Part shown: positions 1-60,000 of the stretch, piece by piece | Numbering within the stretch: position 1 is the stretch's first letter | Layout of the letters: every line of letters starts with the position of its first letter | Assembly: GCA_949358305.1 (NCBI GenBank) | Contig: OX442315.1 | Span: forward strand, 2,358,001 to 2,418,000 | Source: Strigamia acuminata | Taxonomy: Eukaryota > Arthropoda > Chilopoda > Geophilomorpha > Linotaeniidae | Reading direction: 5' to 3' | Length of the DNA: 60,000 bases | The notes under the pieces: model-generated | Told to the model about the DNA's origin: nothing | Database searches by the model: none | Seen by the model: the letters and a program-made list of their open reading frames with translations, nothing else | Translations under genes and position numbers: made by a program

Positions 1-37
1 TCTATCGGTGTTAAAAACGACACGACCGGTTTGTTAG

Positions 38-595
38 TTAGCCGATTGGTGAACAATTTGCGAAACACGCGCGACACGTGGGGGCGTATTTCTCGGCACC
101 CCCTATCACCACGACGTCTTCTTCGCCCGACGTCCGCTTCGTGAACGCGGCTTCCCCTCGACACCGGTAGCACGTTGCCTTCAGCTTCACGATGTGCTCT
201 GATTTCGGGAGCAAATCGCAGACTTGACCGAACGGGTTCAACTTGAAATCCCCATCGAGGGCCGCGATTATCACAGTCTTTCCTTTCTCTGCCATTTCTT
301 GACAGAATTGTACCAAGTCCTCGAAAAACTGGCCCTCGTCAATCCCGATAATCCCGAAATTTTCGGATTGTCTTCGGGCTTCCGCGAGGTTTTCGACGGC
401 GCGCGCCGCTCTCGATTTTCCGTCACGAGCGACGATTTCTCCGGGAATGTGGCGGTTGTCGATTTTGGGCTTCAATAACAACGCTTCTTCTCCTTCTAGG
501 CGCCTCAAGAGTTCAGTTGTTTTCCCTGCAAACATCGGGCCCACTATTAACTGGATATTGCCTCGTGGTCGATCCTCGATGGCCGACGTCGACAT
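38..595 (-). CDS. Thymidine kinase, TK1 (type II) family, intronless
   Basis: Cytosolic thymidine kinase of the tetrameric TK1 family, which phosphorylates thymidine with ATP in the salvage pathway. The 185-residue frame shows the P-loop GPMFAGKT (residues 19-26), the IDEGQFF strand with the catalytic Glu (E87), DGDF at 114-117, the zinc-site pairs CYRC (142-145) and CRAC (174-177), and the lasso and substrate loop GGAEKY (165-170). The Met at 593-595 is chosen because the family N-terminus begins just before the P-loop. An upstream ATG in another frame (about 613) overlaps this start. The C-terminus stops a few residues after the last Cys pair, so the regulatory tail of vertebrate TK1 is absent. 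No intron interrupts the frame, unlike vertebrate TK1. GC content is higher than in most of the window. Family assignment is secure; whether the gene is ancestral, a retrocopy or acquired is open. Confidence 0.93.
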   Translation of the reverse strand: MSTSAIEDRPRGNIQLIVGPMFAGKTTELLRRLEGEEALLLKPKIDNRHIPGEIVARDGKSRAARAVENLAEARRQSENFGIIGIDEGQFFEDLVQFCQEMAEKGKTVIIAALDGDFKLNPFGQVCDLLPKSEHIVKLKATCYRCRGEAAFTKRTSGEEDVVVIGGAEKYAPTCRACFANCSPIG

Positions 596-1620
596 CTCGT
601 CTTGTTGCGTCTACCATCGAGGAAAAAGAGAAAGAATTTAAACGAATAAATGAAAAACGAAAAACTGACAAAATCGTGAGTCCGACTGCAAAACTAAAAT
701 TGGATAGAGATCGAGAACAAAATGGCGGTGATAGTGGTGTAACCACGGGGATTCCCGCCCGTGCTCGCGCATCGACCCGTTCTGGTTCATTTAGTTAGTT
801 GGTCGGTCGGTTTAATTGACGAGTCGGTCAAATTGTTGGAGATTCTTCCCCTTTTTCTATTTTGAAAATTGACTAGGTTTGCTTACCGTGCAAACGAAAC
901 TCGATATAGCGAATGAACCAATGCGTACAAGTGCGCGAAGCAAAGCGCGGTATGGTAGGAAAGCTTTAGCCCGTCGCTCGCTGCAAAGACGCGAGAATAC
1001 GACGCGACACTCGGTGACACAAATTAGAAATTAAGAAAAAAAATAAATAAAGAAATAAAGAAATAAAAAAAAATAAAGAGAGGATTCTTTCCATTCTCTT
1101 CTTTACGTTTTCTCTTTTCCTCTCCATTTCTTTGCGCCCACCCGCGAGAGAAGCGCACATCAGTGCACCAACGCAAACGCGTCGCCTCTAATGGTACGCG
1201 CGTTTGAGCGCGCCCTAATGCGTGATAATGAACGCAACGTGGTCGAGAGGGGCGACAATCAGAATTTAATAAAATGAATATTTTTTTTTTTTTTTTTTTT
1301 CAGTTTGATTTGAGATTATTGAAATATTAAAATTTACAATTAAAATAGCACACAATTCCAGACGCAATCACAATTGCGAACAATGATGGATTCTGGGATT
1401 AATTTAAAGTTTGCGTTAAATCGTAAATGCGCATGCGCAGATACCGCGCAGCGAGGTGCACAGGTATAATTTCCTCCGATGAATTTTACTTCGGATTTTA
1501 CGGACAATTTCAATGTGGAAAATTTATTTATAGTCGTCAGTTATTTGGCAACAATATTATTACATTTTTAATCAGCATTTTAATCATAACTTTTGTCAGT
1601 TGTGTAGCTTATTTTTGATT
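596..1620. other. Spacer upstream of thymidine kinase; no gene recognised
   Basis: Holds an AAAATGGCGG motif at about 719 (YY1-like, possible TK promoter or 5' UTR), purine-rich runs at 1030-1130 and a poly-T tract at 1280-1301. No convincing coding exon on either strand. Confidence 0.5.
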
Positions 1621-1622
1621 TG

Positions 1623-2200
1623 TTATTGTGACTGACCAGAAGGCCAGTCTGAGACCGAGAGGGGCGTGCAAAAGGGACACCTATCGGCACTGGCGTCAGA
1701 AGAACTCGGGTACCGCGCCACTCGGTGGGTACTGTGCCGCTCGACCGAGCGACGACGGCCCCTCGCTCTGCTCTCGGTCTGAAGGCTTTCGCAAAATGCA
1801 GCGGACGCGGTGATTAGAACTCGCGTCGACTCCGACGGGACGTCAACTCTGGAAGGTAAAATTAAAATATGAAACGGCGGATATTTTACGAAACTTTTGT
1901 TCCAGTCGGTTGCTACGAAGATAATCTCGTTAATCATTGGAATACGAACCGCGGAACCGGTTCCAAGATCCGAAATTTAAACTTTAATCGTCCGCTCGTT
2001 GTCGATCGCCAGGCACCTGTAAGTGATAAACGCGTCCTTTTCATTTTCTTGTCGCGTCTCGGGAGTTTGTGGATCTATAACCTGGCCTAATCTGACCTAA
2101 TTCGAATCTGAGTTTGGATCTGAATTCTGCGTTTGCTTTATCGTTTCAACATTATGAGAGTTTCCTTTTATTAAACAATTACATTTTCAATTCTCGTTGG
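1623..2200 (-). repeat. Repeat copy, near-identical partner of 2623-3200
   Basis: Aligns without gaps to the sequence 1,000 bp downstream for about 550 bp; most differences lie in the first 70 bases, where the hairpin has decayed. This is a local tandem duplication within the array. Confidence 0.85.
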
Positions 2201-2622
2201 TAGTTAATTGCGCCCTGGTGCGTTGCCATAAACACCGGACACTTTGTGGACATATATCCACGTTGACGGACATCATTACCGACGCCCGCGCCAAAAGCCC
2301 GTGTCGCGCTCACCCCCATCGCATCACGTGCATTATCGCGCGTCGTAGATCGCGAGCAAAGACACACTCATGTCCATATGTTGCTGAGGACTTTGCTCAC
2401 GGTCGCGCGTCGACGTCGAAACGTGTCGAAACAAGCCGAAAAATGCAGGCAACCACGCGCGCGTCATGGGGTTTAAATAAGCGAACGGATGTCGGTGCGG
2501 AAACTTATTTTCGGGACGAGTCGTTAGGGCTGCTGTCGTCGCCGCTCAACGGCCCCAACTGCTCCCATTCGCCGGTAGACCGAGCGAGAACGGGTGCGTT
2601 CTATTTCCGATTCATTTATTTA

Positions 2623-3200
2623 TTATTTTGACCGACCCGAAGGCCAGTCTGAGACCGAGAGGGGCGTGCAAATGTGACACATATAGGCACTGGCGCCAGA
2701 AGAACTCGGGTACCGCGCCACTCGGTGGGTACTGTGCCGCTCGACCGAGCGACGACGGCCCCTCGCTCTGCTCTCGGTCTGAAGGCTTTCGCAAAATGCA
2801 GCGGACGCGGTGATTAGAACTCGCGTCGACTCCGACGGGACGTCAACTCTGGAAGGTAAAATTAAAATATGAAACGGCGGATATTTTACGAAACTTTTGT
2901 TCCAGTCGGTTGCTACGAAGATAATCTCGTTAATCATTGGAATACGAACCGCGGAACCGGTTCCAAGATCCGAAATTTAAACTTTAATCGTCCGCTCGTT
3001 GTCGATCGCCAGGCACCTGTAAGTGATAAACGCGTCCTTTTCATTTTCTTGTCGCGTCTCGGGAGTTTGTGGATCTATAACCTGGCCTAATCTGACCTAA
3101 TTCGAATCTGAGTTTGGATCTGAATTCTGCGTTTGCTTTATCGTTTCAACATTATGAGAGTTTCCTTTTATTAAACAATTATATTTTTAATTCTACTTGC
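2623..3200 (-). repeat. Repeat copy, near-identical partner of 1623-2200
   Basis: Second copy of the 1,000-bp-offset duplication, here with an intact hairpin at 2630-2649 preceded (plus strand) by an ATTT-rich tract. Confidence 0.85.
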
Positions 3201-4209
3201 TATTTAACTGCGTCCCGGTGCGTTGCCATAAGCACCGGACACCTTCGGACATTTATCCACGTTGGTGAACATTATTATCGATGCCGGTGTCAAAAATCCA
3301 TGTCGCGCTTACATACATCGCACCTCGCATATTATCGCGCGTGGGAACGCGTTCACGCGTGTGCATGGCAAACAAAGACACGCTCATGCGAGCACATTGT
3401 CGAGGACTTCGCTCACGATCGCGCACTGACACCAGAACGTGTTGCATCAAAATATTGAAATTTTCTACGACCAGATGCCGAATCTGTCATGTGCAAAGAG
3501 AGTGTGTGGAAACGAACGGACAAATAAATAAATAAATAGATAAACCAAGTGTTTTTCATAACTGTTTGTTTGTTTGTACCGGGCGGAACGTTGTGATGTC
3601 GATGTGAGAGTTTATTTTGGAAGAATTTGTTGGGACTGTCGACGCTCGTCGGTGCCAACTGCCCCGGTTGACCAACGGCTGAACAATAGAGTGGTTGCGC
3701 AACCCGAATGCAGACTTTTGTGACCGAAACCCCCCGGATTTCCGCGAGGGCTCGAATCAGTCCCGGTTGGTCTGAAGGTGTTAGTAGATCCATCGGATGC
3801 AGTGACCGAAATTCGCGTCATTTACGATGGCGCGCCGTGCATCGCGTAATGGAATTTAAACCGTAGACCAGTTTAAGCGTTCACAATCTCATTTCACGCG
3901 ACATCTATCGTGATAATCTGATTAATGGTTGGGGTACACGGTGTGACGTAATTACTCAGAATCGTCACGTTAAAAAACAAAACGAAATGGGTGGACGGAT
4001 GGGAATTTTTATTTCAGTCAGTTTTATTTACTCGCCTAAAAAAGAAAAAAAGAAAAAAAAAGAAAGAAAAAAAAAAGAAAAAAAAAAGGAAAAAGGATAA
4101 CAACGAATACGACGATTGGTCGAGTGGACGGAGATACCCGCCGCGTGGAACCGTGTGCCGAGAGGATGGAGACAGACAGCCGCCATGTTTCCGGATTATG
4201 TCACTTGGT

Positions 4210-4820
4210 GTCGCTCTATGCATCGATAGTGATCACGCGCGGGACAGACGACGTCGTGTTTCCATCTTCCAAAAAGTGAGTAGTTGACCGTTCTACCGTC
4301 ACATTTATCAGTCAATCGATCGACAAATTGAAAAAAAAAACAACCCTTGATTACCTCTACGCCTCTCTCGACAACGTATCAATTAACACGCGCGTGCAAA
4401 CACGAACGCCTGCATTGGTTCGGTCGGGCACCGCTCGCTCGCTCATTTGACAGACTCGTGACTTGCAATTTTTTATTTTTTCTTAGCCGTTATTTTATTT
4501 TCCTTTGCATTCGACTTTAATTTAATTTCTATGTTCCAGACGATGAACAAAAACGAGAAAACCAACGACCACAACAACGACGGCGATGATGCAAGGTGAG
4601 AGATTCGACCGACCGGTTTCGATCGTTCGTTTATCCGTTTCTTCATTTCTTTATTTCTTTGTTTATTCAGTTGTCAGCCAATTGATCCGCCCCAGTCGCC
4701 ATCGTGGCAGTGGACCGAACCCGGTCACATTCGACCCATCATGCGGGTTGCGCCATTCCAGCGCGCGACTCCGGAACCGATGTAATCCGGTCAAACGTCT
4801 CGTTTGATTTATTTATTCAT

Positions 4821-4851
<31 letters not shown>

Positions 4852-4958
4852 TTTTTTAAGCCATCCTCGCGGACGTTCCTTACTGTTTCTTCGCTTCGCG
4901 GGCGCCCAGTTGATGGGACCGGGACGTCCGATGCCGATGTGAGTTAATTCGATTCAAC

Positions 4959-4989
<31 letters not shown>

Positions 4990-7900
4990 GACCGATTGGT
5001 TGGTTTGATTCGAATTGATTTATTTATTTATATTTATTTTATTTTATTTTCTATTTTTCAAGTCAATCCCGCGGGCGCGCCAGGATGCTAGCGCGTTTCG
5101 CGGCCACCGAACCGACGTTGCCAGGGCGTCCGGCGTCGAGGTAATTAATTCGGTTCAACGTTTCAATTTGTCCGCTCGTCCATCAGTTTGTTCATTTAGT
5201 TTATTCAATTTGATCTCTTCCTCAGTGACCCACGACCAGGCGCGTAATCGGCGATGTGACGAGTCGATTTTGAATCTTTTTTTATTTTATTTTTTTATTT
5301 TTCGTTTTTATTTTGTAAACAATAAAAACACTCAACTTTTATCATAGAATTTGAAAAGTTTGACAATTTCTTATTAAATTTTGAATTGGAGTGTGGGGGG
5401 AGCAATGGTCAAAACGTCGTTACGGGGAATCAGATGGAAATGTTAGCGATAAAGTCGTTCAAAGTCATAAAATCGGTGTCGATTTTTACGAGGCGTTGGG
5501 GACGGTTGGAACTCGAGTCAACCAATGGACACGTCGATGCCACTCCGTTGTAAAATGCCACACACAGACACACACGTGCACACGCGAACGGATGAGTGTC
5601 GATGTGGGAGCTTATTTTTGGGACGAGTCGTCGGGGTTGCCGCCGCCTTCGCCACCGCTCAACGAGCCCAACTGTCACTATTCGTCGGGATGGATGCGTT
5701 TTGTTCCCGACTTATTTATCTATTTATTAATTTTTTTCTTTTTTTTTGACCGGCCCGAAGGCCAGTCTGAGACCGAGAGGCAGGCGGGAGACGCGTATCG
5801 CCGTTGGAACCAACAGCATCATAGAATGCAAAGAGTTAACCGCTGACCTCGAAAGGAAACTAGCAAACAAGCTGTACGATCGATTGGTCTAAAAATGCTC
5901 ACAAAACCCATCGAGTGCAGTGATATAAACTCGCGTCGACTACGTTGGTGCAGCGTGTATTGCGAGATGAAATTTAAATCGTAAACCAATTGAGACGTTC
6001 ACGATCTTGTTTCACGCAACATCTACCACGAAAATCTAATTAATGACTGGATCACATGACACAAAATTAATTCTACGACCGGGAAATCGATTTCTATTTT
6101 TTAAAGACTTTTATTTAACTCGGCGCGAGATTCTACCTACAAACGATAAACGCATCCTTTTTATTTTCTTGTTGTCGTCTCGAGAGTCTGTGGATCTACA
6201 ACCTGGCCTAATCTGACCTAATTCAAATCTAAATTTGAATCTGAATTTTGCGTTTTCTTTATTGTTTCAACATTATAGGAGTTTCTTTTTGTTAAACAGT
6301 TATATTTTTAATTCTTGTTGGTTGTTAATTGCGTCCTGGTGCGTTGCCATAAACACCAAACACTTCGCGGACATTCATCCACGTTGACGGACATCATTAC
6401 CGACGCCCGCGCCAAAAGCCCGTGTCGCGCTCACCCCCATCGCATCACGTGCATTATCGCGCGTCGTAACGCGCTCAAACGCGTAGATCGCGAGCAAAGA
6501 CACACTCATGTCCATATGTTGCTGAGGACTTTGCTCACGGTCGCGCGTCGACGTCGAAACGTGTCGAAACGAGCCGAAAAATGCAGGCAACCACGCGCGC
6601 GTCATGGGGTTTAAATAAGTGAACGGATGTCGGTGCGGAAACTTATTTTCGGGACGAGTCGTTAGGGCTGCTGTCGTCGCCGCTCAACGGCCCCAACTGC
6701 TCCCATTCGCCGGTAGACCGAGCGAGAACGGGTGCGTTCTATTTCCGATTCATTTATTTATTATTTTGACCGACCCGAAGGCCAGTCTGAGACCGAGAGA
6801 GGTGTTTGTTTAGAAAGGACCCCCTATCGCCATACGCGAGAACCCGGCTACCACGCCGCTCGGCGGGTACTGCGCCGCTCGACCAAGCGGCGGGCCCGAG
6901 TTCCGCATTCGATCTGAAAGCGTTCGTGAAGCCCGTTGAACGTGTTCGGAGAGACTTCCGTCGACTATGACGGCGCCAGACCACCGGGAGATGGAAATAA
7001 AATATGAAACGATTGGTTTTCTATAAAACTTTTATGGCAGTGAGTTGCGGCGAAGATAATTTAATTAATGATTGGAGCACGTGGCACAAAATTAATTCTA
7101 CGATCGGGAAATGCATTTCTATTTTTTAGACTTCTAAACCTTGTGTTTAGAAAGTCTAATAATGAAACGGCTCTGTCTGTCCGTCTTCGACGTCCGGTCA
7201 CGTGACCTGTATGTAATGTTTCTACTTCCGGTACTTCCGGTTTGTGTAATATCCCAAAAAAATGAATTAAAAAATTAATCGGACGATTGGAAAGTAGACT
7301 TTTCTGGTGCAGTTTTTGGTCTATTTTCCAATTATAAATATGAAATTGGCATTAAATATAGTTAAAAAGAAGAAAATGCTAAATTACGGCGAAATGTAAT
7401 GGAAAACAGCGCCACTCGGCGGATCCCGTAAGCTATAATGGAGGCAGAAATCTTCGTCGCAAACTGAAAAATGTTGTTTTCTATCTCGAAATGAGGTTTA
7501 TAAATTTTGAAATCAGTCTCATTCGACTGGAAATCCAAATCTGCACCTGCCTGTATCTTTTATTTTTCAATTTGGTCAAGAAAAAGTACCGTTACGATCC
7601 ACCGAAGTCGGCGACCGCGTGGCAAATTTGGTGGGAAATTTGAAAAAGACTGATTTTTAAAACTGAACAATTTTAATGATTAAATGAGGTTTCCTACGTG
7701 TAATTTGGCGCTGAAAACGATGGCGTCATTAGTTTTTGGATCAAATATAGTTACAAAGGCGAAAAAAGCAATTTACGGCAAAATTTAAGTAAACCAGAGC
7801 GCCATCTGACGGAAGCCGTGACCGAAACGTAATGTAATGTACTTCGTAATGAAAATTGGACAAATGGAAGTGAAATCTGAAAAAAAGGGGTATCACGTTG

Positions 7901-8012
7901 AGATTCTCACTATTTGTTCATTTTTTCGTTTATTTTTTATTTTTTTATTTGTTTTCTTTCCTTTTCCAGTCGTCCGCCGCTTCCATCCCGCGTGCGCCGA
8001 CGGGCAGGTTGA
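4210..8012 (+). CDS. Tentative small multi-exon gene with duplicated 78-bp exons
   Basis: A splice-consistent chain I do not recognise. A CpG-rich 5' UTR exon could end at 4275 (donor GTGAGT). Coding exons are 4543-4595 (start ATG, donor GTGAGA), 4671-4781, 4861-4938, 5063-5140 and 7970-8012 (stop TGA 8010-8012), about 120 residues. All internal joins are phase 2 and stay open. Exons 4861-4938 and 5063-5140 are both exactly 78 bp, similar in sequence (both encode R-G-R and R-F-A), and the first 20 bases of their introns are also alike, so they look like an exon duplication. Exon 7970 begins with a related sequence in the same frame. No domain is recognised. An alternative frame from 7970 stays open to 8251. 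The chain could be chance in GC-rich repeat DNA. Confidence 0.35.
5150..7960. other. Repeat-filled interval; 390-bp-spaced direct repeat at 7350-7820
   Basis: Contains two copies of the ~1 kb repeat family (5600-6120 and 6300-7140). At 7350-7430 and 7740-7820 a degenerate direct repeat, including AAATATAGTTA and GCGCCA followed by CGG, recurs about 390 bp apart. No coding exon seen. Confidence 0.5.
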
Positions 8013-8453
8013 AGACGGTGGATCTTATAGTCCAAAGAGCGACGAAGGAGGAGGAACGAAAGAATGAAGGCAACAGAAACGTCCCCATGAGAGTCGAGAT
8101 GCTTCCAGATGGAGACGTTCTTTTGTCGCATTCAGTGGTGAGCGCGTTAGTCCATGTGGGTGTGGTAAGAGTCACATCAGAAAAAGACGAAGGAGACGGC
8201 GACGAGTCTCAGAAAGAGAATCGAGAGGCTGGCAAAGAAGACGCGGGATAATAAAAAATTGACCGTGTATTTGTAATAATGATAACAATAACAATGATTA
8301 ATGTGGATTTTTTTTTGTTTGTTTTCTTTTTTATTAAAAAAAAAAAAAAAATTAAATAAATAGATAAATAATAAAAAGTAAAGAACAAATAAAAGCAAAT
8401 GAAGAAGAGTTGGACAGTGCAAATTATGGGGAAAAAATAAAATTAAATAAAAA

Positions 8454-9044
8454 CTAATGTCCATTGACGCCACCTCCATCGTTTCCGGCGGGCGCTTGGT
8501 AATCGTGTGCCTCCGCCCAATGAGTGACGAGATCCCCGGGAGAGGGCGTCGCCGCACAAAACGGACAGCGTCGCCCGTTGAGTCGGTGCACTCGTTTCAA
8601 CGCCTAAGAAGAAAGGGGAAAAAATAAAAATACGAATTAGTTAACTAGTGTGTGAGTGAAGAGGATAATCGGACACTCACCGATGCCAGACAGACGAGCT
8701 CGCGCGAGAAATTTTTCACGTCCTTGTGGATGTTGTGTCGCTGTCGCTGATGGCGAAAGACGTCGACGCAGAAGAATCCGTTCGGTCCTGAGGCACATGG
8801 GGCGGGGGAGAAGAAGAAGAAGAAAAAAATTAAAATAAAATTAAAAAATATTTATGTATATAAAATAAATAAAAGATATAGAACAAAAGATATAAAATAA
8901 TAAGTAAATAAATAACCGTTTCTTACTATCGGGGTGTTTATCATCGCATAGAGCGCAGGAGTATGACCTGCCGCCACCCTCCTCTTGTGGTGCTTCCGCC
9001 ATTTTCCTTTTGTTTGTGAGACGAGTAAACAACTGAAAGTAAAT

Positions 9045-9082
<38 letters not shown>

Positions 9083-9250
9083 TGATTGTGGTCGTGGGCG
9101 TGGTCCATTGACCGAGAAATCACACAAAGCATCAAACTTACTTACCAACGAACACGAGGTGGTAGTGAGGATCAGACGGAAGATGAAACGCGCGCGTTTG
9201 ATATAAGCTGCCGAACCAAAGTGTGTGTATGTCGTGAGCGGCTGATGTGA
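8454..9250 (-). CDS. Small zinc-finger protein, three coding exons
   Basis: Coding exons on the minus strand are 9002-8927 (ATG at 9002), 8787-8681 and 8603-8454 (stop TAG). Donors are GTAAGA and GTGAGT, acceptors CCTCAG and TTCTTAG, and both joins keep frame, giving 110 residues. A 5' UTR exon above 9146 has a perfect donor (GTAAGTAAG) and is joined to an acceptor at 9033-9034. The protein carries a short acidic, Gly-rich N-terminus, a CALC knuckle (residues 16-19), a C2H2-like segment FFCVDVFRHQRQRH, and a C-terminal CPFC...LVTHWAEAH finger (first Cys at 74). The start lies in AAAATGGCGG, a good initiation context that also resembles a YY1 site. Zinc binding is likely from the paired Cys/His; partner and role are unknown and I cannot name the family. 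Confidence 0.75.
9046..9079. repeat. (GA)n microsatellite
   Basis: Uninterrupted GA dinucleotide tract inside the 5' UTR intron of the zinc-finger gene. Confidence 0.9.
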
Positions 9251-9690
9251 CATCTGGTGGCAGTCCGAGAACGATTTAAGTTTGAACTATGGAGCGTTGG
9301 CGAATGAACGGGTCTCTCTCGTTGGCAATCCTCGTTGTTCCGACGAATCCTGCTATCGCCGTCTTTGTGGTCCTCGTCACGGTCGTCGTTTTTATTTAAC
9401 TCGAAACGAACGTTAATACTAAGTTTCCAATGTGCGTAGACGCGCGTGATTCGCGCGTTTTCCACATGTGGTGCCCCCGTCACGCGTGAATACAAAACGT
9501 CGACCCAATAAATTCCGAAACTGGGCTAATCTTGTTTTATTCGCCCATGTGCGCTTACCCATATATTTTGTTTTTCAGTTTGTGGAAAAGTTCATTGCCT
9601 GTGGTTTTCGGCGCGTACATGGCAAACGCGGGAAAATTTGCGGTGGTAGCGCGCTTTGGTGGCAATAAAAAAAAAAAACACCATAATGTT
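9251..9690. other. Spacer; no gene recognised
   Basis: GC-moderate sequence between the zinc-finger gene promoter side and the next diverged repeat copy. No splice-consistent coding exon found. Confidence 0.4.
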
Positions 9691-11978
9691 AAAAATGGGA
9701 ATCCCGTCGGGTTTTTTTACGAAACATCTTGCAGAAGCTTATTTTTGAACAAATTGTTTGGGGCTGCCGGTGCTTGTCGGCGCCAGCTGCCCCGTATTCT
9801 GTACAGAGAGAGACGTTCAAAAGAACATCTATTAACTCATACAGTAGAAAAACCACAGAAGTGAGTAAAACAATCGCGGAAAACCAAAACCCTCCGGATT
9901 TCCGCGAGGGCCAGGATTGGTCTGGATTACTGGAATCACTCTCGAAGCCCGTCGAATGCGTTGATGGAGATTCGCACCAACTACGACAGCGCGTGGCAAC
10001 TGGAAGGTGAAATTAAAATATAAAACGGCGGATATTTTACAAAACTTTTGTATCGGTCGTTTGGTACAAAGATAATGTGATTAACTATTGGAATACGAAC
10101 CGCGAAACCGATACCACGATCCGAAATTTAAACTTTAATCGTCCACCCATTGTCGATCGCCAGACATCTATAAGCGATAGGTGCGCCCTTTTCATTTTCG
10201 TGTCGCTCCCCCAGAGTTTGTGGGTCTAACCTGACCTAATCTTACCCAATTCGAATCTGAATTTGAATCTAAATTTTGCGTTTTCTTTATCGTTTCAACA
10301 TTATACGAGTTTCCTTTTGTTAAACAATTATGTTTTGAATTTTCGTAAGTGGTTGGTTAATTGCGTCCCGGTGCGTTGCCATAAACACAAAGCACTCTGC
10401 GGGCATTTATCCACGTTGACGGACATTATTATCGACGCCCGCGTCGAAAGACCGTGTCGAGCTCATCGGCATCGCATCACACGCAATATCGCGCGCGCGA
10501 ACGCGCTTGTGCGAGTATGTACGTCGCCGGGGACTCGGCTTCGCGGTCGCGCATCGACGTCGAAACATGCCGTATCGGTGTGCGGATGTTTTCTATGCCC
10601 ACAACGAACCGAATCTGTCGGACGCGAGTAGAATGCACGTCAAGAGGTTTAGACTAACGGATGAGTGTCGATGTGGGAGCTTATTTTTGGGACGAGTCGT
10701 CGGGGTTGCCGCCGCCGTCGCCGCTCAACGACACCATTTGCCCCTATTCTCGTCGGGACGGGCACGTTCTATTTCCGATTTATTTGTTTCTTCATTTATT
10801 TATTATTTTGACCGGCCCGAAGGCCAGTCTGAGACCGAGAGAGCGAGGAAGGCGTTCAAGAAGGACGCCTACAGCCACTGGAAGCGAGAACCCGGCTACC
10901 ACGCCGCCCGGCGGGTACTGAGCCGCTCGACCGAGCGGCGGGCCCGAGTTCCGCTGGCGATCTGAAAGTGTTGGCAAAACCCATCGAACGTGTTGAGAAA
11001 GACTCCCATCGACTGGGACGGCGCGAGACCCCCGGAAGATGACAATAAAATACAAAACAACGGATTCCCTACAAATTTTTTTTCCCGGTAAATTACGACG
11101 AAGATAATCTAATTAACGGTTAAAGTACGAACCGCAGAGTCGGTGCCACGACCGGAGAATTAAAAATTTAATCGTCTTTCTTTTTCGGGTGATATTTTTT
11201 ACTCCGTACCGATCGCCACGTCAGACACGAGTAGGATGCACGCGACCGCGCGCACGTATAAACGAACGAACGAACGAACGGATGCCGACGCGGAAACTTA
11301 TTTTCGGGGCGAGTCGTCAAGGCTGCCGCTGCCGCCGCCGTCGCTCAACGACCCCAACCGCATCTATTCGTCGGGACGGATACGTTCCATTTTCGGACTT
11401 ATTTATTTATTTATTTATTTATTATTTTGACCGGCCCGAAGGCCAGTCTGAGACCGTGGCGAAGCAAGGGTGTTTTTATATCGGATACCGCGCCGCTCGG
11501 CGGGTACTGTGCGCCGCTCGACCGAGCGGCGGGCCCGAGTCCCGAGTTCGATCTGAAAGTGTTGGCAAAACCCATCGAACGTGTTCGGGAAGACTCCCGT
11601 CCACAACGACGGCGCGAGACCCCCGGAAGATGAAAATAAAATACGAAACGGCTCATTTTCTATAAAATTTTTATTCCAACGAATTACGACGAAGATAACC
11701 TAATTATCGGTTAAAGCACGGACCGCAAAGTCGGTGCCACGACCGGAGAATTAAAATTTTAATCGTCTTTCCTTTTTCGGGTGATTTTTTTTTACTCCGT
11801 ACCGATCGCCACGTCAGACACGAGTAGGATGCACGCGACCGCGCGCACGTTTAAACGAACGAACGAACGAACGGATGCCGACGCGGAAACTTATTTTCGG
11901 GGCGAGTCGTCGGGGCTGTCGTTGCTGCCGCCACCGCCGCCGCTCAGCGACCCCAGTTGCCCCAATTTTACGGCCAAT

Positions 11979-12017
<39 letters not shown>

Positions 12018-12480
12018 TTTTGACCGGCCCGAAGGCCAGTCTGAGAGACACGGGATGAACGCGCACAAATGCCACATCATCGACCGGACGCTGAAGCATC
12101 GACCGTTTACTCGGTCGAGGAAATTTTAAACTATATAACCATCGACCGGTCAGTTGGGGAGGCGCGCCCGGTACTATACGAGACGGTCCGCCCCGATCTG
12201 AAAACGCTCGCCGAACCCGCAGAACGCGTTCGGTGAGACTCGCGTCGACTACGACGACGCGAGACTCCCGGAAAGTGAAAATAAAATACGAAACGATTGA
12301 TTTTCTGTAAAAATTTTATTATGACGAGTTGCGACGAAGATAACCTAATTAATGACTGGAGCACACGGCGCGAAATTAATCCTATGATCGGGAAATGCAT
12401 TTATATTTTTTAAAGACTCTGGTTTGACCAGGCACGAACGTTTATGTACGAGATCCAACGTCCGATCACGTGACATGTGA

Positions 12481-12885
12481 TATATTTCGCAAAACCACCA
12501 CGCCGTTTCTCCAAATTAGGTTTTCACGAAACTCGATTCTATTTTTACCCACGTGGTCACGTGCCCTTCCCGATATCAAAATCGCGTTTTAGCGAAACCC
12601 GAAGTTTCGTTTTTAATCGGCTGTTTTTGTTGGACACGAAGAAGCGTTATAGCGCGATCGCGCTAAGCGAGATTTGTAAAGTTGAGGATGCGTTACAACG
12701 CGTTTTCAAAAAACGGTTTGCCAAGAATGATAAAACACGCGCGATCGTGCGGATTGTACGAATAGGTGAAATCCGCAGAATCCGCCACGAGACTGCGAAC
12801 AGGGGGTCAAGGTATAGGCCGCCGTAATGTTAAATATAGGGTCCCTTTCGCACTCCGCGAAATCCGCATGCGCGCCATAGGGTTA
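12481..12885. other. Spacer between repeat array and broken retroelement
   Basis: No gene seen. The protease frame of the adjacent retroelement loses similarity near 12,890 and ends at a stop at 12830, so the 3' breakpoint of the element lies here. Confidence 0.5.
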
Positions 12886-13357
12886 AATAGCCATTAGCCG
12901 TGAGTAATTCCACATTCTCATTCACTTTCATCATTTTGTCTTCGATGTCTAGGCTCTCGACTAGATCTTCGGATAAAAAAGAACGATCCGCTCCGGAATC
13001 CAGTAGTCCCAGCAACTTTTGGTTTTCAATGGTTACTGGTAACATACAGAGTGTCTCGCAATGTGACTTTGAGACGTTGCAGTGAAATACTCGCAATTTC
13101 TGCGGTACTACGTCCAGGTCAAACGGGAGTTCGGCCCAACTGTCATCTGTCTTGGTCTCAGTTTTCACTTGCATGCCCCTCAGTATCACTTTTTCTTCCT
13201 TCTCCGGTGCGGACTGGGCTCGGTCTTTGATTTGAGCATCAAGTATTGTATGACCGGCTGGTCCAGTATGGAATTTCTTTTTCTTTTTGGCTTCCTCGGC
13301 TTTCGCAGACGAAGTCGAATCTATTTCTTCGACGACGCCTGCGCTTGGCAGTTTTTT
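12830..13357 (-). pseudogene. Retroelement protease fragment, -1 frame to gag
   Basis: After the slippery site at 13351-13357 this frame is open past the gag stop through a Lys-rich stretch to an aspartic protease core with LLDSGADRSFL. It is broken soon after, near LLTANGYL, and runs into unrelated sequence before a stop at 12830. Reverse transcriptase, RNase H, integrase and the 3' LTR are missing, so the element is a 5' fragment. Expression would need ribosomal frameshifting, as in other Ty3/gypsy and retroviral gag-pro genes. Confidence 0.8.
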
Positions 13358-16300
13358 GCCAGGGCGATATTTAACTCGGCCATCATCTTCATCAAAATCT
13401 GTGTCTCGCTAGCGATTTTGGCCGTTTTTTCGCATTTGTCGGAATAATGGCCGTATTCCCCACAGCTGTAGCATTTAATATTGCTTTTGTCGCCCGTGGG
13501 TGTGAAACCCGGTTTTTTCGGGACGAATGCTGTTGGGAACCGTCTCTTGAGGCCCGGCGCCCCTTTTTCCTTGGCGGCGCGGGCGTGAGCTCTGAATTGG
13601 GTGGTGGCTAGCGCTCGGTGCGCGTGATGAAGGTACGGACCTTGGTCGTCGCACCCCGTTGATAAGTTCTCGAGGTGCTCGTGCAGGTCTTCTTCATCGC
13701 TTGATTCCTCTGCTGGCTCGGCGACCGCCGCGGGAGGTGACGCTTCTTCTGCTTTTGCCGAGGTGGCTAAGTCAGTCGAGGTCACCTGCATCGCCGTAGT
13801 CGTCGGAGCTTTCTTTGGGGCAGCAATCGGATTGCTTGGGAGCGTTATACCGGTTTTTGGTGTTAACGTCCGTCCCGAAGACGCCTCAGTGAGGCTCATT
13901 ATGCCGCTGAGGTATTCGCTCGGTCTCATTAGTTTCTCGGAAGCTTTATGTCGTTCGGCGCTGGTTATCAGTCGCTTTTCGTGGGCTTCCGCCTCTTCGG
14001 GTGGCAGTGAGGCGTAGTACCTTTGTTCTATCTCCAGCGTATTGGTTAGGAGATAATTACTGACATCCCGATAGTTGCCAGTGCGGGGAGCACGCATGTC
14101 CAGCAATATTCGTTGTGAATGTGCTGACAATCCCCCATAGAAAATCATCGTAAACCCGGCAGGGTTAATTTCGTACGATGCTCGGGCGAAGAGTAATTTC
14201 GCTCGGGCGTCATAATCGGCGAGTGTTTCACCTGGGGCTTGACGGAGGCCACGCAATTTGTTGCTGATCTCGTCTGGTGTCTCGCCGTATCGAAGGTCGA
14301 AACAGACGAGAAAATCGTCCCAGGTCGGATTTTTCAGTCCTTGGTACCACTCGCGGGCTGATCCAGTGGTTAGTTCCACTAGACCGTGTGTAAGCATATC
14401 GGCGACGGTCGCCTTTGTAGCTTTCTTAATTCTCATTACTTCGTCGAGGAAGCGGTCTCCCGCTTTCCACGAACCGTCGAATCGCGTTTGTACGTAGTGT
14501 TGCCAGCGGATGTTGCCCGTGGCTTCGGCCGCTGGTTCGTTACGCACGCCATATTTGCGTTTGACCCTTTCACCGGCGCGGTTATGTTCATCTCCGGGGT
14601 GGCCTAAGTCGATTCCTTCCTTTCGGAAAGAGTTCAGTAAGGCACGCCCCAGTTCCGTCATTGTATATTGTCGGCCGGCAGAGTCCTGGAAATTCCCCTC
14701 CTGTATGGAAGGGCGAGAGCTGCGCGAAGATCGGTTGGAGGCATTCGGTCGGTCCGAGTGGTGCTGGTTGCTGCCGCGGCTCTCTCGGTGCGATCCGGAT
14801 GACGGCCGACTTTGGTCGTCATCGTCCGATGAATCAGAGGGGTCGGAAGGGTCGCCTCGTGGGTGGTCTCTTGGTCCCTTCGGGGGAACTTCTTCGCCAC
14901 CCCGTGATTTCTTCGAGCCTCCGGAGGGCGGCGGCTCCTTTTCGTCGCTGCTCCCGTAAAAAGAATGCCACTGATTTTCTTCGTTTTCTGGGCGCTCGCG
15001 GTCCTTATTTGCGTTCTTTTTGTTGAGTAACGCGTCAATTGCGGCGCTTCTTTCGGATCGTTTCGAGGGATTACGGTCTCTGGATTTTCTGTCCGGTTGG
15101 TCGCCTTCCTGCGACTTCCTCTTTCTTGTTTCGGCGTTGGAACCGCTGGTGGGCTCTTTGTCCGCTTTCGGATCCTCCTTTTTATTCCTCTCTGAAACGT
15201 CCTGCTCGTACTCTCTTTGGAATTTCTCCGTTTCCTTTTCCCAGTTTTCGGCTTCCCATCGTTTTTGTTCGTCTATTATCGCTTTTTTCTTAGCTTGGTA
15301 CGCGTCGGTCCATCTGTCCCGCTCCCATTCTTCTTGTTTTCGAAGAAATTGCTCTTTTTCTCTCCTTGCTTTTTCGGCTTTCATCCTTTCGTGGTATTGT
15401 TCTTCCCACTTCTGGTGTTGCCGCTGAGCTTCTTCTCTCAGTTTCTGCAATTTCTCGGCTTTTCGTTGGGCCAGGAGGGCTCGGAATTGTTCTTCGTAGT
15501 CTTGGGCTTCTCTGTGCCTTCCTTCTACGGTATTATTCCATTCTCTTCGTATTTTTGCTTCCTGCTCTTCTCTTATTTCTTGCACCATTTCTTCCGTTCT
15601 CTCCGTGGTCCTTTTTTCCCGCTGTAGTCGTTCCTCTTCCTCTTTCCAGAGTTCTCTCCTCTCAGCGCTGACTCTTCGTTGGCGGTTTATCGTTTCTTGC
15701 CTCGCTTCTTCTCGGGCTTTCTCCCGAGATTCGTGAAGGGCTTTGTGAGGATCGGGCACGAAGTTACCTACGTCACTCGGCGTCTCTTGCGATACAGGCG
15801 TCTCCGCCGCTGGTCTTGCGACTGGCGTCGGGGCCTGTGCTGCGCAAATTGCTTTTGTGAGTATAGTAATCGAGTCCCAGACTGACGTTCCCGGCGGAAT
15901 ATCGGTTACCGCCTTCAGTCGGGCTGCTTGTTGCGATAGGTGAATTAAATGGGCTACTTCGGGGGAAACAGGGGCAGGTCTCGCCGAGGCGCTGGAGGCC
16001 ATCGGGGTCCCGCTCGTGTTTCGTACCGGAGTTTCGTTTAGGGGGGCGGATTGGTGACTTTTTGCCGGTGATGGGTTGCTGTCGATGGTGGTTGTTTGCC
16101 TCGGAGTTTCCGTCTTCTCCTCGGCTACCAGTATCGGCACTCGTCCTGTTGTTGTATCGCGAATTTCTTCTTGATTTTCTAGGACTTCCGTATCGGTATC
16201 TTCGACAAAGGGCATATCTGAGGAGAGCGACTCTCGCTCGGGCTCGGTTAGGGCCTCGAGCGAAGCAGCTGCTTCCTCTTTCTGCGCCTTTGCTTTCCTC

Positions 16301-16440
16301 CGATTCGCTCGGGCTTTCGCCTTCGCGGATTGTTCGGGAACCGGGCCACCCGACCTTAAGTTATAGTCGGAGGTCCGTTTTCCCTTTTCGAGCGTAGGTC
16401 GCTCGTTATCAGACGCGGATTGTTCATCTTGGTCTGACAT
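13321..16440 (-). CDS. gag: Ty3/gypsy-like gag, 1,039 residues
   Basis: One open frame begins at an ATG at 16440 downstream of the LTR and primer site. It has a disordered acidic N-terminus, a long Glu/Arg/Lys-rich coiled-coil (about residues 235-430), a Ser/Asp/Arg-rich linker, and a retrotransposon gag capsid domain (about 640-800, with WYQGLKNPTWDDFL). A CCHC zinc knuckle CYSCGEYGHYSDKC lies at about 990-1003. It would form the particle and bind element RNA. At 1,039 residues it is far longer than most Ty3/gypsy gags (roughly 300-500), mainly because of the coiled coil. The frame is uninterrupted although pol is gone, which points to a recent break or an assembly break. Codon use and GC content exceed those of the flanks. 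Confidence 0.9.
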   Translation of the reverse strand: MSDQDEQSASDNERPTLEKGKRTSDYNLRSGGPVPEQSAKAKARANRRKAKAQKEEAAASLEALTEPERESLSSDMPFVEDTDTEVLENQEEIRDTTTGRVPILVAEEKTETPRQTTTIDSNPSPAKSHQSAPLNETPVRNTSGTPMASSASARPAPVSPEVAHLIHLSQQAARLKAVTDIPPGTSVWDSITILTKAICAAQAPTPVARPAAETPVSQETPSDVGNFVPDPHKALHESREKAREEARQETINRQRRVSAERRELWKEEEERLQREKRTTERTEEMVQEIREEQEAKIRREWNNTVEGRHREAQDYEEQFRALLAQRKAEKLQKLREEAQRQHQKWEEQYHERMKAEKARREKEQFLRKQEEWERDRWTDAYQAKKKAIIDEQKRWEAENWEKETEKFQREYEQDVSERNKKEDPKADKEPTSGSNAETRKRKSQEGDQPDRKSRDRNPSKRSERSAAIDALLNKKNANKDRERPENEENQWHSFYGSSDEKEPPPSGGSKKSRGGEEVPPKGPRDHPRGDPSDPSDSSDDDDQSRPSSGSHRESRGSNQHHSDRPNASNRSSRSSRPSIQEGNFQDSAGRQYTMTELGRALLNSFRKEGIDLGHPGDEHNRAGERVKRKYGVRNEPAAEATGNIRWQHYVQTRFDGSWKAGDRFLDEVMRIKKATKATVADMLTHGLVELTTGSAREWYQGLKNPTWDDFLVCFDLRYGETPDEISNKLRGLRQAPGETLADYDARAKLLFARASYEINPAGFTMIFYGGLSAHSQRILLDMRAPRTGNYRDVSNYLLTNTLEIEQRYYASLPPEEAEAHEKRLITSAERHKASEKLMRPSEYLSGIMSLTEASSGRTLTPKTGITLPSNPIAAPKKAPTTTAMQVTSTDLATSAKAEEASPPAAVAEPAEESSDEEDLHEHLENLSTGCDDQGPYLHHAHRALATTQFRAHARAAKEKGAPGLKRRFPTAFVPKKPGFTPTGDKSNIKCYSCGEYGHYSDKCEKTAKIASETQILMKMMAELNIALAKNCQAQASSKK
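13351..13357 (-). promoter_or_regulatory. -1 ribosomal frameshift heptamer A AAA AAC
   Basis: On the minus strand the heptamer sits in the gag frame as xxA AAA AAC, nine codons before the gag stop. The protease frame is -1 to gag and is open from exactly this point. This is the canonical slippery sequence of many gag-pro junctions. Confidence 0.8.
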
Positions 16441-16515
16441 TTCTTTGAGTAATTCTTCGATTTGGGTTATTATATTAAATGAGAGATCACAAGTTCAGTT
16501 GAGATTTATTTCAAA

Positions 16516-16533
16516 ATCCCGGACAGGCCCCCA
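16516..16533 (-). promoter_or_regulatory. Primer-binding site, tRNA-Pro-like
   Basis: Minus strand reads TGGGGGCCTGTCCGGGAT, two bases from the LTR. It matches the tRNA-Pro primer site known from murine leukaemia virus at 16 of 18 positions. Confidence 0.7.
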
Positions 16534-16535
16534 CG

Positions 16536-17354
16536 TGTCGCGTCCTACCTGGTGATAGGTTTAATGAGCTAACGTGTATTACTTTACCTGTGATCTTACT
16601 AAATATGTAAATTACCCAAATGAATACTAAGTATATGTAAATGAACAAATAGGTTTATTCAATAGGCGTAAGCCTTAAAATACACTCAGTATAAAACTAG
16701 AGTCGACTTGGTCAGAGTCGAACAAAGGATTTCTCAAGATGGCGTCGTCGGTTCCGCGTGGTCGGCGGAACAAAGGCGGCGTCTCGAGTTGTCGTAAATT
16801 CGTCACGGATTCGTCGTTCACGGACGCGGTGGAATGCTCTTTCGAGTCGTCTATCCGTGCCTGTTGTCTAGGGGTTGGTTTTAGCGTCGCAAGGCTCCGT
16901 CCAGAAACGTGGAGTTTCTTACAGGGCACTCGGACACTTCGCAATGGAAATAATCGTGGGTCGATTATTTAGTGTGAATTCACAAGGGTTATTTTCCTGC
17001 TTTCGCGGGAAATAAACGCACAGTGTAAATTCGTGAGAGTTACAGTTGCACTGGAATCAGCGGTCCTCGATCAATCCTAACTTGTATTTGAAGTTGGCCT
17101 GACGGTGAGGTAGTTGCTGTGTTCTTGGTGTCGTTTGTGTACGTTCTGCTTGTAGGGCGCGAAACTCTACCTGATATAGGCCAGGGTGAGGGGCCTGGCT
17201 CGGCCAATGGGGGCCGGCCACGCGTCACCTCACCCCCTCGGGGCACGCGCTTCCCAGGGGGGGAAGGCGGAGCCAACGCGAGGGAACTGACCTTTCCTAG
17301 TGACTCATGCGGATGGCGTCCACTGGAGGGACGACCACCCGCAGGGTCACCACA
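16536..17354 (-). mobile_element. 5' LTR of the gypsy-like element
   Basis: Starts TGTCGCG and ends CACCACA (plus strand), 819 bp. Clearly homologous along its length to the solo LTR at 30199-31021. No matching 3' LTR occurs at the other side of the element. Frames inside are shadows. Confidence 0.88.
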
Positions 17355-18495
17355 GAGTGCACGAATCAACAGATCACCCCCAAATTAGTCTAAAACAATG
17401 TCAAAAACAATTCTAACCATCAAAATTCCGTCCAAACGAAAGGTTAGAAGTTTGAACAAAAACCGAACTAGAACTTGAAATATGACGTCACGTCAATAAC
17501 ACTAGTGAACTGTTTGTCGACGAATGCATCAAATTTCACCCGAAATCACACAAATTGATAGAAAATGAATAAAGTAACACAAAATAACGAAATAAACACT
17601 AGAAATGAATGCAATAAACAATTGAATATCACATTCCATCAAACAACAGTATCTGAAAGCACTAAAAACATTTTAATAATGCAAAAATCCTGTAAATAAA
17701 AACTGAAATGTTATGCAAAATAAAACACACTTTGGAAACATTTATTCAGACACAAATTGGTAATAAAAGTAGTTTCTAAATTATTCCACGTTGTTTGCAA
17801 CATCGTCAAATAATTTCGAAAATGATGACCCGTCTGCCGCAAGCCTGTCCGCCCACCCGAACGCCCGCCCGTCTGTCCGAACGCTCGTCCGTCCGAACGC
17901 CCGTCCGCTCGAAAGCCCGTCCGCCGACACTTCCGCCGCGTTTTGTCACCTGTCTGCCACCCGAAAACCGAACAAATTAACGGGCGAGCGGACAGGAGTT
18001 CTGGCAGGGCGGGCGTTTTACCATGTGCCAGTTCCAATCGTAACGTCACAACGACATTATGATTTTAGACATCTTATTATCGATTTTTCTTTTTTTTAGC
18101 CGTCTTGTGATGGATTTTTTGTAGTTTTAGACATCTAAACTGATGAAATTTGTAATAACTTATTCAAAGCAACATCTAAAATGATGAAAAATGCACCTAA
18201 ATATGTTTAAAATGGTGAACATTCCATCAAAAGGGGTCTAAAATGATGAAAAATGCACATAATATGTTTAAAATGGTGAACATTCCATAAAAAAGGGTCT
18301 AAAATAATGGAAAATTAATCAAAAACATCTAAAATAATTTAAAAGTATTGTCAAAAAGCAATTAAAATACGCAAAACATCGATAAATACATAAAATGCAT
18401 GCATACTGCTTGTTTGTTTGTCTGAATAGTGCGAAATATTTCCACCAGGTGGCGAGTTGTCTATGACGGTGTTTGAAACAACAAAATGGCGGAGT
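17355..18495. other. AT-rich spacer with minisatellites
   Basis: Contains a GC-rich (CCGTCCGAACGC)-type minisatellite at 17835-17940 and a ~61-bp unit repeated at 18170-18310 (TCTAAAATGATGAAAAATGC). No gene seen; in particular no exon matching the missing 5' exons of the first DEG/ENaC locus. Confidence 0.5.
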
Positions 18496-19179
18496 GACTA
18501 CCGTCTTCCCCCGAACATAACGTCATGACGTTGTGTTCGAATACAACGACACCTGACGTTTTATTCGAACACTACGTCATGACGTTATATTCGTACTTTT
18601 TCATGCAACTTTTGAAAAATCAGAAAAATCAGAAATTGAGCATGTAAATTGGACAATTCGTGCCAAATTTGTTTTACAATACGTGTCAAATTCGTGTACA
18701 ATTTGTTTTTACAATTCGTGTACAATTCGTTTTACAATTCGTGTCCAATTCGTGTATAATTCGCAGGGCCGTGCCGACCTATGAGGCGAAGAGGCGGCCG
18801 CCAGGTGGCCATGCCTTGGTAAATTTACATACCACGGCATGGCCACCTGGCGGCCGCCTCTTCGCCTCATAGGTCGACACGGCCCTGATAATTTGTGTTT
18901 AATTCGTATCCAATTCGTGTCCAATTCTTGTCAAAATTCGTGTCGAATTCGTTTTTTCGGCATTGCGCCCGTTAAAAGCGCACCTGCAATGCTTCCCGGC
19001 ATCGCACCCGTCAATGCACTCGAATATAACGTCATGACGTTGTATTCGAATACAACGTCATGACGTTATATTGGAAGTGACGTTATATTCGAGAAATCGC
19101 TAAAACTTTCGAAAACAGCGATTTTCGAAAAAACTTGAATATAACGTCATGACGTTATGTTCGGGGGAAGACGGTAGTC
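18496..19179. mobile_element. Terminal-inverted-repeat element with ACGTCATGACGT palindromes
   Basis: Ends are inverted copies beginning GACTACCGTCTTCCCCCGAA (left 18496, right 19179), continuing for about 36 bp. TA dinucleotides lie two to three bases inside each end. The body repeats the self-complementary word ATAACGTCATGACGTTAT and variants at least five times and a TTCGTGTACAA-type tandem repeat at 18655-18760 and 18890-18950. No transposase, so it is a non-autonomous DNA transposon. Confidence 0.75.
18764..18887. mobile_element. 124-bp hAT-like fold-back element
   Basis: Nearly perfect palindrome starting CAGGGCCGTG and ending CGGCCCTG, arms about 52 bp, loop about 20 bp. Flanked by an 8-bp target duplication, ATAATTCG and ATAATTTG (one mismatch), which fits hAT integration. 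It is inserted inside the surrounding inverted-repeat element. Confidence 0.85.
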
Positions 19180-19286
19180 CTTCTCTATTTGTCCAAGTAG
19201 CCACCAGGCGGTGTGTGAAGTTATTTTCAGTAACTGATGAGTCAAAGATGAGAAGTGAATAATTTGTCGCCTTTTCTTACACATAG

Positions 19287-22210
19287 GTTACCATTCATGT
19301 ATGGCTTTGATGAATTGCCGGAATGCAAAGAAAATTATGTTTTTGTGTTTGAAAAAGCTGCGAACGTTTTCTTGGGACTTTGGAAAGCAAATGCCTCAAC
19401 TGACACTTGCAAATGTATCGCTCCTTGTAAGAAAGAAATAATTTCCAATCGTATGATAACAGAAGAGCAATCTGGATCGTCCGTGAGAGTAAAAGTGATC
19501 GATTCAATAAGAATCGCCAAAGAAGTGTCTTCTTACGACATCATTGCGTTTTTCTGCGATTTGGGAGGAAACGTCGGACTCACTCTCGGAGTGTCTTGTC
19601 TCATGATTGCTGAAATGACCATCATGTTAATCACTTTGATTCGTAGAAACATAAAGAGATATAAGATGGAACGGTCGTCTCATTCCACCTTTTTTGAAGA
19701 CAAAGTGGAAAGATGTCTTAAGAAATGTGTAGACACGAGCAAGGATGATTTTGCCACCAGTTTCCAACTAACGGGTCTACAGTTCATCTTGACCCGACAA
19801 AACAAAGGTCATACCAAAAAGTACTTTTGGCTTTTTCTCATTATTTTATCAAGTTCTGTATGCGGCTTTCAAGTATACGATCGCATTGCATATTACTTGT
19901 CCTATCCGAAAGCCGTGACTGTAAAGATGAATGCACTTGAAGACATCAAACTTCCAAGTGTTGTTCTATGCTTGGACAGGGGAAAACTGGCCTCCAAAAA
20001 GAAGAAGTACATGAAAGAAAATGGAATCACTGGTTGTCCTGATGATTTTGATATGCTAAACATGAATGACAAAGTATCGCTCGACCAATTGTGGAGTTGG
20101 TCTATAAAGGGGTCCAACTTTATGGCTGTAACAAAAAATGTATAGAATTCAAATAGTTCAAGCTGTTTTATCCTGCGTTGTAGCATCCGAAAGCTCTATT
20201 ACCACAATCTGATGTGCACAACTTTTCGTTGTGACTACAGTTAAATATTTAATTGTTCTAGATCAGGGAACGGCAACCTTTTGAGACGGAAGAGCCAAAA
20301 GTTACAATTTACAAAATTTCCCAGTTTTTAAAGAGCCACTACCATTTTTGTGTCAATATTAAGGTATTTGATTAGGATTAGGAATATAAATTTGATTTTT
20401 TTTTGCAGTATACCGTATTACCTCACATTAAGCCGCATGCCGGTATAATTCGAGTTATACCGGCATGCCAATAAACCTCGTTTATAATGGCATGCCGGTG
20501 TAAGTGAGTACGAATTTTTTTTTAAAGAATCTAGCCAAAACAACCAAAAAAATCATTTTTAGATGTCTAAAATGGAGGAAATTTGCATAACATTTTCCAA
20601 ATTTTAGTAGTAATCTTTAGATAAATAAAACTTAAATTATTAAAAATTAAAATAAAACTTAAATTTCAGACCCAAAATTCAATATAATTATTCATCTGGG
20701 CTCTTTAAAAAAAAAAACAAGAAAAAAAAGTTTTTCATTTATACCGGCATGTTTCGTTTTATATCGGTATGCCGGTATACACTTTTTGGACAAAATTTTA
20801 AAAACCTGCTAAACCCATGCCCAACGGCATGCCGCTTTATGTGAGGTAATACGGGTAATATTCTTTATGAGTTTTGAAAATAAAATGGTATAATTATTAA
20901 TATTTGCGCATGGAACTGGAGAGCCGCATGTTGATATCGAAAAAGCCGCAGGTTGCCGACTTCCTCTCCTAGATTGTGGGAACTGGCCACCATCGACTTC
21001 TAATTTTGTGACCAACATTAAGCAGAGGCCCTCAGCCGCTCCTAATCAATAAGCATATTTACATATTTCTCAGATTCTAAGATTCTGAGATGTTTTTATG
21101 AGGGGGGGGGTGCGTCTTAAAATCAAAGAAATGTGGTATAGTTGTAAGATGTGGTAAACTTGCACGCTGATCTGTTGGATAAAACAACTTTTAATGTGCA
21201 AAATCTGTACTTTGTACCTACTTTACTGTATTTGGATGTTATTTAGGATATATCTCCAGTTCAATCAGTTCCGATAACGCTTTCAGACTTCTCAACCATT
21301 TTTGGTGTTTGTACTAAAGTGACCCCAGGCAAGAAACGAAATAGGGCCAAATTTAATTACTTAAATACTTACTTGCATTGACTTTCAGAAATTACAAGAT
21401 ATTTTCCTATGTTTTCTGGCTATACTGTGACCTCCGTGAAATCTTCTGGGGACTGCCCAATTACAACAAAAGTTTGTGCTTCCTCCTATTCTTAAAATAA
21501 ATTTGTTTTTCAATTTTATATTTTCTCGTAAAGATCTTTCCGATTTCTCCTGGCAATGACTTGAGTTTGAAGACATACCTGTACATGCAAGACTCAGGAG
21601 TTAATCAAATTGTGTTCGCAATGCAAAAAGTATGAAATTACAAGTAAATTCAGAGTTTACAGAGATATACAGATATCCATTTTCTCAGTTAATCAGAAAA
21701 AACACACCAAAGAGTCCGTGCGTGGCCAAAAATGAATATTCGGAATGCTTAAAAGCGTGTCACGATAAAAGAATGCTGGCACAACAGCTTAGTTGCAAGT
21801 ACAGAACGCCAGTAGTGTGCAACTGGGCATATTTTACTTTACTGAAATGTCTTTACAGGTTGCCCTCTATGAATGCAACGCTGGAGACGTGCAAAGATGC
21901 AAAATCAGCAAAATTGGTCAAACAGCAATATCTTTCAGTGATGCTTAAAACCGATCCGATCGTCGATTGCAACTGCACCAAATCGTGCATCGATTCAATA
22001 TATTATCCTGAAATGAGGCTGCTCATGGATTACGGCTCGCCGGTCAATATGCTAATCATCAATGTTTTGAGTAACCTAGAAGAAATCATAGAAGAAGTTT
22101 TGTCTTTTCATTTCGTTAAACTTCTTTGCGACATGGGTTCCAACATGGGTGTTGTTGTCGGCATATCAGTCATGTCGTTTTTACACGACGTCTTGATGTT
22201 CTCAAGTTAG
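19287..22210 (+). CDS. DEG/ENaC locus 1: fused subunit A C-terminus and complete subunit B; 5' exons absent
   Basis: Amiloride-sensitive-type sodium channel family. Exons: 19287-20139, 21247-21328, 21389-21471, 21534-21629, 21689-21798, 21859-22210 (stop TAG). All phases agree. The first exon reads from the pre-TM2 region of one subunit (LPFMYGFDELPEC, CKCIAPCKKE) through its TM2 with pore motif GLTLGVS. Without a stop it continues into a cytosolic linker and the N-terminus and TM1 (WLFLIILSSSVCGFQVYDRI) of a second subunit. The rest supplies the second ectodomain and TM2 (CDMGSNMGVVVGIS). The intron after 21328 starts GC; the 60-bp intron 21799-21858 is open and a multiple of three. Exons for the first TM1 and ectodomain are not found upstream, where homology to locus 2 stops near 19240. 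It is therefore either 5'-truncated or has distant exons. Confidence 0.82.
20264..20966. mobile_element. hAT-like MITE in intron of DEG/ENaC locus 1
   Basis: Begins CAGGGAACGGCAACC and ends with the inverted GGTTGCCGACTTCCTC. Flanking 8-bp copies TTCTAGAT and TCCTAGAT match at 7 of 8. The paralogous intron at locus 2 lacks it, which defines the insertion. Contains a second element at 20411-20857. Confidence 0.75.
20411..20857. mobile_element. Nested TIR element (TACCGTATTACCTCAC ends)
   Basis: Inverted ends carrying TACCGTATTACCTCAC and GCCGCATGCCG, TA at both borders, no coding capacity. Sits wholly inside the hAT-like element. A single similar end is seen at 24741-24783. Confidence 0.7.
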
Positions 22211-22419
22211 GATGAAAATCTTATCAAATATGCAAATATTTTAATATTACTTATTCAATGTATTTTTTTTTATTGCACATCATAACTATTGCTTATTTTA
22301 ATTCGTCGGTATTAGTACTACTATTAATTCTATTGTTTTGGTTTTAGTTCTAGTTCTAGTCTAGTTCTATTCAAGAAGTTTTAATTCTAGTATTATATCA
22401 CAGATCTTAATGTAGTACA

Positions 22420-22800
22420 AGATCCCACCTGGACCCCGCCTTACCCCCTACTGCAATGATTTTAAAATTCTCACCCTGTCAAACCTTCTCCGCCTCAATG
22501 ACCTGTCCTCACTTGCTGACACCCTACGTGACCCTGGCCATCCAGCCCACGCGATTGCAGAATTTTACAAATCAGACGTGTCCACCCGGAGCACACGATA
22601 TCCGCCCAGGTGTCCAGCTACAAACTAAACTACCTTTCCCTTTCGCTGCACCGTGACGTGGAACGCTCTGCCGCTCGAAGTGCATGAAACCGTCTTTGAT
22701 TGCTCCGCAAGCCGATGCCACTCTCGCACTGCCGTCATTTTCACCGCCGTCTTCAGACTTATTTTGAAATGCAATAATGGTATTGCGGATAATTGATTAT
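22420..22800 (+). pseudogene. LINE 3'-end fragment
   Basis: With one stop, the frame reads HPAHAIAEFY ... FPFRCTVTWNALP ... FDCSASRC, the tail that ends ORF2 of CR1/Jockey-like LINEs (W-N-x-L-P). It matches the minus-strand fragment at 36600-36930 residue by residue in its key positions, so both belong to one family. Confidence 0.65.
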
Positions 22801-23645
22801 TTCCCTGAATAACAATAGCAAACTTCAAATTAATGTGTAAAATTGTGAGAAATAAAAAAGCATGACTTGTCTATTCAAAAACTTCTTCAAGACTAACTTT
22901 ATTCTTTCAAGAACAATGACAATTAAATGTAAAGAAAAGGAATAACTAATATTTCTGTGCTACAAGTAAAACACAGCGAAAAGATGACGCACTCCAAAAG
23001 GGGAGCACGAGATAATTGGTAACACATTGAAAAATAGGTGAATTTTCAGAATAAAAAAGATAAATGTTTTAAGGTGGAAAATAACCACTTTTGACTAAGC
23101 AAATACAAATTTAAAAGAAATCAAATAAAACACAATTAAAATTAACGATACTGTACATCAAAATTTCGAATTATTATAAACGACAATTAAAAATTAATAA
23201 TTAACATGTAAAAGCGTGTCGGTTTTCACACTTATCTACTGTCCGCTCAATCAGTCATGTAACCACGTTTTTCTCCCTGTATTTTGTTCCTTTGGGGTCC
23301 CAGATAATAAATAGGAGTAATAAATAATAATCCTAGTAATACATAGATTGTATATTGGCTGCTGAATGCTTAATGTAAATGTAAATTAAAGTAATTACAA
23401 GAAATAGTAGAATAGTGGCCCCCAAAGGGCATGTTGATACAGTAATCTTATTGGAACTTGTCCACTGTTGTTTATTTTGTGTCACCTCGATTTATGGCAA
23501 TCCCGTCTCTGAGGGTCTCCACCATCAGGGGGAGTCGTCTGTAATCTAATAAGTGGTATAAGTCAAATTTAATTCTCTCACTGAATATATCTTATCACCC
23601 AATAAATTGTAATGTGTTCTCATCTCCAGTTTGATATTTGTCTAG
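22801..23645. other. AT-rich spacer; no gene recognised
   Basis: Low-complexity AT-rich DNA downstream of DEG/ENaC locus 1. No coding exon or clear repeat structure. Confidence 0.4.
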
Positions 23646-23649
23646 CTTT

Positions 23650-24030
23650 ATTCAGCCAGTAATTCACTTTAGCTCGCACAATGAAAGCAATGCCCTAATT
23701 TGAGGCACAACATCGCAGAAGAGTGAGATGTCAAATGAAAATTGTAAATTACAAACAGTAAAATTGCAAATATAAATCATTTTATTTCTATTAAGGTTCT
23801 GAATAGATTTTATGCAGCAACATCTGACAATCAGTAACAAACAATAAAGGGAAATAAAGACAAACAACGTGACAAAAGATATAAAAGATATAGAAACTCC
23901 CAACTCAGGACAGTTCTTCCTTCGATCGTAACAGATGAAGCCGACAGTTGAATGTTAGGTGGCGCAACTTGATACTTTTCACATTCAATGGATCGAAAAT
24001 TTGAACGATTTTCGTTTATTTAGTTAAATA
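23650..24030 (+). pseudogene. Deleted relic of the cysteine-rich peptide locus
   Basis: Homologous to the intron 2 end and 3' flank of the peptide gene in the 5.9-kb units (45900-45940 joined to 46350-46630). The stretch that would contain the mature-peptide exon is missing. The junction lies between GCTCGCACAATG and AAAGCAATGCC, where both ends share AATG-type microhomology. The copy therefore cannot encode the peptide. Confidence 0.7.
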
Positions 24031-25130
24031 CTTTTCAAATTTTCCGCTTCACAAATGCACCTAGGCATCACTAATCCTTTTCTCCAGTTTTTAGCAACGT
24101 CCATGAAAAGCAAGATGGCAGCCCGAGTTGCCGTTGTTCCCGCGTGTTTAAGGAAAACAATAATTGGAGACTGGACAAACCATTTATCAGTTGTGTGTGC
24201 GATTTTACAGCTTTTGAATCCAAAAATTGTAATTGAGTGTTTTCAGATTTATTTAATAGTTAATTTTGCACTTGCCACAACAAACGTTTGTTTTTACGCA
24301 GGTAGTGCTAAAACCTGGCGTCGATATTTTCTTCAGGACTAAAGCCCCAGAATCCAAATGTGTCAAACATTGAGTTTGAGACGAATTCTATTGGTAAGAA
24401 TATGCATATCGCCTGAGTTTTATTAGCCCAGGGCGCTGAAAAGTGTAAAGATGGCCCTGAATTCTGTCCAGAGGAAATGAAAAAACTGAACAATGAAGGT
24501 GTTCCGGTAGAATATACGTATCTGATCGACCGGAAATAGTGCTTACAGAACGTTATGTGGACGTTACGTTGACCTGGCGCCAATTTGAAACCCGGCTTCA
24601 ATACGGGTCTGGCGCATATAAAATTTTAGAGCCGCTTACTGTCAGGCGCTAAAACGGGGCTGGAGCCAGAATGAACCCAGGCTATTAAACAGGGCGGTAC
24701 GGTGCAATTAAAAACAGGGTTTCCGGGCTTGCTGGTAAAACTCGAACTATACTGGCATGCGGCTTAAAGCGGTATAATACAGTAATTAAGCTATCTGACA
24801 CAAATGCATACGTTGTGACACTCACCACTAAGTTCATGAGGTTCGTAAGGTTCATAAGTCGGTTTCAGCAGCATTTCCTTGAAAAAAGGGTTATTATTAA
24901 AAAACAGTAGCTGCATTCAAAAAGTCTAGAACGACGTGTGACGTCATTCCCAATGGGTTATTATCCCGAATTACTCCAATTTCAATTTCCAGCTTAGAGT
25001 GAGGGTCCAGTTGTTTTAGATATCAAACATTAACAGTTTTATCTGACAGATTAAGCCTAACATGTAACAACTTGTTATTACGATTAAGGCGGTTACCGTA
25101 CATTCAGCATGTTTTATTTATCGCATTTTG
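24031..25130. other. Spacer with segmental homology to 41960-42060
   Basis: No gene seen. Near 24740-24783 lies one end of the GCCGCATGCC inverted-repeat family. At 24940-25020 the sequence matches the downstream flank of DEG/ENaC locus 2 (41960-42050), marking the end of the duplicated segment. Confidence 0.5.
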
Positions 25131-25134
25131 AACA

Positions 25135-25392
25135 TTCAAACTGTTCATTAAACTATTCCCATGGTTTGAACACTTCCCATTGTTAAACACTTTCCATTGT
25201 TAAACACTTCCCATTGTTTGAACACTTCCCATTGTTTGAACACTTCTCATTGTTTGAACACTTCCCATTGTTGAACACTTCTCATTGTTGAACACTTCCC
25301 ATTGTTTGAACATTTCCCATTGTTTGAACACTTCCCATTGTTGAACACTTCCCATTGTTGAACATTTCTCATTGTTGAACACTTTGCATTTT
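25135..25392. repeat. 17-bp minisatellite (GAACACTTCCCATTGTT)
   Basis: About 15 tandem units of GAACACTTCCCATTGTT with 16-17 bp variants. The minus-strand frame through it is an artefact of the repeat. Confidence 0.9.
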
Positions 25393-25529
25393 TAAATCTG
25401 GTTTAGTAATCAGCTTTTAAGAACTTTTAAAGATTATTGAACTGCAGTCAACCGTTCAACCGTTCATCTCCGACAAGGACAAATGTTAAAAAATAAGTTG
25501 ACACGTACAAAATGAAAATTGAAGAAGGA

Positions 25530-26280
25530 TGCATTTTCCCCTTATTTTGCTCCACGATACACTATTTTAGTGCCATATCGTAAGGGAGAAATCTTTAGTG
25601 TATTGTTTTCAACACTAAATTAAAATATAGCGCAGACAATCAAAATTGAGAACATTATATTGTTAGCTCCGCCCATTGCAAATGGCGATTATTTTGTTGT
25701 CCCGATCAAACACATCACAGTCATAGGTATGTAGATTGAATGATAAGTCTAGCCCAAAATTGAATTTTAAGCCCAAAACCATACTTTATAGGCATAATAA
25801 TGGAATTTTATGAGAAATTTGCACATTTACGCCCCCAAATTGAATTTTTAGACCCAAAATTACTAACTGACAGTAGTTGGCTGAAATAGTGTAGTAATAA
25901 CGGAAAACTGCAGCCCGGAAAAACTTAATTTATCATATTTTCCTTACACTATTTTTATACCGTAAAGTCTTTAACTGTAAGGGAAAAATGCATCCCGCAA
26001 ACTCTCTATTAATAAATGGGTTCCATTTATTTGTTCACTATTTTCCCTTATTTTTACACTAAGAAAAATTAATTTTACTCGACCCCGCCAACTTTTTTCT
26101 ACGTAAACTAGCCTAACCTACCCTAACCTAACCTACACCAGTCCTTGATGTGTATGAATTTATATTGTGTAGAAATAAGGGAAAAAAGTGGTGATATTCA
26201 GAAATTTAGCGTAAAAGTCAGGGATTTTTAGTGTAAAAAATAAGGGAAAATAGTGTACAAATAATTTAATCTCTTAATAA
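25530..26280. mobile_element. Probable MITE family with TTTTCCCTTACACTATTTT ends
   Basis: Several direct and inverted copies of a TAAGGGAAAAATGCATCC / TTTTCCCTTACACTA motif, related to the 93-bp hairpin at 46985-47077. Borders are not resolved. No coding sequence. Confidence 0.45.
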
Positions 26281-26887
26281 ATGCCGGTCCAGCACTGCCG
26301 TACCGCACACAACCCTGTTAGTTTCTAAAAATTTTCGTTTTACGGCGCAATTAATGTTTCAAAATGTTTCAAAATGTTTCCATGGCGCCCCAAGAATACA
26401 TCACAACACCTGAAAATTGCTGTGCGTGTACAACCTCAGGTTACTTCATTAATCACTCGTTAAAAATTCACATGAAAAAGGAGTACCACATCATACTTCC
26501 TGTTGAAATTTATTGTAAAATTTCACAAATTCTATTCTGATTTTTTTTTCAAAATATTTAAAAATCGGAATACGCAGCAAGTCATGACATGCCTTTGATT
26601 GCAGTTGCACTTTGCATTAGGGGACATCCATAATTTACGTAACGGAAAATTTGGGATTTTTAGACCACCTCCTCCCCCCTCTGTAACATGGTCGTAACAA
26701 ATTCTCGAACTCCCCACCCCCTAATAACATTACAAAACTGAAAACCCCCCACCCAAATTTTTCAAAAATCATATAAAAAGTGATTATATTTTGATTATTT
26801 AAAATTAAATTTTTTTTACATGGAACGTAACAAAATTTGAAACCTCCTCCCCCCCCAGAGATGTGCATTGGGTACCTGTACCCATAA

Positions 26888-27702
26888 GGGGCCGTCCATA
26901 AATTACGTAACGCCTGGAGGGGGGGGAGGGAGTTTCAAATTTTGTTACGGGTTGTTACGACGGGGAGGGGGGGGGTTCTTAATAATGTTACGTAACAAAA
27001 TTTTTTTTCACATTTTTGAAAATTTTTGAAAATTTTTGAAATTTTTGAAAATTTTTGAAATTTTTGAAAATTTTTGAAATTTTTGAAAATTTTTGAAATT
27101 TTTGAAAATTTTTGAAATTTTTGAAAATTTTTGAAATTTTTGAAAATTTTTGAAATTTTTGAAAATTTTTGAAATTTTTGAAAATTTTTGAAATTTTTGA
27201 AAATTTTTGAAATTTTTGAAAATTTTTGAAATTTTTGAAAATTTTTGAAATTTTTGAAAATTTTTGAAATTTTTGAAAATTTTTGAAATTTTTGAAAATT
27301 TTTGAAAATTTTGAAAATTTTTGAAATTTTTGAAAATTTTTGAAATTTTTGAAAATTTTTGAAATTTTTGAAAATTTTTGAAATTTTTGAAAATTTTTGA
27401 AATTTTTGAAAATTTTTGAAATTTTTGAAAATTTTTGAAATTTTTGAAAATTTTTGAAATTTTTGAAATTTTTGAAAATTTTTGAAATTTTTGATAATTT
27501 TTTGTAAAATTTTTGAAATTTTTGAAAACTTTTGTATTATAAGCTTGTATCAAATTTTTTTTTTTGGGGGGGGGTGGTAAGTTTTGTTACGTAATATAAT
27601 ATTCTAGGGGGGGGTTTGTGGATTTGTTACAACTTTTTTACAAGGGGGGGAGGGGGTCTAAAAATCGAAAAATCAGCGTTACGTAATTTATGGACGGTCC
27701 CT
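26888..27702. mobile_element. Innermost element of the nest with 19-bp minisatellite core
   Basis: Ends GGGGCCGTCCATAAATTACG and the inverted TTTATGGACGGTCCC. Its body is almost entirely a minisatellite and G-rich runs. Confidence 0.75.
27012..27530. repeat. 19-bp minisatellite (GAAATTTTTGAAAATTTTT)n
   Basis: About 27 near-perfect units. The long minus-strand frame rich in Lys-Phe-Asn is produced by the repeat and is not a gene. Confidence 0.95.
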
Positions 27703-28172
27703 AACCGTTACCCTACCCGCTAGGTCTCCCGGGTACGCGTCGGTTACGTGTTCAACATGTCGTTGTGCTAACGTCATAAATTAAATATATATGATGCATG
27801 TTGCGCTTGTGTATAGTATATACATTGTACAATGTTCGCACCACGATCAATAAACACACGTGATCGCGTTCGGGTACGGGTAAGGTAAGGTGTGGGAATG
27901 TCGCGGGTACGGGCGGGTACGGGTAGAAAACTTTAATTAGAGATGGGTAACTGGCGGGTAACAGGTACGGTTTTTACGCCAATGCACATCTCTGCCCCCC
28001 GCCCCCCTGGTGCGTTACGTAATTTATGGACGGCTCCTTAGCAGAACCTCCCCATTTATGTACAAAACTTAATTTATCGATTTCATCAACTAGTCACTCC
28101 ATTCATCCCTTTTCATGCATGCGTTTGTATTTATCATCGTAGCAAATTTCTTGCAGACAACGACAGTCTGAA

Positions 28173-28643
28173 ATGGCCTTTAAGCTCAACTCGCGTTCTC
28201 GAATGGAAATCCGTCGATTGGTAGACAAGTATAATGCACCCACAGATACCAATTACGCTTTCTTAAGCATCGTGCGAAAGATAAACGACAGTAAACTCAA
28301 TTGGCTTTTCCGCTTCTTTTGGAGCTTCATTCTCATACTGAGCATACTTCTCTGCATTGCATTGATCCACGACCGATTTGCTTACTACTGGTCCGAGCCG
28401 TCAATTGTCAACATTTACAGCCAAGAGATCAACACCATTCACTTTCCCGGTGTCATCGTGTGTACGACCACTACCCCCGAGTTTACGGAGTTTGCTTTGA
28501 AGATTGATAACGGCACAATTCCGCAAACTCTGTCGATATCATGCATAGAGCCATTGATTAACTACAATGCACACGTGAGTGCATCAAAACTGTGGTCTCT
28601 GTTGAACAGTAGTCGTGTTATTGACAACATTCACTTTCTCCAA
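28173..28643 (+). CDS. DEG/ENaC locus 2 exon 1 (N-terminus and TM1 of half A)
   Basis: 157 codons from ATG 28173 to donor GTAATG, preceded by TTTCTTGCAG acceptor. Contains TM1 with FFWSFILILSILLCIALI followed by HDRFAYYW, the same placement as QIYDRIAYFL after TM1 of half B. Confidence 0.85.
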
Positions 28644-31600
28644 GTAATGACAAAAATGTTTCTCTCTATTTTTGTTCAATTTCATAATATTGACAAATTT
28701 CTTTTTTGAGAATCCATCTGAAAACCTGAAAGAAAATTTAACGCATCTGTCCACTCTTGCAGGGTTGTGTGCAGCGATCAGCAGTGGTAAGAAAATCTCA
28801 TTTCAGTTTATTTATGCAAATTACTCAATTTTGCATTCTCTAGTGAAATCACTTAAAACTCTGAATTTAGGTCATAGAAATTTATGTTCTATAAATCGTA
28901 TCTTCTCACTGTCAGCTGAAAAGTAAAGGCTCAGCTAATACATGCATTCAATAAAGCATAAAACGGTTTAGAAGTGTGGTGTAAATTTTCTTTTAACCCA
29001 CACAAGTGATTACACGGTTCCATTTCTGGCTAAAATATACATTTAAAATTAAATTTTTTAGGATTAATTAAACTTTTTCACTTAAAATTAATTTTTTTAG
29101 GATAGATTAAACTTTTTCACTTAAAATTAATTTTTTTAGGATAAATTAAACTTTTTCACTTCACCTTCCCATAGCCGTGGTGGGTCAAAAAAATTACAGA
29201 AGTGGAAAAATCACTAATTCTTTTTTTTCCTTAAAATTAATTAATGAGGTTAACTTTTATTCCTCAAACACTTTTTTTTCTTACTTTATAATGTCAAAAT
29301 ACGAATAGTTTTTCTATTATTATTAAGATAATAGGTGCATTCAAAGTCAAATGAATTATTTGACGGAAGTGACTGATTTGACTGAAATGACTTATCAGTC
29401 ACAGGAAATGATGTAATTTACATCATCAGATGATAATCCAAATTTGACTAATCATAATCTGCTTATTTTCATGATTTTTTTACAAGCTTTTAAAGACTTT
29501 TCACCCAGTTTTTCCCTTTTTTAACGATTTTTACGCAGTTTTTGACGATATTTACCGAGGCTTTCACGATTTTTAACTGTTTTTCACGATTTTTACCCAG
29601 TTTGTCACGATTTTTATCCTTTTCACCCAGTTTTTTATGATTTTTCACAATTTTTACTCTGTTTTACAAATTACATAGTTTTTACCCAGTTTTTAACAAT
29701 TTTTACTCAGTTTTTTACGATTTTTATTCTTTTTTTTACGATTTTTATTCTTTTTTTCACGATTTTTATTCTTTTTTTCACGATTTTACACGATTTTTAC
29801 AGTTTTTCACGATTTTTACACAGTTTTTCACGATTTTACACGATTTTTACAGTTTTTCACGATTTTTACACAGTTTTTCACGATTTTACACGATTTTTAA
29901 CGTTTTTCACGATTTTTTATGATTTTTACTCAGTTTATCACAATTTTTATCCTGTTTTTCACGATTTTTTACGATTTTCACCCATTTTTTCTCGATTTTT
30001 TACGATTTTTACCCAGTTTTTCTCGATTTTTACACAGTTTTTCTCGATTTTTACACAGTTTTTCTCGATTTTTACACAGTTTTTTTCGATTTTTACACAG
30101 TTTTCTCGATTTTTACACAGTTTTTCTCGATTTTTACACAGTTTTTCATGATTTTTACTTAGTTTTTAATAATTTATTTTATCCATTTTTACATCTGTTG
30201 TCGCGTCCTACTTTGTATAGGTTTAAATAGCGCTAACGTGTAATACTTTACCTGTGATCAATTATGCAAATACCCAAATGAATACCAAATGTATGTAAAT
30301 AAACAGGTAATTTATTCACCAGGCTTTATGCCTTTAAAATACACTCAGTAATAATTCTAGAGTCGACGTGGTCAGCGTCGAACAAAGGATTTCTCAAGAT
30401 GGCGTCGTCGATTCCGCGTGGTCGGCGGAACAAAGGCGGCGTCTCGAGTTGTCGTTAATTCGTCACGGATTCGTCTTCACGGACGCGGTGGAATGCTCTC
30501 TCGAGTCTTCTATCCGTGCCTGTTGTCTAGGGTTTGGTCTAGCGTCGCAGAGGCCTCGTCTAGGAACTTTGGGGTTCCCTACAAAGCACTCGGACACTTA
30601 CTTCGGCGAATAATCGTCTGGGCGATTATTCTGGGTGCTTTCACAAGGGCTATTCTCGTGCTTTCGCAGGAATAGCTCGCAAGTGACTTCGTGAGAGTTA
30701 CAGTTTGCACTTTACTCAGCGATCCTCGATCAATCCTAACTTGTAGTTGAAGTTGGCCTGACGGTGAGGTAGTTGCTGTGTTCTTGGTGTCGTTTGTGTA
30801 AGTTCTGTCTTTTAGGCGGGAAACACAGCCTTTTATGCAGTGGGGTGAAGGGCCGGCGATCAACCAATGGGGGCTGACCACCAGCCGCTTCCTCCCCCTC
30901 GGGGCACACACCTGCCATGGGGAGGTGGAGCCAACTCGGGGGGGGAACGACTCTTCATTCATAGTGACTCAGAGGACAAGTATCCGCCCTGGGGGGACAC
31001 CTATCCAACTGGGTCACCACACTGTTAAAAATCTGTTAAAATCTGTTAAAAAGCATTCATTTTTTAAAAAAATATTCACTAAATAGCACCCATCTATTTT
31101 TTGATATTTACAGAAAGGCATTCATTTATTTAAAAAGTATTCATTTCATATATTCACAAAAAATAAACTTACTTTAATATATTCACAAAAAATAAACTTA
31201 CTTTAATATATTCACAAAAAAATTAACATATTTTCTTTTATTTATTTAATTTAATTTAATTTAATCCAATAAGGTGCGCGCCATAAGTATAGAATAATCA
31301 GTTTTTTTGAAATATTTCTTTTTGCGCTTCATCTGGAATCAAACCAATTTTTTAATAACTGTATTTTGGCATTAGAATTCATTTAAAATTAACAGGTTTA
31401 TAAGTTTTGTAGAAAAATAAATTTGGCAGTGATTTTACATAAAAATGGGGGTGACATAAGTATAGAATATTTTAGGTTTGATGCAAAAAAATGAATACAA
31501 TTAATATCACATAACATGCCTTTGTCTGATTAGTTAATCAGTGAATATGTCATCAATTTTCTGCCATTTTTGAATTGTATTACTTGCTATTTTCTTATGT

Positions 31601-34600
31601 TTATGCAATCCCTTGTGCAAAACTTGTAATCATTGTAGAAATTGCTGAAATATGGCAATTAAAGTCACTGGGGCTCTCCAAACAGCAAATCCATAGAAGA
31701 TCAGGAAGAAATTAATCAATTATATCAAAAGTCCTAACCCAAAGATGAAAATCAAACATGGAAGCAAGACGGGGAGGACCAAAAGTGACGATGCAGCAAG
31801 TGGACAGGAATATTTTGTGCCTGGCACTGACTTTACTGTTGTCTGGAAATAAAATTTGCACACATGTAGTAGTAATTGTGTCTTAGCAAACAATTCAAAG
31901 CAGACTAAACAATTGTGATCACCTTTGTTATCAAAAAATAGCTGTACAACTGTGGTTAACTGAAGCCCATAAATTGAAGTGCTCTGATTAGAGTAATACC
32001 AAGCTGCCCTGGACCAAATCATAGAAATCAGTGCTTTTTACAGACAAAATACAGTTCAACTTAGATGGTCTGGATGGTTAGTGTAATAAATGGCAAGATT
32101 TAAGGAGAGGAGAGAGATTTTCTCAGTGGGCAGAATCATGTGATGGTTTGGGTGACATTCGGGCAAAAATTACAGGCAAACATCATAATAATGAAAGGAT
32201 GGAAAGATTCACAGAAGTATAAGGAAGTGTTGAACATGCATTTATTGCTATTTGGATGGAAAATTGTGGCAATAAATGGGTGTTTCAGCAGGACAATGCT
32301 CACTGCATGGTCACTTTTGGTCTTTCCTGTCTGCTTTCGCACTTGAATTTCATGTTTTTGTTAGAATTTTTGATGCAATTGACTAATTTCTTTCAATTTA
32401 TTCTAATCTTCTATCAATTTGTTGTTTGGCAAGCCCCAGTGTCTTTAATCGCTTTATTTCAGCGATTTCTACAGTGGTTGCAAGTTTTGTACAAGGGATT
32501 GCTTCAAAATAAGAAAATAGCAAGTAATACAATTCAAAAATGGCAGAAAATTGATGACATATTCACTGATTAACTAATCAGACAAAGGCATGTTATGTGA
32601 TATTAATTGTATTCATTTTTTTGCATCAAACCTAAAATATTCTATACTTATGTCACCCCCATTTTTATGTAAAATCACTGCCAAATTTATTTTTCTACAA
32701 AACTTATAAACCTGTTAATTTTAAATGAATTCTAATGCCAAAATACAGTTATTAAAAAATTGGTTTGATTCCAGATGAAGCGCAAAAAGAAATATTTCAA
32801 AAAAACTGATTATTCTATACTTATGGCGCGCACCTTATATTTACTAAAAAATTAACTCTTTATAGAAATAAAAATATAAATGTTGAAAAAGTACTATTTT
32901 CACTAAAAAAAAATCCACTGCCCAGTGGAAATGCTCAAAACATAAATTACATGCAAACGAGGTTCAATGTTTGCAGGTTAGTAGCGCTCTTATAATTAGG
33001 TTAGTAAAATGCTAACACAACACTAAGCTAGTTTACAATAATATTCAATGAATAAATTCAAAAATAAATTCAAAAATAAATTCAAAAATTCAAATTAATC
33101 AAGAAAATCTTCAAAAATGATGTTTTCAAGAAGTTGAAAGGTTTGTGAAGTCATCTGGTGCACTTCACGTGCTTTTCCTTGAAAATCTGGTCCAAAATAT
33201 CCATAATTCTACTGGTTGAAATATCCAAAACAATCCACACACTTCACGTGTATTTTTCTGGTCAAAATGTCCGAAATTTACAATTTTCGCTGGTCTATGA
33301 TATCCAAATCGATTCCCACACTTCACGTGTGTTTTCCTCTCGAAATTTGGGTCTAAAAACGTTCAAAAACATGCAAAACGTTCAAAAAATGCCTCGCACG
33401 AGTCCAAATGGTACAAATCGTCGTCTGGGCACTTTCTCTGCTGCACGTCCTTCGCGAACGTTTCGTCAACGTTCCTCGTTGTTCGCGAACGTCCGTGCAA
33501 CGTTTCTCGTTGTCCGCGAACGTCCGTGCGACGTTCCTCGTCGATTAGCGGTCGACGCCGCGAACGTGTCGGAAATGTGCGGCCCTGGCAATCGTACGAT
33601 CGGCGTGCGCTCGAAAACATAAATTTGTGTTTAAAAATGTCAGCAATTACTAACCTTGCTTTTGCCTAAGTATGGCTGTTCAGCTAGGTAATGAGCACTG
33701 CTCATTTCTTGAGTCCTTGACCAGTTTCTTGCTGTATTCCTCTTTTCATGATAGACTGACTGGGGGCATCCATCTTGAATGACTTATTCCAGTGGCCAAA
33801 TAATTCATGTGCTGAGCCATGATTGGATGAATTTTTCCATCAGCCACTTATTGATAAGTCATGATTGGAGTGACTTATCAATAGGCCACTTATTGCAATT
33901 GAATTATCTTTTCAGTGATGTAAATTACATCATTTCCTGTGGCTGGTAAGATATTTCAGCCACATCAGCCAAATAATTGTTCACTTTGTATGGAGTTTAA
34001 CCAAATGACTTACATGAATTATTGATAATTCAGATTATGATAAGTCAAATTTGGATTTTAACTGTGAATGCACCTAGTGTAATATTTATAACATGTTGGT
34101 GTGCAACCTATAACATTTACAAGCATTTACATTTACAATATTGTTATGTTTGAATTTGTTTTGTTTAGATCAACAAGTTGATTTGTCGAATCCGAAAATG
34201 CAATTGGTTTTTAAATTTGATGAAACGAATCTTGGCAACAGATGTTCAATTCCACAAGTTAAGGTAAATTTTTAGTAAAGGAGGAGCTGTCATTAGGCTG
34301 ACAAACTCATTACTTTGACACCAATCCTTTTGGTGCCACTCATTTTGGCGCCACTCATTTCGGCGCTACCCATTTCGGCGCCAATCATTTTTATCATTTT
34401 AATCATTTTAATCATTGTGGTCATTAGTTGCATTTAAAGTCAAATGAATTATTTGACTTATCATAATCTGAATTATCAACAATTCATGGCTGATGTGGCT
34501 GAAATGTTTTACCAGCCAATGACTTGCATGAATTGTTGATAATTCAGATTATGATAAGTCAAATAATTCATTTGACTTTAAATGGACGTGATTTTAAAGG

Positions 34601-36458
34601 GGATCAAATTAGTTTTACCCTACTTTTCCTGACTTTACCCCTAAATAAATATTAAATTGCCCACTTACTATGTTTCTCACTAAGTAATTATTTTTGTTGC
34701 ACTAATTTTACTAATCCAAATTTAATTAATTTTTCCACTAAATAATTTTATTTCATAAATACTGAATTTTCCCCCAAAATTTAAATTATATACACTTTTT
34801 AAATTAGTCTGCAATAAAAGCTTTTTTTGCTTTTGATGGTCTTCCGCGTTTGCGTTTCTGGCCCAAAGGGACATTCTTGGCCTCACTTGGAACACTGAGG
34901 TATTTTTCGATAATTGCAACCCCGACGATGTGTTTGCAGATGTACGCTTTTAAAAATATTGGGCACGAACAAGTCCCCTCATCCCACTTCTGTTCGCAGA
35001 ACTTAACCATCCATAAGCGTTTTTTGGTTTTAATGTACGTATCGAAACGCCTCCAATTATTAGTTTCGGTCTGTCGTAGGTACTGGTCTATATCAGCAGC
35101 CTTCAACGAGGGTTGTCCTGTTGGGACAACGAAGTACGATTTGATGTTACCTGTTTCACGGCAGGTTATTTCCGGTTTCGAACGTTTCCAGTTGTATGCT
35201 TCCGTCATCAGTTTCAATGAAATCGTTGGCTTGCTAGCAAAAAGTTTTGCATTTACTGCTTGCGGATTTCTTTCAACTGACCAGTCTCGTATCAAAGTTT
35301 TCAACACTTCCAAAAAACGGTGGATCGGTAGTCGATTTCTAAGTGTACCATGGGTCTTAATGACATTATTGGTTGATTCTAGGCCATTATTGGTGCAAGC
35401 AGCTCCAACACAACGGCCAACATGCCACCCAACAAAACGCTCCAAGTACTCAGCTTCGAAATAATCCAAAAAATCGTTTGCTTCATCTTCTAAACGCCAC
35501 TTGCGTAGGAATAAACTTTTAGCCACGAAAAACTCTTCATCCGAGCACGCAAGTTGTTATCTAACTGCTTATTGGTCGGCTCTACTAGTGATTCCTCCAC
35601 AATCCTGCGCATAATTAATTTGGGTTTGGTAACTCCGTTTGTGTATAATTCTCGTATACGGTCCTTCGTTTCTTTCGGGATTCCCCACTGCTTCGGTTCT
35701 TGATGAGTGTGATCTTTGGTCGTGTAAAACAGATCTACCAAATCACAATCTGCTTTCAATAACAAATACCGCTTAGCACAGCATTCTGGATCCACTTTAC
35801 AGTCGTAGAAGATTTTTTCCCCACATGATGTGGTGTACTTCCTCCGCATGTTCCAAACGTTTTCTTGCTTTATAGCTGCTTTGGCTTCTCCCAAACTATC
35901 AAAGCTAGCCAATTTCGTCCACTCCTGTTCTGCCCCCCTTCGTCGTTTGCATGGTGGCTGGCTACCTTCATCACGATTGGCGTCACTATCCGAATCAGAG
36001 TTAGCATATACAAGTCTTCTATTCTTGCAAACTAATTATTCCTCTTACATTTTCATTAGTTTGTGCTGTTAGACAAGACAAATCCCACTCTTTCAGGAAC
36101 AAATGATGGTGCTTTGCCTTCAAAATATACAATCCTAAGCCTTGTATCTATTCAAAAAGTATGTTTCCTTTAAAATATGTCAGAGTTGATGCTCATTGTC
36201 TTTTGCACAGTATGAATTTATGAACAAAACCAAGCAACAGTGCACTTCAGATGAGAATTATGCTTCATGTGAAGCAGATTGTATACAACAGCAAATGAAG
36301 AAATCGAAATTACGTTGCAGGTTGGTTAACTAATGTTTGGTTGCAGTTTAAAGATTCATTCACATTTTTGTTCGCATTACACGAAAAAGTGTTGGAGTAC
36401 ATTTGAAAATGATTGAAACCTTTTTTAGGGCACTTAGTTGGGGTTTTTCAGTAATTGT

Positions 36459-36493
<35 letters not shown>

Positions 36494-36498
36494 TTCAT

Positions 36499-36529
<31 letters not shown>

Positions 36530-39500
36530 TTCATTTATTTATTTATTTATTTATTTATTTATTCATTTATTTATTTATTTATTTATTTATTAATGTCACT
36601 CCCAAGGAGTAAAGGTTACAGGAATATTAGACATTCAAAATTTTTTCGTTAAGAATAAACGTGTAGAGGCGTCTGTGGAGGTGCCTGCAGTGGGAGATGC
36701 ACTTTGATGATGAGCAGTCAAAGATGGTGGATCGTAAGTCGTCAGGCAAGTCATTCCACAAGGAGGTGCAGCGGTATGGGAACTAATTGGCCATGAATTT
36801 AGTGGTATGAATGTTGATTTCGAATCGGTGGTGTCGAGAGTTTCGGGAAAACGTATCTGGGTGGTAAAAACCAGCAATGAAGTGAGCCGGATGGTCGGTA
36901 TTTCGAACAGCGTCAGCGATAGCCGAGAGATCATACAGGCGCAGGACGGAATTGAACGTTAAGATCTTGTGTACGTTAGCTGTAGGTGTAACGTGGGATC
37001 TGCGGGGGATTTTGGAAGCAATGCAGAGGACGAGGTTGTATGCTGTTCTGAGAGGGATCTAGTAGCGGTTTGGAGAAGAGTTCCAGTAAGAGGAGGCATA
37101 AGTAAGTGTTGGATAGGTTTAACCCTTTATGAATTTTCGGGTCTCATAACTTGAAAGGACTTTGCGCAAGTGTTTAATTAGGTACAGTGGGAGGCAAAAC
37201 TAAGTTAACAAACACATCGTGTTGATTCTCACGGCTGTATCTCGGAAAAAAAAGAGGAAAGTTAATGAAATTTTAACTGGATACTTGTAGAACATCCTAC
37301 TGTATTCACCTAAAATTTTATCAAAATCTGTACACCTAGGGATCAATTATTTCTTCGATGGATTGGAGATTTTCAACTTTTTGCATCCCCAAACAAACAC
37401 TGATGCAGAGTATTTTACTGTTGGCAAACTTCAATTGGTTTTGTAATGTGTTTATATTACAAAATCAATTGAATTTTGGTACAAAAGTACAAGGAGTGAC
37501 AAAAGCAAGGTTTAACTATTTGTCAAAAAAAGAGAAGGGTGTTTAGATTAGACACAACAGCATTTGGCTCAATTATCTATAGCCAACAGTAAAACACTCC
37601 GCATCAGGGTTGGTTTGAGGATGCGAAAGGTTGGGAATCTCAGAAACTAACGAATAGATATTGATAAAATTTTAGTTGAATAAAGTAGGATGTTGTACAA
37701 GTATCCAGTTAAAATTTCATTAATTCTCCTCTCTTTTTTCCCGAAATACAGCCGTTAAAATCAACATGATGCGTTTGTTAACTTAGTTTTGCCCCCCCCC
37801 CCCACTGTAAGCTGTTCTATTCAGGAGTATAACTATTTTCTTATTACCCGGTATGGGGGGTGAAAGTCAAATAAATAATTCGTCGTTTTTTCTTACACAT
37901 AGGTTGCCGTTCATGTCTGGCTTTGATGAATTGCCGAAATGCGAAAAAAACTATACTAAAGTATATGTTGAAGCTTCAAACGCTTTCTTTGGACTTTCGA
38001 AAGCGAATGCTTCAACCGACACTTGCAAATGTACCGCTCCTTGTAAGAAAGAAATAATCTCCAATCGCTTCATTATAGAAGAGCAATCTGGATCGACCGT
38101 GAGAGTAAAAGTGATCGATTCAATAAGAACCGCCAAAGAAGTGTCTTCTTACGACCTCATTGCGTTTTTCTGCGATTTAGGAGGAAACGTCGGACTCACT
38201 CTCGGAGTGTCTTGTCTGATGATTGCTGAAATGATCACTATATTAATCACTTTGATTCGTAGAAACATAAAGAGGTATAAGATGGGACGGTCTTCTCATT
38301 CCACCTTTTTTGTAGACAAAGTGGAAAAATGTCTTAAGAAATGTGTAGACACGAGCGGAGATGATTTTGCCACCAGTTTTCAACTATCAGGTCTACAGTA
38401 CATCTTGACCCGAGAAAATGACGGTTATGGCAGAAAGTACTTGTGGTTTTTTCTCATTGCTTTAGCAAGTTTTGTCTGCGGCTTTCAAATTTACGACCGC
38501 ATCGCGTATTTCTTGTCCTATCCGACTTCTGTGTCTGTAAAGATGAATGCAGTTGAAGACATCGAACTTCCAAGGGTTGTTCTATGCTTGGAGAGTGGTA
38601 AACTGGCCTCCAAAAAGAAGAAATACATGAAAGAGAATGGAATCCTTGGTTGTCCCGATGATTTTGATATGTTAAACATGGTGAATTACAATTTATCGCT
38701 TGACCAATTGTGGATTTGGTCTAGGATGGGCTCCAACTTTATGGCTGGAACAAAAAATGTATATTATTAAAACAGTTAAAGCTGTTTCATCCAGTACCCG
38801 GAGGCTCTATTAACCGCAGTCTTATGTGCACAACTATTGGTTGTGACTATAAGACGGTTAAATTACCCGCCATGGTATGGGGATTTACCACAGCGGGAGG
38901 GATGCATACATCACGTAATAACAAGACAGGGACTCAGATTGTTGGGTTTTGACCTTTAATCGTTGGCTCGGGGTTGGGTCACCTATCTTACTGTGTGGCT
39001 GTGCTGTTAGGCACGCTACATCGGCGTCCGACCCGTCACACACAGGGCGTGAGCCCCATGGGTGACGTGGTCGGTTGCGTTGGACAAACATTCTGCCGTA
39101 CTTACCTGTACGACTCATGTAGCCGCTCATGGAGGCTGCAGCAGGCACATCTTCCTGCTACTGAGCGTCACAGTGGTGAATGGTGAGAGCAGCAGAGTCA
39201 GCAGTTGTCTCTGCTTTGGTTGGGACTGTGGCAGCTCACCCTGGCACGTCTTCACTCTTGACTTTCTCAGCAACGTCTCTTTCTCATCACACCACTCAGC
39301 TCCCTCCTCCCCTGCTACGCCGGTCCACACCTCCAAGAGGCAGACGGCTTGGGGCCACCAGGTGGTGTGTGGAGTGACGTAGGCAACTAGGGTGGGCAAA
39401 CGGTCACAAAATATTTAATTGTCCTAGATTGTGGGAACTGGCCACCACCCAGTTCTAATCTTGTGACCAACTGGCAACATTAATACTACGTTTACATGCA

Positions 39501-41340
39501 ACGAATATTTTGAGTGGTGAATAATTCGAGTGGTGAAAAAATCAAATTGTTTTGTTTATATCGAGAAAATAATTTGTGATCACTTTTAGTTTTCGACCAA
39601 TGGGGAAGCGCCAGAAGCGATGTGCGCATGTGCAATAAAAATAGTTGGAGTTCACTCGAATTAAACAACCTTCTGCGAGGAATTATTTACTACTCGAATA
39701 TTCTTTTTCATCCCTGTTTACATGACAGTTGTGCACACGGAATATTTTATCTCACTCGAAATATTCCGTGCATGTATGTACTGTATAATTAGTCGCCCTG
39801 AGATGTTTGTATGGGGGTAGAATCAAAAAAATGTGGTAAAGTTGTTAGTTGTGGCAATCCTGCGGGCTGATCTGTTGGATGAAACAGCTTTTAATATACA
39901 AAATATGTAATTTGTAACTACTTTACTCTTTTGGATGTTATTTAGGATATCTCTCCAATTACACCAGTTCCAATAGTGCTTACACCATTTTCAACCATTT
40001 TTGGTGTTTGTACTAAATTGACTCCAGGCAAGAAACAAAATACGGCCAAATTTTAGAATTTAAATATTTACTTGCACTAAATTTCAGAAATTACAAGATA
40101 TTTTCCTAGATTTTCTGGCTATTCTGTGAGCTCTATGAAATCTTCTGGGAACTGCCCAATTACAACAAAAGTTTGTGCTTCCTCGTTTTCTTTAAACAAA
40201 TTTGTTTTACATTTTTATATTTTCTCATAAAGATCTTTCCGATTTCTCCTGGCAATGACTTCAGTTTGAAGACATACCTGCACACACAAGACCCAGGAGT
40301 TTATCAAATTGTGTTCACAATGCAAAAAGTACGAAATTACAAGTAATTTCTGACATATACCATGTTGACAAATATCTATTTTCTCAGTTAATCAGAAAAA
40401 ACACACCAAAGAGTTCGTGTGAGGCCAAAAATGAATATTCGAAATGCTTAAAAGCGTGTCACAGTAAGAGAATGCTGGCACAACATCTTAGTTGCAAGTA
40501 CAGAACGCTAGTACCACAAGTATACTCTTTCCGCACTCAAGAGGAGCCCTGGAAGCTGGGCTGCCATTGGCCAAGCCATTTCACTTGAGTACTGATACAA
40601 AAAGAAGACCCAAAACACCATACTTGTGATGGCGTACAGACATTGTAATAGATCGGCTAAAATAACATGTGCTCTCTAGACACAGCGAGCAATAAAATGA
40701 AAAGAAATTTGTTTTAACTAAAAAAAACATAAAACTTTATTTTAAAGATGGAAAAAACATTTTATTACATAATAACAATCAATGTACATCATTTCAACCA
40801 TGATTATTCACGAATAAACTAAAAATCATAAGGAACTACTTTTCCTAGTAGCAGTAGTTCAACTGCAGTTCTGAGTAATTAAATAGGGCCAATGGGAGCC
40901 CAGCTTCCAGGGCTCCTCTTGAGTGCGGAAAAAGTTTAGTGTGCAACTGGGCATATTTGACTTTACTGAAATGTCCTTACAGATTACCCTCTATGAATGC
41001 AACGCTGGAGACGTGCAAAGATGCAAAATCAGCAAAACTGGTCAAACGGCAGTATCTTTCGGTGATGCTTAAAACCGATCCGATCGACGATTGCAAATGC
41101 ACAAAACCTTGTGTCGATCTAATTTATCGTCCAGAAATGAAGCTGCTCATGGATTACGGCTCGCCGGTCAATATGCTGATCATCACTGTTTTAAATAACC
41201 TCGAAGAAATAATTGAAGAAGTTTTGTGTTTTCCTTTCGTTAAACTTCTTTGCGACATGGGTTCCAACATGGGTGTTGTTGTCGGCATGTCGGTCATGTC
41301 GTTTTTACACGACGCCTTGCAAGTTCTCAATTTGCGATGA
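28173..41340 (+). CDS. DEG/ENaC locus 2: two channel subunits fused in one 778-residue chain
   Basis: Exons: 28173-28643, 28711-28786, 34169-34263, 36211-36320, 37903-38758, 39946-40027, 40088-40170, 40233-40328, 40388-40497, 40983-41340. Every junction has AG acceptors, GT donors (GC after 40027) and matching phase; no stop until 41340. An acceptor at 28156 precedes the ATG, so a 5' UTR exon lies upstream. Layout: N-terminus, TM1 (about 44-66), short ectodomain, TM2 (about 337-363, motif GLTLGVS), ~60-residue linker, TM1 (about 430-452), ectodomain, TM2 (about 746-772, motif VVVGMS). Cys-rich segments CKCTAPC and CKCTKPC precede each TM2. Each half is about 390 residues, short for the family. 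The His of the N-terminal His-Gly gating motif is replaced (LSGLQYI). Exons 4 and 9 have equal length and phase, as expected for an internal gene duplication. One ectodomain exon may be missing from half A. Confidence 0.85.
28790..29330. other. Intron 2 start of DEG/ENaC locus 2; AT-rich, three short direct repeats
   Basis: A ~55-bp AT-rich unit with TTAGGATAAATTAAACTTTTT is repeated at about 29040-29160. No coding exon. Confidence 0.5.
29333..29470. mobile_element. MITE relic (TCAAATGAATTATTTGAC family)
   Basis: Starts GTGCATTCAAAGTCAAATGA and shares its internal block (AGGAAATGATGTAATTTACA) with 33900-34075 in inverse orientation and its ends with the palindrome at 34431-34583. Confidence 0.55.
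29480..30178. repeat. ~20-bp minisatellite (TTTTTCACGATTTTTACACAG)
   Basis: About 700 bp of degenerate tandem units, first TTTTTACGATTTTTACCCAG then TTTTTCTCGATTTTTACACA. The plus-strand Phe-rich frame is a by-product. Confidence 0.9.
30199..31021 (-). mobile_element. Solo LTR of the gypsy-like family
   Basis: 823 bp, TGTCGCG...CACCACA, flanked by the 4-bp direct repeat CTGT (30195-30198 and 31022-31025), so it is a genuine insertion reduced to one LTR by recombination. Homologous to 16536-17354, with both sharing the GATGGCGTCGTCG block. Lies in intron 2 of DEG/ENaC locus 2. Confidence 0.92.
31272..32835 (+). mobile_element. Tc1/mariner-type element with long inverted arms
   Basis: Flanked by TA. 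The first ~330 bp (AGGTGCGCGCCATAAGTATA...) and the last ~330 bp are identical inverted repeats, and weaker inverted similarity continues to about 550 bp per arm. Each arm holds the direct repeat CATAAGTATAGAATA twice (31282 and 31455 on the left), an IR/DR layout as in Sleeping Beauty-like elements. Inside, on the plus strand, WVFQQDNAH (about 32275-32300) is the second-Asp motif of Tc1 transposases, but the frame is broken, so it is not autonomous. Confidence 0.85.
32836..33150. other. AT-rich spacer; no gene
   Basis: Short AT-rich runs with (AAATAAATTC)n at 33045-33090. Nothing else recognised. Confidence 0.4.
33155..33345. repeat. ~75-bp tandem repeat with CACGTG cores
   Basis: Three units, each with CACTTCACGTG followed by TTTTCCTTG/TTTTTCTGG and an ATATCC or TGTCC block. 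CACGTG is an E-box, but repeat origin is the simpler reading. Confidence 0.65.
33455..33585. repeat. GC-rich minisatellite (GCGAACGTCCGTGCAACGTT)
   Basis: About four imperfect units of 31-33 bp with GCGAACGTCCGTGC and ACGTTCCTCGTTG. The overlapping frames are not genes. Confidence 0.75.
34431..34583. mobile_element. Palindromic MITE, 58-bp inverted arms
   Basis: Arms from CATTTAAAGTCAAATGAATT to CAACAATTCATG are identical inverted copies around a ~36-bp loop. Same family as relics at 29333 and 33780-34075. Confidence 0.8.
34804..36030 (-). pseudogene. MULE-type transposase with the catalytic core deleted
   Basis: Two adjoining frames. 35912-35490 (open further up to about 36,030) has a Cys/His-rich N-terminal domain (YTTSCGEKIFYDCK, CCAKRYLLL, HTHQ) of the FLYWCH/WRKY-like type found in Mutator-like transposases. 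35526-34804 has the C-terminal part, including NNGLESTNN and a SWIM zinc finger CSCPIFLKAYICKH, with a basic RKRGRPSKAKK tail. The DDE/D catalytic region expected between them is missing and the two frames overlap out of phase, so no active enzyme is encoded. The element is in intron 3 of DEG/ENaC locus 2. Confidence 0.8.
36450..36594. repeat. (ATTT)n microsatellite, probable LINE 3' tail
   Basis: About 36 units with three ATTC interruptions. On the minus strand it directly follows the LINE 3' end at 36597 and above, so it is probably that element's AAAT-type tail. Confidence 0.85.
36597..37180 (-). pseudogene. LINE 3'-end fragment with AAAT tail
   Basis: Minus-strand frame with one stop: DHPAHFIAGFY ... 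FPYRCTSLWNDLPDDL ... FDCSSSKC, ending at a TAA near 36650. This is the C-terminal tail of a CR1/Jockey-like reverse transcriptase ORF. Same family as 22420-22800. Only the 3' end is present, as usual for 5'-truncated insertions. Confidence 0.7.
37185..37807. mobile_element. Mariner-type MITE with ~60-bp TIRs
   Basis: Flanked by TA, ends CAGTGGGAGGCAAAACTAAG and the inverted CTTAGTTTTGCCCCC...CACTG. Inverted similarity continues inward through GTTAACAAAC and AAATTTCATTAA. A 12-C run marks the right end. No transposase. Lies just upstream of the fused DEG/ENaC exon. Confidence 0.85.
37903..38758 (+). CDS. DEG/ENaC locus 2 exon 5 (TM2 of half A fused to TM1 of half B)
   Basis: 856 bp, 285 codons plus one base completing an Arg codon. 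Residues about 86-110 are TM2 of half A; about 120-178 are a basic, Ser-rich cytosolic linker; about 179-200 are TM1 of half B. No stop or splice site separates them, and the paralogue at 19287-20139 has the same layout at about 85 percent identity by eye. Donor is AAT|GTATAT. Confidence 0.88.
38759..39945 (+). other. Intron of DEG/ENaC locus 2 with unresolved ~550-bp insertion
   Basis: Against the paralogous intron at locus 1, sequence from about 38861 to 39413 is extra. It starts TACCCGCCATGG and ends GGTCACAAAA. It is GC-richer than its flanks, its frames are short and unrecognised, and no TIR or target duplication is evident. Confidence 0.5.
40498..40982 (+). other. Intron of DEG/ENaC locus 2 expanded by a MITE (about 40515-40935)
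   Basis: At locus 1 this intron is only 60 bp. Here an element with inverted ends CTTTCCGCACTCAAGAGGAG...CTCCTCTTGAGTGCGGAAA, ~50-bp arms, lies inside it. Donor GTACAG and acceptor TTACAG are kept, so the gene should still splice. Confidence 0.85.
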
Positions 41341-42070
41341 AAATGTTATCAAATCTTTCAATATTACTTTCAATGTATTTTTTCCTATTTCACATCTAAC
41401 TGTTGCCTATTTTAATTAGTATTATACTATTAGTATTATACACGTGATACTAATAATGCAAAAATGCAAATACGGAGTATAATGTAATAAATAAAAACTA
41501 ATAAAAACTAAAAAAAAACTAATAAAAACTAAAAAAAAACTAATAAAACTAATAAAACTAATAAAAACAAATAAAAACTCCATTTATAGATTTTTATGAG
41601 TTAGGTGGAGAGAGCAAGCTGATTGAATTGACAACAACAAATTTGTTATTGGTCAAAGTGCATGTATTGCATAACCTCAGAATAGTTAAAAACTTGTTAA
41701 AAATTTACGTGAAAAAGGAGTTAGCATGACTTACTTGCAGTCTTTGGTTGCAGCTGCACTTTGTAAGCTTATATTGGAAGAACCGCCCCAATCATGTACT
41801 AAACTGAATCTATTGATTCAAACAATTTGTGACTTCACTCATCCTTTTTCATGTTTGTTCCCAACAAGCAGTTTTTTTCTACTTTACAGCTTTAAATCGA
41901 TTGGTACAAACGAAAATGTAGCCCATGTAATGCTTTAGAAAGTTTCCAGCATTTTTCCAGCATTTCCTTGAAAAAATGGTTATCATTGAAAAACAGTTAT
42001 TATCCCGAATTACTCCAATTTCAATTTCCAGCCTAGAGTGAGGGTCCAGTTGTTTTGAACATGACTGTAC
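41341..42070. other. 3' flank of DEG/ENaC locus 2
   Basis: AT-rich with a (CTAATAAAAA)n stretch at 41495-41580. 41960-42050 matches the flank of locus 1 at 24,940-25,020. No gene seen. Confidence 0.5.
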
Positions 42071-42468
42071 TTCTAATGTGCTTTTAATGCACTAATGCAC
42101 TTCTAATGTACTAATGCACTTCTAATGTATTAATGCACTTCTAATGTACTAATGTACTTCTTCAGACTTGAAAGAGGAGGAATTGTTAGTCTTGTCATTT
42201 CCTGACGTGTTGTGTCTAGGGAGCTGACAGTCGATGATCTCTTGGGTGTCCATATACTGGGTCTCGTACATAACATCTCCTTTCCTGGCTTTTACTAACG
42301 CCGGAATCCATCGTGGTTACTGAATCAGTTTCCGCTTCCGCAGATAACCCAAACACATCCTTACCGGTGTAAGTTTCTGATTAACTTTCAGCTGGGTGTT
42401 CTTCAGCCGGAATTTGTTTGTGACCGCTTGGCTACCCACGGTGACCTGCGTCACTTCACACTCTACAG

Positions 42469-42784
42469 CAGGAGTCGGCAAGTAATTTTAAGTGGGGTCC
42501 GGATACTATTAAAAATTTTTATCGAGGTCGAAAAAAACACTTAAAAACCTTACTAAAAACCTAAGAAAACACTTAAAAACCAAATAAATCCTCCAATAAA
42601 CACACACAACCCAAAAAATACCAATAAAACCTAAAAAACATGAAAAAAACAGAAAAAATAAGAAAAAAAACACCGGAAAACCAAAGAAACCGTAGGAAAA
42701 ACGTCGCTAAAACGTCACCGCGGTCCAAGTTTCGACCTTCCGCGGTCCGTATCCGGACCGCGGTCCGCCAGTTGCCGACCGCTG
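42469..42784. mobile_element. hAT-like MITE (array copy 1)
   Basis: CAGGAGTCGGCAAG...GTTGCCGACCGCTG, 316 bp, flanked by perfect 8-bp duplications CTCTACAG. Present at the same place in copies 2 (48388) and 3 (54307). Same family as 45045-45299. Confidence 0.92.
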
Positions 42785-42984
42785 CTCTACAGGGTGTCTC
42801 GCCGAACACCTACCAGGTGAATTATTTCACAATCATGTAAATTTAAAAATACTTTTGATTATGAATTTAAATGAATGACATGTGAGGAATTCAATGAAAC
42901 ATGTTAAATTCATGTGACATTGTTGCATCACTGTTTTGCAACTCGTAACTTTTAAACCAACAATGCTACGCAAAAAATGTTGAT

Positions 42985-43370
42985 TACAAAGTTGTAGAGC
43001 GCCATCTAATTAGTCTAGAACTGTTCTTAAAAAAATTGTTTCTTACTGAAAAGTTTTGAGAAAAAAAGGTTTGAAATTTTAGTCTACTGAGCTTTGTAAC
43101 CTAAAACTATCATGTGGAATGTATTTCCAAAATAAATTATTTTCTTTCTTTTGTGTTTCCTCTCTTCCACTTACAAGTATGACCCAATAAAGTGTCCTAA
43201 TTGAGGATTAGCTTGGTTGCCTCAATAGTTTTAGGTTACAAAGCTGAGTTACAATGCTGAGTAGACTAATGTTTCAGATCTTTTATCTCAAAACTTTTCA
43301 GTAAGAAATAATTTTTTTAAGAACAGTTCTAGACTAATTGGATGATGCTCTACAACTTTCTAATTCACTT
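42985..43370. mobile_element. Inverted-repeat element (array copy 1)
   Basis: Arms of about 150 bp from TACAAAGTTGTAGAGCGCCA through AGTTCTAGAC and AGCTTTGTAACCTAAAACTA are inverted around a ~90-bp centre. Repeated in copies 2 and 3. Confidence 0.75.
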
Positions 43371-43434
43371 TTTTGATCTATCTGTCACGGTTCTCAAGTT
43401 ACAATATGGATTACCTTGAAACTAACCTCAGGAA

Positions 43435-43850
43435 TGCACCTTGTTTTAGCGATTTTCACTTTAGCGAATCCATTTTAGCGACGCCCAAAAATTCGCTAAA
43501 ACGGTGTGATCGCTAAAGTTAGGTGGCGCTAAAATAAAATCGCTAAAACGAAGTAATCGAGAATGAAGAAACGTTACATTAAAAATAGTATTGCCGTGTA
43601 CGTTTTGCATTGCGTTTGATCATAATTTTCACCTAAACTTAGAAGAATTTGGATTTATTTTGGCATCAATGCATCATACAATTGTTTTTGCAAAATATTT
43701 TCGCTAAAATGAATCATTCGCTAAAACGGGCTTTGCTAAAATGTGTCCTAAGCTGCGGCAATGTACTCTCATTTTCGCTAAAATGAGATCGCTAAAATGG
43801 GCTTAAAGAATTAAAATTCGCTAAAATGGGCTTGGCTAATAAGGAGTGAT
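43435..43850. repeat. TTCGCTAAAA(C/T)GGG repeat block, probable MITE
   Basis: About a dozen direct and inverted copies of TCGCTAAAA in 400 bp, with CACCTTGTTTTAGCGA at one side and TTGGCTAATAAGGAG at the other. The copia element in copy 3 landed here. Confidence 0.65.
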
Positions 43851-44322
43851 CCGGACCTCAGAGGTCAAATTGGATGTCGTAATTGGATTTCCCCCGACAT
43901 ACTTGTATTACCCTTACAATCATTTTGCTAAATCAACATCTAAAACGGTTTGGGAATTATTTACTGTGAACCAGACTTTTTGAACCACCCTGTATATCTA
44001 TATTTCGACATATACATCTATATTTCATGGAGTCGATCAGCACAACTATTAAAATGGATAAAAATTTTGCCAATTTCACTTTCCCCACAATCGTCCTGTC
44101 TCCTGTGCTCCAATCAAATCCACGAGTACCTTCTGACATTAAAAACTCATCAAAGTAGATTTAAAAATCATTAAAAAGTCATTAAAAGTGGATTTAAAAT
44201 TCATTAAAAACTCGTCAAAATTAGATTTAAAATTCATTACAAATACGTTTAAAAAAACCATTTAAACTGCTCCAATTGACAATAATTACGTGGATGGATT
44301 GCTGTATGTGGCACACTGATCT

Positions 44323-44330
44323 TATATAAA
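44323..44330 (+). promoter_or_regulatory. TATA box of peptide gene, copy 1
   Basis: TATATAAA about 60 bp before a 5' UTR exon donor (CTACAG|GTAACA at 44391/44392). Same in copy 2 at 50242-50249. Confidence 0.7.
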
Positions 44331-44342
44331 CAACATTGAAAT

Positions 44343-46222
44343 ATGCTAGCCAGAATACATTTGATTCACACACAGAAGAAAAACACTACAGGTAACAACA
44401 TTTTTTCCTCTTTAGGCAAAGGTGAACATGGTGTTGGAAGTTGGTTAAATGAAAGGAGAGAGAGAATTTACTTTTTTATTTGCATTTCACTTTCTTTTAC
44501 AGATTTCTCTAAACAAATACCAATATGAACCAGTGTCGTAGTCTTCTCGTCATATTTACTTTGATTTTGCTTACTGTTGAAGTTGTTTTGTCAACATCCT
44601 TAACCGAACTATCAGGTAACTAGAATTCAGAAAAAAAGCACGAAAGCTGCATTCGAAAAGTTGTTTAAACTAAAAAGCATTTTTAAACTACCGGACTCAA
44701 AGTAAAAAAAAAATGGTGGCCAAAAAGCAAAATATGTATATACAGTATATACAGTACCGGTGTATACAGTGTTTAATTGCAATTTAAAATGAACTTTTTG
44801 AATTCAGTAAATTTTACGCAGTAAATGTAGCAATCTCCAAATATTCTTAAATGATTTTCAGAAGAAACTACCAATGAAGAGAGGGAAGAGTAAGTTAATG
44901 TCATCAGTTTGTGCAAGTACCAACCTTGGACATAAAAAACGTCCCAGCATGAGTGTTTTTGGCTGTATCCACCAGGTAGTGCAAAAACTCACTGATAACT
45001 TGTGACAAATGGAAATTGAAATGACGTCACACAATCATCTAAACCAGCGGTCGGCAACTGGCGGCCCGCAGTCCGGATCCGGCCTGCGGAAGGTCGAAAC
45101 TTGGACCGCCAGATATTTTTTATTATATTTTTTTTGGGTATTTTTGTTGTTTTTTGGTGTTTTTTTGATTTTTTTGTTTTTTTTGGTGTTTTTGGTGTTT
45201 TTTGTGTTTTTTTTGTTTTATTTTGTTGTCTTTTTCTGGACTTCAAAAAAAATTTTCACTAGTATCCGGACCCCACTCAAAATTACTTGTCGACCCCTAA
45301 TCTAAACCAACGACGTGAATGTGATGGTGTGACATCATTTCAATGTTAATACGTCATAAATTATCAGTGAATTTTTGCACTATCTGGTGGATAGAGCCGA
45401 ATACGTTCATTCTGCAGGAAAGCTTCAAGATGGACTGTGACGATTTTTATATCCAAGGCTGTACATACATGTAGTACACATGCACACTACAATGTACTGT
45501 TTGATGATTCTGCTTCGCGTAATAAGCTACCAAGATATTCCTATCACTATTGCTGATAAACCTTAACGAATAATTCAAGCAAACAAACAATAATCGAAAA
45601 ACGGGTAAATACTGGATTTCCGGATCTAATCGTGTGTAAATTGGGTCGCATCAGCTGGTTGAATGTCCGGGCGGGTTGAGGACATGGGCCGGGTTGTCGG
45701 CATCGATAAGATTCGGTAAGATTTTTATTCTTGTATTTAGTAGTTTGAATGATTTGGGTCAGCAGCCATTTTGTGTATTTGTTGTGTGTTTGCATAGTGA
45801 CGCACCAGAATTAATTGACTCAGTCATGTGATTGTAGTCATCTGCAATGTGAATCTCCCAACCAATGGGAGTATTTCATGTACTTTTTGGAATAGAGTTT
45901 AGCTTTATGCAGTCAGTAATTCACTTTAGCTCGCACAATGTCTTTGCCTATCTCGTGTAAATATCGTTTGTCGGCAAAAGCGAAGGCAGGAATCGTCACA
46001 AGTGATTAAAGAACTATAATTAATTGTAATCGTTTTATGTCTAGGCCATGTATAGCACTTAATGAACGTTGTGGTCATCGCATGGACGGCTGCTGCAAGA
46101 CAACTCAAGCGTACGGACAGACTGAGTCTGCGACAGTGGGTTGTCGTATGTTGTGGCCCGATGTTTATAATTATTGCCGTATAGTTGTTGGTACAGATTA
46201 CACTTGTAAGAAAACAAACTAA
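44343..46222 (+). CDS. Secreted cysteine-rich (knottin-like) peptide, array copy 1
   Basis: 5' UTR exon to 44391; coding exons 44525-44615 (ATG 44525), 44862-44889 and 46045-46222 (stop TAA). Donors GTAACT and GTAAGT, phases 1 and 2, all consistent; 98 residues. Exon 1 is a signal peptide (MNQCRS, then a Leu/Ile/Val core). Exon 2 is a short acidic propeptide with an EER processing-like motif. Exon 3 is the mature region, about 58 residues with seven Cys spaced C-x6-C-x6-CC-x15-C-x10-C-x9-C. The C-x6-C-x6-CC start is typical of inhibitor-cystine-knot peptides such as arachnid venom toxins and some defence peptides; the later spacing is longer, and an odd Cys remains. Toxin, antimicrobial or signalling roles are all possible. 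Polyadenylation signal AATAAA follows at about 46250. Confidence 0.8.
45045..45299. mobile_element. hAT-like MITE in intron 2 of peptide gene (copy 1; also 50964-51218)
   Basis: CAGCGGTCGGCAACTGG...TTGTCGACCCCTA, 255 bp, flanked by perfect 8-bp ATCTAAAC duplications. It predates the array, since every unit seen has it. Confidence 0.92.
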
Positions 46223-46865
46223 CTGTTAAATGAAGTGAACATTTAAGTAAAATAAAATTAATGTTGCAAACGATTGGTTATTATACTTCTTAGCGTTGTT
46301 ACTCTTCAAACGTTCATGAGGTTTAGAAATCTTGTGCATTGATCAAGCTCCTAATGAAGGCAATGACCTAATTTGAGGCACAACATCGCAGAAAGGTGAG
46401 ATGTCAAATGAAAATTATAAAATAAAAATAGTAAAATTGCTACCATAATATAAATCATTTTATTTCTAATGGCGTCCTAAATGGATTTTATGCAGCAACA
46501 TCTGACAATCAAGAACAAGCAATTAAGAATAACAGATGAAGCCGACAGTTTAACGTTAGGTGGCGCAACTTGATAAATTTCACATTCAATCTATCGAAAA
46601 TTTGTACAATTTCCGTTTATTCAGTTAAATAAAATTTATTTGGCATTGAATTCATATATGCGTCATCTTGCATCGCGTACTGGAAGGTGAAATTATTCTT
46701 TTCAGGCTCATGCGAAACTTTATGTAACGAGCGCCACAGCGGAAGTTGTTGCTAATAAAACATTTTATTAAAGCATGAAAACATTTTTTTTTCGTCCGTA
46801 CAATTTTTGTAATCCAATTTAATGAGTTGCCAACTACCCAAGTGGTTAAGGATTTTTGAATTCAC

Positions 46866-47989
46866 ACGTTTGTGATCTTTTTCTGCAATTCAGCCACGAT
46901 GGCATTCAAGTCAGAAAGCATTGAATCACGATTGACAGTTCTCGGTCTGAAATAAAAGTTTAATCAATGTTTTGAAATAGTTAATAGAGAGTTTACGGGA
47001 TTATTTTTCCCTTACACTATTTTTATACCGTATAGTCTTTAACTGTAAGGGAAAAATGCATCCCGCAAATCTCTATTGTATCGGCATTGTACTCAACCGT
47101 AATTTCGAAATGACAGTATGTTGGATGTAATATAATTCTCCATTTTGGTTCAGTTTCTATTCTCGTTTCGTGCTTCGCATAAATACGTTCCTGAATCCGT
47201 TACATTGATTGATGATTCAACAGACACTACTTGCCATTCCTCCTCTTTAGACTTCTTCTTCATCAAGACGTCTTTCGGAGAAGGAAACCCATTAGCTTTA
47301 CACGTTATTTGCTTTGTTTCTCCCTCTAGAATGTTTCTATCTTTAATGGATAAAGTAGTGTCTGCAAGTGACACTTCATTTGTGGAATCTGCAACAAATA
47401 AATAGTGCTAAAAATAAGAATATATTATTTATTTCGTTGCTTGTATTACTTACAGGCCATGCCAAATTTTCCAATTAAAACTTCTTTTTTACTTCTCGAT
47501 GTACCGGTAATAATACATTTAACTTCTTTCTCCTTTTCGCCATTTACGAAATTTACTCTTATACTTGACTGGGATTCCCATAAGTCATCATGTCGTTTAT
47601 TATTAAGTCGTTGTTCGGTTCCTACGAGTCTATCGTTCTCGAACCACTCAAAATTCGTTCTTGCATTATAAATACTGTCCTCTCTGAATACGCAGCATTT
47701 GAAGTAGACTTCTCTCGATTGCTCGTTTGAGTAGATCACATTTTCTGAGTTATTTTTCCACAATTTGTCGTCATAAAACAGGCTGGACGGTTTTCCTAAA
47801 AAATTAAACCAAATTCCAGCACCCCCAGTAGAAATTATTTCTATGGTGAAGTCAGATCTAACCTATGACGTGAAGATTGAATACGTCGTAGTCGTTATCA
47901 ATGATACAGTGGAAATCGCCGGAATCATACACTTTGAGATCATTAATTTCTATAACGCATAATTCCAAATCTCTAATCTTAAATTTTGT
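46866..47989 (-). pseudogene. Ig-domain protein gene, 5'-truncated at array junction, copy 1
   Basis: Minus-strand exons 47989-47863 (truncated), 47795-47454 and 47388-47150 with good splice sites (donors GTTAGA, GTAAGT) and consistent phases. The first ends an Ig domain (YDSGDFHC), the second is a full Ig-like domain (KCCVF, FEWFEND, VKCII), and the third another (KQITCKANGF, EEEWQ, DSGTYLCEA), with a stop after NENRN. A further coiled-coil exon with stop is possible at 46948-46866. Membrane anchor and signal peptide are not seen. The 5' part is cut at the unit boundary, where coding gives way to the minisatellite of the next unit, so this copy lacks a start. Confidence 0.72.
46985..47077. 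mobile_element. 93-bp hairpin MITE (also 52904-52996)
   Basis: AGAGTTTACGGGAT...TTTTTCCCTTACA and its inverted TGTAAGGGAAAAATGCATCC...AATCTCT around a short loop. Same family as 25530-26280. Confidence 0.7.
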
Positions 47990-50261
47990 TTCTAATGTGC
48001 TTTTAATGCACTAATGCACTTCTAATGTACTAATGCACTTCTAATGTATTAATGCACTTCTAATGTACTAATGTACTTCTTCAGACTTGAAAGAGGAGGA
48101 ATTGTTAGTCTTGTCATTTCCTGACGTGTTGTGTCTAGGGAGCTGACAGTCGATGATCTCTTGGGTGTCCATATACTGGGTCTCGTACATAACATCTCCT
48201 TTCCTGGCTTTTACTAACGCCGGAATCCATCGTGGTTACTGAATCAGTTTCCGCTTCCGCAGATAACCCAAACACATCCTTACCGGTGTAAGTTTCTGAT
48301 TAACTTTCAGCTGGGTGTTCTTCAGCCGGAATTTGTTTGTGACCGCTTGGCTACCCACGGTGACCTGCGTCACTTCACACTCTACAGCAGGAGTCGGCAA
48401 GTAATTTTAAGTGGGGTCCGGATACTATTAAAAATTTTTATCGAGGTCGAAAAAAACACTTAAAAACCTTACTAAAAACCTAAGAAAACACTTAAAAACC
48501 AAATAAATCCTCCAATAAACACACACAACCCAAAAAATACCAATAAAACCTAAAAAACATGAAAAAAACAGAAAAAATAAGAAAAAAAACACCGGAAAAC
48601 CAAAGAAACCGTAGGAAAAACGTCGCTAAAACGTCACCGCGGTCCAAGTTTCGACCTTCCGCGGTCCGTATCCGGACCGCGGTCCGCCAGTTGCCGACCG
48701 CTGCTCTACAGGGTGTCTCGCCGAACACCTACCAGGTGAATTATTTCACAATCATGTAAATTTAAAAATACTTTTGATTATGAATTTAAATGAATGACAT
48801 GTGAGGAATTCAATGAAACATGTTAAATTCATGTGACATTGTTGCATCACTGTTTTGCAACTCGTAACTTTTAAACCAACAATGCTACGCAAAAAATGTT
48901 GATTACAAAGTTGTAGAGCGCCATCTAATTAGTCTAGAACTGTTCTTAAAAAAATTGTTTCTTACTGAAAAGTTTTGAGAAAAAAAGGTTTGAAATTTTA
49001 GTCTACTGAGCTTTGTAACCTAAAACTATCATGTGGAATGTATTTCCAAAATAAATTATTTCCTTTCTTTTGTGTTTCCTCTCTTCCACTTACAAGTATG
49101 ACCCAATAAAGTGTCCTAATTGAGGATTAGCTTGGTTGCCTCAATAGTTTTAGGTTACAAAGCTGAGTTACAATGCTGAGTAGACTAATGTTTCAGACCT
49201 TTTATCTCAAAACTTTTCAGTAAGAAATAATTTTTTTAAGAACAGTTCTAGACTAATTGGATGATGCTCTACAACTTTCTAATTCACTTTTTTGATCTAT
49301 CTGTCACGGTTCTCGAGTTACAATATGGATTACCTTGAAACTAACCTCAGGAATGCACCTTGTTTTAGCGATTTTCACTTTAGCGAATCCATTTTAGCGA
49401 CGCCCAAAAATTCGCTAAAACGGTGTGATCGCTAAAGTTAGGTGGCGCTAAAATAAAATCGCTAAAACGAAGTGGTCGAGAATGAAGAAACGTTACATTA
49501 AAAATAGTATTGCCGTGTACGTTTTGCATTGCGTTTGATCATAATTTTCACCTAAACTTAGAAGAATTTGGATTTATTTTGGCATCAATGCATCATACAA
49601 TTGTTTTTGCAAAATATTTTCGCTAAAATGAATCATTCGCTAAAACGGGCTTTGCTAAAATGTGTCCTAAGCTGCGGCAATGTACTCTCATTTTCGCTAA
49701 AATGAGATCGCTAAAATGGGCTTAAAGAATTAAAATTCGCTAAAATGGGCTTGGCTAATAAGGAGTGATCCGGACCTCAGAGGTCAAATTGGATGTCGTA
49801 ATTGGATTTCCCCCGACATACTTGTATTACCCTTACAATCATTTTGCTAAATCAACATCTAAAACGGTTTGGGAATTATTTACTGTGAACCAGACTTTTT
49901 GAACCACCCTGTATATCTATATTTCGACATATACATCTATATTTCATGGAGTCGATCAGCACAACTATTAAAATGGATAAAAATTTTGCCAATTTCACTT
50001 TCCCCACAATCGTCCTGTCTCCTGTGCTCCAATCAAATCCACGAGTACCTTCTGACATTAAAAACTCATCAAAGTAGATTTAAAAATCATTAAAAAGTCA
50101 TTAAAAGTGGATTTAAAATTCATTAAAAACTCGTCAAAATTAGATTTAAAATTCATTACAAATACGTTTAAAAAAACCATTTAAACTGCTCCAATTGACA
50201 ATAATTACGTGGATGGATTGCTGTATGTGGCACACTGATCTTATATAAACAACATTGAAAT

Positions 50262-52141
50262 ATGCTAGCCAGAATACATTTGATTCACACACAGAAGAAA
50301 AACACTACAGGTAACAACATTTTTTCCTCTTTAGGCAAAGGTGAACATGGTGTTGGAAGTTGGTTAAATGAAAGGAGAGAGAGAATTTACTTTTTTATTT
50401 GCATTTCACTTTCTTTTACAGATTTCTCTAAACAAATACCAATATGAACCAGTGTCGTAGTCTTCTCGTCATATTTACTTTGATTTTGCTTACTGTTGAA
50501 GTTGTTTTGTCAACATCCTTAACCGAACTATCAGGTAACTAGAATTCAGAAAAAAAGCACGAAAGCTGCATTCGAAAAGTTGTTTAAACTAAAAAGCATT
50601 TTTAAACTACCGGACTCAAAGTAAAAAAAAAATGGTGGCCAAAAAGCAAAATATGTATATACAGTATATACAGTACCGGTGTATACAGTGTTTAATTGCA
50701 ATTTAAAATGAACTTTTTGAATTCAGTAAATTTTACGCAGTAAATGTAGCAATCTCCAAATATTCTTAAATGATTTTCAGAAGAAACTACCAATGAAGAG
50801 AGGGAAGAGTAAGTTAATGTCATCAGTTTGTGCAAGTACCAACCTTGGACATAAAAAACGTCCCAGCATGAGTGTTTTTGGCTGTATCCACCAGGTAGTG
50901 CAAAAACTCACTGATAACTTGTGACAAATGGAAATTGAAATGACGTCACACAATCATCTAAACCAGCGGTCGGCAACTGGCGGCCCGCAGTCCGGATCCG
51001 GCCTGCGGAAGGTCGAAACTTGGACCGCCAGATATTTTTTATTATATTTTTTTTGGGTATTTTTGTTGTTTTTTGGTGTTTTTTTGATTTTTTTGTTTTT
51101 TTTGGTGTTTTTGGTGTTTTTTGTGTTTTTTTTGTTTTATTTTGTTGTCTTTTTCTGGACTTCAAAAAAAATTTTCACTAGTATCCGGACCCCACTCAAA
51201 ATTACTTGTCGACCCCTAATCTAAACCAACGACGTGAATGTGATGGTGTGACATCATTTCAATGTTAATACGTCATAAATTATCAGTGAATTTTTGCACT
51301 ATCTGGTGGATAGAGCCGAATACGTTCATTCTGCAGGAAAGCTTCAAGATGGACTGTGACGATTTTTATATCCAAGGCTGTACATACATGTAGTACACAT
51401 GCACACTACAATGTACTGTTTGATGATTCTGCTTCGCGTAATAAGCTACCAAGATATTCCTATCACTATTGCTGATAAACCTTAACGAATAATTCAAGCA
51501 AACAAACAATAATCGAAAAACGGGTAAATACTGGATTTCCGGATCTAATCGTGTGTAAATTGGGTCGCATCAGCTGGTTGAATGTCCGGGCGGGTTGAGG
51601 ACATGGGCCGGGTTGTCGGCATCGATAAGATTCGGTAAGATTTTTATTCTTGTATTTAGTAGTTTGAATGATTTGGGTCAGCAGCCATTTTGTGTATTTG
51701 TTGTGTGTTTGCATAGTGACGCACCAGAATTAATTGACTCAGTCATGTGATTGTAGTCATCTGCAATGTGAATCTCCCAACCAATGGGAGTATTTCATGT
51801 ACTTTTTGGAATAGAGTTTAGCTTTATGCAGTCAGTAATTCACTTTAGCTCGCACAATGTCTTTGCCTATCTCGTGTAAATATCGTTTGTCGGCAAAAGC
51901 GAAGGCAGGAATCGTCACAAGTGATTAAAGAACTATAATTAATTGTAATCGTTTTATGTCTAGGCCATGTATAGCACTTAATGAACGTTGTGGTCATCGC
52001 ATGGACGGCTGCTGCAAGACAACTCAAGCGTACGGACAGACTGAGTCTGCGACAGTGGGTTGTCGTATGTTGTGGCCCGATGTTTATAATTATTGCCGTA
52101 TAGTTGTTGGTACAGATTACACTTGTAAGAAAACAAACTAA
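50262..52141 (+). CDS. Secreted cysteine-rich (knottin-like) peptide, array copy 2
   Basis: Coding exons 50444-50534, 50781-50808 and 51964-52141, each 5,919 bp from copy 1, with identical splice sites and no coding difference seen by eye. Intact and presumably expressed like copy 1. A third copy would follow beyond the copia insertion, outside the window. Confidence 0.8.
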
Positions 52142-52784
52142 CTGTTAAATGAAGTGAACATTTAAGTAAAATAAAATTAATGTTGCAAACGATTGGTTAT
52201 TATACTTCTTAGCGTTGTTACTCTTCAAACGTTCATGAGGTTTAGAAATCTTGTGCATTGATCAAGCTCCTAATGAAGGCAATGACCTAATTTGAGGCAC
52301 AACATCGCAGAAAGGTGAGATGTCAAATGAAAATTATAAAATAAAAATAGTAAAATTGCTACCATAATATAAATCATTTTATTTCTAATGGCGTCCTAAA
52401 TGGATTTTATGCAGCAACATCTGACAATCAAGAACAAGCAATTAAGAATAACAGATGAAGCCGACAGTTTAACGTTAGGTGGCGCAACTTGATAAATTTC
52501 ACATTCAATCTATCGAAAATTTGTACAATTTCCGTTTATTCAGTTAAATAAAATTTATTTGGCATTGAATTCATATATGCGTCATCTTGCATCGCGTACT
52601 GGAAGGTGAAATTATTCTTTTCAGGCTCATGCGAAACTTTATGTAACGAGCGCCACAGCGGAAGTTGTTGCTAATAAAACATTTTATTAAAGCATGAAAA
52701 CATTTTTTTTTCGTCCGTACAATTTTTTTAATCCAATTTAATGAGTTGCCAACTACCCAAGTGGTTAAGGATTTTTGAATTCAC

Positions 52785-53908
52785 ACGTTTGTGATCTTTT
52801 TCTGCAATTCAGCCACGATGGCATTCAAGTCAGAAAGCATTGAATCACGATTGACAGTTCTCGGTCTGAAATAAAAGTTTAATCAATGTTTTGAAATAGT
52901 TAATAGAGAGTTTACGGGATTATTTTTCCCTTACACTATTTTTATACCGTATAGTCTTTAACTGTAAGGGAAAAATGCATCCCGCAAATCTCTATTGTAT
53001 CGGCATTGTACTCAACCGTAATTTCGAAATGACAGTATGTTGGATGTAATATAATTCTCCATTTTGGTTCAGTTTCTATTCTCGTTTCGTGCTTCGCATA
53101 AATACGTTCCTGAATCCGTTACATTGATTGATGATTCAACAGACACTACTTGCCATTCCTCCTCTTTAGACTTCTTCTTCATCAAGACGTCTTTCGGAGA
53201 AGGAAACCCATTAGCTTTACACGTTATTTGCTTTGTTTCTCCCTCTAGAATGTTTCTATCTTTAATGGATAAAGTAGTGTCTGCAAGTGACACTTCATTT
53301 GTGGAATCTGCAACAAATAAATAGTGCTAAAAATAAGAATATATTATTTATTTCGTTGCTTGTATTACTTACAGGCCATGCCAAATTTTCCAATTAAAAC
53401 TTCTTTTTTACTTCTCGATGTACCGGTAATAATACATTTAACTTCTTTCTCCTTTTCGCCATTTACGAAATTTACTCTTATACTTGACTGGGATTCCCAT
53501 AAGTCATCATGTCGTTTATTATTAAGTCGTTGTTCGGTTCCTACGAGTCTATCGTTCTCGAACCACTCAAAATTCGTTCTTGCATTATAAATACTGTCCT
53601 CTCTGAATACGCAGCATTTGAAGTAGACTTCTCTCGATTGCTCGTCTGAGTAGATCACATTTTCTGAGTTATTTTTCCACAATTTGTCGTCATAAAACAG
53701 GCTGGACGGTTTTCCTAAAAAATTAAACCAAATTCCAGCACCCCCAGTAGAAATTATTTCTATGGTGAAGTCAGATCTAACCTATGACGTGAAGATTGAA
53801 TACGTCGTAGTCGTTATCAATGATACAGTGGAAATCGCCGGAATCATACACTTTGAGATCATTAATTTCTATAACGCATAATTCCAAATCTCTAATCTTA
53901 AATTTTGT
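52785..53908 (-). pseudogene. Ig-domain protein gene, 5'-truncated at array junction, copy 2
   Basis: Exons 53908-53782 (truncated), 53714-53373 and 53307-53069, equivalent to copy 1 with one amino-acid difference seen (Asn to Asp in the VIYS-x-EQS segment). Also cut at its 5' end by the following unit. An intact version, if any, would lie at the far end of the array outside the window. Confidence 0.72.
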
Positions 53909-55402
53909 TTCTAATGTGCTTTTAATGCACTAATGCACTTCTAATGTACTAATGCACTTCTAATGTATTAATGCACTTCTAATGTACTAATGTACTTCTT
54001 CAGACTTGAAAGAGGAGGAATTGTTAGTCTTGTCATTTCCTGACGTGTTGTGTCTAGGGAGCTGACAGTCGATGATCTCTTGGGTGTCCATATACTGGGT
54101 CTCGTACATAACATCTCCTTTCCTGGCTTTTACTAACGCCGGAATCCATCGTGGTTACTGAATCAGTTTCCGCTTCCGCAGATAACCCAAACACATCCTT
54201 ACCGGTGTAAGTTTCTGATTAACTTTCAGCTGGGTGTTCTTCAGCCGGAATTTGTTTGTGACCGCTTGGCTACCCACGGTGACCTGCGTCACTTCACACT
54301 CTACAGCAGGAGTCGGCAAGTAATTTTAAGTGGGGTCCGGATACTATTAAAAATTTTTATCGAGGTCGAAAAAAACACTTAAAAACCTTACTAAAAACCT
54401 AAGAAAACACTTAAAAACCAAATAAATCCTCCAATAAACACACACAACCCAAAAAATACCAATAAAACCTAAAAAACATGAAAAAAACAGAAAAAATAAG
54501 AAAAAAAACACCGGAAAACCAAAGAAACCGTAGGAAAAACGTCGCTAAAACGTCACCGCGGTCCAAGTTTCGACCTTCCGCGGTCCGTATCCGGACCGCG
54601 GTCCGCCAGTTGCCGACCGCTGCTCTACAGGGTGTCTCGCCGAACACCTACCAGGTGAATTATTTCACAATCATGTAAATTTAAAAATACTTTTGATTAT
54701 GAATTTAAATGAATGACATGTGAGGAATTCAATGAAACATGTTAAATTCATGTGACATTGTTGCATCACTGTTTTGCAACTCGTAACTTTTAAACCAACA
54801 ATGCTACGCAAAAAATGTTGATTACAAAGTTGTAGAGCGCCATCTAATTAGTCTAGAACTGTTCTTAAAAAAATTGTTTCCTACTGAAAAGTTTTGAGAA
54901 AAAAAGGTTTGAAATTTTAGTCTACTGAGCTTTGTAACCTAAAACTATCATGTGGAATGTATTTCCAAAATAATTTATTTCCTTTCTTTTGTGTTTCCTC
55001 TCTTCCACTTACAAGTATGACCCAATAAAGTGTCCTAATTGAGGATTAGCTTGGTTGCCTCAATAGTTTTAGGTTACAAAGCTGAGTTACAATGCTGAGT
55101 AGACTAATGTTTCAGACCTTTTATCTCAAAACTTTTCAGTAAGAAATAATTTTTTTAAGAACAGTTCTAGACTAATTGGATGATGCTCTACAACTTTCTA
55201 ATTCACTTTTTTGATCTATCTGTCACGGTTCTCGAGTTACAATATGGATTACCTTGAAACTAACCTCAGGAATGCACCTTGTTTTAGCGATTTTCACTTT
55301 AGCGAATCCATTTTAGCGACGCCCAAAAATTCGCTAAAACGGTGTGATCGCTAAAGTTAGGTGGCGCTAAAATAAAATCGCTAAAACGAAGTGGTCGAGA
55401 AT
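53909..55402 (+). repeat. Tandem 5,919-bp unit, copy 3, interrupted by copia
   Basis: Matches the first 1,494 bp of the unit and stops at the 5' LTR of the copia element, inside the GCTAAAA-rich block and about 760 bp before the position of the peptide gene's TATA box. The rest is expected beyond the window. Confidence 0.95.
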
Positions 55403-55578
55403 TGTTAGTAGTATTTCGTTTACAATGAGTTGTTTTTATGAATGGTTACGTAGTAAGTAACCATGAAAGAATTGTATTATATGAGCAACAATAAATTGAC
55501 ATGGGTGATTGTTATGATGTGATGAATGGAATGATGTACGAGTGAATTCTCTTCAAAATTAACGAAATTGTCCCAACA

Positions 55579-55596
55579 TGGGTTATGGGCCCCAGC
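55579..55596 (+). promoter_or_regulatory. Primer-binding site: half initiator tRNA-Met
   Basis: TGGGTTATGGGCCCCAGC is complementary to the anticodon stem-loop of initiator tRNA-Met (one extra C), not to a tRNA 3' end. This is the half-tRNA priming known for Drosophila copia. Confidence 0.8.
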
Positions 55597-55715
55597 TACG
55601 AGAAAAATGCCAGCTGGATGGCAAAAGAGTGGATGAATCGATTCGAGTGTTGAATTAGGCGGTGTTTCTTGTGGTTTTTTGGACTATTTGTACGTAAGAG
55701 TCGCGACATTCGGAA

Positions 55716-58700
55716 ATGGCGACTAAGAGCGATGTGCAGTCGGTAACGTACGTTGAAAAATTGAACGGTAAGAACTACCCATCGTGGGAGTATCGTGTGA
55801 GAACGTTGCTGAGAGCCAAGGACGTCTGGACGGTAATTAAAGATGATTTGCCAATCAAGACTTTGGGCGAGAGTGATGTAGACTTTAAAACGAGGCAAGA
55901 CAAGTGGAATACAAGCGACGTAGAGGCATTGAATTTAATTCTTCAGACGATAGATTCGACACAATTACGACACGTGTTAAATAAGGACACAGCCAAGGAG
56001 GCCTGGCTGGCATTGAAGACTGAAAACCAGGGCGATTTGGCGGAACTTAAAGTACAAAAGAGAGTTGAATTGGGACACACGGTGATGAAACAAAGTGAGA
56101 CAGTAGCCACATACCTGGATAGAATGATCTCCATTCGGGAGGAATTAAGTTCAATTGGGGTCGTTATTGAAGAGCAAGAATTGTGTGCGCACATCTTGCG
56201 TGGCTTAAGTGCGGAATACGCAAATGTGATCACAAGTTGTGATGTTGCTGGGACGAGCACGATGAAACTACTCACTCTACGCCGTGCATTATTAGCCGCA
56301 GAAACTCGTAAGAATAGTGTTGAAGTGACCACTGATACCCGTATAGAGAGCGCCACCTGGATGAGGGGCGCAAATAGAGGAAGTGGCCGACGGCCAATGG
56401 GCACTGCAGGAGGAAGCCGGGGATCTGCAAGCAGGGGTGGACCAAAATGCTGGAACTGTGGACGCATTGGCCACCGATACGCAGAATGCCGACAACCTGT
56501 GGACCCGGCGGCTGCAGCTGACTTTCGGGGACGTGGTCGTGGTAGAGGACGGGGCTTTAATCGAGGATTTGGACGAGCGCGCAATCAGAGTGCAAACATG
56601 GCAGCACAAGAGTCGAGAAGAGTCAGTGAGAATGTACCTGACCTTGATTATGTTGTCGATTACGCGATGTCCACTGGAGCGGTTAGACCTGAGTGGAACT
56701 TGAATGTCTGGTTTATGGACTCAGGTGCCTCGTCCCACATGGCCAACAACCCTAGTTGTTTTAATCATTTGACCTTGAGTCGCGGCAAAGATATTTTTCT
56801 AGCCGATGGACGTAAGGTGCACTCGACCGGGTATGGTTCAGTATTGCTGACCACCAGAGTGGGCAGCGAGACAAGGCGAATACGATTAGATAATGTAAAC
56901 CTCGTGCCTTCATTGAAGACCAACCTATTATCGGTTGGAAGGATAATAGATTTGGGATTTATCGTATGCTTTGGTGACGGAATTTGCGAGGTCAAAACGT
57001 CAGATGGGACCAAAGTATTTCAGGCGCGAAAAATTAATGGTTTGTTTCAAGTGGAGACTACCTCGAATGACATTGATAGCTCACCAAGAATGAACATCGG
57101 GATGTCATCATTGGCCCACCCCCACGAACCGGACCAGCGAGCGAGTCGATTATCGATGGAGATGTGGCACCGACGATTGGCTCATTTAGGCTATCGGTCA
57201 TTGAGGGAGCTTTGGACCAGAAATATGGTGAAGGGATTGCATTTAAAGGATGCGAAGATTCCGAAAATATGCGACAAGTGTGCAATGGCCAAGAAAATCA
57301 GGGCACCATTCAAGCCGACGAATTATATTTCGGCAACAAAACCATTTGAGATGTTGCACGTTGATTTATGTGGCCCCTTCCGAAATGTATCGACATTGGG
57401 GAGTAAATATATATTTACTATTGTCGACGATTTTTCGAGAGCAATTTTCACGAGATTTCTGAAGGAGAAATCACAAACAGTAGGTGAATTTGAAAGTTTT
57501 TTGACAATGTTTGAAAATAAGTTTGGAAGTAAACTCAAGCGGTTGCGAAGCGATAATGGGACCGAGTTTCTAAACGAGAGATTTAAAAATTTGTTGACGA
57601 AGCGTGGCGTTCACCACCAATTAACAGTCCCATGGAGCCCCTCCCAAAATGGCGTCGCTGAGAGGGCCAACCGGAAGTTACTGGACGCGGCAAGGACCCT
57701 CCTGTTGGATTCGGGATTACCGATGCAGTTTTGGCAGGACGCGGTCGAAACAGCGGGCTATGCGTGCAACAGATCGAAGATGCGGAGATTCAACGTGGAG
57801 ACACCAATTGAACGTCTAACAGGACACAAGCCAGATGTTAGCAATATGAGGATCTTCGGATGTGTAGCCTATACTTGGATCCCCAAACAAAACCGTTACA
57901 AGTTGGAACCAACAGCACGTAAAGCCATCTTTATGGGATATCCGTTCCAATCGGCGGGATGGAAATTTTATGACCCAGTTAAAAAGAAATATTTCGTCGC
58001 AAGGGACGTGAAGTTTGATGAGGAATTAAAGGGATCGACATTACTTCCAAAGTTAGAGCAACCGCAATCTTCAGATGAACGAATATTGGATGAAGCGGAG
58101 CCAAACGGAACAATGCAAGTTCCGGTAACTCACGATGAGGTTCCGATTCAACAAGAATACAGGATGCCCAACAGGGCTGGTCAAGTGGGTCCTGAGAGGC
58201 GCTATCCGTTGAGGATCAGGAGACCCCCAGATCGATATGTCCCTTATGACCCCGGCCAAAGACCAAGACGTGGACAGAATAGGGTAGTCAGACCGGATGC
58301 TGACGTTTCGAACTTGATAAATGAGGAGGATGTACCTGACGCTAAACGCATAACGATACCAAAGACATATAAACAGGCAATGGAATCTGCCCAGTCAGTA
58401 CAGTGGCAAGAGGCGATGCAGAAAGAGATACAATCTCATACACAACAGGACACGTGGAAGTTGGTAGATCGACCCAAAGATGCAAAAGTGGTTGGATCGC
58501 GGTGGATTTATTCACTAAAAACCAACCAACAAGGACAAGTAATACGTTACAAAGCGCGTTTGGTGGCCCAGGGGTACAATATTTATAAAGGCGTTGACTA
58601 TGATGAATCTTTCTCTCCTGTAGTCAGACTCGCTACAATAAGGATTCTGATGGCACTAGCAGTGATGTATCATTTCCGGATTAAACACCATGACGTGGAG

Positions 58701-59912
58701 ACTGCTTATTTGCATGCCAAGTTGGGCCAGACGGTCTACATGGAATTGCCAAAGGGAATGGAAGTTCCGGGCGACAAGGTTTGCCTATTACAAAAGGCAA
58801 TTTATGGCTTACCACAAGCAGGCCGTGCCTGGCACAAAACATTGGAAGCTGAGCTTTTAAAAGTTGGATTTGTCAAGCACCCCACGGAACAATGTGTTTA
58901 TATCTACAGGCGTGGAAAGTCTACGATAATTATGGCGACATATGTTGACGATTTGTTGACCTTGGATGACAACAGCGAGCTATTAGATCATTTGATGGCA
59001 AGAATTCGGCGTTGTATCAAGGTGATAGATTTGGGCGAGATAAAGAGTTTATTGGGCATAAGGATAAAACAAGATTGGCACAAAAATCAAATCACCTTGG
59101 ATCAGTCAAAGTATATTCTTGAATTGGCATCCAAATTTGGATTAGAGCAGGCAAGGATTGTGAAAGTTCCTATGGAAGTTTCACAAAAATTGGATGCGCC
59201 GGATTACCCATTGGGTCCATCAGCAGGTGACAAGCCGTATAGAGAATTGATTGGCGCGTTACTTTACCTTGCTCAGGGTACGCGCCCAGACATCGCATTT
59301 CCTGTGTCTTTCCTCTCACAGTGGCTGAATGACCCGAAGGAAGCCCATTGGATAGCGGCCAAGAGAATCCTGCGTTACTTGATTGGGACGGTGAACTACA
59401 GTTTGAGATACACAAGTTCCAGTTCAGACTTGATTGGGTATACTGACTCATCCTGGAACGCATGTAATGCCGACGCAAAATCATTTGCGGGATTCATAAC
59501 TACTTTGAATGGAACAGCGATCACATGGCAAGCGAAGAAGCAGAGTTTGATCAGCTTGTCGTCTTGTGAAGCGGAATTTTCGGGTCTGGTGGAGGTCGCT
59601 AAGGAAGTGAAATGGGTCAAAAATGTTCTTGAAGATCTGAGATTGACAACTGATAAGGGACCGAAAGTAATTTTCTGCGACAACCAGCCAGCAATTGACT
59701 TGACCAAGAACCCGTGTTATCACGCAAGAACGAAACACTTTAATAGGAGAGTAGCTTTTATTAGGCAAGATGTTGAAGAAGGAATTTACAGTGTGATGTA
59801 TTTGTCAACCGATCAAATGCTCGCGGATATGATGACCAAGGCTGTCTCTGAAACGAAATTGAAGCAAGCGTGTGAAGCAATTGGATTAGTGAACATTTCG
59901 AATGAAAATTAA
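55716..59912 (+). CDS. Copia gag-pol polyprotein, intact, 1,398 residues
   Basis: Single uninterrupted frame from ATG 55716 to TAA 59912. Domains in order: UBN2-type gag (about 10-230), zinc knuckle CWNCGRIGHRYAEC (245-258), Arg/Gly-rich linker, aspartic protease with D335-S-G, integrase His/Cys domain (about 480-530), integrase catalytic triad D550, D613 and E649 (35 residues between the last two), reverse transcriptase with YVDD at 1076-1079, and RNase H with D1244. Order INT before RT is diagnostic of Ty1/copia. All catalytic residues looked for are present and no frameshift separates gag from pol, so it could be active. The region upstream to the LTR is a short leader with the primer site. 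Confidence 0.96.
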   Translation: MATKSDVQSVTYVEKLNGKNYPSWEYRVRTLLRAKDVWTVIKDDLPIKTLGESDVDFKTRQDKWNTSDVEALNLILQTIDSTQLRHVLNKDTAKEAWLALKTENQGDLAELKVQKRVELGHTVMKQSETVATYLDRMISIREELSSIGVVIEEQELCAHILRGLSAEYANVITSCDVAGTSTMKLLTLRRALLAAETRKNSVEVTTDTRIESATWMRGANRGSGRRPMGTAGGSRGSASRGGPKCWNCGRIGHRYAECRQPVDPAAAADFRGRGRGRGRGFNRGFGRARNQSANMAAQESRRVSENVPDLDYVVDYAMSTGAVRPEWNLNVWFMDSGASSHMANNPSCFNHLTLSRGKDIFLADGRKVHSTGYGSVLLTTRVGSETRRIRLDNVNLVPSLKTNLLSVGRIIDLGFIVCFGDGICEVKTSDGTKVFQARKINGLFQVETTSNDIDSSPRMNIGMSSLAHPHEPDQRASRLSMEMWHRRLAHLGYRSLRELWTRNMVKGLHLKDAKIPKICDKCAMAKKIRAPFKPTNYISATKPFEMLHVDLCGPFRNVSTLGSKYIFTIVDDFSRAIFTRFLKEKSQTVGEFESFLTMFENKFGSKLKRLRSDNGTEFLNERFKNLLTKRGVHHQLTVPWSPSQNGVAERANRKLLDAARTLLLDSGLPMQFWQDAVETAGYACNRSKMRRFNVETPIERLTGHKPDVSNMRIFGCVAYTWIPKQNRYKLEPTARKAIFMGYPFQSAGWKFYDPVKKKYFVARDVKFDEELKGSTLLPKLEQPQSSDERILDEAEPNGTMQVPVTHDEVPIQQEYRMPNRAGQVGPERRYPLRIRRPPDRYVPYDPGQRPRRGQNRVVRPDADVSNLINEEDVPDAKRITIPKTYKQAMESAQSVQWQEAMQKEIQSHTQQDTWKLVDRPKDAKVVGSRWIYSLKTNQQGQVIRYKARLVAQGYNIYKGVDYDESFSPVVRLATIRILMALAVMYHFRIKHHDVETAYLHAKLGQTVYMELPKGMEVPGDKVCLLQKAIYGLPQAGRAWHKTLEAELLKVGFVKHPTEQCVYIYRRGKSTIIMATYVDDLLTLDDNSELLDHLMARIRRCIKVIDLGEIKSLLGIRIKQDWHKNQITLDQSKYILELASKFGLEQARIVKVPMEVSQKLDAPDYPLGPSAGDKPYRELIGALLYLAQGTRPDIAFPVSFLSQWLNDPKEAHWIAAKRILRYLIGTVNYSLRYTSSSSDLIGYTDSSWNACNADAKSFAGFITTLNGTAITWQAKKQSLISLSSCEAEFSGLVEVAKEVKWVKNVLEDLRLTTDKGPKVIFCDNQPAIDLTKNPCYHARTKHFNRRVAFIRQDVEEGIYSVMYLSTDQMLADMMTKAVSETKLKQACEAIGLVNISNEN

Positions 59913-59956
59913 TTGTAAACTTTATATGCATGTATTAAGAATTTAATATGGGCGAG

Positions 59957-60000
59957 TGTTAGTAGTATTTCGTTTACAATGAGTTGTTTTTATGAATGGT
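59957..60000 (+). mobile_element. 3' LTR of copia element (partial)
   Basis: 44 bp identical to the start of the 5' LTR at 55403, cut by the window end. Confidence 0.93.

Follow-up and report, generated by a model that had tools for sequence, protein, structure and literature searches.

Two DEG/ENaC channel subunits are very probably encoded in tandem, as a natural dimer, by the gene at positions 28173-41340 of the window, a member of a large family that seems to descend from a single fusion between two related genes. The window is a stretch of 60,000 nt from the Strigamia acuminata genome (OX442315.1, positions 2,358,001-2,418,000, forward strand), and all coordinates below refer to it. Apparent in the genomic sequence are a continuous frame, a ten-exon structure conserved in close relatives, hundreds of loci carrying the same fused exon, a constrained linker between the two units and, in many family members, a linker free of start codons. 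Judged from the same data, both units are intact and under selection in one predicted chain.

The textbook DEG/ENaC channel is an amiloride-sensitive sodium channel built from three separate two-span subunits. A chain of two units does not fit evenly into a trimer and would call for a partner, a unit left out of the pore, units shared between pores, cleavage, or another kind of pore. Provisionally, in a search of the literature as distinct from the protein databases, no account of DEG/ENaC subunits concatenated in nature came to light.

Gene structure

The gene lies on the forward strand, and its ten exons (Table 1) join with matching phases into a single open frame of 763 residues, composed of two DEG/ENaC/ASC units: unit A (377 residues) and unit B (386 residues). 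The first-pass annotation had proposed the same ends, ten exons, matching phases and one frame, all of which we retain; it gave a chain length of 778 residues, whereas our model gives 763. All nine introns end in AG and eight begin with GT; the ninth donor, at 40028, is GC. At the matching donor, seven of the 11 modelled relatives have GT and four have GC. No counterpart of exon 7 of unit B was found in unit A. Two earlier candidates were discarded: a short exon 2 at 28763-28790, replaced by the one in Table 1, and a version with nine exons that used a phase-0 donor within exon 6, dropped after the 38-nt exon 7, also kept in the second copy, had been found. Rfam and tRNA scans gave no matches.

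Table 1. Exons of the gene, the linker, and exons of the second copy in the window
Feature	Position	Strand	Description
Exon 1	28173..28643	+	N-terminus from the start codon through TM1 of unit A, then the first stretch of the extracellular part; phase 0-0; Pfam ASC 7e-12
Exon 2, unit A	28711..28786	+	Phase 0-1; acceptor TTTTTTGAG; 76 nt in 11/11 modelled relatives
Exon 3, unit A	34169..34263	+	Phase 1-0; 95 nt in 11/11 modelled relatives
Exon 4, unit A	36211..36320	+	Cys-rich part; phase 0-2; 110 nt, as exon 9 of unit B
Exon 5, fused exon	37903..38758	+	Carries the last part of unit A (with TM2), the cytosolic linker and the first part of unit B (with TM1); phase 2-0
Linker TM2A-TM1B	38264..38431	+	About 56 residues, chain residues 372-427
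Exon 6, unit B	39946..40027	+	Phase 0-1; GC donor
Exon 7, unit B	40088..40125	+	38 nt, phase 1-0; 38 nt also in second copy and 8/11 modelled relatives
Exon 8, unit B	40233..40328	+	Phase 0-0
Exon 9, unit B	40388..40497	+	Cys-rich part; phase 0-2
Exon 10	40983..41340	+	Last part of unit B, including TM2, and the stop codon; Pfam ASC 1.5e-5
Second copy, fused exon 5	19287..20139	+	Open; protein 80% identical
Second copy, exon 6	21247..21328	+	
Second copy, exon 7	21389..21426	+	38 nt
Second copy, exon 8	21534..21629	+	
Second copy, exon 9	21689..21798	+	
Second copy, exon 10	21859..22210	+	Two small frame-changing indels, last codons only

Properties of the two units

The predicted chain would run from unit A, with two spans and a Cys-rich extracellular domain, through a short cytosolic linker to unit B, again with two spans. 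Pfam ASC (PF00858) matches the whole chain in four stretches (E 8e-35) and each half separately (A: 3e-15, 56.7 bits; B: 3e-20, 73.1 bits; curated cut-off 23.6), and the halves match each other at 23.5% identity (E 8e-22). Each unit has two spans and a large Cys-rich extracellular domain, with 15 cysteines in A and 16 in B, 11 of them aligned between the units. Four membrane spans had been proposed previously, and hydropathy indeed gives four span-like stretches, at about residues 41-72, 336-373, 429-452 and 742-760, plus a borderline fifth (540-559) in the extracellular part of unit B.

ASIC, ENaC, PPK and FaNaC channels resemble each unit in the Pfam ASC domain, the two spans and the Cys-rich extracellular domain, and are known as separate two-span subunits. 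The family trait of one subunit per chain is absent here, two units sharing one frame; we treat the chain as a DEG/ENaC variant, since membership by the ASC domain is independent of the number of subunits per chain. The top PDB match of both halves is the centipede channel BRTNaC1, a heat- and acid-gated DEG/ENaC (PDB 8ymr and others; A 2e-13, B 2e-9), and in both cases the match covers the Cys-rich part and TM2. BRTNaC1 differs in being a single two-span subunit of 431 residues, with three chains per PDB entry. The next match for half A (1e-12) is PDPNaC1, a proton-dissociation channel of centipede antennae (PDB 9jf7). It is likewise short (421 aa) and without the canonical HG motif but, according to the accessible part of PMC12714832, it is a single subunit encoded by a nine-exon gene and forms a homotrimer. 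Among the PDB sequences compared, three chains per entry are found in eight of nine, whereas PPK26 has two.

A GAS belt in TM2 is described in an excerpt of PMC5449180. The corresponding G-x-S is GVS in unit A and GMS in unit B of the window gene, and it is present in TM2 of both units in all 12 aligned genes. At position 18' (E18' of ASIC1a), these 12 genes all have Glu in unit A, whereas in unit B there is His in 11 and Asn in one. Unit B thus lacks the glutamate important for selectivity in ASIC1a, and its contribution to the lining of a pore may differ from the usual one. In unit A of 11 distant genes the same position holds Glu, Asp, Asn or Lys; an acidic 18' residue is not a strict feature of the family. 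The HG motif before TM1 is absent: unit B of the window gene has Ser-Gly, its aligned relatives have Thr-Gly or Pro-Gly, and nothing comparable is seen by eye in unit A. This absence is not decisive, because it is shared by PDPNaC1.

The fused exon and its linker

The fused exon leads from TM2 of unit A through the linker to TM1 of unit B in an uninterrupted frame. It had been said to contain neither a stop nor a splice site; the former is correct, and the latter needs qualification, since splice-like sites exist. A donor-like site at 38680, absent in the second copy, scores 7/9, while true donors of the gene score down to 5/9, and there are four acceptor-like AGs, one of which (38316) is well inside the linker.

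Across the family the linker measures 32-56 residues, and only nine of its 56 alignment positions are invariant across 12 aligned genes. The value of omega is 0.41 overall, 0.37 for the fused exon and 0.31 for the linker (42 of 66 pairs); by this measure the linker is under constraint, although the signal from the window gene and its copy alone is borderline (P 0.057). An AlphaFold2 model of the fused exon together with the copy had a pLDDT of 31.5 and was not used.

These observations bear on the possibility that the locus encodes a polyprotein, i.e., one chain cut in the cytosolic linker into two ordinary subunits, which would be made in equal amounts and form normal trimers. The variable length of the linker and its few invariant letters would suit such a scheme, as would the lower bands seen with engineered ASIC1a concatemers, which the authors read as cleavage or incomplete synthesis (PMC4529235, in part). 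However, a shared cleavage motif is not visible by eye in the linker alignment, the constraint on the linker is not weaker than that on the rest of the chain, and the join has been retained at hundreds of loci. We consider cleavage improbable.

A still less probable scheme would derive two proteins from each locus, unit B from an internal promoter, an internal start or alternative splicing, and unit A from a short transcript. The linker residue M378 has a good start context (AAGATGG, the same in the copy) and would yield the 386-residue unit B, an acceptor-like site occurs in the linker (38316), and intron 5 contains polyadenylation-like signals. M378 is, however, present in only two of 12 aligned genes, the window gene and L020, and missing in the other ten. 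Moreover, Met is entirely missing from the linkers of 13 of 23 genes; this speaks against unit B being translated on its own, while leaving room for a start inside TM2 of unit A. In compact genes such as L009 (3.2 kb), the fused exon is flanked by introns of only 58 and 66 nt, so that a promoter of its own for unit B could hardly be accommodated outside coding sequence. We regard two separate products as very unlikely; transcription and translation would probably yield one chain.

The second copy in the window

A copy of exons 5-10 is located upstream of the gene (19287-22210). Its fused exon, 853 nt long, has kept an open frame although the DNA differs by about 12%, and the same arrangement recurs in relatives within this genome; the frame of exon 5 is therefore not due to chance. 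Between the two copies, there are no stops in 500 codons, as opposed to 6.2 expected if both were neutral; a stop-free result was obtained in six of 5000 simulations, and in 198 of 5000 with half the substitutions, corresponding to one neutral lineage. In addition, 56 codons differ in amino acid versus 71 expected under neutrality (one of 5000 simulations as low). Indels number seven in 567 nt of alignable non-coding sequence versus three in 1531 nt of exon, but we do not use this contrast as proof, because three short introns compared are also free of indels.

Exons 1-4 of the copy were not found within the window. A set of exons 1-4 of the same family (L028) does occur on this contig, but beyond the window, some 155 kb upstream from the copy's exon 5, and the idea that the copy is a 5'-truncated gene for unit B only lost ground once this candidate set had been found. 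A near-identical repeat of 5.9 kb adjoins the window gene and could be an assembly duplication.

The family in the same genome

The fused exon is found at no fewer than 320 loci of the S. acuminata genome, on many contigs and at all degrees of divergence. It is open in at least one alignment at 303 of the 320 loci, and at 17 no stop-free alignment was obtained. Thus, the claim of the first-pass annotation that one coding chain holds two DEG/ENaC units is backed by the gene structure, the copy and hundreds of fused-exon loci, while its treatment of the gene as a single oddity gives way to membership in a very large family.

From 15 close relatives, 11 ten-exon models without stops were obtained (756-773 aa), and four loci resisted full modelling. 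Two models have oddities: exon 7 was placed as 2 nt in L011, and four residues are missing in TM2 of unit A in L010. The order of first, fused and last exon is repeated in divergent families; contig C3 contains 23 such triplets with an intact fused exon, together with five irregular groups. Among the matches listed, at least 45 of 107 distant loci have a neighbouring first or last exon that lies in the expected direction and no more than 10 kb away.

A three-unit gene, i.e., a complete trimer in one chain, was not seen in 15 of 16 same-strand pairs of fused exons at most 12 kb apart, the check covering all but the pair C3:33886993 and 33899324. Eight of these pairs have a first or last exon listed between them; in seven others, read directly (L024-L027, L037, L038), the fused exons are separated by a last or a first exon and in most cases by both. 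A scan for relatives in viral contigs found none.

Identical scores for some fused exons, and the location of some on small contigs, mean that a part of the copies may be assembly duplicates. Together with the near-identical repeat beside the gene, the 17 loci without a stop-free alignment and one broken-looking locus (L040), this could point to a false join of two genes or to a decaying repeat family. However, the same join recurs on many contigs at every level of divergence and is mostly open, the window pair lacks the stops expected of neutral copies, and omega is well below 1. A pseudogene or assembly artefact is thus extremely unlikely.

Origin of the fusion

Two of the four introns of unit A fall in the same column and phase as an intron of unit B in all three alignments, and the remaining two agree in phase and are offset by no more than five and three columns. 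In a tree of the halves, A and B separate perfectly (46/46, UFBoot 100), and their subtrees largely match. Note that the start parts were cut slightly differently in the two sets, first exons having supplied those of A and fused exons those of B. With three single-subunit units as outgroup, A forms one clade (95) and B does not. The perfect split makes a single ancient fusion behind the family likely, with the root of the tree not settled. In such a fusion, an in-frame join would have linked the last exon of gene A, with TM2, and the first exon of a related gene B, with TM1, and the dimer gene would then have been duplicated many times.

Assembly and function

We expect both units to fold as usual and to form a pore. 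The unusual assembly proposed in the first-pass annotation would follow if the chain stays uncleaved. Our best guess for the tandem dimer is that the pore stays a trimer, in which one chain would occupy two neighbouring positions in fixed A-B order and the third would be taken either by a single-subunit partner or by a unit borrowed from another such chain. The genome also contains genes that read as single-subunit, including a cluster on C9 with the closest match to PDPNaC1.

The role of the family is presumably sensory, perhaps chemosensory or acid-sensing, as suggested by its size and its nearest solved relatives. More tentatively, with a chance well short of even, the family might be receptor-like and consist of obligate A-B concatemers, several hundred variable dimers, each filling two fixed adjacent places of a trimer and sharing a single-subunit third such as the C9 genes. 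If true, this would mean genetically hard-wired stoichiometry, with a variable dimer and a constant co-receptor, or else a non-trimeric DEG/ENaC pore. The order of subunits in mixed DEG/ENaC channels is hard to study; here evolution appears to have fixed a two-unit order in one chain once, and then to have kept and multiplied it hundreds of times.

The closest engineered parallels are ASIC1a concatemers, which are likewise joined tail to head through the cytosol (PMC4529235, PMC5449180, both in part). According to the accessible text of PMC4529235, dimeric, trimeric and tetrameric forms all gave currents, and the authors argued for tetramers at the surface; in a portion of PMC5449180, trimeric concatemers served for pore mutants. 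These constructs differ in being man-made, with identical units and an added 8-residue linker (PMC4529235, same text), whereas the units here are diverged and the linker is natural. The ENaC families of mites, also arthropod DEG/ENaC genes, have some members suggested to be chemoreceptors, and the available section of PMC7738191 makes no mention of two-unit proteins. The full-length chain would have an estimated mass of about 85-90 kDa before glycosylation.

Two channel units in one reading frame

The ten exons with matching phases that the first-pass annotation had placed between 28173 and 41340 were borne out by reading the sequence and joining the exons, and exon 5 lies exactly where it had been put, at 37903-38758. 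The chain, however, has 763 residues with its end at 41340, 15 fewer than the 778 claimed. The donors are GT at eight introns and GC at one (exon 6). The further claim, that one chain carries two DEG/ENaC subunits, also stands: within this single frame, Pfam ASC matches each half separately with 56.7 and 73.1 bits (cut-off 23.6). The two halves, units A and B, are joined by a linker of about 56 residues (chain residues 372-427) between TM2 of A and TM1 of B.

Half A and half B are 23.5% identical by BLASTP (E 8e-22) and have 11 aligned cysteines in common. In three different alignments of A against B, introns I2/I6 and I4/I9 occupy the identical column in the identical phase, and I3/I8 and I1/I5 have the same phase and lie at most five and at most three columns apart, respectively; unit B has one intron more than unit A. 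Because the halves are related and have intron positions and phases in common, exon 5 has the appearance of an in-frame join between a gene's last exon, comparable to exon 10, and the first exon of a following gene, comparable to exon 1.

Among the solved structures in the PDB, where invertebrate members are few, those closest in sequence to both halves include two centipede channels, BRTNaC1, the best match for both A and B, and PDPNaC1; this hints at an arthropod host, perhaps a myriapod. The annotation knew of no standard description of natural DEG/ENaC concatemers; likewise, we found no two-unit DEG/ENaC protein or related fusion in the literature searched, which was mostly non-subscription, and two-ASC-domain records may sit unnoticed among predicted proteins. 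No such protein was seen in the passages of PMC10507113 and PMC7738191 consulted, and the words ENaC, sodium channel, degenerin and pickpocket are absent from the main text of the myriapod genome papers examined.

Close relatives and the second copy

Of the 15 close loci (L009-L023), 11 yielded full, stop-free models with all ten exons and 756-773 residues. Elsewhere, exon 2 was not recognisable (L013, where the gene end is also ambiguous, and L015), two exon boundaries were not placed (L016), or the start was absent at the expected place (L023). Two of the 11 models are imperfect: automatic placement gave L011 an exon 7 of 2 nt, and L010 is four residues short in TM2 of A. L009 fits the whole gene into 3.2 kb; its introns measure 54 to 239 nt, those on either side of the fused exon being 58 and 66 nt. 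Over the 42 of 66 gene pairs with pS <0.55, omega was 0.41 over the chain as a whole and 0.37 in the fused exon. The linker gave 0.31, TM2 of A 0.29 and TM1 of B 0.26, and the extracellular part of B gave 0.46.

A tblastn search of the window with the chain found exons 5-10 a second time (see the table); the phases, the GC donor and the 38-nt length of exon 7 all agree with the gene. Omega between the two is 0.46 (bootstrap 0.33-0.63; exon 7 left out), and their 500 codons contain 164 substitutions and not a single stop. When this pair was simulated as neutral, the mean was 6.2 stops and 6 of 5000 runs had none; halving the substitutions, as for one neutral lineage, left 198 of 5000 runs stop-free. 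Within the fused exon the amino acid differs in 56 codons against 71 expected, a value as low being reached in 1 of 5000 runs, while the linker alone is borderline (9 against 12.3 expected; P 0.057). In the coding part of the second copy, frame-changing indels are confined to the last codons of exon 10. Its exons 1-4 were not found within the window; a set of exons 1-4 that is 83-94% identical to those of the gene (L028) lies upstream of exon 5 of the copy, at a distance of 155 kb, and, among the matches listed on the contig carrying the window (C3), occupies the position expected for its first exon.

Fused exons across the genome

A search of the genome that holds the window (157 contigs, 237.5 Mb in all) with the fused exon of the gene gave at least 141 matching places; 114 rows span TM2 of A through TM1 of B, and 111 of these are stop-free. 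With two other fused exons as queries, 136 of 141 and 125 of 134 of the matches listed were spanning. The union comprises at least 320 loci, 303 of which have at least one stop-free alignment; since the three match lists overlap little (13/114, 39/114 and 5/136) and the search scores the best candidates only, 320 is a lower bound for fused exons in the assembly. Assembly duplicates may account for some rows that score identically or sit on small contigs. Contigs C2 and C7 have no row among the matches listed in the DEG/ENaC searches.

Exon 1 and exon 10 also served as queries. Between C3:1.5 and 4.85 Mb, the matches listed on both strands, pieces of exons included, comprise 29 first exons, 29 fused exons (24 of them spanning and stop-free) and 28 last exons. 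These sort into 23 regular triplets (first, fused, last) whose fused exon is intact, and into five groups of irregular make-up (see the table).

The search with the gene's fused exon gave at least 107 loci beyond the close clade. Among the matches listed, at least 32 of these have a last exon within 10 kb downstream, at least 16 a first exon no farther than that upstream, at least 45 one or the other in the right direction, and at least three both; the corresponding wrong-direction counts are 10 and 5. Ten such stretches (L029-L038), with fused exons 19-25% identical to that of the gene, and a cluster on contig C5 (L024-L027) were read with close-clade profiles. The first, fused and last exons follow in order in seven of eight stretches (L029, L031-L036); L030 has the first and fused exons, and its last exon was not found within the stretch. 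The order is fused-last-first-fused-last in L037 and fused-last-first-fused in L038. Four loci chosen because exon 1 or exon 10 matched without a listed fused exon in the search with the gene's fused exon (L039-L042) all proved to have one. Two of them, L039 and L042, are complete and in order; at L041 the first exon was not found in the stretch, and at L040 the fused exon looks broken and the last exon was not found. No gene with two successive fused exons was found among 15 of the 16 close fused-exon pairs.

Origin of the arrangement

A tree built from 236 columns, with 23 halves of each kind, keeps A and B fully apart, none of the 46 being misplaced (IQ-TREE UFBoot 100; FastTree 0.994); support is 0.907 from the start parts alone and 0.877 from the end parts alone. 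As the halves separate completely and largely matching groups occur on the A and B sides, the A-B arrangement probably predates the split of these families and goes back to one fusion. When three single-subunit units from contig C9 were added (33 tips, 221 columns), A formed a clade (95) and B did not, given the attachment of the long outgroup branch, so that the root is not settled.

Apparent single-subunit genes, possible separate products and assembly

Of the 150 rows listed for the C-terminal part of PDPNaC1, 108 were stop-free, and their open frames fall into two groups, 48 of at most 215 aa and 60 of at least 240 aa, with none between. At three C9 loci (L046, L048 and L050), the first exon is followed after about 0.6-0.7 kb by the last, and no fused exon was detected between them; the best PDPNaC1 match among those listed (37%) lies in the same region. 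These genes, which read as single-subunit, are candidate partners, no more.

Unit B might instead be translated separately, for example from Met378 in the linker, which has a good start context in the gene and is retained in the second copy and in L020. However, this residue is missing from 10 of the 12 aligned genes, and in 13 of 23 linkers Met is absent altogether, which makes separate translation unlikely as a general rule; a start within TM2 of A may still occur. The single chain may also be cleaved after synthesis.

TM2 of unit A reads GGNVGLTLGVSCLMIAE, with Glu at the place of E18' of ASIC1a, a residue that sets sodium selectivity according to PMC5449180. In unit B, 11 of the 12 aligned genes have His at this place and the other has Asn, while the belt of this unit reads GMS, GLS, GVS or GIS; by these differences, units A and B are not interchangeable. 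In unit A of distant families Asp, Asn or Lys also occur there, so no fixed role is to be assumed for it. Currents were recorded from ASIC1a dimers engineered with a linker of eight residues (PMC4529235), so a concatemer can work; the same paper argued for tetramers, contrary to the trimer of the crystal structure. Our guess is that the pore is most likely a trimer, in which one A-B chain would combine with one further unit.

Other features

The following table collects the second copy, the irregular groups and neighbouring features.

Positions of features in the window (plain numbers) and on contigs of the same genome
Feature	Position	Description
Second copy	19287-22210	exons 5-10
Exon 1-4 set (L028)	C3:2220117-2222311	
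Interval from that set to exons 5-10 of the second copy	C3:2220117 to C3:2377288	155 kb; giant intron, insertion or broken gene
Irregular group	C3:1557489-1588688	pieces
Irregular group	C3:1599122-1601547	no first exon among matches listed
Irregular group	C3:3254048-3255754	no fused exon among matches listed
Irregular group	C3:3363176-3381473	fused exon broken
Irregular group	C3:4409864-4413403	fused exon broken
End-unit clusters	C9 ~11.5-12.0 Mb; C10 ~4.6-5.0 Mb	DEG/ENaC end-unit matches with short open frames (matches listed)
Thymidine kinase frame	38-610, minus strand	uninterrupted, intronless, 190 residues; Pfam TK 4e-53; PDB thymidine kinases ~1e-44
Open frame	within 12830-17284, minus strand	1057 residues, weak zinc knuckle match; another frame with retroviral-type protease match
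750-nt repeat	16536-17284; 30199-30942	beside those minus-strand frames; second occurrence, at 83%, in the gene's intron 2
Inverted repeat	31269-32838	intron 2 of the gene; arms 31269-31796 and 32303-32838, 91% identical
Tandem repeat	42071-49483; 47990-55402	99.88% identity, shift 5919 nt; starts ~730 nt past the gene's stop
Copia-type retrotransposon	55698-59912, plus strand	1404-residue open frame (gag, integrase, reverse transcriptase)

The repeat spanning 42071-55402 is either a tandem duplication of recent origin or a duplication artefact of the assembly.
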